From: Salinisphaera hydrothermalis C41B8
GTDB lineage: Bacteria; Pseudomonadota; Gammaproteobacteria; Nevskiales; Salinisphaeraceae
Reading direction: 5' to 3'
Length of the DNA: 64,000 bases
Assembly: GCF_000732535.1 (NCBI RefSeq)
Contig: NZ_APNK01000015.1
Span: 1 to 64,000 of the forward strand
Part shown: positions 1-64,000 of the stretch, one piece after another
How positions within the stretch are numbered: position 1 is the first letter of the stretch
Layout: every line of letters starts with the position of its first letter
The notes under the pieces: generated by a model
Told to the model about the DNA's origin: nothing
Database searches by the model: none
What the model saw: the letters and a program-made list of their open reading frames with translations, nothing else
Translations under genes and position numbers: made by a program

Positions 1-62
1 CACCCAGGGGGGGGGCAAAATTATGTCGGCGTCAGGGGGTCATTTTTACATCGGCGGTAACA
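1..62. mobile_element. terminal end of an IS21-family-like insertion sequence, continuing off the left edge
   Basis: Read on the minus strand from position 62, the DNA begins TGTTACCGCCGATGTAAAAA and then gives a second, imperfect copy of the same motif (GCCGACATAATTTTGCCCCC). Ends that start with TGT and carry several short subterminal repeats are characteristic of IS21-family elements. The reading frame of a phosphotransacetylase-like gene is lost exactly where this sequence starts. The transposase genes lie outside the window and the target duplication cannot be seen, so the family call rests on the end sequence alone. Confidence 0.6.
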
Positions 63-327
63 CATCGTGGCCGGCGTCGACCAGTGCCACACCCTCGATG
101 TCTAGATGATGCGCATCCGCCACCGTCCTTATTTCCGCCTCCCGACCCACCAGAATGGGTTCGATCAAGCCGCAACGCATTGCGTCCAAAGCTCCGCTCA
201 GCGAAGACGGATCGCTCGGCTGGACCACGGCGGTCGCCAGATGTTGCGCATCCTTGGCCTGCTTGATAATGATATTGAGACGATGACCCGAGGCCGTTTC
301 GAGGGTTTTTTTCAACGGAGCATCCAT
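63..327 (-). pseudogene. phosphate acetyl/butyryltransferase N-terminal fragment, disrupted by the IS end
   Basis: About 88 codons from an ATG at 327, preceded by a good ribosome site (GGAGG, 5 nt spacing). The product resembles the N-terminus of the phosphate acetyl/butyryltransferase family, with typical stretches AVVQPSDPSSLSGALDAM, GLIEPILVG and GVALVDAGH. Family members run about 300 residues or more; here the frame enters the insertion sequence after VDAGH and stops within a few codons at position 46. The intact enzyme would convert acetyl phosphate and CoA to acetyl-CoA, the natural partner of the phosphoketolase at 27.5-29.9 kb. An FNR-like site at 521-534 may have driven it. Longer upstream starts exist (frame open to 417), but the ribosome site favours 327. 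Confidence 0.65.
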
Positions 328-520
328 ATTGCCTCCGACGCCTGGTGCCATCACACCACCCGGATGATCCTGGGTTCTCGCGGCAGAACCGACCATTCGC
401 CCGGCGTACGCGCTCACCCACCCGCTCGTGATCCCGCCGCATCATGCAATTCGCGATGCTACGACGCGTCACTCACGCCATTCCTGCTTTCGAGCCTATG
501 ACTGCGTGGGGAAACAGTCG

Positions 521-534
521 TTGATCTGAATCAT
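521..534. promoter_or_regulatory. near-consensus FNR box TTGATCTGAATCAT
   Basis: This matches TTGAT-N4-ATCAA with one mismatch in the last base. It lies in the gap between the disrupted phosphotransacetylase gene (minus) and the first FNR-type regulator (plus, start 611), centred 83 bp upstream of the latter. It could serve either gene, including autoregulation of the regulator. Confidence 0.55.
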
Positions 535-610
535 CGGTTTGCATGTTCGATATAGCGACCATTCGATAGCCATAAGAAAAGAAACCGGGCCCGGCCCAGG
601 AGAATGTCCG

Positions 611-1477
611 ATGTCGATGCCTCCGGGAACCAACACGCCGAGCGATTCGTCTGCGCGAAATACGGCGCCCGCCGATCGCATGCAAACGTCGGGACGCGGC
701 AACTGCCGTGTCTGCATTTTCAAATCGCGTTGCCTGCCCGCCGAACTCGAGGGGGAAAGGCTGCGCGCGTTCGAACAACAAATCTGGCGACAGAGCCGGC
801 CGGTCAAAGCCGGGCAGATGCTGGTGCACCAGGGCGATATGATCGACTCGATCTACGCCCTGCGGGTCGGATCGCTCAAAGCCTTCATCGACGAGCCCGA
901 CGGCAACGAGCGCGTTATGGCGTTTCGTTTCCCCGGCACCATCATCGGGCTTGCCGAGCCGTATCAGAAACAATGGGGCCGGAGCTTCGCCACGCTCGAA
1001 GACAGCTGGCTGTGTCGTATTCCGCTGAGCGCGATCACCGAGGCGCTGCACCGGCAACTCATCCATCTTATGAGCGTGTGTCTGCGGCGTGAATATGAAG
1101 CGCATCTCACGCTGGCACTCAGTAGCGGAACCCGTAAGGTCGTATCGTTCCTGCTCGAATTGAGCGCGATCTTCAAATCGCTCGGTCAATCGCCCACGCA
1201 TCTGCGGCTGCCCATGACCTATCTGGACGTCGCCAGCTATCTCGGCATGCGGCACGAATCGCTCTCACGCACGCTCGCCCAGTTGCAGAAACAGACGTTG
1301 CTCCGCAAGAAAGGCAAGGAGATTCATATCGATGACTTGCCCGGCCTTTTACGTCTGAAGACAGAGGACGTGATCGGTGCGGCTCCGATGGCCGTCGTGC
1401 CAGCCGGGACGCCGGATTCCTATCGCGGCTCCATCGATACCGATCCTTCGCTCGCGACCCATCGGCGCTCGAAGTAA
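611..1477 (+). CDS. FNR-type oxygen-responsive transcriptional regulator (paralogue 1)
   Basis: A 288-residue Crp/FNR-family regulator. The N-terminus carries CRVCIFKSRC (Cys32, Cys35, Cys41, CX2CX5C) and a fourth cysteine, Cys135 in SWLCRIP, matching the four [4Fe-4S] ligands of E. coli FNR. A cyclic-nucleotide-binding-like beta barrel follows, then a C-terminal winged helix with YLGMRHESLSRTL. The E-x-x-S-R of the recognition helix is the FNR pattern that reads TTGAT half-sites. I chose ATG 611 because AGGAG lies 8 nt upstream; an in-frame ATG at 539 would overlap the promoter region. Its closest relative here is the regulator at 7665-8435, which has cysteines at identical positions. It likely controls the FNR boxes across this window. 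Confidence 0.9.
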   Translation: MSMPPGTNTPSDSSARNTAPADRMQTSGRGNCRVCIFKSRCLPAELEGERLRAFEQQIWRQSRPVKAGQMLVHQGDMIDSIYALRVGSLKAFIDEPDGNERVMAFRFPGTIIGLAEPYQKQWGRSFATLEDSWLCRIPLSAITEALHRQLIHLMSVCLRREYEAHLTLALSSGTRKVVSFLLELSAIFKSLGQSPTHLRLPMTYLDVASYLGMRHESLSRTLAQLQKQTLLRKKGKEIHIDDLPGLLRLKTEDVIGAAPMAVVPAGTPDSYRGSIDTDPSLATHRRSK

Positions 1478-1496
1478 GAGCACACCTCAGCACTTC

Positions 1497-1537
1497 CGTG
1501 GTGATCGGACGAACGAAATCGTCATCACCACGCTTTT
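1497..1537 (+). terminator. rho-independent terminator of the FNR-type regulator gene
   Basis: A perfect 9-bp stem (CGTGGTGAT at 1497-1505 with ATCACCACG at 1524-1532) is followed by CTTTT. It begins 20 bp after the regulator stop codon and lies between convergent genes. Confidence 0.6.
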
Positions 1538-1639
1538 GCGGAGAAAGAGCCGCTCACCTCTTCTATTCACCCCGCATAAAACAAACTAAATATCCGTATC
1601 GAAATTGTTAAAGCTATTCGGGCAACCGTAGTTCGATTT

Positions 1640-4171
1640 CTAATGCGTGCGCCGCAGCGATATCGGTTTGATGACCTGCTTTATATGCATCCAGGCATGA
1701 GCGCCAGACCGCGGGTACACATCCAGGAAACGATAAGTCTTGAGCTTCACCCAATCCATAACCAGCATCCAGCCCAGCGCGTAAAGCCAGATCAGCCCAA
1801 TAGACAACCATGAAATAGCGGGCATCAGCCAGCCAAAGGCAACGAAGCATACGCCTACGATTTGCGTGCCGATAATGGCGATGGATAGTTGCCAGGACGG
1901 ATACGGCGGCCGCCACAATGGATGGCGTGTGCGCGTGACAAACAATAGAAGATGGCCGCCCACGATAAAGCGCAGGAACATCATGCTCTGCGTCTCGGAA
2001 ATCCCGATATGAAACCAATGCCGGGCCAGCCAATACAGGCCAAGACTTTGTATCAAGGCCAGCAGACCGAGTACGGCCGAGATGGTCAGCAAACGATCCA
2101 TCTGCCAGCGCACGGGCTTTGGACTCAGCTCTGCGTTATCCCAGGCGATCGTCATGATCGGGATATCGTCGAGCAGAGCGATCAAAATGATCATGATCGT
2201 GGTTAGCGGATAGCGGTTGTGCAGCAGCATGACCAAAACGACAAACGCCATGATGCTCAAGGTCATCGCGATACGATAGATCGTATAGCTCATCATGCGT
2301 TCGAAGATGCGGCGCGCTTCTTCGACCGCCGCGATGATGACCGATAGGCCTGGCGCGGTGAGGATCAGGCTGGCCGCACTGCGTGCCGCGTCGGTCGCCC
2401 CGGACACGGCAATCCCGACTTCGGCCTGCTTCAAGGCGGGCGCATCGTTAACGCCGTCGCCCGTCATGGCGACTATATGGCCACTATCCTGAAGTGACTT
2501 GACGATGGAATACTTATGTTCGGGAAAGACTTCAGCAAAACCGTCGGCTTGTTCAATGGTGCGTGCCGCTAATGCCGGGCCATCGGCGTCATCCGCCGCC
2601 GCATCCGCCAGGCGGCCGGCCGGCTGAATATTGGTTCCCATATCCAGCTGCCGCGCGATTTCGCGCGCGATTGCCACATTGTCACCGGTGACCATTTTGA
2701 CGTCGATGCCATGATCGCGAGCGACTGCAATCGTTTCTTTGGAATCATCCCGGGGCGGATCGTATAACGGCAAAATCCCCAGGAACTGCCACCGCGTCTG
2801 TCCGTCATCCAGGCGCGCCACGCCCAGCGTCCGATACCCTCTTTGCGCCGCGTCATTAACCGCCTTGGTTGCTTGATCCAGCATTTCCCCTGATAGCGCG
2901 CACAGTTCGAACACGACTTGCGGCGCGCCTTTAGTGGCTCGGAAGGCCTGATGATGACCATCCGCGATCGCGGCTTCGGTACGTTTGTGAACCGGATCGA
3001 ATGGAGTGAAATGGGTCTGCTGATACCCCTCCAGCACCGATGCGTCGGACAGTCCCTGGATGATGGCGTTGTCGATCGCGTCCCGGTCTTCGGGCTTGGA
3101 CGCCAAAGCCGCGCATAGAACGACATCGGCCGGCCCGGTCTCGGCGAACACAACCGGTTCACCCAGGGTCAGCTGATTTTTTGTCAGCGTGCCGGTCTTG
3201 TCGCTGCACAGCACATCGACACCGGCGATCTCTTCAATGGACTCGAGTCGCGAGACGATGGCTTTCATCCGAGACAGCGCTAAAGCGCCGAGCGCCATGG
3301 TGACCGACAGCACTGCCGGTAGCGCGACCGGAATCGACGCCACAACGACAATCAGCACAAAAGAAAGCAGTTGCAGTATCGGCATGCCACGTGCGATTTC
3401 GACGCCGATCAGCAACAATGAAAGCGCCGCCGCACATACAATGAGCATGTTGCCGATACGCAGTACCGCCTTTTGAAAATGCGATACGGCGCCCGCCGTT
3501 TGTACGAGCTTCGCCGTTTGCCCGAAATAGGTCTGAGCCCCGGTGGCGCAAACGACCGCCACCATCTCGCCTTCCTTGATCAGCGTGCTCGAATACGCGA
3601 TGTCTCCCATATTCTTGGTGACCGGCAGCGATTCGCCGGTCAATGCTGATTGGTCAACGGACAGATAATCGCCTTCGAGCAATTTCACATCGGCCGGGGT
3701 CACGTCGCCAAGCCGGAGCCTGACAATATCGCCTGGAACCAGATCGGCGGCATCGATCTCGGCCCACTTTCCGTCCCGGCGTACCCGGGCCTTCAAGGCA
3801 AGCTGTCCTTTTAACGCATCCAGCGCATCGCCAGCCGACTTTTCCTCCCAGAAGCCGATGCCGCCATTGATCAGCAGCATGGCGAGAATCACGATAAAAC
3901 TGTCCCAATCGCCATCGACGGCCGAAAGCACGGCAGCGAGCTCGATCATCCAGGGGATCGGCCCCCAGAAATAGGAGACCAGCTGTCGCCATAGCGACCG
4001 CTTCTTTTCGCTCAGCGCATTCGGACCCACAGACGCAAGACGGCTACGGGCGCTTTGGCTGTCCAGCCCATCCATCCGTGTATCGAGTTTTGCGAGCGCC
4101 GCGGCCGTATCGAGCGCGGCGAACTCGTTCACTCCATTGTCTTTTCTCTGCTTCGCGGCCTGGGTTGCCAT
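1640..4171 (-). CDS. P-type proton-exporting ATPase (type IIIA, plasma-membrane H+-ATPase family)
   Basis: An 843-residue inner membrane P-type ATPase. It shows the early signature FWGPIPWMIE of the H+-ATPase group, the actuator motif TGES (178-181), the phosphorylation site CSDKTGTLT with catalytic Asp324, and the hinge motif TGDGVNDAP. Hydrophobic segments cluster before the actuator loop, around residues 240-295, and near the C-terminus. Family members hydrolyse ATP to pump protons out, as in fungal and plant plasma membranes and some prokaryotes. Metal specificity is unlikely because there is no N-terminal metal-binding domain and no CPx motif. It is convergent with the FNR-type regulator gene and stands alone; I saw no FNR box upstream. 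Its likely role is pH homeostasis or membrane energisation when respiration fails (inference). Confidence 0.88.
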   Translation of the reverse strand: MATQAAKQRKDNGVNEFAALDTAAALAKLDTRMDGLDSQSARSRLASVGPNALSEKKRSLWRQLVSYFWGPIPWMIELAAVLSAVDGDWDSFIVILAMLLINGGIGFWEEKSAGDALDALKGQLALKARVRRDGKWAEIDAADLVPGDIVRLRLGDVTPADVKLLEGDYLSVDQSALTGESLPVTKNMGDIAYSSTLIKEGEMVAVVCATGAQTYFGQTAKLVQTAGAVSHFQKAVLRIGNMLIVCAAALSLLLIGVEIARGMPILQLLSFVLIVVVASIPVALPAVLSVTMALGALALSRMKAIVSRLESIEEIAGVDVLCSDKTGTLTKNQLTLGEPVVFAETGPADVVLCAALASKPEDRDAIDNAIIQGLSDASVLEGYQQTHFTPFDPVHKRTEAAIADGHHQAFRATKGAPQVVFELCALSGEMLDQATKAVNDAAQRGYRTLGVARLDDGQTRWQFLGILPLYDPPRDDSKETIAVARDHGIDVKMVTGDNVAIAREIARQLDMGTNIQPAGRLADAAADDADGPALAARTIEQADGFAEVFPEHKYSIVKSLQDSGHIVAMTGDGVNDAPALKQAEVGIAVSGATDAARSAASLILTAPGLSVIIAAVEEARRIFERMMSYTIYRIAMTLSIMAFVVLVMLLHNRYPLTTIMIILIALLDDIPIMTIAWDNAELSPKPVRWQMDRLLTISAVLGLLALIQSLGLYWLARHWFHIGISETQSMMFLRFIVGGHLLLFVTRTRHPLWRPPYPSWQLSIAIIGTQIVGVCFVAFGWLMPAISWLSIGLIWLYALGWMLVMDWVKLKTYRFLDVYPRSGAHAWMHIKQVIKPISLRRTH

Positions 4172-4279
4172 ATCGATACCTGTCCCGACACATCAGATCC
4201 ATAACGACCGGAAACCGGGTCCGGTCCTTCGGCGTCGCCGCCGCGGCTCGCCCTGAGCCAACCCACGAGAGCGGCCGGT

Positions 4280-4479
4280 CAACACACGATGAATAGGCCC
4301 TCTCAAGTCACGCATCAGATGGCGGGTGATACCGGCCGGCGGCCACTCTTGCAGACGTGAGTGGCCATGCACAGCCCATCGATATTTCGGTCGGCCACAA
4401 TCGAGGTCAGGACCTCGTCCACGCTGTGCGAGCCAGCCCCGGTTTCGACGACGTGATATACGCCCTGCCTCGCGATCGA
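4280..4479 (-). pseudogene. frameshifted C-terminal remnant of a universal stress protein (UspA) gene
   Basis: On the minus strand, one frame gives SIARQGVYHVVETGAG followed by DEVLTSIVADRNIDGLCM. This aligns well with the intact tandem Usp at 6556-7380 (YLARHHVNASVTTVPAG, EVLLSMVADKAADLLCMG). At about 4366 the homology jumps to another frame and continues HGHSRLQEWPPAGITRHLMRDL, which fits the Usp C-terminus with its G-x2-G nucleotide loop and the TRHLLRD helix. No N-terminal half is present. FNR-like sites survive upstream at 4551-4605, so the ancestor was probably also anoxia-controlled. Confidence 0.65.
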
Positions 4480-4591
4480 TATTGGGCGTCTTCCGAATAA
4501 TCACTTCGCATCAAACTCTTAGGACCCACCTACTATTGGCTAGAGTTAGCTTGACGTTGCATCAATATAAGTCCGTGAGTCACCACGCCGA

Positions 4592-4605
4592 TTGATGCAG
4601 GTCAA
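4592..4605. promoter_or_regulatory. near-consensus FNR box TTGATGCAGGTCAA
   Basis: One mismatch to TTGAT-N4-ATCAA. A second half-site pair with a 5-bp spacer (TTGAC, ATCAA) lies at 4551-4565. The only recognisable target is the stress-protein remnant downstream on the minus strand, so the site may be a relic. Confidence 0.4.
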
Positions 4606-5162
4606 ATACAACAGATACGACCAAAAACGCGCTGATCGGCATTCCGTTGGTCTGGTCCGGATAACTCGTGGCACCTCGCGGCCACGACATGGGCGGCGGC
4701 TCGCGCGCATCGACTACCGGCCCGGCGTTCGGAATCGCCTGCACGCCCCGTTTGCTGTCACCGCGGCACGAAGCCGGTGGAGCGGCCCGACTCCGCATCG
4801 GCATGAACAGCGCCAGTCGGAGGGCGGAAAAACGCAAGCGGCCGTCGGCCCCACCCGACCGATCGCGGCGACCATGCGCCCGACGACATTGACTGACTGG
4901 TCGCCGCGCGGACGCTGCTGCCGGGGCCCGGCGCTGCCCTCGGACCTGTGACCGGCACCGTAACCGAGCCTGTCGCCGGGGCGTCGATGACCGTCAAAGA
5001 CTCGCACCGCGTCGCGAATTGAACGGCTTCAGCGGTCTGGTGGACACGATATGAACGCCGGCCCGGTACGCATCGGGGCCTATCACCCGATCGAGATGCG
5101 CATTGACGTGCACAACCGCGGTTTTGAAACGCCCCTAACCCGCAGCCATCCAAGCGCGCCTT

Positions 5163-5786
5163 TCATGCATTGGGTTTGCGCTGCGTCGAATCGGCGACGG
5201 GCGCCAAATCGCCGGCCGGGAGAGAACGGTGCAAACGGGCAGCAAAAGACTTCAGCAACGCCTCGTCCGGCGGTAGCCTGGTGAACAGACGCCGCTCACT
5301 GCGCCCGTACGCGGCCAGAATCGCAATCAGCGCGCGCAATTCAACGCAACACGTCTCGGTCTGCTGTTGCGACACCCCGACCGCAACGCGTCTCCGTCGT
5401 CGCTCTATTTCGTTCTGTTGGCGCCTGAGACGGTTCAATCGCGCCCGCCCGAGCAAGGCGCCTTCGATCAACCGTGGATATAAGAGTTCTTCCCCGGCCG
5501 CCCGGTAACACACCAGGTTGGCCGTGAATTCCTGCAGCCGCGTCTCGGCCGTCGGCCACGCTGCCTCGATAATCGCCAGCTGTACTTCGTTGAGCAGCGA
5601 GACGCAGTACTGATTGCTCAACAGTGCCAGTACACCATACGTCGTCAATGCGATATCCGGCCGTGGAACACTGAATGCATCGTCGCGCCAAAATCTTCGG
5701 AACGCGTTGATCTGGCTCAAGATCGAACCGATCTCGCAACGGACGATAACGCGGCCATCTGGCAGCAGGATGACGCCCACGAGCAC
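5163..5786 (-). CDS. hypothetical protein with a possible degenerate hemerythrin/HHE-like helical fold
   Basis: About 207 residues from a GTG at 5786; the frame is open further upstream, so the start is uncertain and no clear ribosome site decides it. The gene begins 14 bp after the stop of the FNR-like regulator at 5800-6552, suggesting one transcript. I do not recognise a definite family. Two helix-rich stretches, CYRAAGEELLYPRL and LAAYGRSERRLFTRLPP, resemble the H-x(n)-E-E-x-LYP / LFP pattern of hemerythrin HHE domains, but the expected histidine ligands are Tyr or Gln. Any metal binding would have to be non-canonical. A role in O2/NO sensing or in partnership with the regulator is speculation from context. 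Confidence 0.55.
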   Translation of the reverse strand: MLVGVILLPDGRVIVRCEIGSILSQINAFRRFWRDDAFSVPRPDIALTTYGVLALLSNQYCVSLLNEVQLAIIEAAWPTAETRLQEFTANLVCYRAAGEELLYPRLIEGALLGRARLNRLRRQQNEIERRRRRVAVGVSQQQTETCCVELRALIAILAAYGRSERRLFTRLPPDEALLKSFAARLHRSLPAGDLAPVADSTQRKPNA

Positions 5787-5799
5787 AAAGACGCCATGC

Positions 5800-6552
5800 T
5801 CAGTCGTGCTCCGACCAGCCAGCGACCGCGCATTGAATCAACAGCGCGGCATCCACGATCTGTAGTTGCTTGCCTTGCACTTCAAGGATTCCGGCTTTTT
5901 CCAGACGCCGGAAGGCGCGTGACACCGTCTCCTGCGCCAAACCGAGATAATTCGCGATTTCCGCTCGCGACATCGATAGCCGGAAGGTACGGGCAACGCT
6001 GCCATTGCGGCCGAGACGGCAGGCGAAGCTGAGCATCAGGATGGCAACACGCTCGGTCGAACGTCGCTGGTTGACCACCAGCAAAAGCTGTTCGTGCTGT
6101 GCCAGCGCTCTTCCGACCAGCGCGACCAGTGCATCGCGCAGGGCGGGCGCCTGCTGCATCGCATCCTGTAGTCGGTGCAACGGCAGAACGCGCACCCGAG
6201 TCGTTGTAATGGCCGTGGCCATGCAGACGTGCTCGCGTCGCGGCAGCGCATCCAGGCCGACCAGTTCGGTACGAAAATGAAACCCCGTGATCTGTTCACG
6301 CCCTTCATCGTCGACGATCACGGTCTTGAGCATGCCGTCGATGACGCAGTAGAGCGCGTGCATGCCGTGCCCCTGCCGGAACAGCCGTTCTCCGCGAACC
6401 AGCCGGCGTTCGCGCGATACATCGTCGCCGAGCTGGGCCATAGCAAGCGGCGATAGCGCATGCGGCAGGCACAACTCGTTGATGCTCGCGCTGCGACTGT
6501 AGTGCAGCAGATCGGCAACCCGAAGCGTGGCGTGGGAATTCAGGTCCGCCAC
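5800..6552 (-). CDS. FNR-family regulator lacking most Fe-S cluster ligands
   Basis: A 250-residue Crp/FNR regulator, by eye closer to E. coli FNR in its sensor core than the other two regulators here (GREQITGFHFRTELVGLDAL versus [20 protein letters not shown]). The cysteine set is broken: only Cys28 (INELCLP) remains of the N-terminal three, and the position equal to FNR Cys122 is Arg (RVRVLP). The HTH is intact (MSRAEIANYLGLAQETVSRA), with the E-x-x-S-R specificity residues, so it should bind TTGAT sites. The start is a GTG 3 bp after the uspA stop codon; no strong ribosome site is visible, so translational coupling to uspA is likely. It may act without oxygen sensing or use another signal (inference). 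Confidence 0.85.
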   Translation of the reverse strand: MADLNSHATLRVADLLHYSRSASINELCLPHALSPLAMAQLGDDVSRERRLVRGERLFRQGHGMHALYCVIDGMLKTVIVDDEGREQITGFHFRTELVGLDALPRREHVCMATAITTTRVRVLPLHRLQDAMQQAPALRDALVALVGRALAQHEQLLLVVNQRRSTERVAILMLSFACRLGRNGSVARTFRLSMSRAEIANYLGLAQETVSRAFRRLEKAGILEVQGKQLQIVDAALLIQCAVAGWSEHD

Positions 6553-6555
6553 GCG

Positions 6556-7380
6556 TCAACAGACCACGAATGTCGGCACCATCATCCGGCGCATGAGGGC
6601 GGCGCTAGTCTGACCCACCGCGACCTGGCGTAACTTGGGATGCCCGTAGACCCCCATGCACAGCAAGTCGGCCGCCTTATCCGCGACCATCGAAAGCAGC
6701 ACTTCACTTACTTCAAGAACACCGGCAGGCACCGTTGTTACCGAGGCGTTTACGTGATGCCGTGCCAGATAGGACTTGATCTCATGGCCGTCGGCCGATT
6801 GCACCTTCGCATCGAGACCGGGCGTGACGTCCTCTTTCACGATGACGACGTCCACGGTGGTCGCATTGACGAGAAACGGCAACGCCGCACTCACCATACG
6901 GGCCGCCTGCGGCGAATCGTTCCAGGCGAGGATGACGCGGCTTGCGATGTGGGCAAAACGATCGGAACGCGGGAGCACCAGGACCGGGCGCCCGGACATC
7001 AACGCAATTTCGACCGGATCTTCGTAGGTTCCCAGTCCCCCTCGATCGGAGGGATCGAACTGCCCCATGACGATCAGATCCGCATACAATCCATGCCGGG
7101 CGACTCGCTCCACCCGATCGCCCTCGTCGGAACGCCATTCATACTGCACGCCGGCGTATCGCCGTGCCAATGCTTCGAACTTGTGCACGAGTTCGGTCTC
7201 CCTACGTTCAGAATAGACGTCGAGTTGCCCTGGATCGCCGCTGTGGCCGATCTCGGGCGCCCCCTGATGAATCGCCGTCACATAGGCCCCATGCTGAACG
7301 GCCAACCGTAGCGTGTAGTCCCAGATCGTTTCGCGGTGTTGCACCGAACTTGCATCCAGCAGGACCGTTTCGTAACCCAT
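6556..7380 (-). CDS. tandem-domain universal stress protein (UspA family)
   Basis: A 274-residue cytosolic protein with two UspA folds. The N-terminal domain starts MGYETVLLDASS, and the second begins near IASRVILAWNDS. The C-terminal domain ends with the nucleotide-binding loop GVYGHPKLRQVAVGQ, matching G-x2-G-x9-G. I chose ATG 7380 because GGGGG precedes it by 4 nt and Usp proteins normally start here; the longer frame to 7437 would translate a palindrome. Usp proteins of this size aid survival of energy starvation and anoxia. The gene has a perfect FNR box at 7516-7529 upstream and a long hairpin (7403-7440) in its leader. The FNR-like regulator at 5800-6552 follows 3 bp downstream. Confidence 0.88.
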   Translation of the reverse strand: MGYETVLLDASSVQHRETIWDYTLRLAVQHGAYVTAIHQGAPEIGHSGDPGQLDVYSERRETELVHKFEALARRYAGVQYEWRSDEGDRVERVARHGLYADLIVMGQFDPSDRGGLGTYEDPVEIALMSGRPVLVLPRSDRFAHIASRVILAWNDSPQAARMVSAALPFLVNATTVDVVIVKEDVTPGLDAKVQSADGHEIKSYLARHHVNASVTTVPAGVLEVSEVLLSMVADKAADLLCMGVYGHPKLRQVAVGQTSAALMRRMMVPTFVVC

Positions 7381-7402
7381 CGTTGCCCCCGCAGCGCCAT
7401 GA

Positions 7403-7440
7403 CCGTTGGACAGAATACCGCTAGGCATTCTGTCCAACGG
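7403..7440. repeat. perfect 14-bp inverted repeat in the uspA leader
   Basis: CCGTTGGACAGAAT (7403-7416) and ATTCTGTCCAACGG (7427-7440) are perfect reverse complements separated by a 10-bp loop. The repeat ends 23 bp upstream of the uspA ATG. If transcription starts about 41 bp from the FNR box centre (near 7481), it lies inside the 5' untranslated leader. No U-run follows, so it is not a standard terminator; an RNA stem that shields or stabilises the message, or a protein operator, are the likely roles. Confidence 0.75.
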
Positions 7441-7515
7441 TTGCCCCGGCGAGGCCGATCGCTCGCAATCCCGGGGATCTCGGCTGAAGCATGCGCGAAT
7501 CCGGCGCCCCGGTCG

Positions 7516-7529
7516 TTGATTTCAATCAA
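7516..7529. promoter_or_regulatory. perfect FNR box TTGATTTCAATCAA
   Basis: An exact match to TTGAT-N4-ATCAA in the divergent gap between uspA (minus) and the second FNR-type regulator (plus). Its centre is 142 bp from the uspA ATG and 142 bp from the regulator start, so it may act on both. Confidence 0.88.
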
Positions 7530-7585
7530 CTGAAAAATCAGCGGAATCGCGACATAGCCGGAATGTGGCATATATGAGCGCCGGA

Positions 7586-7605
7586 TTTATGACATAGGTC
7601 ATAAA
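7586..7605. promoter_or_regulatory. palindromic operator-like site with TTTATGAC arms
   Basis: TTTATGAC (7586-7593), a 4-bp spacer, then GTCATAAA (7598-7605): a perfect 8-bp inverted repeat with Crp/FNR-like geometry but TGAC rather than TGAT half-sites. It lies about 60 bp upstream of the regulator start at 7665. It may bind a different Crp/FNR-family member or act in autoregulation. Confidence 0.55.
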
Positions 7606-7664
7606 CGCCATGCGCCGTCCGACTAGCATCGGGCTATGCATTTCCGCGGTCATATGGATCAGAT

Positions 7665-8435
7665 ATGTCGAACGGGAACCATGACCGGCGACGGCGGCTT
7701 GCACCAGAGCCCATCCGAAAGCCATCCGGGTCGCCGCGTGCCGTACCGTCCGCCAACTGTCACGCCTGTGCATTCAAGCCCACCTGCTTGCCCGCGGAAC
7801 TCGACGGCGAGGCGCTGACGCGCTTCGAGCAGCGGGTCTGGCGCTCGTCACGGGCAGTGCGTGCCGGCGAGGTCCTGGTCCGGCAAGGCGAAACGATCGA
7901 TGCGCTGTATGCGCTACGCGTCGGATCGATGAAGGCTTTTTTCGATGAGCCCGATGGCACCGAGCGCGTATTGGCGTTCCGCTATCCGGGCGCCATCATC
8001 GGCCTGGCCGAGCCTTACCAACAATGCTGGTCGCGCAGTTTTGCCGCCCTCGAAAACACCTGGGTCTGTCGTATTCCGAGCACGGTAATCGATGACGTGC
8101 TGCAGTATCAGTTGATCCACCTGATGAGCGCCTGCCTTCGCCGTGAATATCAATCCCACCTGACGCTCGCACTGACCAGCAGCACGCGTCGCGTGGTCGC
8201 ATTCCTGCTGGAGACGAGCGCGACCTTCGGCGCACTCGGCCAGTCTGCGGTTCGTCTTCGTCTGCCCATGACCTACCTCGATATCGCCAGCTATCTGGGC
8301 ATGCGTCATGAATCGCTCTCGCGCACACTCGGCCAGTTGGAAAAACAAGGCCTGATCCAGAAAGACGGCAAGGTCATCGAACTCAACGATCTCGCGCGGC
8401 TTCGGCGGATGAAAGACGAATCGACACGCGATTGA
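7665..8435 (+). CDS. FNR-type oxygen-responsive transcriptional regulator (paralogue 2)
   Basis: A 256-residue Crp/FNR regulator, clearly paralogous to the one at 611-1477. Cysteines 32, 35, 41 (CHACAFKPTC) and 135 (TWVCRIP) fall at the same residue numbers, and the recognition helix YLGMRHESLSRTL is identical. It lacks the roughly 30-residue C-terminal tail of paralogue 1. It is expected to bind a [4Fe-4S] cluster and activate anaerobic genes at TTGAT-N4-ATCAA sites. The start at 7665 has only a weak ribosome site, but no better in-frame alternative lies before the cysteine motif. The upstream gap holds a perfect FNR box and a second palindrome, suggesting layered regulation. It converges on arcC. 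Confidence 0.9.
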   Translation: MSNGNHDRRRRLAPEPIRKPSGSPRAVPSANCHACAFKPTCLPAELDGEALTRFEQRVWRSSRAVRAGEVLVRQGETIDALYALRVGSMKAFFDEPDGTERVLAFRYPGAIIGLAEPYQQCWSRSFAALENTWVCRIPSTVIDDVLQYQLIHLMSACLRREYQSHLTLALTSSTRRVVAFLLETSATFGALGQSAVRLRLPMTYLDIASYLGMRHESLSRTLGQLEKQGLIQKDGKVIELNDLARLRRMKDESTRD

Positions 8436-8527
8436 GCGGCAGCGACCGGCCCCGCTCTGCTTCACACCGATCATTCGCAGAGGGCCGCGTCGCGCGTATT
8501 CCGAGATCAGTGGCGCCGGTCGAGCGC

Positions 8528-9478
8528 TTAGCGGGGCTCTCTCCAATAATAGGCACACTCGCCCTTGGCGCCCGCCTCGATACGCGTGCCGGCCCGGCCG
8601 TTGAGCAGTAACAACGCATCCTCGAGCCGACCAATGGCCGCCATCCCGCCGGTCCGGGCGACGAAATCCCGGGCCGCGGCAATCTTGGGCGCCATCGAGC
8701 CGGCGGCGAACGTCATATCGTCCAGGGTCCCGGCGCTGACGCGCCGGATGCGGCGCGCCGCCGGCGTGCCGAAATCCACTTGCACCGCATCGACATCGGT
8801 CAACAACAACAATGCATCGGCGTTCAGGCAGCGGGCGAGCAATGCGGAGGTCGCATCCTTGTCAATGACCGCCTCCACACCGCCGTAGGAGCCGTCGTCG
8901 CGTCGAACCACGGGAATGCCACCGCCGCCGGCACAGATCGGGATCACGCCTTCGCGTAACAGCAGCGCGATCACGTCCAGTTCGAGGATGTCCACCGGGG
9001 CTGGCGAGGCCACCACACGACGATAGCCACCGCCGTCCGGCGCGATGGACCAACCGTGCTGCCGGGCCATCGCTTCAGCATCACGCTGGGTGTAGACCGG
9101 CCCGACCGGTTTCGTCGGCTGCTGGAAGGCGGGATCGGCCGCGGCGACTTCCACTTGCGTGAGTAGCGTCGCGATGCCGCGATCGCGCGGTAGCCGGTTC
9201 GCCAGCTCCTGCTCAATCAGATAACCGATCATGCCTTCCGTCTCGGCGCCGAGCACATCCAGCGGATACAGTTCGTCAGCGTTGTAGGCCTCGCCCTGAA
9301 GCGCCAATAGTCCGACCTGCGGCCCGTTGCCGTGCGCGATGACGACTTCGTGCCCGCCGTTAACCAGTCGGGCCAGCGCTTCGGCGGCGATTGCGGCATT
9401 CGCGCGTTGATTCTCGGCCGTCAGCGGCTGGCCTCGCCGCAGGAGCGCATTGCCGCCGAGTGCCACCACTACGCGCAT
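8528..9478 (-). CDS. arcC: carbamate kinase
   Basis: A 316-residue cytosolic enzyme of the amino acid kinase fold, starting RVVVALGGNALLRRGQ, the carbamate kinase N-terminal signature. It catalyses carbamoyl phosphate + ADP to ATP + NH3 + CO2, the ATP-yielding last step of the arginine deiminase pathway. ATG 9478 lies one base after the arcB stop codon, so the two are translationally coupled. It is the last gene of the arcD-decarboxylase-arcA-arcB-arcC operon. Length is normal for the family. Confidence 0.95.
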   Translation of the reverse strand: MRVVVALGGNALLRRGQPLTAENQRANAAIAAEALARLVNGGHEVVIAHGNGPQVGLLALQGEAYNADELYPLDVLGAETEGMIGYLIEQELANRLPRDRGIATLLTQVEVAAADPAFQQPTKPVGPVYTQRDAEAMARQHGWSIAPDGGGYRRVVASPAPVDILELDVIALLLREGVIPICAGGGGIPVVRRDDGSYGGVEAVIDKDATSALLARCLNADALLLLTDVDAVQVDFGTPAARRIRRVSAGTLDDMTFAAGSMAPKIAAARDFVARTGGMAAIGRLEDALLLLNGRAGTRIEAGAKGECAYYWREPR

Positions 9479-9479
9479 C

Positions 9480-10481
9480 TCAGCGCCCCAGCGTGGCGAC
9501 CATGATCGCCTTGATGCTGTGCAGCCGATTCTCGGCCTGGTCGAATACGATGGAATGCTTCGATTCGAAGACCTCCTCGGTGACTTCCATCGAATCCAGC
9601 CCGTAGGTCTGAAAGATTTTCTCCCCGTACTGCGTGTCGCGGTTGTGAAACGCCGGCAGACAGTGCATCACGCGCACCGCCGGGTTGCCGGTCGCATCGA
9701 GCATCGACCGGTTGATCTGATACGGGCGCAACAGCTCGATCCGCGACGCCCAGGCCTGTTCCGGCTCGCCCATCGACACCCAGACATCGGTATAGAGAAA
9801 ATCCACGCCGGCGACGGCGTCGTCGACATCGTCGGTCACCACGATGCGCGCGCCGGTCTGCTCGGCGAGCGCGCGACAGTAGTCCAGATGTTCGGCGGCG
9901 GGCTGACGCTCGGCGGGAGCCGCGATACGGCAGCCCATGCCGAGCTTGGCCGCCCCGATCATGAGCGATACGGCCACATTGTTGTGGCCGTCGCCGACGA
10001 AACAGAAGGCGATGTCCTTGAGCGGTTTGTCGCAGTGCTCGGTCATGGTGAGGAAATCGGCGAGCACCTGGGTCGGGTGGAACTCGTCGGTCAGCCCGTT
10101 CCAGACCGGCACGCCGGCATGGGCTGCCAGATCCTCGACGATGGACTGGCCGAAACCGCGATATTCGATGGCATCGAACATGCGCCCGAGTACCCGCGCG
10201 GTGTCCTTGATGCTCTCTTTGACGCCCATATGCGAGCCGCTCGGGCCGAGATAGGTCACGTGGGCCCCTTGATCGTGGGCCGCGACCTCGAACGCACAGC
10301 GCGTGCGGGTACTGTCTTTTTCGAATACCAGCGCGATGTTACGTCCGGCCAGCCGCGGCTGTTCCGTGCCGGCTGCGCGCGCGGCCTTGAGCTCGCGCGA
10401 GAGGTTCAGCAGATAACCGATCTCCGCGGGCGAAAAATCCTTGAGCGTGAGAAAACTGCGGTTGTACAGATTGAAAGCCAT
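9480..10481 (-). CDS. arcB: catabolic ornithine carbamoyltransferase
   Basis: A 333-residue enzyme with the carbamoyl phosphate loop EKDSTRTR and the C-terminal HCLPAFH that contacts ornithine. In the deiminase pathway it runs phosphorolytically: citrulline + phosphate to ornithine + carbamoyl phosphate. I chose ATG 10481 ([16 protein letters not shown]) because family members start there and a GGAAA site precedes it; the frame stays open upstream into arcA but is not family-like. It lies 20 bp after the arcA stop. The biosynthetic argF paralogue is not in this window; operon context assigns the catabolic role. Confidence 0.95.
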
Positions 10482-10501
10482 GATGAAATTTCCGGCAAAA
10501 A

Positions 10502-11722
10502 CTAGATCGGATCGCGTTCGAGCGGGCAGCTCATGCAATGGGCCCCGCCCCGCCCGCGCGAGAGTTCGAATCCGGGAATCGTAATCACTTCGATCCCGGC
10601 CTTGCGCAGCTGGGTATTGCTGTAGACGTTGCGGTCGTAGGCGATGACCACGCCCGGCGCGATCGCCAGCACGTTGTTGCCGTCGTCCCACTGCTCGCGC
10701 TCGGCTTCGTACTCGTCGCCTCCGGTCGGAATCACCCGCAGCGCCTTGACGCCCAGCGCATCGGCGACCGCGTCCAGGAAATTGTCCTCCGCCCGTAAAT
10801 CGAGCGTGCCCTCGCGCTCGCCCGGGCGCAGGCTCCAGGTCCGAAACGACTCCACCGCGGCCGGGAACATCGTGGCCGCATCGCGATCGAGCAATGTGAA
10901 CACCGTATCCAGATGCATGGCCGCGCGCGCCTTGGGAAAGGCCGCGGCGATCACGCGTTCCGCGCCCCCACGGGCGAACAGATTCAACGCCAGAGATTCG
11001 ACGGCCTGGGGCGTCGTACGCTCGCCCATTCCGACCAGCACGGTGCCGTTGCCGATGGGCATCACGTCGCCGCCTTCGATCGTCTGGCCGTCGTAGCTGC
11101 GGTCTTCCTCTCCGAACCAGAAGGCGAACGGTTGATCGCGGAATAACGGATGAAAGCGGTAAATCGTTTGGTAGTTCAGGGTCTCGCGTCGGCGCGCGGG
11201 CTTGGCCATTGGGTTGACCGATACCCCGTTATAGATCCAGCACGAGGTATCCCGCGTGAACAGATGATTCGGCAACGGCGGCAGAATGAAGTCGTGCCCA
11301 TCCATGGCCTCGGTGGTCAGCCCGGTACCACGGAACGGGCTTTCGGCGCGCGCGAGACCGCCGATGAGCATGTCCGTGAGTTCGCGGGCCGGCCGTTCGG
11401 CCAGATAGGCGCGCACCTCCTCGCATAGCGCCACGCCCACGTTGCCGGGCGTGATCGCACGCGCCAGCAGCCAGCGCCGTGCCTCGGCGTCCTCCAGCGT
11501 CTCGGTGAGCAGATGTTGCAGGTACAGCACTTCCACGTCGCGCTCGCGCAGCGAATCCACGAACACGTCGTGCTCCTCCCGCGCTCGCTTGACCCAGAGC
11601 ACATCGTCGAACAGCAGGCTTTCGCGATTACCGGGCGTGAGCCGCTGCAGGCTCAGATCCGGGCGATGCACGAGCACGCGGCGCAGCGTACCGACTTCGG
11701 AATAAGTGCCCAGCTGGCTCAT
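10502..11722 (-). CDS. arcA: arginine deiminase
   Basis: A 406-residue enzyme hydrolysing arginine to citrulline + ammonia. It shows the guanidino-modifying fold landmarks [34 protein letters not shown] and, near the C-terminus, [12 protein letters not shown] with the nucleophilic cysteine. ATG 11722 has a strong ribosome site (AAGGAG, 8 nt). It sits 58 bp after the decarboxylase stop and upstream of arcB. Ammonia release raises pH while the downstream arcB/arcC steps make one ATP per arginine. Control is probably from the FNR box at 15740-15753. Confidence 0.96.
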
Positions 11723-11780
11723 GATCGAACTCCTTGCAATGACAAAGCATCAACGGCGCATGCCACCTCTCGTGGGCACT

Positions 11781-14141
11781 TCATTCCTGCACCACGTAGG
11801 TATAAAGACGGGTCCGGCCATCTTCGGTGACGGCATAGAGGCCCTGAATTTCGTTGGCGAAACCCGGGAAACGATTGGCCGCCGCCTCGAACATGCGGAA
11901 GTAATCCAGCATCGGGCGGGCGGCGGCATCGTAACGCTCGCCCGGCACGACCACGCCGATACCCGGCGGGTAGACCAGCGCGAGCGTGGCCGCGATACGG
12001 CCCTCGATGTCGTCGATCGGCAGGAAATCGACATCGTTGGCGATCAGCCGATCGGTGGCCTGTTTCGGCGTAAGCGCGATCTCGGGAAAATGAGCCGCGC
12101 GGAACTGGTCCCGCTGCAGTGCCGCGGTATCGGCGTCGCGATAGAAGGCATGCATCTCGGCGCACAGATCGCGCAGGCCGAGCCCGGCATAGCGATCGCC
12201 GTGTGCCGCCACGAAGGCCGGAATGACCTCGGCCAGCGGCGCGTTGGCATCGTGCAGCCGTTTGAATGCCATCAATGCACTCAACAACGTGCCGGCTTTG
12301 CTCGACTCCAACCCCGGGGTCAGCAGAAACAGCAGGCTGTTGAGATCGTTCTTCTCCGGCACGATGCCCTGCTCGCGCAGATACTGCGCCACCACCGCGG
12401 CCGCGATGCCGTGATCCGCATACGCGCCGGTCGCCGGGTCCAGCCCGGGCGTCAGCAGCGTGAGCTTGTTGGGATCGGTCATGGCGTAGTCGGGCGCCAG
12501 ATGCCGAAAGCCGTGCCAGGCCGCGTCCGGCGCCAGCGCCCAGCACGCCGGGTCACTGGCCAGACGTTCGGTCTCGACGTCTTCCCAGGCGATGGCTTCA
12601 TCCGCCGCCTGCCATACCCCGGAGCGCGGTAGCCGCAGCTGGTCCGGTACGAAGGGATCGAAGAACCAGCGCCGGGCCGGGTCCGATTCGGTCGCCTCGT
12701 AATGCCGCTTGAGCTGGCGGATTTTCTTGCGCAGCTCGATGCCCAGACGAATCGTCTCGTCCCAGAGCACCTGGCCCGAGCGGCCTTTCATCATCTGCGC
12801 ACCGACGTCGAGCGAGGCGAACAACGGGTAATACGGCGATGTCGAGGCATGCAGCATGTACATCTCGTTGAACCGCCGATGCTCGATGCAGCGCTTCTGG
12901 CCTGTGATATGCGCGTCGCGCACATGGATCTGCGACGCCTGCGAGAAACCCGCGAGCTGCTTGTGGGTGGACTGCGTGGCAATGATGCCCGGCTGGTCCG
13001 CGCCCAAACCGGCGAGTCCCATGGCGAAGTGATCGGCGAACAACGGGTGGAACTTCATGAAGCCGGCCCAGGCTTCGTCGAACAGGATGTAATCGCACAG
13101 CGGCCCGAGTTTTTCGAGAATCATTCGGGCGTTGTAGATGCTGCCGTCATAGCTGCACTGCTCGACCACCGCGACCCGAAACGGGCGCGGGCGATCGGCG
13201 ATCGCCGGATCGGTCACCTGTGGATGCTCGCGGATCGCCTGGCGGATACGCGCTTCGTCGAGCGCGTCGTAGTCGATCGGCCCGATCAGGCCGTAGCCGT
13301 TGCGCTGGGTCGGCAGATAGACCGGAATCCCACCGGCGAGCACGAGCGCGCCGTGGTGTGCCGACTTATGGTTGTTGCGATCGAACAGCACCAGATCGTC
13401 GTGCCCCACGAGCGAACTGAGCACGATCTTGTTCGAGGTCGAGGTACCGTTGAGGACGAAGTAAGTGCGATCGGCGCCAAAGATCTTCGCGGCCTCGCGC
13501 TGCGCGGCGAGCGCCGGACCTTCGTGGGTGAGCAGGTCGCCGAGTTCGACCACCGAGTTATCCAGGTCGTTGCGAAAGATCGCTTCGCCGAAATGCTCGA
13601 CGAACACGCGGCCGATCGGGCTCTTACTGTAGAACACGCCGCCGTTGTGTCCCGGGCAAGTCCACACCTGATTGCCTTGCGCAGCATAGTCCACCATCGC
13701 GCCGAAGAACGGGGTTTTCAGCGATTCGGCGTACGCATCCAAATGGCGCGCCAGATTCTCCGCGATGAACGGGGGCGAATCCTCCGCGAGAAAGATCGTG
13801 CCGGTGACGCGGTCGAGCGTGCCCGGGGCGATTTCGGCCAACTGCATCCGCTCCGTGAGCAGGAAAATCGGACATTCGAGCCCGCGGTCGCGAATCCAGG
13901 CGACCAGCGCCTCGGTGTCGGCGGTATCGCCGCCTTCACGATCCCATTGAAGCACCAGGCAACCGAACGACGCGTTGCTGCGAATCAGGAAACGCGTTTC
14001 CTCGAACGAGCCCGCGCGAACCACGTCGTAGGCCAGATCCGCGAGCGCGTCGACAATGTGTTGCAGCTGGCGCTGCTCGGCGGTATCGCGTTCGCGCCCC
14101 GGGGCGAAGAACAGGAACTGAAACAGATGATGGTAAGACAT
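11781..14141 (-). CDS. PLP-dependent basic amino acid (Orn/Lys/Arg) decarboxylase embedded in the arc operon
   Basis: A 786-residue fold-type I decarboxylase. It has an N-terminal response-regulator-like wing domain (residues 1-140), the PLP domain with TCPGHNGG, NGTSTSNK, FDEAWAGF and the Schiff-base lysine in STHKQLAGFSQAS (Lys394), then the C-terminal Orn/Lys/Arg domain. ATG 14141 is chosen over a GTG at 14153 because GGGAG precedes it. It starts 12 bp after the arcD stop and is followed by arcA. The substrate cannot be read with certainty. Arginine (to agmatine) would compete with ArcA; ornithine (to putrescine) would consume the ArcB product; lysine is possible. Each decarboxylation consumes a proton. 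Confidence 0.85.
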   Translation of the reverse strand: MSYHHLFQFLFFAPGRERDTAEQRQLQHIVDALADLAYDVVRAGSFEETRFLIRSNASFGCLVLQWDREGGDTADTEALVAWIRDRGLECPIFLLTERMQLAEIAPGTLDRVTGTIFLAEDSPPFIAENLARHLDAYAESLKTPFFGAMVDYAAQGNQVWTCPGHNGGVFYSKSPIGRVFVEHFGEAIFRNDLDNSVVELGDLLTHEGPALAAQREAAKIFGADRTYFVLNGTSTSNKIVLSSLVGHDDLVLFDRNNHKSAHHGALVLAGGIPVYLPTQRNGYGLIGPIDYDALDEARIRQAIREHPQVTDPAIADRPRPFRVAVVEQCSYDGSIYNARMILEKLGPLCDYILFDEAWAGFMKFHPLFADHFAMGLAGLGADQPGIIATQSTHKQLAGFSQASQIHVRDAHITGQKRCIEHRRFNEMYMLHASTSPYYPLFASLDVGAQMMKGRSGQVLWDETIRLGIELRKKIRQLKRHYEATESDPARRWFFDPFVPDQLRLPRSGVWQAADEAIAWEDVETERLASDPACWALAPDAAWHGFRHLAPDYAMTDPNKLTLLTPGLDPATGAYADHGIAAAVVAQYLREQGIVPEKNDLNSLLFLLTPGLESSKAGTLLSALMAFKRLHDANAPLAEVIPAFVAAHGDRYAGLGLRDLCAEMHAFYRDADTAALQRDQFRAAHFPEIALTPKQATDRLIANDVDFLPIDDIEGRIAATLALVYPPGIGVVVPGERYDAAARPMLDYFRMFEAAANRFPGFANEIQGLYAVTEDGRTRLYTYVVQE

Positions 14142-14153
14142 GCCCTCTCCCAC

Positions 14154-15620
14154 TCAGCCGATGCTCACGGTGCCGTTCGCGATCAGCGATACCGACACGA
14201 GCGCGGCGATCACCAGCACGATCACGGCACCGGTTTCCCGCGGGCTGAACACTTTCGCGCCGCTCCCGTGCTGGCGCCGTGTGTACCAGTACACCGGGAT
14301 ACCCAGGGCGAAAATGATGGTCGACAGCAGGATGAACTGCGGACCGGCGGCGTACAGCATCCACAACGCGTAGATCGTGCCGAGCACGCCGCTGATCAGA
14401 GCCGGCCGGCGATGCTCGTGACCATGCGCGCTGGCGAACCCCGGCGACCGGGAATAGCGCCACAGATAAGCAGCACTGGCGAGATACGGCGGCAGCACCG
14501 TGACGCCGGTGATCGCGATCAGCCACAGCCAGGCGTTATGCGCAAACAGCACCACGAACATGGTGACCTGCATCACTGCCGACGACAGCCATAGCGACGG
14601 CGCCGGCGAGTGGTAACGGTTCTCGTGCGCCAGGACCGCTGGAAACACGCCATCCTTGGCGCCTTCGAACGGCAATTCCGCGACCATGATCGTCCAGGCC
14701 AGCCAGCAGCTCAGCAGCGATACCAGCACCGACACGATCATGAGAATAGCGCCCCACTGCCCGACGACGTGCTCGAGCACATACGCGGTCGACGGGCTCT
14801 TGAGGCCGGCCAGGGCCGTCTGCGGCATGACCGCGAACGGCAGCACCGAGATCAGGAAATACAGCAGCAGACAGAGAAACAGGCCGATAAAGGTCGCCCG
14901 CCCGACATCATTGCTGTGACGGGCACGACCGGATACGACCACCGCGCCCTCGATGCCGATGAAGACCCAGAGCGTGACCATCATCGTGCTCTTGACCTGG
15001 GTCAGCACATTGCCGAGATGGGCCTGTTGTCCCCAGATATCGGTAGAAAATTGGGCACTACTGAAAAATACGGCCAGAATAACGATAAACGCGACAATAG
15101 GGATGATCTTGGTCGCCGTGGCCACGGCGTTGAGAAACGCGGCGCGCTGGACGCCGAACAACACGATGAAGTGCATGGCCCAGATCAGAATCGAGCCGCC
15201 GATGATGGCCGGCCAGCCGGTCGCCACCTGGGGGAAGTAGTACCCCAAGGTCTGCATGATCAGCACCGCGAAAGCGACGTTGCCAAATGCCGCGCTGAGC
15301 CAATACCCCCAGGCCATTTGAAAGCCGGCAAACCGGCCGAAGCCTTCGCGCGCATAGGTATAGATACCGGCGCTCAAGTCCGGGCGCTTGTCGGCCAGGG
15401 TCCGGAACGTATTGGCAAGAAACCCCATGCCAACCCCGGTCACGATCCAGGCAATGATCACGGCCATGAGCGAAGCGCCCGCGGCCATGTTCTGCGGCAG
15501 ACTGAATACGCCGCCACCGATCATGGCCCCAACCACCATGCCGATCAGGCTGAGCAGCCCGACCCGGCGCCCGGCCGGCTGTTCCGCCGTGGCCGCCTTG
15601 TCTTCCACCGTCCCACTCAT
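14154..15620 (-). CDS. arcD: arginine/ornithine antiporter (APC superfamily, ArcD type)
   Basis: A 488-residue inner membrane protein with about 12-13 hydrophobic segments. Sequence landmarks are SLIGMVVGAMIGGGVFSLPQ, SAGIYTYAREGFGRF, FQMAWGYWLSAAFGN and VFIGIEGAVVVSGRAR, typical of the ArcD/basic amino acid antiporter group. It imports arginine in exchange for ornithine, feeding the deiminase pathway without energy cost. ATG 15620 is supported by AGGA and by family alignment; the frame is open to 15713 but that extension is not family-like. It is the first gene of the operon. A perfect FNR box is centred 126 bp upstream, and a -10-like TATTTT at 15712-15717 has the spacing of a class II FNR promoter. 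Arginine/agmatine or ornithine/putrescine exchange is also conceivable given the neighbouring decarboxylase. Confidence 0.9.
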   Translation of the reverse strand: MSGTVEDKAATAEQPAGRRVGLLSLIGMVVGAMIGGGVFSLPQNMAAGASLMAVIIAWIVTGVGMGFLANTFRTLADKRPDLSAGIYTYAREGFGRFAGFQMAWGYWLSAAFGNVAFAVLIMQTLGYYFPQVATGWPAIIGGSILIWAMHFIVLFGVQRAAFLNAVATATKIIPIVAFIVILAVFFSSAQFSTDIWGQQAHLGNVLTQVKSTMMVTLWVFIGIEGAVVVSGRARHSNDVGRATFIGLFLCLLLYFLISVLPFAVMPQTALAGLKSPSTAYVLEHVVGQWGAILMIVSVLVSLLSCWLAWTIMVAELPFEGAKDGVFPAVLAHENRYHSPAPSLWLSSAVMQVTMFVVLFAHNAWLWLIAITGVTVLPPYLASAAYLWRYSRSPGFASAHGHEHRRPALISGVLGTIYALWMLYAAGPQFILLSTIIFALGIPVYWYTRRQHGSGAKVFSPRETGAVIVLVIAALVSVSLIANGTVSIG

Positions 15621-15711
15621 TTTTTTAAATCCTTTCCGCGCCCTTTGGCGCCGCGAATTAATGGTTTTTATAAACCCAGCGTAGCCGGCGCTTTTCACCG
15701 ACCGGAAGATC

Positions 15712-15753
15712 AAAATATCCGGATTGCCACCGGGCCGAATTGATTCGCATCAA
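15712..15753 (-). promoter_or_regulatory. FNR-dependent promoter of the arcD-decarboxylase-arcABC operon
   Basis: Perfect FNR box TTGATTCGCATCAA at 15740-15753. A -10-like TATTTT (minus strand, 15712-15717) is centred 32 bp downstream of the box centre, as expected for an activator bound at -41.5. The predicted start of transcription is near 15705. Confidence 0.85.
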
Positions 15754-15780
15754 ATACGTCGAAAAAAATCGATCGGGCGA

Positions 15781-18057
15781 TCAATCCATACGAATACAAG
15801 GGATGGTGTAAGTCGTGCCGGCGGCGGATTGCGCGATCGACAGCCCATGCACTTCGCTGGCGAAGCCTGGGCACGCCGTCTCGGTGTCGCGACAGAATTC
15901 CAGATACGCCGCGACGCTCCGATCGTCGGTACCGAATCGCTCGCCGGGCATGATCAACGGGATACCCGGCGGGTATGGCACCACCATCACCGCGGCCACC
16001 CGGCCGGCCAGCGCGTCGATCGGCACGTTGTCGACGTGGCCGCGTACCAGCGCATCGTAAGCATCGGCCGGCGTCATGACGGCCGTCGGAATCGTGGTAT
16101 AGATGTCCTGCATCAATCGCAGGGCATCGTGCTGCGCGATCAGATCGTGCATGCGCCGGCAGAGATCGCGCAGACCCAGCCCCGCGTAGACGGACGCATT
16201 CTCCGCGTACAACGCCGGGAACACGTCCTCGACCGCCGCGTTGGCATCGAACAGCGCCTTGAACTCGAAAAGCTCGGCGAGCAGGCTGCCCCACTTTCCG
16301 CGCGTGATGCCGATCGAGAACAATACAAGGAACGAGTACAACCCGGTCTTTTCCACAACCAGGCCGCGGGTCCAGAGAAAACGCGCCACCACCGCGGCCG
16401 GGATGCCCCAGTCCGCGAGGGCGCCATCCGATCCGATACCCGGGGTCAGAATCGTGACCTTGATCGGATCGAGCATCACGTGCCCGCTCGCCAATACCTC
16501 GAAACCGTGCCAGGACGCCTCGTGACGAACCAGCCATGCCTCGGGCGCAGGCGTCGTCGCCGGCTCGGCCGTTCCGCTGTCTTGCCGCGTACCGACGGCC
16601 GTCGGCGGCTGCCACAACCGGAACCACCAGTCGGGGGTTTCCAGCTCATCCGTTACCCGGGCAAAACGTTCCCGGAATGCCATGGCCTCGTCGAGCGTAT
16701 CTTCGACCAGCGCGCGTCCATTGGCGCCCCGCATCATGCGCGAGGCCACATCGAGCGAGGCGATGATGCCGTATTGCGGCGAGGTCGAGGTATGCATCAT
16801 GAACGCCTCGTTGAAGCGTTCGGCGTCGTGGGGCTGCGCGTCGCTTGCGCGGACATGCACCATCGAGGCCTGCGAAAAAGCCGCCAGCAGCTTGTGGGTG
16901 GATTGCGTCGTGAATGTGGCCGGCGCCCCAGGCTGCGCGGCCCCTTCGGCCATACCGAAACGCCCGGCATAAAACGGGTGGAAGCGCGCGTAGGCGAACC
17001 AGGCCTCGTCGAAATGCAGCACGTCCACACTGCCGGCGAGCGTGGCGCGCAAGGCGTCGACGTCGTAGCAGAGGCCGTCGTAGGTGGAATTGGTGATCAC
17101 CGCCAGCCGCGCGTGCCGGCAACCTTCCGGCACCAGCGGGTGTTCGGCCAGCCGCTGCGCGATGCGCTCGGCCGTGAGTTCGGCACGCGGGATCGGCCCG
17201 ATGATGCCGTAGGCGTTACGCGTGGTCGGCAAGTAGACCGGTATCGCGCCCGTCATCACGATCGCGTGCAGAATCGACTTGTGGCAGTTGCGATCGACCA
17301 GCACGACGTCGCTGCGGGCGACATTGGCATGCCAGACGATCTTGTTGGCCGTGGATGTGCCGTTGGTGACGAAATACGTCCGATCGGCACCGAAAGTCCG
17401 GGCCGCCTCGCGCTCGGCCTCGCCCACCACACCCGAATGTTCGAGCAGCGAGCCGAGTTCCGGCACCGAGACCGACAGATCCGAACGCAGCACGTTCTCG
17501 CCAAAATATTCGAAGAACGCCCGGCCCACCGGCGATTTGAGAAATGCCACGCCGCCGCTATGGCCGGGGGTGTGCCAGGAATACTTGTACTCCTCGCTGT
17601 AGCGTACGAGCTGAGCGAAGAACGGCGGCAGTAGCCGATCCAGATATTCACTGGCCGCCTCCGCCACATGCCCGGCAATGAACGTCGGCGTGTCTTCGAG
17701 CTTCCAGAAATAGCCGCGCACATGACGCAGCGCCTCGATGCTGATCGACTGCAACGCGACCTTGTCGGTACAAAGGAAAATCGGCACGTCAGTATTACGG
17801 GCCCGTATACGGGCAATCAGTGCCTCGAGGGGGCCGCTGGCGGCGGCGCCGTCGATATCGCCGTTGATGACCACCGCTGCTATTTCCGGGTGCGCCTGGA
17901 TCATGCCGGCGCCAGCAGCCGCGCTATCGGCAACCAGCACACCGTCGTGCCGCTGTTCCAGCTGCGTTTTCAGGGCATGGATCATCGCCGCGCCCGCGCT
18001 CCGCTCGGTCCACTCGGGATCGATCACCAGTACCGGAAACTGCTCTCGCCAACTCAT
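15781..18057 (-). CDS. second PLP-dependent basic amino acid (Orn/Lys/Arg) decarboxylase
   Basis: A 758-residue paralogue of the decarboxylase at 11781-14141, with the same wing domain, WHTPGHSGG, NGTSTANK, HFDEAWFAYARFHP and PLP lysine in STHKLLAAFSQAS (Lys389). Length and motifs fit the inducible AdiA/LdcA/CadA group. It ends 27 bp before the arcD FNR box but has its own upstream region with an FNR-like site (18252-18265), so it is probably transcribed separately and may read into the arc operon. Its likely product is a polyamine (agmatine, cadaverine or putrescine) with net proton consumption. The substrate is unresolved. Confidence 0.85.
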   Translation of the reverse strand: MSWREQFPVLVIDPEWTERSAGAAMIHALKTQLEQRHDGVLVADSAAAGAGMIQAHPEIAAVVINGDIDGAAASGPLEALIARIRARNTDVPIFLCTDKVALQSISIEALRHVRGYFWKLEDTPTFIAGHVAEAASEYLDRLLPPFFAQLVRYSEEYKYSWHTPGHSGGVAFLKSPVGRAFFEYFGENVLRSDLSVSVPELGSLLEHSGVVGEAEREAARTFGADRTYFVTNGTSTANKIVWHANVARSDVVLVDRNCHKSILHAIVMTGAIPVYLPTTRNAYGIIGPIPRAELTAERIAQRLAEHPLVPEGCRHARLAVITNSTYDGLCYDVDALRATLAGSVDVLHFDEAWFAYARFHPFYAGRFGMAEGAAQPGAPATFTTQSTHKLLAAFSQASMVHVRASDAQPHDAERFNEAFMMHTSTSPQYGIIASLDVASRMMRGANGRALVEDTLDEAMAFRERFARVTDELETPDWWFRLWQPPTAVGTRQDSGTAEPATTPAPEAWLVRHEASWHGFEVLASGHVMLDPIKVTILTPGIGSDGALADWGIPAAVVARFLWTRGLVVEKTGLYSFLVLFSIGITRGKWGSLLAELFEFKALFDANAAVEDVFPALYAENASVYAGLGLRDLCRRMHDLIAQHDALRLMQDIYTTIPTAVMTPADAYDALVRGHVDNVPIDALAGRVAAVMVVPYPPGIPLIMPGERFGTDDRSVAAYLEFCRDTETACPGFASEVHGLSIAQSAAGTTYTIPCIRMD

Positions 18058-18223
18058 CGCGTATCACCCGTATTCAGTGGAGCCATCGAATCACCAAGCC
18101 GCCGGGCGTCGGAAGACGACGGTATAGGCGAGCGTGGAGGCCATGCTGCACCTTGGGCGCACGCGGCATTCGAGGCGGCGCGAATGGCGCCCGACGATCT
18201 GCCCGGGGGTCGGTGTTTCGCGA

Positions 18224-18265
18224 AGTCTAGGCCCGGGCGTCTGAGGCGACGTTGACCTGAATCAA
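18224..18265 (-). promoter_or_regulatory. near-consensus FNR promoter of the second decarboxylase
   Basis: TTGACCTGAATCAA at 18252-18265 has one mismatch to the FNR consensus. A minus-strand -10-like TAGACT (18224-18229) is centred 32 bp from the box centre. The predicted transcript would have a leader of about 160 nt before the decarboxylase ATG at 18057. Confidence 0.6.
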
Positions 18266-18283
18266 GCGCATTCGACAGCGCGC

Positions 18284-19411
18284 TCAGGCCATCGTGGCGA
18301 TGGTCCGGCGAAAGCGCAGAAGCGATGCGGCGAACAGCACGCTGCCAATCGCCAGAATCGCGGCAAGCTGCGGCCAGACGGTGGCGAGCCCAGCGCCGCG
18401 ATAGAGCACGGCCTGGGCGAGTGCGACGAAATGCGTGGTCGGCGCGGCCAGCATGATATCGGCCACGGCCGTTGGCATGCTCTCGCGCGGGGTCATGCCG
18501 CCGGACAGGATATCGAGCGGCAACAACAACAGAATGAGCAGCAGACCGAACTGGGGCATGGAGCGTGCCACCGTGCCCAGGAATATGCCCATCGACGTGG
18601 TCGCGAACAGATGCAATGCCACCGCCGACAGGAACAGCAGCGTCGAACCGTGTACCGGCACCGCCAGCAGCCCCCGGATCACCACGAACAACGACACCGC
18701 CGTGGCGGCCAGCACCACGAGCGCCATCGACCACACCTTGCTGAGCATGATTTCCAGCGGCGTGACCGGCATGACCAGAAGATGCTCCACCGTACCGTGT
18801 TCGCGCTCGCGAATCAGCGCGGCGCCGGTCAACACGATCGAAAGCATGGTGATGTTGTTGATCAGCTCCATCACCGCGCCGAACCATTTCTCGCTGAGCT
18901 GCGGATTGAAACGAGCGCGCAGCACCAAGCCGACCGGCAGAACCGGCTCGTTCTGTCGACGGCGCACGAAATCCGTGACCTCGTCGTTGACGATGTTCTG
19001 GATATAGCCGGCGCCGGTAAACGCCTGACGAACCTGGGTTGCGTCGACGTTGAGCTGCATGGCCGGCACGCGCCCCGCCATCACGTCGCGTTGGAAATCC
19101 GGCGGGATGTCGAGTGCGAAGGTATCCCGGCCGGTGTCCAGACGTGTGTCCATCCGATCCGCTGCGATCAGGTCGGGCGGTCGGAAATAAGGCGGTTGAA
19201 ACGCATCCACGATCCGTTGGGAAAGCGGGGAGCCATCTTCGTCGACGATCGCGATGGCCGCATTGTGCAGGGTCTCGGGCATGGCGGTGGCGGCACTGTA
19301 AATCGCGAACGTAAAGGCATACAGAATGAGCACCAGCATGCCGCGGTCGCGCACCAGGCTGCGCAGTTCCTTGATGCCGAGATGCCATATGTTGGCCGCG
19401 CGCACGCTCAA
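18284..19411 (-). CDS. ABC-2 type exporter permease (YhhJ family)
   Basis: A 375-residue inner membrane protein. It has one N-terminal transmembrane helix (about 25-45), a large periplasmic domain (50-180) and five further helices (from IVLTGAALI to the C-terminus), the ABC-2/YhhJ layout. The start is a TTG overlapping the previous gene's TGA; a nearby GTG is also possible. It is the last gene of a four-gene unit: outer membrane factor, membrane fusion protein, ATPase-permease fusion, permease. It likely pairs with the permease half of the upstream RbbA-like protein. Substrate unknown. Confidence 0.88.
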
Positions 19412-22188
19412 CGCTCTTGCTTGTGCAACAACATGGCGGTCAGCCCAAGCAGAATCGGCACGCTGACGATCATCGGCCAGAACGAACCGTACAGATCGGC
19501 GAAGCCCAGCGCCTTCGAGAACGTGCCACGAGAGATAGTGATGAAATGCGTGGTCGGATAGAGTTGACCGATGACACGGCCCGCCCCTTCGAGCGAGGCC
19601 ACCGGGTTGATCATTCCCGAAAAACTGACTGCCGGCAGTAGTGTCAGCACGGCGGTGCCGAAAATCGCCGCGATCTGGCTGCGCATGAACGTAGAGATCA
19701 GCAGCCCGAGCGCGGTCGCGCAGATGACATAGATCAGCGCCGCCAGCGTGATCGCGGCCAGGCTGCCCTTGAACGGCACCGCAAACAGCGTCACCGCCAG
19801 CCCCATGAGCAGCGCGAAATTGATCATTGCGAGTACGACATACGGCAGCTGCTTGCCGAGCAGGAATTCGAGCCGCGTGGTCGGGGTGACATAGAAATTC
19901 GTGATCGAGCCGAGTTCCTTCTCGCGCACGACGCTAAGCGCAGCCAGCATGGCGGGGATCAACATCAGCAGCAGCGGAATCACCCCCGGCACCATGGCCG
20001 TAAGACTCTCGATATCCGGGTTGTAGCGATAGCGCGTCTCGATATTCACGCGCCCCGCGGCCTCCGCGCCGCGGCCCGCCTCACGGGCCTGTCGTGCCAG
20101 CCAGTGCTGGTGCATGCCCTGGACGTAGCCGCGAATGGTTTCGGCCCGACTCGGCATGGCGCCGTCGATCCATGCCCCGATATTCACAGCGCGCCCGCGG
20201 GCAATATCGCGGGCGAAGTTCGGCGGGATCTCGATCGCCAGACTCAACTGGCCGTTACGCATGCGCCGATCGAGATCGGCATAGTCGGTGATCGGCGCTT
20301 TCTCGGTGAAATAACGCGATCCGGCGATGCTGTCGGTGTAGTCGTGGCTGAGGGGGGACTGGTCGTGATCGAGTACGGCAAAGCTCAGATTCTCGACGTC
20401 CATATTGATGCCGTAGCCGATCACCAGCATGAGGATCACGCTGCCCACCAGCGCCAGGGTCAGCCGGATCGGGTCGCGTCGCAGCTCCAGCGCTTCCCGG
20501 CGCGCATAACTGAGCGTCCGGCGCAGATCGAACACGCGTCGAACGCCCGCCGTACCCGCGACGGATGCAGCGGACGGCACGGCTGCGGTCACCGCTTCAG
20601 CGGGCTCGGCTGACGCGGCGGGGGCGGCCGCCTCTTGCAGGTACCCGATGAAAGCATCCTCGAGTGTGTCGGCGGCGCGCTTACGGGCCAGCTCGGCCGG
20701 CGGGTCGGTCGCCAACACCCGCCCGGCATGCATGAGGGCGATCCGATCACAGCGTTCGGCTTCGTTCATGAAATGGGTGGAGATGAAGATCGTCACGCCG
20801 TCATGTCGCGACAGATCGGCCAGAATCCGCCAGAACGCGTCCCGGGCCACTGGATCGACGCCCGAGGTCGGCTCGTCGAGGATCAGTATTTCCGGCTGGT
20901 GGATCATGGCCACCGCGAGCGATAAGCGCTGGCGATGGCCCAGTGGTAACGCCGTCGGCAGCGCATTGACGACCTGCGCCAGATCGAAGCGGTCGAGCAT
21001 GGCCGCCACGCGGGCGGCGCGGTCCGCGGCCGGAATGCCGAACAACCGGGCATGCAGCACCAGATTCTGGCGTACCGTCAGCTCGGTATAGAGCGAGAAC
21101 GCCTGCGACATGTAGCCGACGCGCCGGCGCGTCGCCATATCACCGGCATCCACCGGGCGGCCGAATAACCAGGCCTGACCTTCGCTCGGTGGCAACAGCC
21201 CCGTGAGCATTTTCATGGTCGTGGTCTTGCCGCAACCGTTGGATCCGATAAAGCCGAAGATCTCGCCGCGGCCGATGGAAAAACTCACATGGTCGACGGC
21301 CATGAAATCGCCGAAGCGCATGGTCAGCCCACGCGCCTCGATCGCGATCGGCTGCGTTCCGGCCGACAACGGCGCGATCTGGACGGCGTGGTGCTCACGC
21401 CGGCGCTCTTCGGGCAGCAGCGCAATGAAGGCGGTCTCCAGATCGTCGCAGCCGGTCCGTTCGAGCAGCCCGGCCGGCGTATTGCAGGCCAGAATACGGC
21501 CGGCATCCATCGCCACCAGCCAATCGAAGCGACCCGCCTCCTCCATGTAGGCCGTGGCGACCACCACGCTCATGCCCGGACGCTCGGCGCGGATACGGTC
21601 GATCAGATCCCAGAACTGGCGGCGCGACAATGGATCGACGCCGGTCGTGGGCTCGTCGAGCACGAGCAGATCCGGATCGTGGATCAAGGCACAACACAGC
21701 CCGAGTTTCTGCTTCATCCCACCGGAGAGCTTGGCAGCCGGCCGATCAATGAAATCGGCGAGCCCGGTGCTGGCGGTGAGATGCGCGATGCGCGCACGTC
21801 GCTCGGCGGCGTCCTGGCCGAACAACCGGCCGAAGAAATCGATGTTTTCGAATACCGACAGCGTCGGATAGAGATTCCGCCCCAGCCCCTGCGGCATGTA
21901 GGCAATGCGGGGGCAACTGCGCTGACGATGCCGGGCATCCGCCATGTCTCCGCCGAGCACTTCAACCTGGCCACTCTGAACCGCTCGCGCCCCGGCCACG
22001 AGCGATAACAGGCTCGACTTGCCCACGCCGTCCGGCCCGATCAGCCCGATCATACGGTCCGATGGCAAACTGAGATCGATATCGATCAGCGCCGGGCGAT
22101 GCCGATAACTCAGACCAACCCCGCTCAGGCGAGCCACCGGCACGACGCCGCCCGCCCCATCGCGCATGGGCGTTCCCGTCTCAGCCAC
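19408..22188 (-). CDS. ABC transporter with two ATPase domains fused to an ABC-2 permease (RbbA/YhiH-like)
   Basis: A 926-residue fusion. The first ATPase domain (about 20-240) has [12 protein letters not shown] and [10 protein letters not shown] with [12 protein letters not shown]. The second (about 285-510) has [13 protein letters not shown], a variant [12 protein letters not shown] signature and [12 protein letters not shown]. The permease (560-926) has one early helix, a periplasmic loop and about five C-terminal helices. E. coli RbbA/YhiH has this architecture. The start at 22188 is a GTG overlapping the upstream stop; an ATG at 22167 is an alternative. The partners are a HlyD-like adaptor and an outer membrane factor, indicating a complete exporter across both membranes. 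Confidence 0.9.
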
Positions 22189-23263
22189 GGGGCAATTTGA
22201 CCTGCAGATCGGCCGGCCATGGCGTCGCGGGATTCAGACGCACGTAAACCATGCCCGGCAAGCCGGTCTTGACCTGCTTGAGATGTTGCTGCAACAGCGC
22301 TGGCGCGATCCGCGCCTTGACCCGGAAAGTGAGCTTCTGGCGCTCCTCCGCGGTTTCGACCGTCTTGGGCGTGAACTGCGCCACATCGGCGACATACGAG
22401 ATCGTGGCGGGAATCACATAGCCCGGTGCCGCATCGAGCACGATACGGGCCTCGGCCCCCAGGGCCACGCGCCCGGCCTTGGCCGTTGGCAGGAAGAACG
22501 TCATGTAGACATCGCTCAGATCCACCATGCTGAGCACGCTGGCGCCCGCGGCCAGCACTTCGCCGGGCTGGGCCACGCGATACTGGATGCGCCCGGCACG
22601 CGGCGCGTGCAGCACGCTGTCCGCCAGCTCGGCCTTGAGCTCCTGCGTCGCGGCCACGGCCGCCTGGATCGACGCCTCGGCCTGGCCCACCGATGCCTGA
22701 GCGGCCTCGATCGCCGCGCGGCTGGCCTGGACCTGCGCACGCGCGGCGGCGAGCGTAGCGCGTGCCTGCTGGTAGGCCGACTCGCTGTCATCGAGTTCCT
22801 GCTGTGAACCGGCCCGCTCGGCCAGCAGCGCCCGGGCGCGGCGGAAGCGCTTGCCGGCGACGTCGGCTTCGGCCTTGCGCTGCGCCACCACGGCTTCGGC
22901 GTTGGCATACTCGGCCCGCCGCAGCGCCACGTCGGACACTGCCGAGGTGCGGGCGCTGCGCGCCTGTAGTACCCGTGCCTTCGCCTGCGCCAACTGGGCA
23001 TCGAGCGTCGCGGTATCCATATGGGCCACAACCTGGCCGGAGGCGACAAAATCGCCCTCGTCCACCGCGATGTCGTGAATGCGGCCGGCATATTTGGTGG
23101 CGAGCTCGATATCCACCGCTTCGATACGGCCGTTGCTGGCGGCGAAATCCGGCCCCGGCCCGTCCGGCTGCCAGCGCAGCCACGCCCATACGCCGATCGC
23201 GACGATCACCGCCGCCACCGCGCCCCAGAACAGCCCCGTCTTCATTTTCGGGCTTACGGTCAT
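22181..23263 (-). CDS. periplasmic membrane fusion protein (HlyD family, YhiI-like)
   Basis: A 360-residue adaptor. It has an N-terminal membrane anchor (residues 9-27), a split lipoyl/barrel-sandwich domain (near [19 protein letters not shown]) and a long Ala-rich coiled-coil hairpin (about 80-215). ATG 23263 is chosen because it overlaps the upstream gene by ATGA and gives the typical short cytoplasmic tail; a longer frame to 23515 is antisense-like and not family-like. It connects the inner membrane ABC subunits to the outer membrane channel encoded just upstream. Confidence 0.9.
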
Positions 23264-24702
23264 GTACTCGCTCCCGTTGGCAACCGGCGCTCGACCCGGC
23301 CCCCGCCGAGCGCGCGATACAGATCGACCGCGTTGGTCAGCTCGGCTCGACGCATCTGCACCAGCCGCTGCTGTTCGGTGAACAACGCGCGTTGGGCATC
23401 GAGGACTTCGATGAAGGCCACGGAGCCGTTGTCGTATTGATGGCGGGCAAGGCGCACGCGGGCGCGCTCCGCCGCCACGGTGTATCGCAAAGCCTCGACC
23501 TGTAGCCGCAGCCACTTGCGCGCGGTGAGCCCGTCGCGCACCTCACGAAACGCCTGCTGCACGTCCGATTCGTACTGGGCCACCGCCGTATGTCGCCGCG
23601 CCCAGGCGAGATCGAGATTGGCGCGACGCTCGCCGTAATCGAATAGCGGCACCGTAAGACGCGGCACGAACAACCAGCTGCTGGTCCCAGCTGCGAACAA
23701 GTCGTTGAGCTGCGCGCTCGCCGTGCCATAGCTCGCGGTGAGCGTGATCTGCGGCAGAAAAGCGGCACGAGCAGCGCCGATGTTGGCGTTCGCACCGCGC
23801 AATCGCGCCTCGTCGGCCCGCAGATCAGGGCGATTGAGCAACAGGTCGGACGGTAAGCCGGGCCCGAGCGTCGTTACGACGCCCTGGCCCGCCAAAGAAC
23901 GCGGCGGCGGCAGCGCGCCGGGCCACTCGCCCACGAGTTGCTGCATCAGATGTCGATTCCTGTCGCTGTCCTGATGCAATGCCGCAAGATCCGCTCGCGT
24001 GCTGCCGGTCAGCGTCTGCATCTGGCGCAGCGCCAGTTCGGACGTCGCCCCCAACTCATAGCGCCGCCGCGCGATACGCAGCGACTCCTCGCGATTGCGC
24101 AGCGTCTGGGTTGCCAGCGCGATCCGCTCGTCCAACTCGCGCTGCAACAGATACGTATCGGCCACCTGGGCAATCAGGCTGATCTCAAACGAGCGACGCG
24201 CTTCGTCGGTGGCCAGGTATTCAGCCAATGCCGCTCGCCGGAGGTTCGCCACCCGGCCCCAGAAATCGAGTTCGTATGACGGTACGAGAATCGCCAGCTG
24301 GTGCTGCTTGATATCGTCGCCGCCGATCAACGGCGTATTACCCGGCACATCGCCACGGATCACGGTCCCGCTGGCGTCGATCCGGGGCAGCTCGGAGGCA
24401 CGCTGGATTCGATACTGAGCGCGGACTTCATCGACCCGGCTCACGGCCACTTGAAGATCGCGGTTATGCGCCAGCGCGGCTTCGATCAGCCGCTGCAGAC
24501 GCGGATCTCGGAAGAAATCCCGCCAGCCGACCCGAGCGGCGTCGAGCGCCGGCTCCGGCGCATTCGCGGCACCGGCATCATAGCGTGGCGGTATGGGCGG
24601 GACCGGCATGCGCTCGGCCGGCGCCAGCGAGCAGCCAGCCACCGTGAGGGCACCGATTATCAGCGCCACACGACGCCAGTAGAACAGCGACAACTCGTCC
24701 AC
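23260..24702 (-). CDS. outer membrane efflux lipoprotein (TolC/NodT family)
   Basis: A 480-residue outer membrane factor with a lipoprotein signal, RRVALIIGALTVAGC, with lipobox cysteine near residue 24. Two repeats of long amphipathic helices fit the TolC-like trimeric channel-tunnel fold, with the NodT-type stretch LLNRPDLRADEARLRGANAN. The start at 24702 is a GTG. It is the first gene of the exporter operon, with a perfect FNR box centred 61 bp upstream. A dedicated outer membrane factor in the same operon implies a specialised export task under oxygen limitation. Confidence 0.9.
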   Translation of the reverse strand: MDELSLFYWRRVALIIGALTVAGCSLAPAERMPVPPIPPRYDAGAANAPEPALDAARVGWRDFFRDPRLQRLIEAALAHNRDLQVAVSRVDEVRAQYRIQRASELPRIDASGTVIRGDVPGNTPLIGGDDIKQHQLAILVPSYELDFWGRVANLRRAALAEYLATDEARRSFEISLIAQVADTYLLQRELDERIALATQTLRNREESLRIARRRYELGATSELALRQMQTLTGSTRADLAALHQDSDRNRHLMQQLVGEWPGALPPPRSLAGQGVVTTLGPGLPSDLLLNRPDLRADEARLRGANANIGAARAAFLPQITLTASYGTASAQLNDLFAAGTSSWLFVPRLTVPLFDYGERRANLDLAWARRHTAVAQYESDVQQAFREVRDGLTARKWLRLQVEALRYTVAAERARVRLARHQYDNGSVAFIEVLDAQRALFTEQQRLVQMRRAELTNAVDLYRALGGGRVERRLPTGAST

Positions 24703-24755
24703 CGATCCGTTCCGAATTCGATGCCGTATGGTTGCGGATCGACGCCGGGAACGAC

Positions 24756-24769
24756 TTGATCCGCATCAA
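24756..24769 (-). promoter_or_regulatory. perfect FNR box TTGATCCGCATCAA upstream of the exporter operon
   Basis: Exact match to TTGAT-N4-ATCAA, located between the ftsH stop (24836) and the exporter operon start (24702). A weak -10-like AACCAT lies at 24728-24733, at class II spacing. Confidence 0.85.
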
Positions 24770-24835
24770 CCCGCCGATGTGCCCGAACCGTTCTGTGCCG
24801 GCCTTGCCCGCGATCTGTCGGCGCCGCGCACCGCT

Positions 24836-26695
24836 TTATTTCGCGGCCCCGGCACGTAGTGGCGTCACCGATTGTCCGCCGCCAACCAGATCGGCCGCGA
24901 GCCGATCCAGATCGGCGGCGTCCAGCGTTTCGTGCTCGAGCAATTCCCTCGCGCCAGCTTCCAACACGTCGCGATTACGCTCCAGCGCGGCATAAACGCG
25001 CTCGAATACGTCGTGAATGATGGTGCGCACGGCGCCGTCGATCGCGTCGGCCGTGTGCTCGCTAAAAGACCGCTCGCCTGGCCCGCCATAGCCGCCCGGA
25101 CCCAGCAGGCTGGCCGGCTCGTTGTCGTAGGTGACATAACCGAGCTGCTCGTCCATGCCGTAGCGTGTGACCATGCTGCGCGCGAGATCGGTGGCCTTGG
25201 ACAGATCGTCGGCGGCACCGGTCGACAGGTGGCGGTAAACCAGTTTTTCGGCCGCCCGCCCGCCGAGCAACACCGCGATCTTGTTCTCGAGCTCTTCCCG
25301 CGTCATCAGGAAACGATCCTCGGTCGGTCGCTGCAACGTATAGCCCAGCGCCCCGATGCCGCGCGGAATGATCGAGACCTTGTGCACCGGGTCCACGCCG
25401 GGCAGCAGCCGTGTCATCAGCGCATGGCCCATTTCGTGGTGCGCCACGATCTCGCGCTCGCGCGGGTTGAGAATACGGTTCTTCTTTTCCAGCCCGGCCA
25501 CGATGCGTTCGATCGCGTTGTTGAAATCGATCATCGTGACGGCGTCGGCGCGACGCCGGGTGGCGAGCAGCGCCGCTTCGTTGACCAGATTGGCAAGGTC
25601 GGCACCGGTAAAGCCGGTGGTGAGCGCCGCGATCTGTTCCAGCGCCACATCCTCGGCCAGGCGAATCTTCTTCACGTGCACGCGCAGGATCTGGATGCGC
25701 CCGGCCTTGTCCGGCCGATCCACCAGCACCTGGCGATCGAATCGGCCCGCGCGCAGCAACGCCGGGTCGAGAATCTCGGGCCGGTTGGTCGCCGCCAGCA
25801 GCACGAGTCCGCCGCTCGGGTCGAAGCCGTCGAGCTCGACCAGCAGCTGGTTGAGCGTCTGTTCGCGTTCGTCATTGCCGCCGGTCTGGTGGAACACGCC
25901 GCGTGCGCGCCCCAGCGCATCCAACTCGTCGATGAAGATAATGGCCGGCGCCTTGGCCCGCGCCTGCTGGAACAGGTCCCGTACCCGGGCCGCCCCGACG
26001 CCCACGAACATCTCGACGAACTCGGAGCCGCTGATGGAAAAGAACGGCACCTCCGCCTCACCGGCCACCGCACGCGCCAGCAGCGTCTTGCCCGTGCCCG
26101 GCGGGCCGACCAGCAGCACGCCCTTGGGGATATGGGCACCGAGCGTGCTGTAGCGCTTCGGGTCCTTGAGAAATTCGATCAGTTCGACCAGTTCTTCCTT
26201 GGCTTCGTCGACGCCGGCCACATCATCGAAACCGACCTTGGTATCGGTTTCGACATAGATCTTGGCGCGGCTCTTGCCAACCTGCATGAACCCGCCAGCA
26301 CCGGAGCTGCCGCCGGCCATCCGACGCATCAGGAAGATCCACACGCCCAGAAACAGGCCCATGGGCAGGACCCACGACAATAGCGTCCCGATCCAGGTCG
26401 TATCGGGCGCGCCGCGATACGTCACGCCTGCCTTGTCGAGCTCGGTCCGCAGGTCTTCGGGCACCCGTAGGGTCGTGAAATGGGTCTTGCCGTCGCGCGG
26501 CTGCTTGAAATCGCCACGTATCGACTGCGTTCCGATCGTTACATCCTTGATGTTGCCCTGGTTCAATTCCTTCTGGAACGCGCTGTACGGCAAGCTCACC
26601 GACTCCGTATTGCTGTGGGTGAGCTGCATCATGGCAATCAGCACCAACACCGGGATGAGCACTGACCAGATGTATGGATAGATATTTTTATTCAT
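24836..26695 (-). CDS. ftsH: ATP-dependent zinc metalloprotease FtsH (stress-island paralogue)
   Basis: A 619-residue inner membrane AAA+ protease. It has two transmembrane helices (about 8-25 and 103-123) flanking a periplasmic domain, Walker A GPPGTGKT (197-204), Walker B IIFIDELD, and the zinc site HEMGH (420-424). It degrades membrane and unstable cytosolic proteins. It lies 75 bp downstream of an Hsp20 gene and shares its FNR box, unlike the usual housekeeping ftsH next to rlmE/folP, so it is probably a second, condition-specific copy. This is inferred from context because the rest of the genome is not visible. Confidence 0.93.
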
Positions 26696-26770
26696 CGATT
26701 TAGGTTGGCCGAATCAAACCGGTTGACGGCGCGTTCTGCCACCGCGCCGCCGCCAATACGGGATGCCCGC

Positions 26771-27175
26771 TCATTCGGGTAACTCGCGTAATGCATCGGG
26801 TACCGGCGCGTAGAGCCGGGCGAAGCGGACTTCGACCGCGCCTTGCTCCGGCGCGACATCGAACCGGCGGCTGTCGGCGTCGAACGGCAAGCTAATGCTG
26901 CGAGCGAAATGACGCTGGCCGCAGGCGCCCGGATGCGGGCGCTGCGGGTCGTGCCAAACGCGTGGCCGCTCCCCGGAAAGCAAAAGCATGCCGTCCTCTA
27001 CCGCGACCTTAATGGCACCCGCCGCCACGCCGGGCAATTCGGCACGGATCACATAGTGATCGGCAAATTCGCGAACATCGACGACGAGCATCCAGTCGTC
27101 CCGATCATCGGTGGCGACACGATGCCCGGCGCTCGTTTGCGCATCGCGATCGGGTTTATCCGTTGTTTGTCCCAT
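26771..27175 (-). CDS. small heat shock protein (Hsp20/alpha-crystallin family)
   Basis: A 134-residue chaperone-like protein. The alpha-crystallin domain spans about residues 28-125 (DWMLVVDVREFADHYVIRAELPGV, EDGMLLLSGER, FARSISLPFDADSRRFDV). The canonical C-terminal I-x-I/V anchor is not evident. ATG 27175 is preceded by GGAGG at good spacing; the frame extends to 27265 but would run into the FNR box. It is predicted to hold unfolded proteins in an ATP-independent way, which suits an energy-starved cell, and it is co-transcribed with ftsH. Confidence 0.85.
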   Translation of the reverse strand: MGQTTDKPDRDAQTSAGHRVATDDRDDWMLVVDVREFADHYVIRAELPGVAAGAIKVAVEDGMLLLSGERPRVWHDPQRPHPGACGQRHFARSISLPFDADSRRFDVAPEQGAVEVRFARLYAPVPDALRELPE

Positions 27176-27540
27176 GGTCGCCTCCGGACCATCCAGCGCC
27201 GAGCGGTGAACACCATTCGAGCCAGCGTGCCGTATTGGCGCGCGTCGATCGTTGATCAGGATCAAACGGTGCCCCGGGCCACCATGTCCGACACGGTCGG
27301 CCGACGCGATGGAAAAACAGCTGGAGACTCGCCGTTTTTTCCCGCGCGCAAAAACAGAATCCGAGCCTGTTCGTCTATGGCTTCAAAACGCCGACCGGCC
27401 GAGCGCAGCGGGCCGGTAGCGCATCGGCCCGCCGGACGAGACACAACGGCGTGTCGTCATGAAATACGCCCTCGAAAGGCAGACATCGCCCGCTGTTTCC
27501 CATGCCATTCACCGGAAGCGACAGCTATTTTTCTGCCGGG
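27176..27540. other. 365-bp gap between hsp20 and phosphoketolase genes; FNR box, otherwise nothing recognised
   Basis: This stretch lies upstream of hsp20 and downstream of the phosphoketolase gene, both on the minus strand. It contains the perfect FNR box at 27252-27265. I see no gene in it and no clear terminator for the phosphoketolase transcript; T-rich stretches at about 27334-27341 and 27528-27535 lack convincing stems. Confidence 0.6.
27252..27265 (-). promoter_or_regulatory. perfect FNR box TTGATCAGGATCAA upstream of hsp20-ftsH
   Basis: Exact match to TTGAT-N4-ATCAA, centred 84 bp upstream of the hsp20 ATG. No good -10 hexamer is evident at the expected spacing, so the precise start site is unknown. 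Confidence 0.83.
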
Positions 27541-29916
27541 TTAATCACCCGCCCCCGGCCACTGCCAATCCCGCACCTCGGGCATGTCTTCGCCATGACG
27601 ATCGATGTATTGCCGGTGCTGGATGAGCTTGTCGCACAGAAGCCGCTTGAGCCGCCCGGCGCGCGCATGCGGGCGCGGCAGCTGGTCGATCGCATCGATC
27701 GCCAGGTGGAAGCGGTCCAGTTCGTTGAGCACGGTCATGTCGAACGGCGTGGTGATGGTCCCTTCCTCCTGATAGCCATGGACCCGCATGCCACGATTGC
27801 AGCGACGATAGGTCAGGCGGTGCACCAGCCACGGGTAGCCATGAAACGCGAATACGACCGGCCGGTCGGCCGTGAACAGATCGTCGAAATCGGCATCGCT
27901 CAGACCGTGCGGATGCTCGCGGTCGGACTGCAGTTTCATCAGGTCGACCACGTTGACCACGCGCACGGTGAGTTCCGGCAGATGCTCGCGCAGGATGGAC
28001 ACCGCCGCCAGCGTTTCCAGGGTCGGCACGTCGCCGCAACAGGCCATCACGATATCCGGCTCCTCGTCGCTTTCGTTGCCGGCCCAGTCCCATACGCCGA
28101 TGCCGCGGCTGCAATGCACGATCGCCTCCTCCGCGGTCAGCCACTGCGGGGCCGGATGCTTGCCGGCGATCACCACGTTGACGTAGTGACGGCTGCGCAA
28201 ACAGTGATCCATGACCGACAACAGGCAATTGGCATCCGGCGGCAGATAGACGCGCACGACCTCGGCCTTCTTGTTGACCACATGATCGATGAAGCCCGGA
28301 TCCTGGTGGGAAAAGCCGTTGTGGTCTTGGCGCCATACATGCGAGGCAATGAGGTAGTTGAGCGAGGCGAGTCGCGGCCGCCACGGTAGTTGCGTCGTCA
28401 CCTTCAACCACTTCGCGTGCTGATTGAACATCGAATCGATGATATGGATGAAGGCTTCGTAGCAGTTGAACAGGCCGTGGCGCCCGGTCAACAGATAGCC
28501 CTCGAGCCAGCCTTGGCATTGATGCTCGCTGAGCACCTCCATCACGCGCCCGTCGCGGGCCAGCAGTGCATCCTCGGGCCATAGCTCGCCGAGCCATTGA
28601 CGCGATGTGGCTTCGAACACGGCCTCGAGACCATTGGACAGCGTTTCATCGGGCCCGAACAGCCGAAAATGACGGCGTTCGTCGTTGAGCCGAATCACGT
28701 CGCGCAGGAATGGGCCGAGCACATGCGTGTCGCCCTTGCCGGTCGTGCCCGGCGTCGGGACCTGCACCGCGTAGTCGCGGAAGTCCGGCATGCGCAGATC
28801 GCGCAGCAACAGACCGCCGTTGGCATGTGGATTAGCGCCCATGCGCCGCGGCCCGACCGGTGCCAATTCCGCCAGCTCGGGCCGCAGGCGACCCGTGTCG
28901 TCGAACAGTTCCTCGGGCCGATAGCTTTTCAACCAGGCTTCGAGCTGTGCGAGATGCGCCGGGTTGGTCCGCGGATCTCGGATCGGTACCTGATGTGCCC
29001 GGAACGTGCCCTCGACCGGTGTGTCGTCGACCCGTGCCGGGCCCGTCCAGCCCTTGGGCGAACGCAGCACGATCATGGGCCAACGGGGCCGTTCGCAATC
29101 GCCACCGGACGCGACACGCTCGCGGGCTTCGCGCTGCGCGGCGCGAATTTGTTCGACCGCCCGATCCAGCGTGCTCGCCATGGCTTCATGCATCAGCGCC
29201 GGCTCGTGGCCCTCCACCCGGATCGGCGTCCAGCCATAGCCGCGCAGCAATTGATCGAGCTCGTCGTCGTCAATACGGGCCAGCACCGTGGGGTTGGCAA
29301 TCTTGTAGCCGTTGAGATGCAGGATCGGCAGGACAGCGCCGTCGGTCGCCGGATTCAGGAATTTGTTCGAATGCCAGGCGGTAGCCAGCGGCCCGGTCTC
29401 CGCCTCGCCGTCGCCAACGACACAGGCGGCGATCAGTTCCGGGTTGTCGAACACGGCACCGAACGCATGGCTGAGCGAATAACCCAGCTCGCCGCCTTCG
29501 TGGATCGATCCGGGGCATTCCGGCGAGGCATGGCTTGGCACGCCGCCGGGGAAGGAAAACTGCATGAACAGCTGACGCAGGCCGGCTTCGTCGCGGCCGA
29601 CGTCCGGATAGATCTCGCTGTAGGTGCCTTCGAGGTAGGTATGGGCGAACACCGCGGGGCCGCCGTGGCCCGGCCCCGAGAGATAGATCATGTCCAGATC
29701 GTGCGCCTTGATCGCCCGATTCAGGTGCGCATAGATGAAATTCTGCCCGGGCGTCGTCCCCCAATGCCCCAGCAACATCCGCTTGATGTGACGCGGCTCC
29801 AGCGGCCGGCGTAGCAATGGATTGTCGAACAGATACATCTGCCCGACCGAGAGATAGTTCGCCGCGCGCCAGTAGGCATCGATCCGCTGCAACAGGTCGG
29901 GATCAAGCGTTGCCAT
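27541..29916 (-). CDS. xylulose-5-phosphate/fructose-6-phosphate phosphoketolase
   Basis: A 791-residue thiamine diphosphate enzyme. Landmarks are [11 protein letters not shown] (79-89), the cofactor-binding GDGEAETGP (168-176) and [11 protein letters not shown] in the central domain. It cleaves xylulose 5-phosphate or fructose 6-phosphate with phosphate to acetyl phosphate plus glyceraldehyde 3-phosphate or erythrose 4-phosphate. Acetyl phosphate can give ATP via acetate kinase, but neither that gene nor an intact phosphotransacetylase is in view; a broken phosphotransacetylase lies at the left edge. Downstream of a small Cys protein gene with an FNR-like site, it may share that promoter. 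Sugar phosphate could come from the nearby glycogen genes. Confidence 0.94.
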
Positions 29917-30044
29917 TGCATCCGTCCTTTCGCGTCGTCAAGCCCGGACGCGACCGACATCGACCCGTCACCACGGGCCGACGTCGCGAATCGTACGCCC
30001 GGAGGTTCAAACCGATCGCGCCGACAGACGCGCCGGGAAGAACG

Positions 30045-30260
30045 TCATCGTTTCCAGGCCGCCATGCGAGCTCGGCATTGCGGACGCCAGGGGCAGTCGC
30101 TTTCGTCGCAGGTATTGCGTTCGTCGGTAGCGAAACAGGGAATACCCCCGTCGCGCACCTGCTGGGCCCAGACATGCCAGCGCAACCGCGCCGGATCCCG
30201 CTGGCCGTGCAGGGCCGCCACGCGATGACCATAAACCTGTTGGAACTGCGTCTGGCTCAT
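30045..30260 (-). CDS. small four-cysteine protein of unknown function
   Basis: A 71-residue, Arg/Gln-rich soluble protein with four cysteines in its C-terminal half (Cys42, Cys51, Cys56, Cys62; spacing CX8CX4CX5C). These lie in CFATDERNTCDESDCPW, a plausible zinc or iron-sulfur site. ATG 30260 has a GAGGG ribosome site. I do not recognise the family. It lies between glgA and the phosphoketolase gene (128 bp before the latter), with an FNR-like site centred 98 bp upstream. A regulatory or redox role in the phosphoketolase unit is a guess from position. Confidence 0.65.
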   Translation of the reverse strand: MSQTQFQQVYGHRVAALHGQRDPARLRWHVWAQQVRDGGIPCFATDERNTCDESDCPWRPQCRARMAAWKR

Positions 30261-30323
30261 GAGTCTGACCCTCGGATGGGATGGCAGCGCCGATCCCGTG
30301 GATCGGGATCGGTATGTGCCACT

Positions 30324-30365
30324 ACCTTAGGTCGCGCCGGACACGGGCGAATTGAGCCAGATCAA
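30324..30365 (-). promoter_or_regulatory. near-consensus FNR site upstream of the small Cys protein and phosphoketolase
   Basis: TTGAGCCAGATCAA at 30352-30365 has one mismatch to the FNR consensus and overlaps the glgA stop codon. A minus-strand TAAGGT (30324-30329) is centred 32 bp from the box centre, compatible with a weak class II promoter. Confidence 0.5.
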
Positions 30366-31861
30366 TCCCGGGGCATCCCCTCGATGCCTCGCGACCGGGC
30401 TGCCTGGGCGTAGATCTCGAGGTAGCGGCTCGCACTGGCCCGCCAGCTGAAATCTCGGGCCATACCCGCTCTTTGAATCCGGCGCCAGACGTCCGGCTGG
30501 GCAAAGTAGGCGAGCGCGCGCTCGAGTGCTTCGATAAAGGCGGCTTCCGTAGCCGGCTCGAACACGAAGCCGGTCGCGCGCTGGTCTTCGAGCGTGTCCG
30601 TATCGGTATCGACGACGCTGTCGGCCAGCCCGCCGCAGCGATGCACCAGCGGTGGCGTGCCATAGCGCTGGCTGTACATCTGATTGAGGCCGCAGGGCTC
30701 GAACCGCGACGGCATGAGAAATAGATCGGCCCCCGCCTCGATACGATGCGCCAGCCCTTCGTCAAATTCGAGACGCACGGCGACCGCGGCGGGATGCTCG
30801 GCCGCGATCGCACGAAGACGTGCCTCGATCGCCGGATCGCCCCGGCCAAGCAAGGCCAACTGCCCGCCGCGTTCGAGCAGGCGCGGCAGGCCGGCCAGGA
30901 TCAGATCGATCCCTTTCTGCGCCACCAAACGCGAGATCACGCCGCATAGCGGGGCCTCGGCACGCTGGGCAAGCCCCAGCTCGTGCTGGAGCGCTTTCTT
31001 GCAGCGTCGCTTACCGCGGAGATCTTCGGCGTCGAAACAGGCGGGAAGATACGGGTCGTCCGCTGGATTCCAGACGTCGGGGTCCAAGCCGTTGAGAACC
31101 CCCGACAGGCATTCGCCCCGTGCGCGCAGCAGCCCATCCAGCCCATGCCCCGCATGCGGCGTGCAGATTTCGCGGGCATAGGTCGGGCTGACGGTGGTCA
31201 ACGCATCCGCGAACGCCAGGCCGCCCTTGATGAAACTGAGCTGGCCATGGAATTCGAGCGCGTCCCGGTGCCAGAGCCAGGCCGGCAAATCGAGCCGAGC
31301 GCGCGTCTCGGCCGCGAACAGGCCGCGGTATTGCAAATTGTGGATGGTAAAAATCGTCGTGGCCGGGACGCGTTCGAGCATGGCGTGTACTGGCACGAGC
31401 CCGGTTTGCCAGTCGTTGCAGTGGAGGATATCGGCCTGCCAGTCCAGTCCGGCCCGTCCGCCGGCCAGCGCTGCGGCAGCCCGGGCGAAAACCCCGAAGC
31501 GGTACGCGTTATCGGGCCAATCGTTGATATGTTCGTCATGATACGGATTGCCGCGTCGGTCCCCGACGCCCGGCAGGTCGACAAACCAGCTGCGCAGGCC
31601 GCTGGAATCCGGTCGGGTCGTCAATAGACGTATCCCGGCGACCGGGGGCCGGAACCCGGGGACGGCGGTCAATTCGGCATACTGGGCCAGCACATCGCCA
31701 TAGGCCGGAATCAGCAACCGTACATCGTGGCCCGCGGCTGCCAGCGCGCGTGGCAGACTGCCGGCGACATCCGCCAGCCCGCCGGTCTTGATCCAGGGCA
31801 CTGCCTCACTGGCGACAAAGAGAATACGGTGTCGTCGTACCGGATGATCGTCGGGCATCAT
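30362..31861 (-). CDS. glgA: glycogen synthase (ADP-glucose, GT5)
   Basis: A 499-residue glycosyltransferase family 5 enzyme with two Rossmann domains. The N-terminal ADP-glucose loop KTGGLADV is present, as is the C-terminal sequence [18 protein letters not shown] containing the E-x7-E retaining-transferase motif. It elongates alpha-1,4-glucan from ADP-glucose. The start overlaps the glgB stop by ATGA, so the two are translationally coupled. ADP-glucose is supplied by GlgC encoded divergently at 34340. Confidence 0.95.
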
Positions 31862-34026
31862 GGCCGTGGCCCCCGCTGAAGAATCAGGCCGCCGAGGGGC
31901 GGCAGCGTCAGAACCAGCGATTGCGCCCGGCCATTGCAGGCTACCGCTTCACTCTCGATCCCGCCCAGGTTGCCGACGTTGCCGCCGCCATACATCGAGG
32001 CATCGGAATTGAGCCGCTCGCGATAATAACCGGGCTCGGGCACGCCAAGACGATAGCCCTCGCGGGCCTCGGGCGTGAAATTGAGGATCACGACGATGTC
32101 CTGGTCGCCGCCGCGTCGCTGGTAAGCGATGATGGAATGACCGGCGTCATCGCAGTCGATCCATTCAAAACCGGCCGGCTCGAAGTCCCGACGATGCAAT
32201 GCCGGCTCGTTCTGATACAGACGCCCGAGATCGCCAATCAATGTAGCGATGCCGCGCCGCTCGGGCTCGTCGAGCAGGAACTGCGGCAAGGCCAATTGAT
32301 CGTTCCATTCCCAGGGATTGGCCATTTCCGCGCCCATGAACAACAGTTTCTTGCCCGGATAGGTGAACTGATAGGTATACAGCAGGCGCAGGTTCGCGCG
32401 TTTCTGCCACGGATCACCGGCCATCTTGCCGTAGAGGGAGCCTTTTTCGTGTACGACCTCGTCGTGCGACAAGGCCAGTACGAAATTCTCGTTGAAGGCG
32501 TATAGCAAACCGAAGGTGAGTTCGTCGTGGTGGTAGGCCCGGTGAACCGGGCGGCGATGCAGATAGTCGAGCGTGTCGTGCATCCAGCCCATGTTCCATT
32601 TCATGGAAAACCCGAGCCCCCCGGCTTCGGGCGGACGCGAGACGCCCGGCCAGCTGGTCGACTCCTCGGCGATGGTGACGCTGCCGGGGCATTCGCCATG
32701 GGTGAGCACATTCAGTGTGCGCAGGAACTCGGTCGCCTCGATGTTTTCATTGCCGCCGTGCGCGTTGCGCCGCCAACGACCCGCCGCGCGGGCATAGTCC
32801 AGATACAGCATCGACGCCACGCCATCGACGCGCAGGCCGTCGAAATGGAATTCCTGCAACCAGTAGAGCGCGCTCGACAACAGGAAGCTGCGCACTTCCG
32901 GGCGGCCGTAATCGAACTGCAGCGTCCCCCACTCCGGATGCTCGCCGCGCAACGGATCGGCGTCTTCGTACAGAGCCTCGCCATCGAAGCGGGCGAGCCC
33001 GAAGTCGTCGCGCGGGAAGTGCCCCGGTACCCAGTCGAGATATACGCCGATACCCGCTTGATGCAGCACATCGACGAAATAGCGTAGATCGTCCGGCTCC
33101 CCGTAACGGCTGGTCGGCGCGAAATAGCCCGTGGGCTGATAGCCCCAGGAGGCGTCCAATGGATGCTCGGTGAGCGGCATGACCTCGACGTGGGTCATGC
33201 CCAGCTCGCGTACATAGGGCACCAACCGATCGGCGAGCTCGCGATAGTTGAGAAAGCCGCCGTCGGGCTGGCGTTGCCAAGAGCCGAGGTGCACTTCATA
33301 GATGGCGATTGGCGCCCACTGCCAGGCGCCGCGCGCGGCCATCCAGTCGCCATCGCCCCAGATGTGGTGCGACGGCCCGGTCACGACCGCGGCCGTGGAC
33401 GGCCGGCGCTCGAAGCGCCGCCCATAGGGATCCGTCTTGTGCCGCACTCGCCCGTTCACATCGCGAATCTCGAATTTGTAGAGCGCGCCCTCGGACAGTC
33501 CCGGCACGAACAGCTCCCAGACGCCGCTGCGGCTATGGATGCGCATGGGATGCGCCCGCCCGTCCCAACGGTTGAAGTCGCCGATCACGCTGACCCGCTC
33601 GGCCCGGGGCGCCCATACGGCGAAACGCGTACCTTCGATCCCCTGATCCGTCGCCTGATGCGCGCCCAGCAGGCGCCACGCCTGGGTGTGTTCACCGGTA
33701 TTGAAGCGCGCTAAATCGGTTTCATGCAGCAACGAGGCAAACGCGTACGGATCGTGCTGTTCATGCCGATGCCCGTATTCGTCGATCCAGCTCAGGCGAT
33801 AGTCATCGGGCAACCGGCCGTCGTCCCCCTGCCATTCGAACAAGGCCGAGTTGCGGTAGCGCGTCATGGGCTCGTTCAACGGCATTAACCAAGCGCGATG
33901 TGCATGCGGCAGGAAGGCGCGGACGACTTCGCCGTCGCGGCCGACGTGGCGGCCGAGCACGCGATGCGGATCGTGCAAACGGGCATCCAGCAGGCGGATG
34001 ACCTGTTCATTATGCGAGTCGTTCAC
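31858..34026 (-). CDS. glgB: 1,4-alpha-glucan branching enzyme (GH13)
   Basis: A 722-residue enzyme with two N-terminal CBM48-like domains (about 1-220), the GH13 barrel with the nucleophile region [17 protein letters not shown] and acid/base TIAEEST, and a C-terminal all-beta domain. It makes alpha-1,6 branches in glycogen. Length is normal for proteobacterial GlgB. It is the first gene of glgBA, divergent from the glgC-GH57-malQ operon across a 313-bp gap. Confidence 0.96.
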
Positions 34027-34339
34027 GCTGCTTCATCCCCGGCCGGGTCAACCGTTCCATCCTGCGGGATAGTTCCGCACGATATTTTGCGCGAAATCAA
34101 TACCACCGCCCTCTTTTTGTCTTAATCTGTAAATAGCCGTCGATGTTTCGCCCGAGTCCATGGCCCGAAGGGTTGAATCGCCATAAAAATTGACGAGGGA
34201 CGCCTCTCGGCATCGCGAGTCCGAGGCGCGGCCTGCCCGGAGCCGATGGCCAGCGGAACACGATGTGCGGACGCCGACGCGGTGCGCGCACGCTGCGTCA
34301 ATAGGCCCGGGTACGGGGTTATGGTGGAGGGTGGTGACC
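34027..34339. other. 313-bp divergent control region of glgBA and glgC
   Basis: No gene is visible. The glgB side (34085-34135) is AT-rich compared with its surroundings and probably holds that promoter. The glgC side carries a strong ribosome site (GGAGGG at 34326-34331). I see only a half FNR site here (minus strand TTGATT near 34095), no full palindrome, and no confident -10/-35 pair. Confidence 0.5.
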
Positions 34340-35605
34340 ATGGATGGCGAAAAACAACAAGCACATTCCAATCGCTTCATCAGTCTGGTCACACGCGACA
34401 CGCTCGCCATGGTCCTCGCCGGCGGTCGGGGCACCCGGCTGGGCGGCCTGACGCGACGACGCGCCAAACCTGCCGTGCCCTTCGGCGGCGAGTTCCGCAT
34501 CATCGATTTCGTGCTGTCGAACTGCATCAATTCCGGTATTCGCCGGGTATCGGTGCTGACCCAGTACATGGCGCATCCGTTGATCCGCCACATGCATCAG
34601 GCCTGGGGTTTCCTGCGCGGTGAATTCGGGGAATTCGTCGAGGTCGTGCCTGCCCAGCAGCGCATGGGCGAGGCCTGGTACCGCGGCACCGCCGACGCCG
34701 TTTATCAGAACCTGGACATCATAGCGGAGCATGAGCCCCGATTCGTGCTCGTGCTGGGCGGCGATCACGTCTACAAGATGGATTACGGCCCCATGCTGGG
34801 TTTCCATATCGGGCACGAGGCCGACGTCACCGTGGGCTGCGTGGACGTGAGTCTGGATGAAGCCCGGGGGTTCGGCGTGATGACGGTGGACGATGACCAG
34901 CGCATCCGCTCGTTCGATGAAAAACCCGAGGCGCCCACGCCCATGCCGGGCCGCCCCGATCGAGCGCTGGCATCAATGGGCATCTATGTCTTCAGCACCG
35001 ACTACCTGGTGCACATGCTCGAGGACGACGCTGCCAATCCCGACTCGAGCAGCGATTTCGGCAAGGACATCCTGCCGCGAGCGGTCGCCGAGAATCACGG
35101 TGTCTATGCCTACCACTTCAACAAGCATACCGATTCCGGCACCGGCTACTGGCGCGATGTCGGCACACTTGACGGCTATTGGAACGCCAATCTCGAGCTG
35201 ATCAACGTCACCCCCGAGCTCAACCTCTACGATCGGGACTGGCCGATCTGGACTTATCAGGAGCAGGTCCCGCCGGCGAAGTTCGTATTCGACGACCAGG
35301 GGCGCCGGGGCGAGGCCGTCAATTCCATGGTGGCGGGCGGCTGCATCGTGTCGGGCGCGACCGTGCGACGCTCGTTGCTGTTTTCCAGCGTACTGGTTGC
35401 CGAACGCAGCGTGATCGAGGATTCGGTGATTCTCCCGGATGTGGTCATCGGCGCCGATTGCCGGATTCGTCGCGCCGTGATCGACAGCGACTGCCATATT
35501 CCCGACGGCACCCAGATCGGTATCGACGAGGTCGCCGATGCCCGTCGCTTCGAAGTGACCCACGAGGGCATCGTCCTGGTGACCCGTGAGGCCCTCAATG
35601 GCTGA
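34340..35605 (+). CDS. glgC: glucose-1-phosphate adenylyltransferase (ADP-glucose pyrophosphorylase)
   Basis: A 421-residue enzyme. The N-terminal nucleotidyltransferase domain has VLAGGRGTRLGGLT and KPAVPFGGEFRIIDF; the C-terminal left-handed beta-helix runs from about 300. It makes ADP-glucose from ATP and glucose 1-phosphate, the committed step of glycogen synthesis, and is normally allosterically controlled. ATG 34340 is supported by GGAGGG 8 nt upstream; the frame extends to 34190 without homology. Its stop overlaps the start of the GH57 gene by 8 bp. Confidence 0.95.
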   Translation: MDGEKQQAHSNRFISLVTRDTLAMVLAGGRGTRLGGLTRRRAKPAVPFGGEFRIIDFVLSNCINSGIRRVSVLTQYMAHPLIRHMHQAWGFLRGEFGEFVEVVPAQQRMGEAWYRGTADAVYQNLDIIAEHEPRFVLVLGGDHVYKMDYGPMLGFHIGHEADVTVGCVDVSLDEARGFGVMTVDDDQRIRSFDEKPEAPTPMPGRPDRALASMGIYVFSTDYLVHMLEDDAANPDSSSDFGKDILPRAVAENHGVYAYHFNKHTDSGTGYWRDVGTLDGYWNANLELINVTPELNLYDRDWPIWTYQEQVPPAKFVFDDQGRRGEAVNSMVAGGCIVSGATVRRSLLFSSVLVAERSVIEDSVILPDVVIGADCRIRRAVIDSDCHIPDGTQIGIDEVADARRFEVTHEGIVLVTREALNG

Positions 35606-37286
35606 CACCAAGCGCCCGCCGTTGCAGATCGTGCTGTGTTGGCACATGCACCAGCCGGATTATTTCGATCCCACCAGCGGCCGGTTCCAGGACCCCTGGA
35701 CCTATCTCCACGCGATCAAGGACTACGTCGACATGGTGGCGCATCTCGAGGCCCATCCCGACATGCGGGCGGTGGTGAATTTCTCGCCCGTGCTGCTGGA
35801 GCAGATCGAGGCCTATACCACCGACCTGACCGCCGTGGCCGCCGGGGGTGGGCGAATTCATGATCCGCTGCTCGCCGCGCTGCATCAGCCGTTGATCCCG
35901 AACGAGCGGGAGGAACGCATCATGCTGCTTCGCGCCTGTCTGCGGGGCGCGGAGAATCGCTTGTTCGAGAACCTGGCCGTCTATCAACGCCTGGTCGCGA
36001 CCGCGCGCCACATGCTCGCGCATCCGGACGAAATCGGCTATCTGCACGATCAGTTCTTCGTCGACCTGCTGGTCTGGTACCACCTCGGCTGGATCGGCGA
36101 GACGGTGCGGCGCAGCGATGCGCGTATCCAGGACCTGCTGGCGCATCAGCAGCACTACAGCATGCTCCAATGCCGCACGCTGGTGGCCGTAATCCGCGAG
36201 CTGATCGGCGGGGTGATCGATCGCTATCGCGTTCTGGCCGATGCCGGGCGCATCGAGTTGTCGATCACGCCGTACAGCCATCCTATTCTGCCGCTGCTCA
36301 TCGATTTGAACAGCGCGCGCGCTGCCTGGCCGGACTGCCCGATGCCGCTCGCCGCGGCTTATCCGGCCGGCGAAGATCGCGCCCGCTGGCAGCTCACCCG
36401 GGCGCGCGAAGTCTATGAACGCTTCTTTGGCCATCCCCCGGCCGGCTGCTGGCCGGCCGAGGGCGGCGTCTGCGACCGCACGGTCGCGCTGGCCGGAGAA
36501 GCCGGTTTCACCTGGGTCGCAAGCGGGCAAGCAGTGCTACGCAACAGCCTGGCCGATGAAGAGCCCGCCATGACCGCGCTCTATCGCCCCTACCGGCTAC
36601 CGAATGGCGGCGCGGCCTGTTTCTTTCGCGACGATGCATTGGCCGACGCCATCGGCTTCGTTTATCGCGACTGGCACGCCGACGACGCGGTTGCCGAATT
36701 CATCCATCGGCTTGAAGCGATCGACGCCGCCCGAACAGACAACCAGCCCATGGTGGTCCCGATCATTCTCGATGGCGAAAACGCCTGGGAATACTATCCG
36801 GAAAACGGCTATCACTTTCTCGGCGCCCTCTATACCGCGCTGGCCAGCCACGAACGCCTGGCCACCACGACTTTCTCTGCATTTCTCGAAGCGGCCCCGC
36901 GCGCGGCCGGCCGACTGCGCAAGCTGGTGGCCGGCAGCTGGGTTTATGGCACGTTCTCGACCTGGATTGGCGATAGCGAGAAGAATCGGGCCTGGGACAT
37001 GTTGGCCGCTGCCAAGCACGTGTTCGATCAGAGAGCCCCAGCGCTGGACGATGCCACGCGTGCCGCCGCCGAGCGCCAGCTCTCGCTGTGCGAAGCCTCG
37101 GACTGGTTCTGGTGGTTCGGCGGCGACAACGCGGCGGATACGGTCACCCATTTCGAGCGCTTGTTTCGCGTGCATCTCGCCGCGCTATACCAGCTGCTGG
37201 GTTGCGACCCGCCCGATGCCCTGGCCCATGTATTCACCCACGGCGTGAGCCACGGCAGCGTCGATACCATGCGCCCAGCCCACTGA
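35598..37286 (+). CDS. glycoside hydrolase family 57 protein (alpha-glucan amylase/transferase)
   Basis: A 562-residue GH57 enzyme with the family's first motif WHMHQP, a nucleophile region GCWPAEGGVCD and the acid region IILDGENAWEYY. GH57 members include alpha-amylases, 4-alpha-glucanotransferases and branching enzymes acting on alpha-1,4-glucans. No signal peptide, so it is cytoplasmic. ATG 35598 overlaps glgC and is preferred over 35586 because GTGAGG lies upstream and family members begin close to the HMHQP motif. It probably trims or remodels glycogen together with MalQ and GlgP. Confidence 0.88.
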   Translation: MADTKRPPLQIVLCWHMHQPDYFDPTSGRFQDPWTYLHAIKDYVDMVAHLEAHPDMRAVVNFSPVLLEQIEAYTTDLTAVAAGGGRIHDPLLAALHQPLIPNEREERIMLLRACLRGAENRLFENLAVYQRLVATARHMLAHPDEIGYLHDQFFVDLLVWYHLGWIGETVRRSDARIQDLLAHQQHYSMLQCRTLVAVIRELIGGVIDRYRVLADAGRIELSITPYSHPILPLLIDLNSARAAWPDCPMPLAAAYPAGEDRARWQLTRAREVYERFFGHPPAGCWPAEGGVCDRTVALAGEAGFTWVASGQAVLRNSLADEEPAMTALYRPYRLPNGGAACFFRDDALADAIGFVYRDWHADDAVAEFIHRLEAIDAARTDNQPMVVPIILDGENAWEYYPENGYHFLGALYTALASHERLATTTFSAFLEAAPRAAGRLRKLVAGSWVYGTFSTWIGDSEKNRAWDMLAAAKHVFDQRAPALDDATRAAAERQLSLCEASDWFWWFGGDNAADTVTHFERLFRVHLAALYQLLGCDPPDALAHVFTHGVSHGSVDTMRPAH

Positions 37287-37290
37287 CCCG

Positions 37291-38670
37291 ATGCCGCACA
37301 CGTCCGCCTTGGATCGCCGACGCAGCGGCGTGCTGCTGCATCCGAGTTCGTTGCCGCGGCCTAGCGACGGCCGGGCAGCGCCGGGCGAGGCCGAACGGTT
37401 CTGTGATTTTCTTGCCGCCTGCGGCTTCAGCGTATGGCAGACCCTGCCCCTGAATCCACGCGACGAGACCGGCAGCCCATATCGCAGCGCGTCGGTGTTC
37501 GCGATCGATCCAGCGCTGCTCGCCCTCGACGAAACGACCGCCGTCGAGTCGCCTCCCGATCTGGAGACCTTTGTCACGGAACAGGCGTACTGGCTGCCCG
37601 ACTATGCGCTGTACATGGCGTTGCGGCGCGAACTGGGCCGGCCCTGGTATGACTGGCCGGCGCCACTGCGCCAGCGCGAACCCGGGGCGCTACGGGCCGC
37701 ACGGACCCGGCACGCCGCGGCCATCGGCACCACCTGCCGCCATCAATTTCGCTGCCATCTCGCCTGGGCACGCGTGCGCGCGCAGGCACACAGCCGCGGG
37801 ATCCGGCTGTTCGGCGATCTGTCGTTCTTCGTCGCCTACGACAGCGCCGACGTTTGGGCTCGGCGCGACCTCTTCCAGCTCGACGCGGCCGGCCGCATGA
37901 CCGCGAACACCGGCGTACCCCCGGATTATTTTTCTGCCACGGGCCAGCTCTGGGGCATGCCGCACTACGACTGGCCGGCGATACGCGCCGATCACTGGCG
38001 CTGGTGGATCGAGCGTCTGCGGCGCCAGCTCGCGCTGTTCGATCTGTTGCGGCTGGACCATTTCCGCGGGCTCGCCGCCGCTTGGCGGGTGCCCGTGGAC
38101 CGAGCCGATGCCGCCAGCGGCCGATGGGAGTCCGGCCCGGGCGATGCACTGCTGAGCGCGCTCACCGATGCCCTCGGTGCCCTACCGCTGGTGGCGGAGG
38201 ACCTGGGGCAGATCACGGCCGATGTGGACGCACTGCGTCAGCGCGCCGGGCTGGCGGGCATGCGGGTGCTCCAGTTCGCTTTCGACGGCAACGCCGATAA
38301 CGTCCATCTGCCGCACAATCATGCGAACAACGCGGTGGTCTATACCGGCACACACGACAACAACACGCTGCTCGGCTGGTGGCGCGAGGATTGCGACAGC
38401 GCCGCCCGCCGCCATGTCGCGGCCTATCTCGGCCAGCCGCCGGATCGCGTACCGGCGGCTCTTCAACGTCAGACGCTGGCCTCCGTCGCTCGGCTCGCGA
38501 TCCTGCCGATGCAGGATATTCTGCAGCTGGGGGCCGAGGCCCGCATGAACCGACCGGGCACCGCGACCGACAACTGGTCCTGGCAACTCGAAGGCATACC
38601 CGAAGATCCGGAAACACGCGCTTATTACCGCTCGCTCAACACATTGTACGGCCGCTTGGCGGGCGACTGA
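37291..38670 (+). CDS. malQ: 4-alpha-glucanotransferase (amylomaltase, GH77)
   Basis: A 459-residue GH77 enzyme, somewhat short for the family. It starts RRSGVLLHPSSLP and contains catalytic-region motifs LDHFRGLAAAW, VAEDLG and THDNNT. It transfers glucan segments between maltodextrins, making chains long enough for phosphorylase. It begins 4 bp after the GH57 stop and is the last gene of glgC-GH57-malQ. A MITE-like element starts 5 bp after its stop. Confidence 0.94.
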   Translation: MPHTSALDRRRSGVLLHPSSLPRPSDGRAAPGEAERFCDFLAACGFSVWQTLPLNPRDETGSPYRSASVFAIDPALLALDETTAVESPPDLETFVTEQAYWLPDYALYMALRRELGRPWYDWPAPLRQREPGALRAARTRHAAAIGTTCRHQFRCHLAWARVRAQAHSRGIRLFGDLSFFVAYDSADVWARRDLFQLDAAGRMTANTGVPPDYFSATGQLWGMPHYDWPAIRADHWRWWIERLRRQLALFDLLRLDHFRGLAAAWRVPVDRADAASGRWESGPGDALLSALTDALGALPLVAEDLGQITADVDALRQRAGLAGMRVLQFAFDGNADNVHLPHNHANNAVVYTGTHDNNTLLGWWREDCDSAARRHVAAYLGQPPDRVPAALQRQTLASVARLAILPMQDILQLGAEARMNRPGTATDNWSWQLEGIPEDPETRAYYRSLNTLYGRLAGD

Positions 38671-38675
38671 TCGCC

Positions 38676-38986
38676 AGGGCGTGTTGAGGTTTCGTGCGAG
38701 CGCCGCGTTGGCGTCCGCAAATCGTGACCGGCAAGGCGCGAGTCGCCGGCTCTGGGCGTGCCACGACCCAGACTCGCAACACCGTTGAGCGGCCCTGGTT
38801 AATTTTTTATGGGCGGCCCCACCCGAAGGGACAAGCGCCCATGAATTAACGACACGACGGCAATCCAGCGTTGTCGCTCTCTCGCGTAGGCCCACTACGC
38901 CACGTTCGCTACGCGTCGTCTTGCCGCCCCTGGTTAATTTTCAGGGAGCGCTTGGCGCGGACTCGGACGAAACCTCAACACGCCCT
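38676..38986. mobile_element. MITE-like element with 20-bp terminal inverted repeats
   Basis: AGGGCGTGTTGAGGTTTCGT (38676-38695) is a perfect reverse complement of 38967-38986; the similarity continues imperfectly inward. The 311-bp interior has no gene. It holds a 14-bp direct repeat CCCTGGTTAATTTT (38793-38806 and 38928-38941) and a hairpin (ATGGGCG 38809-38815 with CGCCCAT 38836-38842, flanked by TTAATT/AATTAA). It fills the gap between convergent malQ and glgP, and its right end overlaps the glgP stop codon. No target duplication is evident. Confidence 0.65.
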
Positions 38987-41546
38987 AGAGCCAACGCATC
39001 AACCCGGTCTCGAATGGATGCGCGAGCATGGGGTGATGCGGATAAGCGCGCACTTGATATTCATAGCGCCCGGGCACCTCGATAGGCTCCGCGAGGCGAT
39101 AAATCGCGGTACCATTCTCGCCGTTCTCCGGTGCGAGCAGACAGCAGATCCCGGCCTCGGTCTCGCCGTCGTCGCGCACGCGCGTCATGACGCATTCGAG
39201 CCGCAGATCCTCGGCGCTCAGCCCCTGTAGTTGTACTTCAATATGCAGTTCCAGCGGTTCACCGCTATCGATCTGCTCCGGTCGACCGTTGCTGCGGCTC
39301 AGGGTGACGCCGGGCCAGGCATCGGCGACTCGTTGCTTCCAAGCCACCAGCTCGGCAGCCGGCTTGCCGTTGTCACGGGCCAGACGACGACCGTGCCGGG
39401 TGGCCGGAATATACAGATTCTCGATGTAATTCAGCAGCATGCGCTGCGCATTGAAATGCGGCAGCACGGTATACATCGACGCTTTGGCACGCGCGACCCA
39501 GCCGGGCGAATAACCGAAATGCCCCCGGTTGAAGTACAACGGTATGACCTCGTCTTCAAGCAGATCCAGCAGGTCCTCGGCCTCGTAGTGATCGCGCTGC
39601 TCGGGGTCGCTGTGATTATAGGGTGTGATCGCCCACCCGTTGTCGCCCTGGAAACCCTCGCCCCACCAGCCATCGAGCACGCTGACATTGAGCGCCCCGT
39701 TGAGCCCGGCTTTCTGTCCGGAGGTGCCGCAGGCTTCCATCGGATACAGCGGCGTATTCAGCCAGACGTCTGCCCCCGCCACGAGCTGGCGCCCCATCGC
39801 TAGGTCGTAGTCCTCGAGCACAAACAGCTTGCCGGCGAATTCGGGCTGCTGCGACTGTTCGACCAGCGCACGAATCAATGCCTGGCCGGGTTCGTCCGCC
39901 GGGTGCGCCTTGCCGGCGAACAACAGGATGACCGGGCGCTCGGGGTCGTTGAGCAACGCCGCCAGCCGCGCCGCGTCGCGCAGGAGCAGCGTCGCCCGTT
40001 TGTAGGTGGCAAACCGCCGTGCGAACACCAGCACCATCGGGTCGCGTCCAAACGTCGGCTTCAACATGGCCAGGCGGCGCTCGATATGCGCTTCGCCCAC
40101 GCCCTGGCGTCGATATTGGCGCGCCAGGCAGTTGCCGACATAGTCGAGCATATCCGCCTTGATCGACATGCGCTGCAGCCAGAATTGCTGGTCCGGTATC
40201 GACGCCACCAGGTCGTGCCAGAAATGATGATCGCACTGTCGGGCGCGCCACCCGGGCGCGTGCATATCGAAGAAATAGCTCCACTGCCGCGACAGAAAAG
40301 TCTGAACGTGGACGCCATTCGTCACGTATTGCAGCGGCGACTCGTCGATCGGCACCTGCGGCCAGATATGGGCCTCCATTTCCGCCGTCACGCCCCGATG
40401 GATCCGACTCACCGCGTTCTGATAACGAGATGCACGCAGCGCGAGCGTGGTCATGTTGAAGGCCGTCTGGTTCTGTTCGCTCTGGCCGAGGGCCAGCAGC
40501 TGTTCGAGCGGCAAATTCATCGCCTTGGCATAAGGCGCAAGATAAGCGGCCGCCAGATCGTGCTCGAATACATCGTGCCCGGCCGCAACCGGCGTATGGG
40601 TCGTAAACACGGTGGCCGCCGCGACCTGCTCGAGCCCGGCCTCGAATGTCGTGCCGGCCGCGATGGCTTCCCGACACCGTTCGACCATGAGGAACGCAGC
40701 ATGCCCTTCGTTAACATGCCATACCGAAGGCTCCAGCCCGAGTGCGCGCAGCGCTCGGACACCCCCGACGCCCAGAACCAGTTCCTGCTCGATGCGGCGT
40801 TTCTTGTCACCGCCGTAAAGCTGGAACGTGATCGAGCAATCCGCCTCGTCATTGCCCTCGACATCCGTATCGAGCAAATAGAGCGCCAGATGGCCGATCT
40901 CGGCCCGCCATATCTGAACCACCACATCCCGTCCCGGCAACGGGACGACGATCTGTAGCGGCGCGTCGTTGTCGTCGCAAACCAGGGTAATCGGCAAATC
41001 GCGCAGATCGTGCGGTTGAAACAACGCCTTCTGGCTGCCGTCGCGCTCGATCTGCTGGCGGAAGTAGCCCTGGCGATACATGAGGCCCACCGCCACGAAC
41101 GGCAGCCCTAGCCCGCTCGCGGCTTTGCAATGATCGCCAGCGAGGATGCCCAGCCCGCCGGAATACAACGGCAGACTCTCGTGCAGACCGTACTCGGCGC
41201 AGAAGTAAGCGATCAGCCCCTGTTCGGAATCCAGCTTTTCGGCAACGAGCGCAGACGGACGACTGGTCTGATCGCGATACGTCCGAAACAGGCCGAGCAC
41301 GTACTGGTATTCCTCCAGGAAGGCGGCATTCCCGGCGAGCTCATCGATCCGCTGTTGCGAAATCCGGCGCAGGAACACTTTGGGGTTATGCCCGCATCGT
41401 TCCCACAACGCCGTATCCATGCGCCAGAACAAGCCACGGATATGGCGATCCCAGGCATACAGCAAATTTTCCGACAACGCCTTGAGTTCCGACAGGGATT
41501 CGGGCAACCGAGCCTGAACCTCCAGGACATACTTCTGACCTGACAT
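38985..41546 (-). CDS. glgP: alpha-glucan (glycogen/maltodextrin) phosphorylase (GT35)
   Basis: An 853-residue phosphorylase of the bacterial/archaeal type with an N-terminal DUF3417-like region, FCAEYGLHESLPLYSGGLG, and a PLP-site region GTSGQKAGLNGALN. It releases glucose 1-phosphate from glycogen at no ATP cost. The C-terminal FETGLMRWL is family-like, and the TAG stop sits in the terminal inverted repeat of the adjacent MITE-like element. ATG 41546 has AGGT upstream. An FNR-like site (41730-41743) is centred 190 bp upstream, so mobilisation may be anoxia-induced while glgBA and glgC show no such site. Confidence 0.93.
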   Translation of the reverse strand: MSGQKYVLEVQARLPESLSELKALSENLLYAWDRHIRGLFWRMDTALWERCGHNPKVFLRRISQQRIDELAGNAAFLEEYQYVLGLFRTYRDQTSRPSALVAEKLDSEQGLIAYFCAEYGLHESLPLYSGGLGILAGDHCKAASGLGLPFVAVGLMYRQGYFRQQIERDGSQKALFQPHDLRDLPITLVCDDNDAPLQIVVPLPGRDVVVQIWRAEIGHLALYLLDTDVEGNDEADCSITFQLYGGDKKRRIEQELVLGVGGVRALRALGLEPSVWHVNEGHAAFLMVERCREAIAAGTTFEAGLEQVAAATVFTTHTPVAAGHDVFEHDLAAAYLAPYAKAMNLPLEQLLALGQSEQNQTAFNMTTLALRASRYQNAVSRIHRGVTAEMEAHIWPQVPIDESPLQYVTNGVHVQTFLSRQWSYFFDMHAPGWRARQCDHHFWHDLVASIPDQQFWLQRMSIKADMLDYVGNCLARQYRRQGVGEAHIERRLAMLKPTFGRDPMVLVFARRFATYKRATLLLRDAARLAALLNDPERPVILLFAGKAHPADEPGQALIRALVEQSQQPEFAGKLFVLEDYDLAMGRQLVAGADVWLNTPLYPMEACGTSGQKAGLNGALNVSVLDGWWGEGFQGDNGWAITPYNHSDPEQRDHYEAEDLLDLLEDEVIPLYFNRGHFGYSPGWVARAKASMYTVLPHFNAQRMLLNYIENLYIPATRHGRRLARDNGKPAAELVAWKQRVADAWPGVTLSRSNGRPEQIDSGEPLELHIEVQLQGLSAEDLRLECVMTRVRDDGETEAGICCLLAPENGENGTAIYRLAEPIEVPGRYEYQVRAYPHHPMLAHPFETGLMRWL

Positions 41547-41729
41547 GCCGTGACCTATTTTATAAACGCCGGAACCACCGCCGACGCGCGATTCGATGAG
41601 TCAGCACTCGCTCAATATATAGCGGTATCGCGGCGATTGAGCACACCCGCGGCGAATAATTTCGTAGCGCGCCGCTCCGACTCGAAGGATCGCCATGCGG
41701 CATCGTTACAAGACACGGCGCGCCATCTA

Positions 41730-41743
41730 TTGACGCGGATCAA
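41730..41743 (-). promoter_or_regulatory. near-consensus FNR box TTGACGCGGATCAA (glgP side)
   Basis: One mismatch to TTGAT-N4-ATCAA. It is positioned to activate leftward transcription toward glgP, though the -10 at the expected spacing (AACGAT, 41703-41708) is weak. Confidence 0.6.
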
Positions 41744-41787
41744 GACCTCCCGACACGGCGGTCACGTCCGGCACTGAAAGCGAGTGG

Positions 41788-41828
41788 TTGATTCGGATCA
41801 ATCCACTTTCGCCAAGGCTGGTTACAAT
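41788..41828 (+). promoter_or_regulatory. FNR-dependent promoter of the orphan gamma-subunit gene
   Basis: Perfect FNR box TTGATTCGGATCAA (41788-41801). TACAAT at 41823-41828 is a 5/6 match to the -10 consensus, centred 31 bp from the box centre, the class II FNR arrangement. Predicted transcription start near 41835. Confidence 0.88.
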
Positions 41829-41884
41829 GCCGTCAGTCGATGCACCGTCCAGCCGTCGACCTACACCACGTGCCCGAGCCCTGG

Positions 41885-42751
41885 ATGAGCCGAAGCCACG
41901 AAATCCAGCGGCAGATCCGCAATGTACAGCGCCTGCAACGCGTGATGCGGTCCATGCAGCTGGTGGCCATGGCCAAGCGCCGCCGATGTACCGACCGAAT
42001 GCTTGCTGGGCGTCCTTATGCCGCTGCCATTCGCCACGTCGCCCGACACGTGGTGGCCGCGCACAGCGAATTCAGGCACCCCTTGTTGGATCATCGCGAT
42101 GACCAGCGCGCCGGCTATATCGTGGTGACATCCGATCGCGGCCTTTGCGGCGGTTTGAATCATCGGTTGCTGACACGCGTCAACCACGCGATGGATGCCC
42201 GAACGGAAACCACTGACGAGATCCCGCTGGGCGTATTCGGCAAACGTGGCATGGCATATTTTCGCCGGCGCGCCGGGCGGGTGCTCGCCTCCGCCAACAA
42301 TCTGGCCGATGCCCCCGCCGCCGAAGCGCTCACCGAGACGATCCGAACACTCATCGATGAGTATGCCGAGGGCCGCATCGATCGCCTGTTCCTGGCGTTC
42401 AATCGTTTCGAGAATGTGTTGCACCAGAAGCCGATGATCGTACAGCTTTTACCGGTCCTGCCTATCGAAAGCGACGACATGCCGCACACTTGGGACTACA
42501 TCTACGAGCCCGAGTCGATCGACCTGATCGACGCTGTACTGCGCCGCTATATTCATTATCAAATCTACCAGGCCGTGCTGGAAAACCGGGCGAGCGAGAT
42601 GACCGCACGGGCCACCGCCATGCAGAAAGCGACCGACAATGCCGCCAACCGAATCAAGAAACTGACCCAGATTCGTCACAAACTTCGGCAGGCCGCGATC
42701 ACCCAGGAGATTCAGGAGATTATGGCTGGATGCGAGGCAACCAGCGGCTGA
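41885..42751 (+). CDS. orphan F1-ATPase gamma-subunit homologue
   Basis: A 288-residue full-length homologue of ATP synthase gamma (E. coli AtpG 287). The N-terminal rotor helix HEIQRQIRNVQRLQRVMRSM, the central SDRGLCGGLN (83-92), and the C-terminal WDYIYEP, ATDNAANRIKKL and RQAAITQEIQEI are all conserved. No other ATP synthase subunit gene adjoins it. Basic substitutions such as AKRRRC replace the usual ASKMRK. ATG 41885 matches the family start; an in-frame ATG at 41840 would sit only about 5 nt from the predicted transcription start. It could replace the housekeeping gamma in F1 under anoxia, changing coupling or blocking wasteful ATP hydrolysis (inference). Confidence 0.88.
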   Translation: MSRSHEIQRQIRNVQRLQRVMRSMQLVAMAKRRRCTDRMLAGRPYAAAIRHVARHVVAAHSEFRHPLLDHRDDQRAGYIVVTSDRGLCGGLNHRLLTRVNHAMDARTETTDEIPLGVFGKRGMAYFRRRAGRVLASANNLADAPAAEALTETIRTLIDEYAEGRIDRLFLAFNRFENVLHQKPMIVQLLPVLPIESDDMPHTWDYIYEPESIDLIDAVLRRYIHYQIYQAVLENRASEMTARATAMQKATDNAANRIKKLTQIRHKLRQAAITQEIQEIMAGCEATSG

Positions 42752-42842
42752 TCCGGGACCGACTCCGCCTCTTGCCCGCGTCGGTTCCGCCCCGCTTCAA
42801 ACACAAATCCACCGCCGAACCGGCGCTGCTCACGCCATAAAA

Positions 42843-42872
42843 AAAGCCGCTTCATGAAAATGAAGCGGCTTT
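42843..42872 (-). terminator. rho-independent terminator for tRNA-Lys (possibly bidirectional)
   Basis: A perfect 13-bp stem (AAAGCCGCTTCAT / ATGAAGCGGCTTT) with a GAAA/TTTC loop. On the minus strand it is followed by a run of T, correct for ending the tRNA-Lys transcript. It also lies downstream of the gamma-subunit gene on the plus strand and may serve both. Confidence 0.85.
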
Positions 42873-42893
42873 CGATGCCCCAAAAGGCTTGTC

Positions 42894-42969
42894 TGGTGGG
42901 CCGTGCAGGATTCGAACCTGCGACCAATTGATTAAAAGTCAACTGCTCTACCAACTGAGCTAACGGCCC
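42894..42969 (-). tRNA. tRNA-Lys (anticodon TTT)
   Basis: A 76-nt cloverleaf with encoded CCA. The acceptor GGGCCGT pairs with ACGGCCC, the D-arm is TAGCTCAGTTGGTAGAGC, the anticodon loop is CTTTTAA and the T-arm contains GGTTCGAATCC. A terminator follows at 42843-42872, and a candidate promoter lies upstream. Confidence 0.97.
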
Positions 42970-42983
42970 CACGCGGAGCGCGA

Positions 42984-43012
42984 ATGATACCGGAAAATAG
43001 CGGCTTTGCCAC
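42984..43012 (-). promoter_or_regulatory. candidate sigma-70 promoter of tRNA-Lys
   Basis: Minus-strand TATCAT (42984-42989) with a 17-bp spacer to GTGGCA (43007-43012), located 14 bp before the tRNA 5' end and after the queC stop. The -10 is good and the -35 weak. Confidence 0.5.
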
Positions 43013-43020
43013 CCCCGAAA

Positions 43021-43722
43021 TCAGGATTGCGGCGCATCCGGCTGGTAACGTGTTGGATCCGGCACACCTGCGGCTTCAAAGCCCGCACGACGCAGGCGAC
43101 ACGCGTCACACAACCCGCAGGCCCGGGCATCGTCATCGGCCTGATAACACGTCACGGTCTGGCTGTAGTCCACGCCCAGCTCGTGCCCGCGAGCGATGAT
43201 CTCGGCTTTGGTCCGATGCATCAGCGGCGTCTTGACCGAAATTGGGTGGCCTTCCACCCCGACCTTGGTCGCCAGCGCCGCCATGCGTTCGAATGCTTCG
43301 ATGAATTCCGGTCGGCAATCCGGGTAGCCCGAATAATCCACGGCATTCACGCCAATGTATATCGCATCAGCGCCGAGCACCTCGGCCCAGCCCAGCGCAA
43401 CCGAAAGAAACAACGTATTGCGTGCCGGCACGTAGGTGGACGGTATGCCTTCGGTCGGGCTCTCGGGCACGTCGATGCTGGCATCCGTCAGGGCGGAGCC
43501 GCCCATGCCGTCGAAGTCGATCTTGACTATCTTGTGCTCGACCACGCCGGCTGCCGACGCGATCCGTCGGGCCGCCGTGAGCTCGGCGGTATGACGCTGG
43601 CCGTAGTCGAAACTCAGCGCGTAGCAGCGATAACCAGCCGCGGCCGCTTCGGCCAGGCAGGTGGTGGAATCGAGACCGCCGGACAAGAGAACGACGGCCG
43701 AAGGTTGTTCGGACGCAGACAT
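43021..43722 (-). CDS. queC: 7-cyano-7-deazaguanine synthase
   Basis: A 233-residue ATP-dependent enzyme converting 7-carboxy-7-deazaguanine to preQ0 in queuosine synthesis. It has the PP-loop [11 protein letters not shown] near the N-terminus and the zinc-binding cysteine cluster at the C-terminus ([17 protein letters not shown]). It starts 27 bp after queE, whose product is its substrate. It is last in the tol-pal-cpoB-queE-queC run. Confidence 0.96.
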
Positions 43723-43749
43723 CGAAGTTTTCCGAAAAAATGACGGGTA

Positions 43750-44466
43750 TCAATGGCCCGGGGCGTCGCCCCAGAGTTGCTTGTGCAACTGAAGCTGGAA
43801 GCGTACCGGCAGTCGATCGGCTACGATCCAGTCGGCAAGATCGCGTGCGGTGATTTCGCCGTGGCTTGGCGAAAACCAGACAATACAGCCCGCCGGCGGC
43901 GTAATTTCCGCGAGCCGTGCCTTGGACCATTCGTAGTCGGCCCGCGAGCAAATCACGAATTTGAGCTGGTCGTGATCGGTGAGCGCCGCGATGTTGTCCC
44001 AGCGATTGCGTGCCGCCTCGCCCGAATCCGGCGTCTTGATATCCACCACGCGCGAGGCGCGCTCGTCGATCGGCCGGATATCCAGGGCGCCAGCCGTTTC
44101 CACCGAAACGTCGTAGCCCGCATCACAGAGCCGGCGTACGAGCGGCGCCACATTGGGCTGCGCGAGCGGCTCCCCGCCGGTCACACACACATCTCTAGCG
44201 CCGAAGGCCTCGACTTGGTTGATAATCTCATCGAGCCGGGTCCACTCGCCGCCATGAAACGCATACGCCGTGTCGCAATAATGACAACGCAGCGGACACC
44301 CGGTCAGGCGAATGAAGGTACAAACACGCCCGGCTGCCTTGGCCTCGCCCTGTAAAGAGCAGAAGATCTCCGTGATACGCAGCGCATCCTCACGCTGCGG
44401 CCAACGGCTTTCGCGTACGCCGTCACGGCGAAGCCCATCAGATCGAACGTCGAGAACATCGGGCAC
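43750..44466 (-). CDS. queE: 7-carboxy-7-deazaguanine synthase (radical SAM)
   Basis: A 238-residue radical SAM enzyme with cluster motif CPLRCHYC (CX3CX2C) and the family-typical FCSLQGE and VTGGEPLAQ. It contracts 6-carboxytetrahydropterin to 7-carboxy-7-deazaguanine. The start is a GTG at 44466; it gives about 25 extra residues before the conserved ITEIFCSLQGE, so a slightly later non-ATG start is possible. It begins 11 bp after cpoB. Confidence 0.95.
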   Translation of the reverse strand: MPDVLDVRSDGLRRDGVRESRWPQREDALRITEIFCSLQGEAKAAGRVCTFIRLTGCPLRCHYCDTAYAFHGGEWTRLDEIINQVEAFGARDVCVTGGEPLAQPNVAPLVRRLCDAGYDVSVETAGALDIRPIDERASRVVDIKTPDSGEAARNRWDNIAALTDHDQLKFVICSRADYEWSKARLAEITPPAGCIVWFSPSHGEITARDLADWIVADRLPVRFQLQLHKQLWGDAPGH

Positions 44467-44477
44467 GGTGCGTCCGG

Positions 44478-45251
44478 TCAGCCGTTACCGAGCGACTGCA
44501 GCTTCTGCTTTGCCAGACCTGCGGAATCGCTGTTCGGATACTGGTCGATCACGCGTTGCAGCGTGGACTTGGCATTGTCGGTGTGATTTTGTGCAGCCTC
44601 GATGAGGCCAATCTTGTACAGCGAGGCGGGCACCTTGGAGGAATTGCCGAACTTGTTGACCACCGTTTCGAACGCCTGCTCCGATGCATCGAGGTTCTGC
44701 TGCACGTAGTAGGCCTCGCCGAGCCAATACCAGGCGTTGTCGGTCAGACTGGTATCCGGATGTTGCGAAACGAACTGCTTGAACGCGGCGATGGCCGCGT
44801 CGTACTGACCGTTCTTGAGCTTGTTGAAGCCATCCAGATACGCGGCCTGAGTGGCCGAATCGACATCCGAGGCATTGCTGCCGTCGTCATTGCCGGTGGC
44901 CGCCGCGCCGTTGCCACCGCCGGCGGCACCGTTTCCGGCACCGCCATTTTCGAGCTTGCTCAGTCGCTTGTCGAGATTCTGATAGAGATCGCGCTGCCCT
45001 TTCTCGTTCTGCTTGAGCTTGTACTGCAGCGTATCGACTTTGCCATTGAGATCCCGCACCTGCTGCTGCAGTTGCTGAATCTGCTGGTACAGGCTGAACA
45101 GATTCGACCCGTTGTCGTTTTGTGCCAACAGAAGCGGCTGGTGTCCGCCGCTACCGCCGACATCGGCCCGGGCCGGGCTCGCAGCCAGCCCGGCCGCGCT
45201 AAGCGCGACCGTGGCTGCCAGCGTGGTGGTGATCAACGCGTTCCGCATCAT
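44478..45251 (-). CDS. cpoB: cell division coordinator CpoB (YbgF), periplasmic TPR protein
   Basis: A 257-residue exported protein with signal peptide (cleavage probably after SPARA, about residue 29), a coiled coil (QQIQQLQQQVRDLNGKVDTL onward, about 50-100), a Gly/Asn-rich linker, and C-terminal TPR repeats (about 130-255). In E. coli it links TolA to PBP1B so that peptidoglycan synthesis keeps pace with outer membrane constriction. It is 13 bp downstream of pal, the standard order. Confidence 0.93.
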   Translation of the reverse strand: MMRNALITTTLAATVALSAAGLAASPARADVGGSGGHQPLLLAQNDNGSNLFSLYQQIQQLQQQVRDLNGKVDTLQYKLKQNEKGQRDLYQNLDKRLSKLENGGAGNGAAGGGNGAAATGNDDGSNASDVDSATQAAYLDGFNKLKNGQYDAAIAAFKQFVSQHPDTSLTDNAWYWLGEAYYVQQNLDASEQAFETVVNKFGNSSKVPASLYKIGLIEAAQNHTDNAKSTLQRVIDQYPNSDSAGLAKQKLQSLGNG

Positions 45252-45264
45252 CGACCTCTAACGA

Positions 45265-45849
45265 CTATTGGTTCGTGTAGATGAAGTCCACGCGACGATT
45301 CTTGGCATAGGCCGCCTCGGTGTGACCGAGCACGGCCGGCCGTTCTTCGCCGTAGGATATCGTGGTGATCTGGCTCGCGTTCGCGCCCGATAGAACCAGC
45401 GCCTGCTTTACAGACTCGGCACGACGCTCGCCCAGGGCGACGTTGTATTCACGCGTACCGCGCTCATCCGTATTGCCTTCCAGACGCAGATGCACGTTCC
45501 GGTGATTGGCCAGATACTGGGCGTGGGCCTGAATCACGTTGGAGTATTTGGACGGAATGGCGCTGCTGTCGAGCGAAAAATAGATGGTTCGCGTGGACAG
45601 CGGGTTGTTAGGATCGGTGAACAGGTGGCGATCCCCCTTGGGAATGCCTTCGAGGCCGCGCACATCGATATCGCGACTCTGCCCCATGCCCGAACTCTGG
45701 CCATTGCTCCCCTGCATGCCGGCTTCCGGCATGCCGCCGTTATTGCGGATGTTTTTGCTGCCCCCGCAAGCGGTGACCGCAACGGCCGTCGCCAGCAACA
45801 CCATGACCAGCATCAGCCGGCGGGCGAATTGAAAATCGAAGTGACGCAT
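45265..45849 (-). CDS. pal: peptidoglycan-associated lipoprotein
   Basis: A 194-residue outer membrane lipoprotein with lipobox VTAC (cysteine near residue 28) and a C-terminal OmpA-like domain (IYFSLDSSAIP; LEGNTDERGTREYNVALGE; NRRVDF) that binds peptidoglycan and TolB. A good ribosome site (AGGAG) precedes ATG 45849. It is part of tolQRAB-pal. Confidence 0.95.
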   Translation of the reverse strand: MRHFDFQFARRLMLVMVLLATAVAVTACGGSKNIRNNGGMPEAGMQGSNGQSSGMGQSRDIDVRGLEGIPKGDRHLFTDPNNPLSTRTIYFSLDSSAIPSKYSNVIQAHAQYLANHRNVHLRLEGNTDERGTREYNVALGERRAESVKQALVLSGANASQITTISYGEERPAVLGHTEAAYAKNRRVDFIYTNQ

Positions 45850-45925
45850 TGCTCGAAAGCTCCTTGCTATTGTTGTTTATCAACCGCCGGCCGCTCGAAT
45901 GCTGCCCGGCGTATTGATTCGTCGA

Positions 45926-47242
45926 TCAGTACCCCAACGGCCCCCAGGCCGGCTCGCGTACTTCACCGGCCTGGGACAGCGTGGACTTCGCTTTCCCATC
46001 GACCGAGACGGTCGCCAGCGAGTTACTGCTGCCCTGGGTGGCATAGAGGATGGCCTGACCGTTGGGGGCAAATGCGGGACTGTCGTCCAGCGGCCCGTCA
46101 CTCACGACCCGCACATTATTGTTCGCAAGGTTCATCACCGCAATGCGAAAGCCGTTGGCACTCTGCTGAACCATAGCCAGCAATTTGCCGTCCGGAGAGA
46201 AATCCGGACGCTGGTTACTCTGACCGTCGTAGGTCAAGCGCTGAACTTGGCCGCCATGACTACTCATCTCGTAAATCTGGGGTTTTCCGCCACGATCCGA
46301 GGTGAATGCGATTTTCTGTCCGTCGGGCGACCAGGCCGCCTCCGTATCGATCGAACTGCTGTGCGTGAGCTGCTGCATCTGCCCGGTCGACAGGTTATAG
46401 ACGTAGATATTGCTGTCACCGTTCTGCGACTTGGTCAGCGCGATACGATTGCCGTCTGGCGACCACGCGGGAGCACCATTCACCCCGGAGCCCGACGCGA
46501 TGGTACGCACCTTGCCGGTGGCCAGATCCTGAACGCGAACGCTGCTGACGCCCTTGTAGACATTGAACGCCACATAGGCGAGTTTCTTGCCGTCCGGCGA
46601 CCAGGCCGGCGACATGATCGGGTCCTGGGACGAATAAACGGTGCTCGGGTGGCTACCGTCGTAATCCGATACCACCAGACGGAACTGGCGCTTATCGGCC
46701 GAACTCCCGGTTACGGTCACGTAGGCTATACGGGACAGGAAATAGCCTTTCTTGCCGGTGAACCGCTGGTAGAGCAGATTGGCGATCGTGTGGCCGGCCT
46801 GTCGCAACTGATTCGGCCCGGCATTGAGCTGGTAGCTCGCCACCGACTGGCCCTGTGCCGCATCCAGCAAATTGAATGTGATCTTGTAACCGCCCTGGCC
46901 GTTCGGCGACGCCGAGCCGACCACGAGATTATCGACGTGCTGTGTCCGCCAATTGTCGTAGTTGACCTGATCCGGCGAACTCGGCTTAGCCAGCATATTG
47001 CCGCGTGGGAAGATCTTGAACAAACCGGTCGATGCCAGATCGTTGCTCGCGATCTGGGCGACATCGACAGGCATCTGCTGCCCCTGGCTCGAACCGAACG
47101 GCACGATCGCGATCGGGATCGCGCTGTCGGAACTCTTGGTGATATCCACCTGCAGGGCGGCCTGAGCCGGCGATACCGCGATGGCCATCAGGCACAGGGT
47201 CGCGAAGCCGACGACGAGCGATTGAAGATTCTTGTATTTCAT
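45926..47242 (-). CDS. tolB: Tol-Pal system periplasmic protein TolB
   Basis: A 438-residue periplasmic protein with a signal peptide (about 1-29, ending AQA), an N-terminal alpha/beta domain and a C-terminal six-bladed beta-propeller with repeated SPDGKKLAYV-type blade motifs. It binds Pal and TolA. Its ATG overlaps the tolA stop as ATGA. Confidence 0.96.
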   Translation of the reverse strand: MKYKNLQSLVVGFATLCLMAIAVSPAQAALQVDITKSSDSAIPIAIVPFGSSQGQQMPVDVAQIASNDLASTGLFKIFPRGNMLAKPSSPDQVNYDNWRTQHVDNLVVGSASPNGQGGYKITFNLLDAAQGQSVASYQLNAGPNQLRQAGHTIANLLYQRFTGKKGYFLSRIAYVTVTGSSADKRQFRLVVSDYDGSHPSTVYSSQDPIMSPAWSPDGKKLAYVAFNVYKGVSSVRVQDLATGKVRTIASGSGVNGAPAWSPDGNRIALTKSQNGDSNIYVYNLSTGQMQQLTHSSSIDTEAAWSPDGQKIAFTSDRGGKPQIYEMSSHGGQVQRLTYDGQSNQRPDFSPDGKLLAMVQQSANGFRIAVMNLANNNVRVVSDGPLDDSPAFAPNGQAILYATQGSSNSLATVSVDGKAKSTLSQAGEVREPAWGPLGY

Positions 47243-48450
47243 TGGTCCGGCTTGAAGGTGAACTCGATTTCCGACTGGAACAGATTGTCCGAGGGCGGCG
47301 TGGGCAGCGGATCGGATTTGTAGATCGCCTGTTTGACCGAGCGGTCGATCGCCGCACTGCCGCAGGACCCGAGCAGCTGCACGTTGGTGATCTGGCCACC
47401 CGGCAGCTGAGTGACTTTAACCTTGCACGAGATATTAGAGGCGCCCGGCGGGCGAATCCAGTTGCCCTCGACCTTATCCTGGATGGCCTGAACATATCGC
47501 GCCATCGCTTTCTGATTGACGGCGTTCTGCCGCCCGGCCGCTTCCTGAGCCAGCGCTTTCTGGAGGTCGGCCTTCGCGGCGGCTTCACGCGCCTGCTTTT
47601 GCGCCTCGGCTTTCTTCTTGGCCTCGGCCTCCTTGCGCGCCTTTTCTTCGGCGGCTTGTTTCTTTGCCTCGGCTTCCTTGCGCGCTTTTTCCTCGGCCGC
47701 CTGCTTTTTGGCCTCGGCTTCCTTACGCGCTTTTTCTGCGGCGGCCTTCTTTTGGGCTTCGGCTTGCTTACGCGCCTTTTCCTCGGCGGCTTGCTTCTTG
47801 GCCTCGGCCTCCTGCTGCGCTTTTTGCTCGGCCGCCTTCTTTTTGGCCTTGGCTTCCTCGCGCGCTTTCTTTTCGGCGGCCTGCTTCTTGGCTTGGGCTG
47901 CCTTGCGCGCCTGTTCGGCTGCCGCCTCTTGCTTCGCCTTTTCTGCGGCCTCCTTCTCGGCCTGTTCCTGGGCCGCTTGTTGTTTAGCCTTTTGAGCCGC
48001 TTCCTGCTTGGCTTTCTGCTCGGCCGCCTGTTTCTTTGCTTTTTCAGCCGCCGCCTGTTGCGCGGCCTTCTGTGCCGCCTCTTGTCGAGCCTGTTGCGCG
48101 GCTGCCTTCTGTTGCGCCGCTTTTTCGGCGGCTTGCTGCTGCGCCTTCTGCTGAGCGGCTTTTTGCGCCTCGGCTTGCTTCTTTGCCGCCTCGGCTGTGG
48201 CCTGTTCGTTCTGCTGCTGGTCCGGCTTCTGCGGCTGCTTCTGCGCCGGCTCACTGGACGCCGGCGTCGACTGTGCGCTGGCCTGCACCACCGAGGCCTC
48301 GATGATCGAACGCCCGCGATTACCCTTCGAGGCCGAGTCGTGGAAGAACTGGATACCGAAAATCAGAAAAGCGGCAACAAGCACGTGCAGCAGGACGGCC
48401 AGAACCACCGCGCGCCAATGCTCACCCATCTTTTCCAGCAGATCGAGCAC
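47239..48450 (-). CDS. tolA: Tol-Pal system inner membrane protein TolA
   Basis: A 403-residue protein with one N-terminal transmembrane helix (about 14-36), a very long Lys/Ala/Glu helical domain (about 70-290) built of repeats such as KKQAAEEKARKEAE, and a compact C-terminal domain that contacts TolB, Pal and CpoB. The start is a GTG directly after the tolR stop. The repeats are strong enough that long antisense and shifted frames remain open through them; these are artefacts of composition. TolA transduces proton-motive force from TolQR. Confidence 0.95.
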   Translation of the reverse strand: MLDLLEKMGEHWRAVVLAVLLHVLVAAFLIFGIQFFHDSASKGNRGRSIIEASVVQASAQSTPASSEPAQKQPQKPDQQQNEQATAEAAKKQAEAQKAAQQKAQQQAAEKAAQQKAAAQQARQEAAQKAAQQAAAEKAKKQAAEQKAKQEAAQKAKQQAAQEQAEKEAAEKAKQEAAAEQARKAAQAKKQAAEKKAREEAKAKKKAAEQKAQQEAEAKKQAAEEKARKQAEAQKKAAAEKARKEAEAKKQAAEEKARKEAEAKKQAAEEKARKEAEAKKKAEAQKQAREAAAKADLQKALAQEAAGRQNAVNQKAMARYVQAIQDKVEGNWIRPPGASNISCKVKVTQLPGGQITNVQLLGSCGSAAIDRSVKQAIYKSDPLPTPPSDNLFQSEIEFTFKPDQ

Positions 48451-48894
48451 CTATCCCCCGCTTTTCGACTTGGGCTCGTCGACGTTGTTCGTAATCAGGC
48501 CCACATGCTCGGCACCGGCCTGTTGCAGCAGCACCATGCCGCGAACCACGTTGGCATAGGCCCCGGACCCGTCGCCACGCACCGCCACCGGGGCGTTGGG
48601 ACGCTCATTAAGCACTTTGGAAACCGTGGCGGTAATCTCATCCGGCGATAGCGGCTTGTCGGGTGATGGCCCGACATTGAGCGACATATCGCCATCCTTG
48701 GTGACGGTGAGCACGATCGGATGATCGTTCTTCATGTCCAGCACCTTGGCCGGCGCCTTGGGTAGATTGACATTCACCCCGGTCGTCAGCAGCGGCGCGG
48801 TCACCATGAAGATGATCAGTAACACGAGCATGACGTCGATGTATGGAACGACGTTGATCTCGGCGGCCAGACGGCGTTTTTTTCGCGTTCTCAT
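48451..48894 (-). CDS. tolR: Tol-Pal system proton channel subunit TolR (ExbD family)
   Basis: A 147-residue protein with a basic N-terminus (RTRKKRRLAAEINVVPYIDVMLVLLIIFM) and one transmembrane helix carrying the conserved aspartate of YIDVMLVLL, the proton-path residue. A periplasmic C-terminal domain follows. Its stop abuts the tolA GTG. Confidence 0.95.
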   Translation of the reverse strand: MRTRKKRRLAAEINVVPYIDVMLVLLIIFMVTAPLLTTGVNVNLPKAPAKVLDMKNDHPIVLTVTKDGDMSLNVGPSPDKPLSPDEITATVSKVLNERPNAPVAVRGDGSGAYANVVRGMVLLQQAGAEHVGLITNNVDEPKSKSGG

Positions 48895-48924
48895 GATCGA
48901 TGGAACCTCGGCGGCCAGCGACGG

Positions 48925-49683
48925 CTAGAGCTCCGGTGCGGTGCGCACCGGTTCCGGCTTGTCGGCCTTCTTCGCCGCTCGTTCACGCACGATCGGATTC
49001 GCGGCATTCACGCCGCGTTCGACGATCCCGGCCATCTCTTCCATGAACGTATCGAATCGGTTCTCGATGAATTCGAGGCGATTGCTGAAGAAGTTATAGG
49101 CCACGACCGCGGGTATGGCGGCGAACAGACCCATCGCCGTGGCAATCAGCGCTTCGGCAATACCGGGTGCGACCATCGACAGGCTGGCCTGCTGCACGTT
49201 CCCCAGCCCGATAAAAGCGCTCATGATGCCCCAGACCGTGCCAAACAGGCCCACATAGGGGCTGATCGAGCCGACCGTAGCCAGAAAAGCGAGCCCGGAT
49301 TCGAGCCGCTCAAGCTCGCGCGACAACGCGACCCGCATGGCCCGCTGCACAGACGGTACGATATCCGAACTGGATACCGCGTCGCCCTGATTGCGCTGAC
49401 GTTTGAGCTCTTCGTATCCCGCCTTGAACAACGCCGGCATGCCTTCAGGATGCTCGTCGTGACGATGCACTTCCTCGTAGATGTCCTTGACGTTGCCACC
49501 GGACCAGAAACGATCCTCGAACCATTCCATCTCGGCCACGGTGTTCTTCATCAGTCGCCGCTTGGCGAAGATGACCACCCAGGAGGCAATCGAGGCCAGC
49601 AGCAGGATCACCAGCACCGCCTTGACCAGCGTGCTCGCCTGCATGATGAGACTGACCAGACTCATGTCGGTCGCGACGTTCAT
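48925..49683 (-). CDS. tolQ: Tol-Pal system proton channel subunit TolQ (ExbB/MotA family)
   Basis: A 252-residue inner membrane protein with three transmembrane segments: near residues 18-38, and two around SISPYVGLFGTVWGIM and IATAMGLFAAIPAVVAYNFF. AAGGAG precedes ATG 49683, which overlaps the ybgC stop as ATGA. It forms the proton-driven motor with TolR and energises TolA. Confidence 0.95.
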   Translation of the reverse strand: MNVATDMSLVSLIMQASTLVKAVLVILLLASIASWVVIFAKRRLMKNTVAEMEWFEDRFWSGGNVKDIYEEVHRHDEHPEGMPALFKAGYEELKRQRNQGDAVSSSDIVPSVQRAMRVALSRELERLESGLAFLATVGSISPYVGLFGTVWGIMSAFIGLGNVQQASLSMVAPGIAEALIATAMGLFAAIPAVVAYNFFSNRLEFIENRFDTFMEEMAGIVERGVNAANPIVRERAAKKADKPEPVRTAPEL

Positions 49684-50087
49684 CTCGACTCCTTGATAAG
49701 CGCTTCAGGCAACCGGCATGGCCGGAAGTCCGCGACTTTTACACAGGCCACCGTGAATTGGCCCTGAATTAACAACGCCCCGTCGCGCGTGATCTCCTGT
49801 TCGAAGACAACACGAGCGCGCGTACGTTCCGCAACCGCGGCACTGACGGACAACCGATCATCCAGCCGTGCCGGGCGTCGAAAACGGATCGACAGGTCGG
49901 CCAGCGTGAAGACAATGCCGTAGGCGTCGGCCAGGCTCTGATGCCCGAGCCCCTGGGCTTCGAGCCACTCGGTGCGGGCCCGTTCGAAATATCGCAGATA
50001 ATTGGCATGGTAGACCACGCCGGTAGCATCCGTGTCTTCGTAGTAGACCCGGACGCCGATATGAAACGGCGTCGGCACGTCACTCAT
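49680..50087 (-). CDS. ybgC: Tol-Pal-associated acyl-CoA thioesterase
   Basis: A 135-residue hot-dog fold thioesterase of the 4-hydroxybenzoyl-CoA family ([29 protein letters not shown], catalytic Asp in DTDATG). It lies in its usual place directly before tolQ and overlaps the ruvB stop by 8 bp. It probably acts on short acyl-CoA or acyl-ACP. Confidence 0.94.
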
Positions 50088-51144
50088 CGAGATCGAACAG
50101 ATCGGACGCTGCCGTTCGGCCCGTGTCGGGCACCGGCAGCCCGTAATGGCGATAAGTCGCGGCCGTGGCCAGCCGGCCGCGCGGCGTGCGCATCATGAAA
50201 CCCTGCTGGATAAGATAGGGTTCGATGACATCCTCGATCGTCTCGCGTGCTTCGCCGATGGCCGCCGCAAGACTCTCGACCCCGACCGGGCCGCCGTCGA
50301 ATTTCTCGACCAGCGCACCGAGCAGCTTGCGGTCCATCACGTCGAAGCCATTGTCATCGACACGCAGCATGTCCATGGCCCGAGCGGCGGTATCGCCATC
50401 GATCCGGCCGTCGGCCCGTACTTCGGCGTAATCCCGCACGCGCCGCAGCAAGCGATTCGCCACGCGCGGCGTGCCGCGTGAGCGGCGGGCGATCTCGGCA
50501 GCACCGGCCGGCTCGATCGCAATCTCCAGAATGCCGGCCGAGCGCGTCACGATATGCGACAGATCGGCCTGGGAATAGAATTCCAGACGCTGCACGATGC
50601 CGAAGCGATCGCGCAACGGCGACGTGAGCGCGCCGGCCCGCGTGGTCGCGCCCACCAGCGTGAACGGCGGCAGATCCAGCTTGATCGAGCGCGCCGCCGG
50701 GCCTTCACCGATTACGATATCGATCTGGTAATCCTCCAGCGCGGGATAGAGCACTTCCTCGACCACCGGTGACAGGCGGTGAATCTCATCGATGAACAGC
50801 ACGTCGTTGCGCTCGAGATTGGTCAGCAGCGCTGCCAGATCGCCGGGGCGTTCAAGGACCGGCCCGGACGTCTGGCGAAAGCCGACGCCCATCTCGTTGG
50901 CGATCACGTGGGCCAGCGTGGTTTTGCCGAGCCCCGGCGGGCCGAAGATCAGCACATGATCGAGCGCCTCCGATCGCGCTCGCGCGGCGGACACGAAGAT
51001 ATCGAGCTGCTCGCTGACCTCCGGTTGGCCAATATACTCCGCCAGGCCGGTGGGCCGCAGCGCACGATCGAATCGCCCATCCTCCGGGCGCTCGGCCGAG
51101 CCGACCAGGCGCTGCTCGGTCTCGTCTCCGTATTCCGGTTGCAT
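50080..51144 (-). CDS. ruvB: Holliday junction branch migration ATPase
   Basis: A 354-residue AAA+ hexameric motor with Walker [10 protein letters not shown], Walker [10 protein letters not shown], sensor [18 protein letters not shown] and a C-terminal winged helix. It drives branch migration with RuvA. It starts 1 bp after the ruvA stop. Confidence 0.97.
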
Positions 51145-51145
51145 G

Positions 51146-51754
51146 TCAGCGCACCGCTCGTTTCAGGGCTTCGCGGATCAGCGCTTCGCTGTCGTTGGTT
51201 TCGGTATCCAGACCGCGCAACAGACGATCGGCTTCGGCCGGCTTGTAGCCCAGGGCCACCAGCGCATGCCGGGCATCGGCGCTCGCCCCGCCAGTGACCG
51301 GGCCACCGCCGTCTTGTGCCGGGCTGGCGTTCAAGGTTGGCGCGATGTCGGTGCCGGAGAGCTTATCGCGCATTTCGACCAGCAGGCGCGCAGCCGTTTT
51401 CTTGCCCACCCCGGGCAGCCCGGTCAGACGCGCCGCGTCGTCGGCTTCGATGGTCGCCACGAAGTCGGCCACGTTCATCCCCGACAGTACGGTCAGCGCG
51501 AGCTTGGCGCCCACGCCAGAGACCTTGATCAACTCGCGAAACAGGCGCCGTTCGGCTTCTTCGGCAAAGCCGTACAACAGAATGGCGTCATCCCGCACCA
51601 CCATCTGGGTCAGAAGCGTCACTTCGCCTGATTGTTGCGACAGCGTGAAGAAGGTCGACATCGGCGCTTCGACTTCATAGCCGACGCCGCCGACATCAAT
51701 CACCAGCCTCGGTGGCTGTTTGGTGACGATACGTCCACGCAGTTGTCCAATCAT
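51146..51754 (-). CDS. ruvA: Holliday junction DNA-binding protein
   Basis: A 202-residue protein with an OB-fold ([20 protein letters not shown]), helix-hairpin-helix motifs ([29 protein letters not shown]) and a C-terminal RuvB-binding domain. ATG 51754 overlaps the ruvC stop as ATGA; a longer frame to 51814 is not family-like. Confidence 0.97.
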
Positions 51755-52254
51755 GAGGTTCGCGCCTGTGCTGCCTGCATGCGGCCGCTCGTATGCGCAT
51801 GGTGAGCATGGCACAACGCGACCGCGGCGGCGTCGGCGGCATCGGCCTGAAGCGGCCCCTTGGCGCCCAACAGCATGGCGATCATATGCTGAATCTGCGC
51901 CTTGTCGGCATGCCCGCGGCCAACAATGGCCTGCTTGATCTGCGTTGGCGTATATTCGGCCACGCTTAGCCCGGCCGACGCGCCGGCACAGATGGCGGCA
52001 CCGCGAGCCTGACCCAGCTTGAGGGCGCTGGAGGCGTTACGCGAGACGAAGACGTCCTCGACCGCCATCTGATCCGGCCGATACTCGCGGATGACTTCGG
52101 ACAGCCGATCGAAGATCAGCCCCAGCCGGGTTGGAAAATCGGCGCGCGGCAACCGGATGCAGTCGATAACCTGTGCCCGCGGCGCGGCACCGCCGTCCAC
52201 GATCGCATAGCCGGTAATCGTCGAACCCGGATCAATGCCGATGATTCTGGGCAC
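51751..52254 (-). CDS. ruvC: Holliday junction resolvase
   Basis: A 167-residue endonuclease of the RNase H fold. It starts MPRIIGIDPGSTITGYA with the first catalytic Asp, has VEDVFVSRNASSALKLGQARG with the catalytic Glu, and the C-terminal HADKAQIQ and DAADAAAVALCHAH acidic residues. It starts 3 bp after yebC. Confidence 0.97.
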   Translation of the reverse strand: MPRIIGIDPGSTITGYAIVDGGAAPRAQVIDCIRLPRADFPTRLGLIFDRLSEVIREYRPDQMAVEDVFVSRNASSALKLGQARGAAICAGASAGLSVAEYTPTQIKQAIVGRGHADKAQIQHMIAMLLGAKGPLQADAADAAAVALCHAHHAHTSGRMQAAQARTS

Positions 52255-52257
52255 GCC

Positions 52258-53007
52258 CTAGGCCGCCTCGTCCGACAACGAGGCTTCGTCGAATTCGACG
52301 TTGGTATAGACGTTCTGGACGTCGTCGATGTCTTCCAGCGCGTCGATCAGTTTCAGGCACGTCTGCGCGGCGTCGCCGGTCAGTTCCACCGTGGTCGAGG
52401 GGCGCATGGTGACGTCACCGTCGGCCGGCGCGAACCCGGCGGCTTCGACCGCTTCGCGCACCTGGGTGTAATCGTCGGGCGCGGTCAGCACTTCGAACGA
52501 GCCGTCCTCGTACTCCACCAGGTCTTCGGCACCGGCTTCGAGTGCCGGATCGAGCACTTGTTCGTCGTCGACATCCGGCGAGAAAGTCAGCACGCCCTTC
52601 CGATCGAACAGATAGGCCACCGAACCGTCGGCGCCCATGTTGCCGCCATTGCGACTGAACGCATAGCGGATTTCGGAGACCGTACGATTGCGGTTGTCGG
52701 TCATGCAATCGACCATGATCGCCGCACCCTGCGGACCATAGCCCTCGTAGCGAACTTCCTCGAAGTTGTCGCCACCGGACTCGCCCGCGCCACGCTTGGC
52801 CGCTCGCTCAATATTGTCCTTGGGCATGTTGGCCGCCAGCGCCTTGTCCCAGGCCAGGCGGAGCCGCGGATTGTCGTTGGGGTCGGAACCGCCCATACGG
52901 GCGGCCACGGTGATCTCGCGGATGAGCCGCGTGAAAACCTTGGCGCGCTTCTTATCCTGGGCTTTTTTCCGATGCTGGATGTTCGCCCATTTACTATGCC
53001 CTGCCAT
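52258..53007 (-). CDS. yebC: YebC/PmpR family DNA-binding protein
   Basis: A 249-residue protein starting [20 protein letters not shown], the family hallmark, with three alpha/beta domains and acidic patches. Members act as transcriptional regulators, and related proteins act in translation of proline-rich stretches. It has a good ribosome site (GAGG). It heads the yebC-ruvCAB-ybgC-tol run. Confidence 0.95.
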
Positions 53008-53111
53008 AAACGCCTCGTCTGGATACGCTCGGCGGCATTTTAACAGGCTGCATGGCCGCTGGCGTGCCGAGCACGGCGAAACGTCGACCCCGAGCGAAAC
53101 CTTCTTACCGG

Positions 53112-55073
53112 CTACAACTCGATCTGCAGGCCAAGCTCCACGACCCGGTCGCTCGGGATGAGATAGTACGCCGTCGCCGGCATGGCATTGCGCGACATAT
53201 ACGCGAACAGACGCTCGCGCCAGACCATCATCCCCGGCACATCCGCCGTGGGAATGAGTGTTTCGCGGCCGACGTAGTACGTCGTCTGATCGAGGTCGAC
53301 ATCCAGCCCGTACTCCTCGGCAAAGCGAAGCGCCACCGGCACATTCGCGGCCTGCATGAAGCCGTAATAGACCTGCATGCGATAGAAGCCGCGTCCGAGA
53401 TCCTCGATTTCCATGCGGTCGGCTGCCGGCACGCGCGGCACGTCGCGCGTGTGCACGGTGAGCAGGATCACCTGCGCATGCAGCACTTTGTTGTGCCGCA
53501 GATGGTGCAGCAGCATCGGCGGGGTTCGCGTGCCGGCGTGGGTCATGAACACCGCGGTGCCGTCGACCCGCAGACTCTGATCGGCATGCGCCTCGATGAA
53601 CTCATCGAGCGGCTCGGTATCTTCGTTGAGGCGCCGTCCGACCAGATCGCGCCCAGTCCGCCATGTCGCCATTAGAAAGAAGATCAGCCCGGCCACGACC
53701 AGCGGGTACCATCCGCCGTCCGGAATCTTGAAGACGTTGGCACCAAAAAACGACAGATCGACCAGGATCAACAGCAAGGCGATGGCGGCAGCGAACGTGG
53801 GGAACCAGCCCCAGCGACGCGCGACGAAGAACGCGAGCACGGTGGTGATGACCATATCCAGCGATACCGCCACGCCATAGGCCGAGGCCAATCGATCCGA
53901 ACTCTTGAACCCGATCACCAGCCCGATGGTCGCGGCCATCAGCACCCAGTTCACGATCGGAATATAGATCTGGCCGTACGATTCGCGCGACGTCTGTACG
54001 ATGCGCATCCGCGGCAGCTGGCCCAGCTGCACCGCCTGGCGAGTGAGCGAGAACACGCCGGAGATGACAGCTTGCGAGGCAATCACCGTGGCCAGCGTCG
54101 CGATCAGCACCACCGGATACAACGCCCAGTGCGGCGCCAGTTCATAGAATGGCTGCCGGGTCTGGGGATCCGACAGCATCAGCGCGCCCTGGCCAAAGTA
54201 ATTCAGCAGCAGACCGGGCAGCACGACGGCAAACCAGGCGATACGGATCGGGGCGATGCCGAAATGCCCCATGTCGGCATAGAGCGCCTCACCGCCGGTG
54301 ACCACCAGGAACACCGTGCCCATGACCAGGAAACCGGCAAAACCATTGGCGGCGAAGAACGTCACGGCATGCACCGGATTGACCGCTGCGAACACGCCGG
54401 GGTGATGAACGATGCCGCCGATACCGAGCACGCCGAGCGTGGCGAACCAGAGCAGCATGACCGGGCCGAAGAAGGCGCCGACAGCCGATGTGCCTCGGTG
54501 CTGGATCAGGAACAGGCCGACCAGGATCGCGATCGTGATCGGAATCACATAGGGCTGAAAGGCCGGCGTGGCCACCTGCAGCCCTTCGATCGCACTCAGC
54601 ACCGAGATCGCCGGTGTGATGGTGCCATCACCGTAGAGCAGCGCGGCCCCGAACAGGCCGAACAGCATCAAGATATAGCGCCGGCTGGCCTTTTCAGTCT
54701 TCCATGGATTGAGCAGCGCCACCAGCGCGATGATGCCGCCCTCGCCGTTATTCGAGGCGCGCATGACGACCGACAGATACTTGATCGAGATGACCACGAT
54801 CAACGACCAGAACATCAACGACAGCACGCCGTAGATATTGCTGGCCTGGGTATCGATGCTGGCGTGCGCGTAGAACGCTTCGCGCAGGGCGTAGATCGGG
54901 CTGGTGCCGATGTCGCCGTAGACGATACCGAGGGCGGCGAGACAGACCAGCGGCATCGACTTGCCATTCTTGGATGCATCGAGGGGGGTGTCCTCCCCGG
55001 CGGTCTTGTTGTTTTCGTTGTCTTCGTGCCGGGCGTGCCGGGCCAGCGAACGTTCTTCGCTCTCGTCACTCAT
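53112..55073 (-). CDS. kup: low-affinity potassium transporter Kup
   Basis: A 653-residue KUP/HAK family inner membrane protein with about 12 transmembrane helices. It has an early signature [21 protein letters not shown] and a C-terminal cytosolic domain ending [12 protein letters not shown]. It imports K+ with protons. The N-terminal 35 residues are hydrophilic and unusually acidic/basic ([20 protein letters not shown]), longer than in E. coli. It is a monocistronic gene between yebC and the sucAB-lpd terminator. Confidence 0.95.
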
Positions 55074-55090
55074 TCAGGACAAACGGACAT

Positions 55091-55139
55091 AAAAAAAACA
55101 CCATGATCCGGAGTCTACACGGCTCCGCATCATGGTGTT
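55091..55139 (-). terminator. rho-independent terminator of sucAB-lpd
   Basis: A 17-bp stem with one mismatch (55097-55113 with 55123-55139) and a 9-bp loop. On the minus strand it is followed by eight T. It lies about 60 bp past the lpd stop and ends 18 bp before the kup start. Confidence 0.9.
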
Positions 55140-55198
55140 CACGGCCTTGAGGACGGCGTCGCGACTGTTCGTCGCAACCCGGACCCGCGGTCGGTCGG

Positions 55199-56638
55199 CT
55201 ACTTCTTCTTGCGCGGCGGCGGGAAATGAATCGGCCGGCCGTCCACGGCGAGTGCAGCCTCGTGCACGGTTTCCGACAGCGTCGGATGCCCGTGCATGAT
55301 GCGGGCAATATCCTCGCTCGACGCCTTGTATTCCATGGCCACGACCATCTCCTGCACGAGTTCGGACACGTACGGCCCGATCATGTGCACGCCAAGGATT
55401 TCGTCGGTCTGGGCGTCGGCGATCATCTTGACGAAGCCACCCTGCTGACCCAGCGCCTTGGCACGCCCATTCGCCGCGAACGGAATCTGGCCGACGCGAT
55501 AGTCGATGCCGGCGGCCTTGACCTGGGCTTCGCTCTTGCCGACCCAAGCGAGCTCCGGCGTGGTGTAGACCACCGACGGGATCGCGTCGTAGTTCACGTG
55601 CGGCTTCTGGCCGGCCAGGATTTCGGCCACCGTCACGCCTTCTTCCATGCCTTTGTGCGCCAGCATCGGGTTGCCGACCACATCGCCGACGGCGTAAACG
55701 CCGGGCAAGCTGGTGCGATAGAAATCGTCGGTATCGACGAAGCCCTTGTCGTCGAGCTCGACCTGGGCGCCCTTGGCACAGAGATTGGCCGTGTTCGGGC
55801 GGCGGCCTACGGCCACGATCAGGCGATCGAAGGTTTCGCTCTTGTTTTCGTCACCCTGGGTGTATTCGACTCGGACCGACTTCTTGTTGGTCTTGGCCGA
55901 GGTCACGCGCGCGCCGAGCTGAATATCCAGGCCCTGCTTCTTGAAGGTCTTGAGCGCTTCCTTGGCCACATCGCGATCGGCGATCGGCATGAAGTCCTCG
56001 ACCGCCTCGAGCAGCGTGACTTCGGCGCCCAGGCGCGACCAGACGCTGCCCAGTTCCACACCGATATAACCGGCACCGATGACGCCGACCTTCTTCGGCA
56101 CTTCGTCGAATTCGAGCGCGCCCCAGGAGTCGACAATCAGTTCGCCGTCGAACGGCGCGATGTCGAGCTCGACCGGGATCGAGCCCGAGGCGATGATGAT
56201 GTTCTCGGTCTTGATGGTCTGCTCATCGCCGTCGTGGCTGGTGTATTTCACCTCGCCCGAATCGACCACCTGACCGCTGCCGGCCAGCGACTCCACGCCG
56301 TTGGCCTTGAACAGGCTGGCGATGCCGCCGGTCAGTTCCTTGACCACGCCGGCCTTGCGCTTCTGCATCTGCGCGATGTCCATTTCGACATCGCCCACCT
56401 TCAAACCGTGGGTCGCGAATTCATGATTCGCGCGGTGGTACAGCTCGCTGGATTCCAGCAGTGCCTTGGAGGGAATACATCCCGCATTGAGACAGGTGCC
56501 GCCGAGCGACGGCTTGTCGTCGAGGTTGAGCCACTTGTCGATGCAGACCACGTTCATGCCGAGCTGGGCGGCACGGATCGCGGCCACATAACCGGCCGGT
56601 CCCGCGCCGATCACCACGACATCGTATTCCTTGCTCAT
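55199..56638 (-). CDS. lpd: dihydrolipoyl dehydrogenase (E3)
   Basis: A 479-residue FAD enzyme with an N-terminal FAD loop VIGAGPAGYVAA, redox-active disulfide GGTCLNAGCIPSK, an NAD loop GAGYIGVELGSVW and a C-terminal HGHPTLSE with the catalytic His-Glu pair. It reoxidises lipoamide of the 2-oxoglutarate dehydrogenase complex. AAGGA precedes ATG 56638. It is the third gene of sucA-sucB-lpd. Confidence 0.97.
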   Translation of the reverse strand: MSKEYDVVVIGAGPAGYVAAIRAAQLGMNVVCIDKWLNLDDKPSLGGTCLNAGCIPSKALLESSELYHRANHEFATHGLKVGDVEMDIAQMQKRKAGVVKELTGGIASLFKANGVESLAGSGQVVDSGEVKYTSHDGDEQTIKTENIIIASGSIPVELDIAPFDGELIVDSWGALEFDEVPKKVGVIGAGYIGVELGSVWSRLGAEVTLLEAVEDFMPIADRDVAKEALKTFKKQGLDIQLGARVTSAKTNKKSVRVEYTQGDENKSETFDRLIVAVGRRPNTANLCAKGAQVELDDKGFVDTDDFYRTSLPGVYAVGDVVGNPMLAHKGMEEGVTVAEILAGQKPHVNYDAIPSVVYTTPELAWVGKSEAQVKAAGIDYRVGQIPFAANGRAKALGQQGGFVKMIADAQTDEILGVHMIGPYVSELVQEMVVAMEYKASSEDIARIMHGHPTLSETVHEAALAVDGRPIHFPPPRKKK

Positions 56639-56669
56639 GCTTGTCCTTGCTTGATTTCTCTAAAGAAGA

Positions 56670-56690
56670 GCGCCGGCATGAAGCCGGCGC
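56670..56690. repeat. intercistronic hairpin between sucB and lpd
   Basis: GCGCCGGC (56670-56677) and GCCGGCGC (56683-56690) form a perfect 8-bp GC stem with a 5-bp loop in the 64-bp sucB-lpd gap. No T-run follows; it probably affects mRNA processing or stability. Confidence 0.6.
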
Positions 56691-56702
56691 GTCGTATTCG
56701 AA

Positions 56703-57998
56703 TCAGACCTGCAGCAGCAGCCGAGCCGGGTCCTCGAGCAGTTCCTTGATCGTACGCAGGAACAGCACGGCATCGCGGCCGTCGATGAGACGGTGGTCAT
56801 AGGATACGGCCAGCATCATCATCGGGCGGATGACGATCTCGCCGTTGCGCACCACGGGCTTGTCGTTGGTGGCGTGCATGCCCAGGATCGCCGCCTGCGG
56901 CGGGTTGATGATCGGCGTCGACAGCAGCGAACCGAACACGCCGCCGTTGGTGATCGTGAACGTGCCGCCGGTCATTTCATCCATCGTGACCTTGCCGTCC
57001 TGGGCGCGCTTGCCGAAGTCGCGGATCTTCGACTCGACCTGAGCGTAGGACTGCTGGTCGGCGTCGCGCAGCACCGGCACGAGCAGACCACGCGGCGAGG
57101 AAACCGCGACGCCGATGTCGTAATAGCCGTGATACACGATATCGCCTTCGTCGATCGAGGCGTTCATGATCGGGTAGCGCTTGAGCGCTTCCACTGCCGC
57201 CTTGACGAAGAACGACATGAAGCCGAGACGAACATCGTGCTCCTTCTCGAACTTCTCTTTGTACTGCGCCCGGAGGTCCATGACCGCCTTCATGTCCACC
57301 TCGTTGAAGGTGGTCAGCATGGCGGTATTCTGAGAGGCATCCAGCAGGCGCTCGGCGATACGCTGGCGAATACGCGTCATCGGCACGCGCTGCTCGACAC
57401 GCTCCGGCGAGACTTCGCCCAGCGCCTGGCGATCGGCCTGCTCGGTCGCCGGCGGCTGCGCGCCGCTCGTGTCACGATTGGCGCTCGACGTGTTCTTGGC
57501 ACTCGAAGACTTGCTATCGATCGCCTTCTGCACGTCGGCCTTGGTAATCCGGCCATCTTTGCCGGTACCGCTGACATCGCGCGCGGCGATGTCGTTTTCG
57601 TCCATGAGCTTGCTGGCTGCCGGGCTGGCCACGGCGTCGTCGCTGCCGGACTGGTCGCTATCGGCATCCGACTCGCTGGAAGTCGAGCCGCTCTCAGCTT
57701 CGGCCTTCTCATCGGCCGAATCGTCGTCCGCCGACTCGTCGCCGCCGGTGTCTCCGGCCTCGCCTTCCTCGATGATCGCGAGCACATCGCCGGCCTGCAC
57801 GGTATCGCCGGCCTGCACCTTGATTTCGGCGAGCTTGCCGGCGGCCACGGCCGGCACTTCGAGCACCACCTTGTCGGTTTCCAGATCCAGCAGGTTCTCG
57901 TCGCGTTCGACCGCGTCGCCCTGCTTTTTCTGCCACTCGCCAACCGTGGCCTCACTGACCGATTCCGGCAGCTCCGGCACCTTGACTTCTGTCGCCAT
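56703..57998 (-). CDS. sucB: 2-oxoglutarate dehydrogenase dihydrolipoyl succinyltransferase (E2)
   Basis: A 431-residue protein with one lipoyl domain (lipoyl lysine in [12 protein letters not shown]), a long acidic Ser/Asp-rich linker (about 85-140), a peripheral subunit-binding domain ([23 protein letters not shown]) and the catalytic C-terminal domain with [12 protein letters not shown]. The acidic linker is consistent with a salt-adapted organism, but this is only suggestive. Confidence 0.96.
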
Positions 57999-58042
57999 TA
58001 CTATTCCTGATTCGTCGTCTGTCTAGTGAATATCGATCCGCA

Positions 58043-60961
58043 TTATTTCTTGCTGCGGACACCGGATTTCTTGCCGCGTGGGTCAGCCTTGACCGTGCCT
58101 TTTTCGATCAGGTGCTCGCCGCCCACCAGACCGGCCTCGACCACGGCCTCCTGCTGCTGCACGTGCAGCTTGTGGTAGCCGACCGCGGTGGTCGCCGCGC
58201 CCGGGCGCGTCGCATAAAGCAGTTCGTGATGGTCTTCGAGCGGCACCTGGAGACGATGCTTGATCTGATACCAGGCCCCCTGGTTCTCGGGCTCTTCCTG
58301 GCACCACACGATCTGATCGGCGTTCGGGTAACGAGCCAACGCTGCGGCGTAGTCCTCGGCCGGGAACGGATAGAGCTGCTCAATGCGGACCAGCGCCACA
58401 TCGTCGAGCTCGCGCTCTTCGCGTTCCTGATACAGGTCGTAGTACACCTTACCGCTGCAGAAGACGACGCGCTTGACCTTCTCCGGCTCCAAACCAGAGG
58501 TGTCGTCGATCACGAACTGGAAGTGGCCATCCGACAGATCTTCGAGCGTCGAGGTCGACAGACGATGACGCAGCAGGCTCTTCGGCGTTAGCACGACCAA
58601 CGGCATGCGCAGATTGCGTACCATCTGCTGACGCAGCAGGTGGAACCACTGCGACGGGGTCGACGGGACGCATACCAGCATGTGGCGTTCCGCACACAGC
58701 TGCAGGAAACGCTCAAGACGCGCCGACGAATGCTCCGGGCCCTGGCCTTCATAGCCATGCGGCAGGAACATGGTCAGCCCGCACATGCGGCCCCATTTGG
58801 CACGACCGCTGGCGATGAACTGGTCGATGATGACCTGGGCGCCGTTGACGAAATCGCCGAACTGGGCCTCCCAGATCGTCAGCGTCTGCGGGTCCGCCGA
58901 GGCATAGCCGTATTCGAAGCCCAGTACGCCGGCTTCGGACAACAATGTGTCGTTGACCTCGAAGAACGTGCCATCACGCGAACATTCGTTGAGCGGCAAG
59001 AAGGCCTGGCCGTCCTTCTGGTTGTAGATCTTGGCGTGGCGATGGAAGAACGTGCCGCGCCCGGAATCCTGGCCGGAAAGTCGCACATTGAAACCGTCGT
59101 CGAGCAGGCTGGCATAGGCCATATGCTCGGCAAAGCCCCAGTCGATACGCGAGGCACCGGCGGCCATCTTGCGGCGATCGTCGACGATGCGCTGCACGCG
59201 TTTATGCAGGTCGAAACCGTCGGGCAGGTTGTCGTACAACGAAGCCGACAGGCGGCGAAGGGTTTCCACCGGCACCGACGTGTCGACGATATTCGACCAC
59301 TTGTCGAGCCGATACTTGTCCCAGTCGACCGTGTGCTCGTTGCCCACCATACCGAGCGTGGTGCGGCTGATGTTCTTGCCCGCGTCGAGCCCGTCGCGAT
59401 AGGCATCGAACAACTCCTGGGCACCGTTCTCGCCGATCAGGCCGAGATCCTGCAGATGTTTGGCATACAGCATGCGCGTGGTCTGCATGCTCTTGACCTT
59501 CTGATACATCAGCGGCTGCGTGACCGCCGGCTCATCGGCCTCGTTATGGCCCTGCCGGCGATAGCAGATCATGTCGACGATGACATCCTTGCCGAAGGTT
59601 TCGCGGTAATCCATCGCCAGACGCGTGACAAAGACCACGGCCTCCGGGTCGTCGCCGTTGACGTGGAAAACGGGCGCTTCCAGCATTTTGGCGATATCGG
59701 TGCAGTACTGCGACGTCCGCGACATCTCGCCCTGCTTGCCGGTGATCGGGTCCTGCATGGTGAACCCGAGCTGGTTGTTCACGATCAGGTGCACCGTACC
59801 GCCGGTCGCATAGCCTTCCGCCTGCGACAGCTGCAGCGTTTCCATGACGATGCCCTGACCCGCGAACGACGCATCGCCGTGAATCAGCACCGGCAGGACC
59901 GTCTCGCCCGCGGTATCGTGGCGCCGCACTTGGCGTGCCTTGACCGAGCCCTGGGCCACCGGATTTACCGCCTCAAGATGCGACGGGTTGAACGCGAGCA
60001 CCAGATGCACGCGTTCGTCCTCGATCTCGATGTCGGTGGAGAAACCGAGGTGGTATTTCACGTCGCCGGACATATCGAGTTCGTCGACGTCGTACTTGCC
60101 TTCGAATTCGGCGAACAGCTCGCTCGGCGCCTTGCCGAGAATATTCACCAGCACGTTCAGGCGGCCTCGATGCGCCATGCCGATCACGACTTCGTCAACG
60201 TGGTGACGCGCCGCCGAACGCACCAGCTCGTCGAGCGCCGGAATCATGCTATCGGCGCCTTCAAGCGAGAAACGCTTCTGGCCGACATACTTGGTATGCA
60301 GATACCGTTCGATGCCTTCGGCGGCGGTCAGCTGGCGCAGTATCTCGAGCTTTTCGCTGTCCTGCAGGCCGGGGTGCTCGACCCCGGCTTCGAGGCGACG
60401 CTGGATCCAGCGTTTCTCCTCGGTATTGGTGATATACATGTACTCGGTGCCGATCGTGCCCGTGTACACGTGCTTGCAGACATCGATGATGTCTCGCAGC
60501 CGCATCTCGTCGTCATGCGCATACAGCGAACCGGTGTTGAACACCTTGTCCATGTCCGCTTCGCCCAGGCCGTGATAGGCCGGGTCCAGATCCGGCAACG
60601 GCGCCGGGTTGTACAAACCCAGCGGGTCGAGATCGGCCACACGATGCCCGCGGCTGCGGTAATGATTGATCAGCTGGAGTACACCGGCCTGTTTCTGTGC
60701 CGCGCGCGACGACAAGCCAGATTTGGCCGATGCACCCTGGCCCGCCGAGGCCTGCATATCCACGAAGGAGTCGCGGATCGGGCCGTGCGCGATATCGCTG
60801 CCATTGCCGTCGCCGTTGAGGCTCTTGAAGTAGTCGCGCCAGCTCGGCTCGACTGATTCCGGATCGCGGAGATATTGTTCGTAATAGGCTTCGACGTAGG
60901 AGGAGTTGCCGCCGAACAACGGGGAGGTACTGATGAACTCGTCGTTCAAGTCGCTTTTCAT
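58043..60961 (-). CDS. sucA: 2-oxoglutarate dehydrogenase E1 component
   Basis: A 972-residue thiamine diphosphate enzyme. It starts with the E2-binding tail (SSYVEAYYEQYLRDPESV), followed by GMAHRGRLNVL, HGDASFAGQGIVMET with cofactor contacts, and the C-terminal GHFQFVIDD region. It decarboxylates 2-oxoglutarate and transfers succinyl to E2. It is the first gene of sucAB-lpd, with a 44-bp gap to sucB. The final residues are Lys/Arg-rich. Confidence 0.97.
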   Translation of the reverse strand: MKSDLNDEFISTSPLFGGNSSYVEAYYEQYLRDPESVEPSWRDYFKSLNGDGNGSDIAHGPIRDSFVDMQASAGQGASAKSGLSSRAAQKQAGVLQLINHYRSRGHRVADLDPLGLYNPAPLPDLDPAYHGLGEADMDKVFNTGSLYAHDDEMRLRDIIDVCKHVYTGTIGTEYMYITNTEEKRWIQRRLEAGVEHPGLQDSEKLEILRQLTAAEGIERYLHTKYVGQKRFSLEGADSMIPALDELVRSAARHHVDEVVIGMAHRGRLNVLVNILGKAPSELFAEFEGKYDVDELDMSGDVKYHLGFSTDIEIEDERVHLVLAFNPSHLEAVNPVAQGSVKARQVRRHDTAGETVLPVLIHGDASFAGQGIVMETLQLSQAEGYATGGTVHLIVNNQLGFTMQDPITGKQGEMSRTSQYCTDIAKMLEAPVFHVNGDDPEAVVFVTRLAMDYRETFGKDVIVDMICYRRQGHNEADEPAVTQPLMYQKVKSMQTTRMLYAKHLQDLGLIGENGAQELFDAYRDGLDAGKNISRTTLGMVGNEHTVDWDKYRLDKWSNIVDTSVPVETLRRLSASLYDNLPDGFDLHKRVQRIVDDRRKMAAGASRIDWGFAEHMAYASLLDDGFNVRLSGQDSGRGTFFHRHAKIYNQKDGQAFLPLNECSRDGTFFEVNDTLLSEAGVLGFEYGYASADPQTLTIWEAQFGDFVNGAQVIIDQFIASGRAKWGRMCGLTMFLPHGYEGQGPEHSSARLERFLQLCAERHMLVCVPSTPSQWFHLLRQQMVRNLRMPLVVLTPKSLLRHRLSTSTLEDLSDGHFQFVIDDTSGLEPEKVKRVVFCSGKVYYDLYQEREERELDDVALVRIEQLYPFPAEDYAAALARYPNADQIVWCQEEPENQGAWYQIKHRLQVPLEDHHELLYATRPGAATTAVGYHKLHVQQQEAVVEAGLVGGEHLIEKGTVKADPRGKKSGVRSKK

Positions 60962-61113
60962 AGAAACTGGTCTGTCGCCGTGTCAGGGTGCCGGATACAC
61001 CCCGGTGTCGTTGGCCGGCGCTCCGCTGCCATCATCCGGTCCGCGCCGGGCGCATATGATAACAAATTGCCAGCGCCCGGGCCGGCGCGAGCGCCGGCTT
61101 ATCGGGCCTTGTT

Positions 61114-62019
61114 CTAGCTGGCCTGTTGTGCTTCCGAATCGTCTTCCCATCCGGCGGTGAGCCGCTTGAGGTAATCACGGAACTCGTCGCCGATCTCGTC
61201 GTGTTTCAGACCCATTTCGACGTTGGCCTTGAGATACCCGAATTTGCTGCCGCAGTCGTAACGCGTACCTTCGAATTCATAAGCCAGCACGGTCTGCTCG
61301 CCCATCAATGCCTCAATGGCATCAGTGAGCTGGATCTCGCCACCGGCGCCCGGCTTGGTCTTGTCGATCAAGCGGAAGATGCGCGGCGTCAGGATATAAC
61401 GGCCAACCACCGCCAGATTTGAGGGGGCTTCCTCGGTCGCCGGCTTTTCGACGATGCCGCGGATCTCGGATAGCCCCGGGCCGATCGGCTCGGCCTCGAC
61501 GATGCCGTACTTGTGGGTGTCTTCCCAAGGCACGCGCTGTACCGCCAGGACGCTGGTGCCGTACTCCTGATAAACCCGATGCATCTGCGCCATGCAAGGC
61601 TGAAACGCACCCGCGATCAAGTCATCAGCGAGGATCACAGCGAAATCCTGATCACCCACGGCCGGCAGCGAGCATCGAATGGCGTCGCCCAGCCCGAGCT
61701 GCTCCGGCTGCCGGATATACACACAACTGATGCCCGGGGGCAGCACATCGTGAACCGCGGCCAGCAATTCTTCCTTCCCCTTGGCTTCGAGCGCGGCTTC
61801 GAGTTCGTAGTCGCGATCGAAGTGATCCATGATCGAATTCTTGGCATGGCTGGTGATGAACACCATTTCCTCGGCGCCCGCCGCGATCGCTTCCTTGACC
61901 GCATACTGCACCAGCGGCTTGTCGACGACCGGAAGCATCTCCTTGGCGCTGGCCTTGGTCGCCGGTAGAAACCGCGTGCCGAGGCCGGCTACCGGGAATA
62001 CCGCTTTACGAATTCGCAT
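61114..62019 (-). CDS. galU: UTP-glucose-1-phosphate uridylyltransferase
   Basis: A 301-residue nucleotidyltransferase with KAVFPVAGLGTRFLPATKASAKEML and the UDP-glucose-binding QPEQLGLGDAI. It makes UDP-glucose for envelope polysaccharides from glucose 1-phosphate, the same intermediate used by GlgC and released by GlgP elsewhere in the window. A GGAT ribosome site is present. It is separated from sucA by 152 bp, which includes a GC hairpin at 61081-61098. Confidence 0.96.
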   Translation of the reverse strand: MRIRKAVFPVAGLGTRFLPATKASAKEMLPVVDKPLVQYAVKEAIAAGAEEMVFITSHAKNSIMDHFDRDYELEAALEAKGKEELLAAVHDVLPPGISCVYIRQPEQLGLGDAIRCSLPAVGDQDFAVILADDLIAGAFQPCMAQMHRVYQEYGTSVLAVQRVPWEDTHKYGIVEAEPIGPGLSEIRGIVEKPATEEAPSNLAVVGRYILTPRIFRLIDKTKPGAGGEIQLTDAIEALMGEQTVLAYEFEGTRYDCGSKFGYLKANVEMGLKHDEIGDEFRDYLKRLTAGWEDDSEAQQAS

Positions 62020-62096
62020 AACACATCCTTATATCTAATCCTGATCCATTGATGATCGGCACCCGGGTGTCCGCGGCAATCGGCGCGAACATCGAA

Positions 62097-62969
62097 TCAG
62101 AGGTACCTCACCTCGCCGGTCAGGTGATGGATATCACCCGAGCGGCTGGTCAAAGCAAAATCCAGACCGTTGTCGACCGCCCCTTCCTTGAACAGGACGG
62201 TGCTCGGCAAAAAAACGGGCTTCTTGAAAGCCACGGACAACGAATAGGCGTCGACGTCGATATGCGGCTCGAGCGCGGCGGCGGCACGAGCTTTCATCCA
62301 CATCCCGGTGGCGATCGCACGTGGAAACCCGAACAATTTGGCGCTCCAGGCGCTCAAGTGGATCGGGTTGTAATCGCCGGCTGCCGCGGCATAGCGCCGC
62401 CCGATATCCGCCGGCACCTGCCAACTGGCTTCTTCCTGCGCAGAAAAACCTAGCTCGGGCATTTCCTTGCGCTTGCTCGAACCGCCGCTCTTACCGCGCG
62501 ACAGCATGACGCCGGTCTCTTCCCAGATCGTGGCGCCACTCGCATCGTTGACGCGCGTGACGAGATCGAATTCGATCCCCTTGGAAACCTCCCGATGCCC
62601 GCCCACGGACACAATCAGATCCAGCGGTTCGTCGACCCGAATCGCACGGCGCTGGGTGATCTCATTACGCACGTGAATCAAGCCCAGCAGTTTCAGTGGG
62701 AAACGCTTGTGCGTCAGCACGGCCATATGCATCGGGAATGCGAGGACATGCGGATAAGTCACGGGCAGCGTGTCGGCGCGAGGAAAACCACACACCTTGC
62801 GGTACCGAGCAAGGTTTTCCGCTCTGACTTCCAGATCGTTGAGCCGGGCAACGATATCCGGAATGGTCTCGCCCTGCGACAGGCCAGAACCGAAATTCGC
62901 GACCGCCCGGAAATAGGACGGTGCCACCGTCGGCAGTTGCTCGAAATCGAGCCTGATCTCTCCTGACAT
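62097..62969 (-). CDS. MaoC-like hot-dog fold acyl dehydratase
   Basis: A 290-residue protein with two hot-dog halves. The C-terminal half carries the hydratase motif region AAGDYNPIHLSAWSAKLFGF with catalytic Asp and His; the N-terminal half includes THKRFPLKLLGLIHVRNEI. Members hydrate or dehydrate acyl-CoA or acyl-ACP; the substrate here is unknown. I chose ATG 62969 (MSGEIRLDFEQLP); the frame reaches 63029 only through a TTG. It lies upstream of galU on the same strand with a 77-bp gap. Confidence 0.85.
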   Translation of the reverse strand: MSGEIRLDFEQLPTVAPSYFRAVANFGSGLSQGETIPDIVARLNDLEVRAENLARYRKVCGFPRADTLPVTYPHVLAFPMHMAVLTHKRFPLKLLGLIHVRNEITQRRAIRVDEPLDLIVSVGGHREVSKGIEFDLVTRVNDASGATIWEETGVMLSRGKSGGSSKRKEMPELGFSAQEEASWQVPADIGRRYAAAAGDYNPIHLSAWSAKLFGFPRAIATGMWMKARAAAALEPHIDVDAYSLSVAFKKPVFLPSTVLFKEGAVDNGLDFALTSRSGDIHHLTGEVRYL

Positions 62970-63029
62970 CGCTTTATCGTCTTTGGACGATGGAAGCTCG
63001 AAGTTTAACGCTTTGGGTGCGCAATACAA

Positions 63030-63474
63030 TGAGCGACCGCGGGCGATCGTTCAGCTTCGATTCGGATAGGCCGCGATCCTTCCGGCCCGTACCAGCGCCA
63101 TACTGGTGTGCCATTCTTCGAGACGTCATGGCAGCAAGCGCGCTACGTCTTGAAAATCAGAGCAATACCGCGCCAGGTGCGCTACGCGTTCAGAGGCATT
63201 CGCGCCGTGAACCGGCAGACAGCGTGACGAGAGCGACCAAGGACTTGCCCCGCCGGGGTGCGGTCTCGGCGTGCAACGCTGCTTTACAGACGCTACATCG
63301 ACAACCAATGGGCGCTTGTCCGTTCACATCGGATGATGGGGAGGCCTCAACCGCGGGCGCGCGGTGCAGCCTCGCGAGCTCGGCGCGTGACGCCTGCCAG
63401 CACGATCGACCGCCCCTTGCGCCCTCCCGACTCGCGGCGGCACCGGCGATTTCGGACGAGACAACGCTAGTCGA
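63030..63474. other. 445-bp gap between the MaoC-like gene and tRNA-Leu, no gene recognised
   Basis: Open frames cross this stretch on the plus strand, but they run on through three antisense tRNA genes and have noncoding composition. I see no hairpin with a T-run that would clearly end the tRNA transcript and no promoter that I can place with confidence for the MaoC-like gene. Confidence 0.6.
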
Positions 63475-63561
63475 TGGTGCCCGGGGCCGGACTCGAACCG
63501 GCACGGCCATAAGGCCAAGGGATTTTAAGTCCCATGCGTCTACCAATTTCGCCACCCGGGC
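63475..63561 (-). tRNA. tRNA-Leu (anticodon TAA)
   Basis: An 87-nt class II tRNA with encoded CCA. The acceptor GCCCGGG pairs with CCCGGGC, the anticodon loop is CTTAAAA, and a long variable arm (TTGGCCTTATGGCC) is present. Third in the Gly-Cys-Leu cluster. Confidence 0.96.
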
Positions 63562-63659
63562 TTGGCGGCGAATTCTAGCAGGGAAGCGATGCACGCGGGG
63601 CATTGCATCGAAATCGATGCGATGGCTGAACGCCGGCGATACATTTCGAGGGAAAAGAA

Positions 63660-63733
63660 TGGAGGCCAGGCCCGGAATCGAACCGAGGTACGCGGCTTTG
63701 CAGGCCGCTGCATCACCACTCTGCCACCTGGCC
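63660..63733 (-). tRNA. tRNA-Cys (anticodon GCA)
   Basis: A 74-nt cloverleaf with encoded CCA. The acceptor GGCCAGG pairs with CCTGGCC, and the anticodon loop is CTGCAAA. Second in the cluster. Confidence 0.96.
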
Positions 63734-63770
63734 TCAAGTGCGAGGCCCGAGCATAAACCAGGCCCTCGAC

Positions 63771-63803
63771 AAAGAAAAACCCCGGCCGGATCGGCCGAGG
63801 TTT
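63771..63803 (-). terminator. terminator-like hairpin between tRNA-Gly and tRNA-Cys
   Basis: On the minus strand, an 11-bp stem (AAACCTCGGCC with GGCCGGGGTTT, one T-G wobble) is followed by TTCTTT. It sits inside the tRNA cluster, 8 bp after tRNA-Gly, so it may partially terminate or act as a processing signal. Confidence 0.6.
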
Positions 63804-63811
63804 CGGCTATT

Positions 63812-63886
63812 TGGAGCGGGAAACGAGATTCGAACTCGCGACCCCAACCTTGGCAAGGTTGTGCTCTACCACTGAGCTATTCCCGC
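63812..63886 (-). tRNA. tRNA-Gly (anticodon GCC)
   Basis: A 75-nt cloverleaf with encoded CCA. The acceptor GCGGGAA pairs with TTCCCGC, and the anticodon loop is TTGCCAA. First in the cluster, directly behind a strong promoter. Confidence 0.97.
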
Positions 63887-63899
63887 TGTGTTGGCGCGT

Positions 63900-63927
63900 A
63901 TTATAGGGCAGCGAGACAGGGTGTCAA
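63900..63927 (-). promoter_or_regulatory. strong sigma-70 promoter of the tRNA Gly-Cys-Leu cluster
   Basis: Perfect TTGACA (63922-63927) and TATAAT (63900-63905) on the minus strand with a 16-bp spacer, followed by a GC-rich discriminator typical of stringently controlled stable-RNA promoters. The upstream DNA to about 63955 is AT-rich, like an UP element. Confidence 0.9.
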
Positions 63928-64000
63928 CGATTGATTTCCAATTGATTTCAAATCGCCCTGCATCGCCGTTTCGGCAACGCGTCAGCGCCGTTCGATACTG

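Follow-up and report, generated by a model that had tools for sequence, protein, structure and literature searches.

Alternative gamma isoforms are already known in plant chloroplasts, where the Arabidopsis pair ATPC1/ATPC2 provides a second gamma gene whose product can replace the main gamma and alters regulation of the ATP synthase, as we propose below for a bacterial gene (PMC5522872). Unlike that gene, the plant pair is eukaryotic and not under FNR control, and the difference between its members is a loss of redox regulation, with no rewriting of the shaft described in the part of the report consulted (PMC5522872). Housekeeping AtpG proteins (E. coli, P. aeruginosa 9o19, A. baumannii 7p2y) share the fold, length, tether and foot motifs of the orphan gamma analyzed here, which in contrast lies outside an atp operon, carries an FNR box of its own and has altered lever contacts on its shaft. 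The gamma of the N-ATPases (TIGR03323) is likewise an alternative to a housekeeping gamma, and it belongs to a complete second operon. The orphan, unlike it, has no alpha or beta gene nearby, scores far below the TIGR03323 cut-off (81 bits against 282) and groups in a tree with housekeeping gammas; on the score and the grouping an N-ATPase remnant was rejected. For the surrounding region the closest likeness is the lxa locus of Burkholderia cenocepacia, a low-oxygen-induced cluster with universal stress proteins, according to its published description. In the portion of the literature that was searched, we found no bacterial second gamma described as FNR-controlled.

The window, a 64,000-nucleotide stretch of the Salinisphaera hydrothermalis C41B8 genome, contains an orphan gamma gene that is real, well placed and unusual. 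The encoded protein matches Pfam ATP-synt (PF00231) over its full length with 276 bits (cut-off 39.9) and TIGR01146 with 256.5 bits (cut-off 194.45), which places it among the F1 gamma subunits and agrees with a preliminary description of the locus as a full-length gamma homologue standing alone beside glycogen phosphorylase: the divergent neighbor is indeed glgP, and no atp gene adjoins the orphan, alpha and beta having been looked for at the locus and found absent. The housekeeping AtpG model NF004144 scores the orphan at 321.5 bits, below its cut-off of 372, and the organism's own housekeeping gamma at 456.7. An alternative start at 41840 is possible and would yield a protein of 303 residues, the 15 additional ones lying at the shaft end; no strong Shine-Dalgarno sequence precedes 41885, and the ribosome-binding site is weak.

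A complete atp operon in the order atpI, B, E, F, H, A, G, D, C, with its own gamma, was located on contig C9 of the same genome. The orphan is therefore an addition rather than the sole gamma, an outcome that would have undone the preliminary description, and alignment of the two gammas gave 42% identity. That an FNR-boxed orphan distinct from the housekeeping gamma is present is thus a supported observation. A single epsilon-type subunit is encoded in the genome. A match to ATP-synt_ab on contig C7 was considered as an orphan alpha and set aside, since it resembles FliI, the ATPase of flagellar export, and FliH- and FliJ-like reading frames adjoin it (assigned by reading only).

Table 1. Features of the orphan gamma locus and the adjoining region (window coordinates)
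Feature	Position	Strand	Remarks
Plasma-membrane proton-efflux P-type ATPase	1640..4171	-	TIGR01647, 961 bits; 72% identical in G007
Second FNR-family regulator	5800..6552	-	without N-terminal cysteine cluster
FNR-family regulator	7665..8435	+	C-x2-C-x5-C cysteine signature (Fe-S type, by eye); perfect FNR box at 7516
Arginine deiminase pathway (carbamate kinase-like, OTC, ADI)	8528..11722	-	
RbbA, ABC-2 permease, HlyD-like adaptor, outer-membrane factor block	18284-24702	-	
Phosphoketolase	27541..29916	-	
Glycogen cluster glgA, glgB, glgC, GH57, malQ	30362..38670		
glgP, alpha-glucan phosphorylase	38985..41546	-	divergent neighbor; 87% identical in G007
Second FNR-like box	41730..41743		one mismatch; probably belongs to divergent glgP
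Perfect FNR box TTGATTCGGATCAA	41788..41801	+	centre near -41 of predicted start site
-10 hexamer TACAAT	41823..41828	+	read from sequence
Orphan F1 gamma subunit (candidate alternative rotor)	41885..42751	+	288 aa, intact frame
tRNA-Lys (TTT)	42894..42969	-	right-hand anchor, conserved in sister species

The perfect FNR box and the suitably spaced TACAAT hexamer named in the preliminary description are both present upstream of the orphan (Table 1). The position of the hexamer places a predicted transcription start near 41835, and relative to this predicted site the box is centered near -41, which together with the -10 hexamer gives class II FNR geometry. The whole genome holds 23 perfect FNR boxes as compared with one match to the reversed control pattern, and five of the 23 fall between 7.5 and 41.8 kb of the contig that carries the orphan, making a chance occurrence of its box very unlikely. 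Boxes with at most one mismatch number 13 in the window (0.86 expected). We infer from the promoter sequence that the orphan gene would be switched on by FNR as oxygen runs out. The second box, at 41730, more likely serves glgP, as glgP of the sister genome G007 is also preceded by a one-mismatch box (L133:1539). Elsewhere in the S. hydrothermalis genome, four perfect FNR boxes lie within 15 kb on a single contig (G000:C22:35728-50320).

To the left of the orphan lies a low-oxygen gene set comprising the proton pump, FNR regulators, arginine deiminase, phosphoketolase and glycogen genes, the last of which is glgP (Table 1), and the region also encodes a Usp-domain protein, FtsH and two Orn/Lys/Arg decarboxylases with a permease. 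FNR-like boxes are found near the P-type ATPase gene at 521 and 4592. A 207-residue protein (5163-5786, minus strand) has only a sub-threshold hemerythrin-like match and a relative in G007 that is 44% identical. A 233-residue reading frame (26843-27544, plus strand) extends to the end of phosphoketolase and has no Pfam match; it contains a perfect FNR box at 27252 and so may be miscalled as a gene. To the right are tRNA-Lys, queC, queE and the tol-pal genes, named by reading their translations, and a terminator-like hairpin follows the tRNA at about 42841-42872. No repeat of the tRNA-Lys 3' end was found within the window, and after the tRNA some sister species have a CCAGACAAG-plus-hairpin stretch similar to that of S. 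hydrothermalis, leaving integration at the tRNA gene unsupported here.

Comparison of the queC locus in 12 sister genomes (three of these stretches being under 2 kb) identified only G007, the closest by queC, as having island genes near the tRNA, represented at that point by the P-type ATPase alone. This genome carries most of the gene set in the same order, starting about 20 kb further, with identities of 90% for phosphoketolase and 93% for arginine deiminase in addition to the glgP value in Table 1. Its matching stretch lacks the RbbA block, and the interval between the tRNA and glgP is filled by other genes, among them those for a NorB-like protein and a phosphotransacetylase. Beside the tRNA-Lys (L121 842-4642) are a NorB-like nitric oxide reductase and a recombinase-like fragment, the latter recognized by eye and without a Pfam match. 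The only gamma in the G007 genome is the housekeeping one; the orphan is absent from its copy of the region, where no gamma remnant was found.

The orphan protein was also searched against samples of relatives, the class, the phylum, the order and a further order, about 1,200 different genomes in all, and it was found in a single species only. No second orphan gamma was present among the matches listed from these genomes or in two scans of genome contigs. The best of the listed matches were 43-47% identical to the orphan, and alpha and/or beta motifs lay alongside at those of their loci that were tested, L189 excepted. Of the contig scans, the one with the plain orphan protein returned no matches; the other used a single pattern, an alignment padded with artificial rows favoring orphan-specific residues, and gave a best match of 44% among those listed. 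At least 80 loci were recovered with the padded alignment, and among 80 of them 61 had both alpha and beta motifs, 18 had one and L189 had neither. Five genomes with two gammas (G125, G157, G175, G290 and G351) were discarded as candidates, their second matches being split pieces or, at 24-25% identity, taken as N-ATPase-like. The later searches used strict thresholds and the class and phylum results cover the matches listed only; an orphan of greater divergence could therefore have escaped. The recurrence with phosphoketolase, Usp and glgP that the preliminary description had proposed surveying was not found in the other genomes searched, even in the sister that shares the region.

We assessed the divergence of the orphan with a tree of 90 gammas and by identity to 87 housekeeping gammas. 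In the tree it falls among gammaproteobacterial housekeeping gammas, its placement among them being unresolved, and apart from the N-ATPase-like pair. The N-helix (residues 1-40) averages 35% identity to the housekeeping gammas, which among themselves have a mean of 78% and a minimum of 57%; the corresponding values are 51%, 76% and 58% for the C-terminal part and 42%, 57% and 40% for the globular foot. By these minima the foot lies at the edge of the housekeeping range and the shaft outside it. The excess divergence of the N-helix over the rest has p = 0.011 when columns with 95% conservation or more are compared and p = 0.0013 for those with 99%. Part of the change from K to R matches the low-lysine composition of neighboring genes. 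The description of the orphan as well conserved is therefore only partly right: the foot, the tether (R268/Q269) and, at the tip, T273 and E275 are kept, but the shaft is not.

The strongest of the rival explanations is that an acquired gamma with little or no F1 function has hitchhiked in the region and, placed behind an FNR promoter, drifts as constraint on it relaxes. The orphan's terminal branch of 2.5 substitutions per site as compared with a median of 0.07, its restriction to one species and absence from the sister's copy of the region, and the concentration of change in the shaft all speak for such a paralogue, and with a single orphan sequence the uneven divergence fits relaxed constraint as well as adaptation. 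However, the frame is intact, the invariant motifs DRGLCGGLN, WDYxYEP, ENxxxE and RQAAITQE are kept despite the high overall divergence, and the perfect FNR box is well placed. We consider drift unlikely on this evidence, though more credible than any of the other rivals.

An AlphaFold2 model of the orphan built from 28 sequences (mean pLDDT 84.6) has the shaft helices at 3-59 and 211-287 plus a globular foot, and its best Foldseek matches are 7p2y_g (TM 0.89) and 9o19_G; the model shows only that the gamma fold is intact. The contacts of the shaft were examined by transferring published sites (PMC9447477) to the orphan through alignment with E. coli gamma. At six of the 12 beta-lever contacts (12N, 15R, 25L, 243A, 244T and 256R) the orphan carries residues new relative to the 87 housekeeping gammas, whereas housekeeping gammas held out singly show between zero and two at the same sites. 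All 87 have S at position 12 and M at position 243, a pattern from which the orphan departs. Its Q at contact 9 occurs in 19 of the 87, and its residues at contacts 17, 227, 228, 231 and 252 are also present among them. The catch-loop tether R268/Q269 and the tip residues T273 and E275 are unchanged, while seven of the 22 tip positions (265-286) are new. ATP-driven proton pumping is lost in the E. coli mutants gammaS12A, gammaK9I and betaD372V, whose unloaded ATPase changes at most two-fold, and S12A and D372V lower ATP synthesis about 100-fold (PMC9447477). By this comparison, a motor built on the orphan would turn with little torque. Torque in thermophilic F1, however, does not depend strictly on any one rotor residue, and shape suffices for partial torque (PMC4052266), so the substitutions alone do not prove a loss of coupling and compensation inside the orphan's shaft is possible. 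No compensating change is seen in the organism's own beta lever, whose sequence is ordinary (DIIA...DELSE).

The lever contacts weigh against a rotor exchange tuned for hydrolysis, in which F1Fo would readily reverse and use ATP derived from arginine, acetyl phosphate or glycogen to pump protons. Such an enzyme would suit a fermentative region with ATP-yielding pathways, and the tether R268/Q269 and the tip residues T273/E275 are kept; yet among the altered contacts are published ones that E. coli needs to pump protons under load, S12 and M243 included, and a dedicated proton pump is already encoded in the region. The efficient reverse pumping suggested in the preliminary description is accordingly disfavored, the better fit being an enzyme that idles or is weakly coupled; we regard the hydrolysis-tuned exchange as improbable. 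Somewhat less probable again is a decoy or inhibitor that binds epsilon, the c-ring or alpha3beta3 but completes no rotation, and so blocks or uncouples the housekeeping enzyme: the foot is better kept than the shaft and retains W203, D204, Y205, Y207, E208 and P209, but a pure foot-binding decoy needs neither a kept tether nor T273/E275. A role outside the ATP synthase, for which nothing speaks beyond the separation from other atp genes, is very improbable given the retained gamma fold and F1-specific contact residues.

The explanation we favor, at somewhat short of an even chance, is that the orphan is an anoxia-induced, FNR-activated replacement rotor that would give a weakly coupled, idling F1Fo. 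When oxygen is exhausted, FNR would activate the orphan gene and newly made F1 would incorporate its product in place of the housekeeping gamma, an exchange we infer to be feasible because the foot facing epsilon and the c-ring, the catch-loop tether and the tip residues are kept. With its beta-lever face changed, the shaft would then deliver less torque and weaker coupling, and the resulting F1Fo would neither pump protons efficiently nor drain the gradient. Membrane potential would instead be held by the P-type proton pump on ATP from arginine deiminase and from phosphoketolase and glycogen, and an idling F1Fo in anoxia would make sense beside such a pump and such substrate-level ATP sources. 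Against this explanation stand the lack of a second orphan among the roughly 1,200 genomes covered, the sister's copy of the region, which does without the gene, the new residues at the tip and the weak ribosome-binding site. The more specific form of the proposal, in which oxygen controls the exchange of gammas through FNR and the rewritten lever contacts make a tightly coupled F1Fo idle in anoxia, we advance a little more tentatively.

If the proposal is correct, bacteria may re-gear their ATP synthase by swapping the rotor, and not by inhibitor proteins or epsilon. The orphan would then provide a natural set of shaft substitutions for testing how beta-lever contacts set coupling, and a natural equivalent of the gammaK9 and S12 mutants made in the laboratory.
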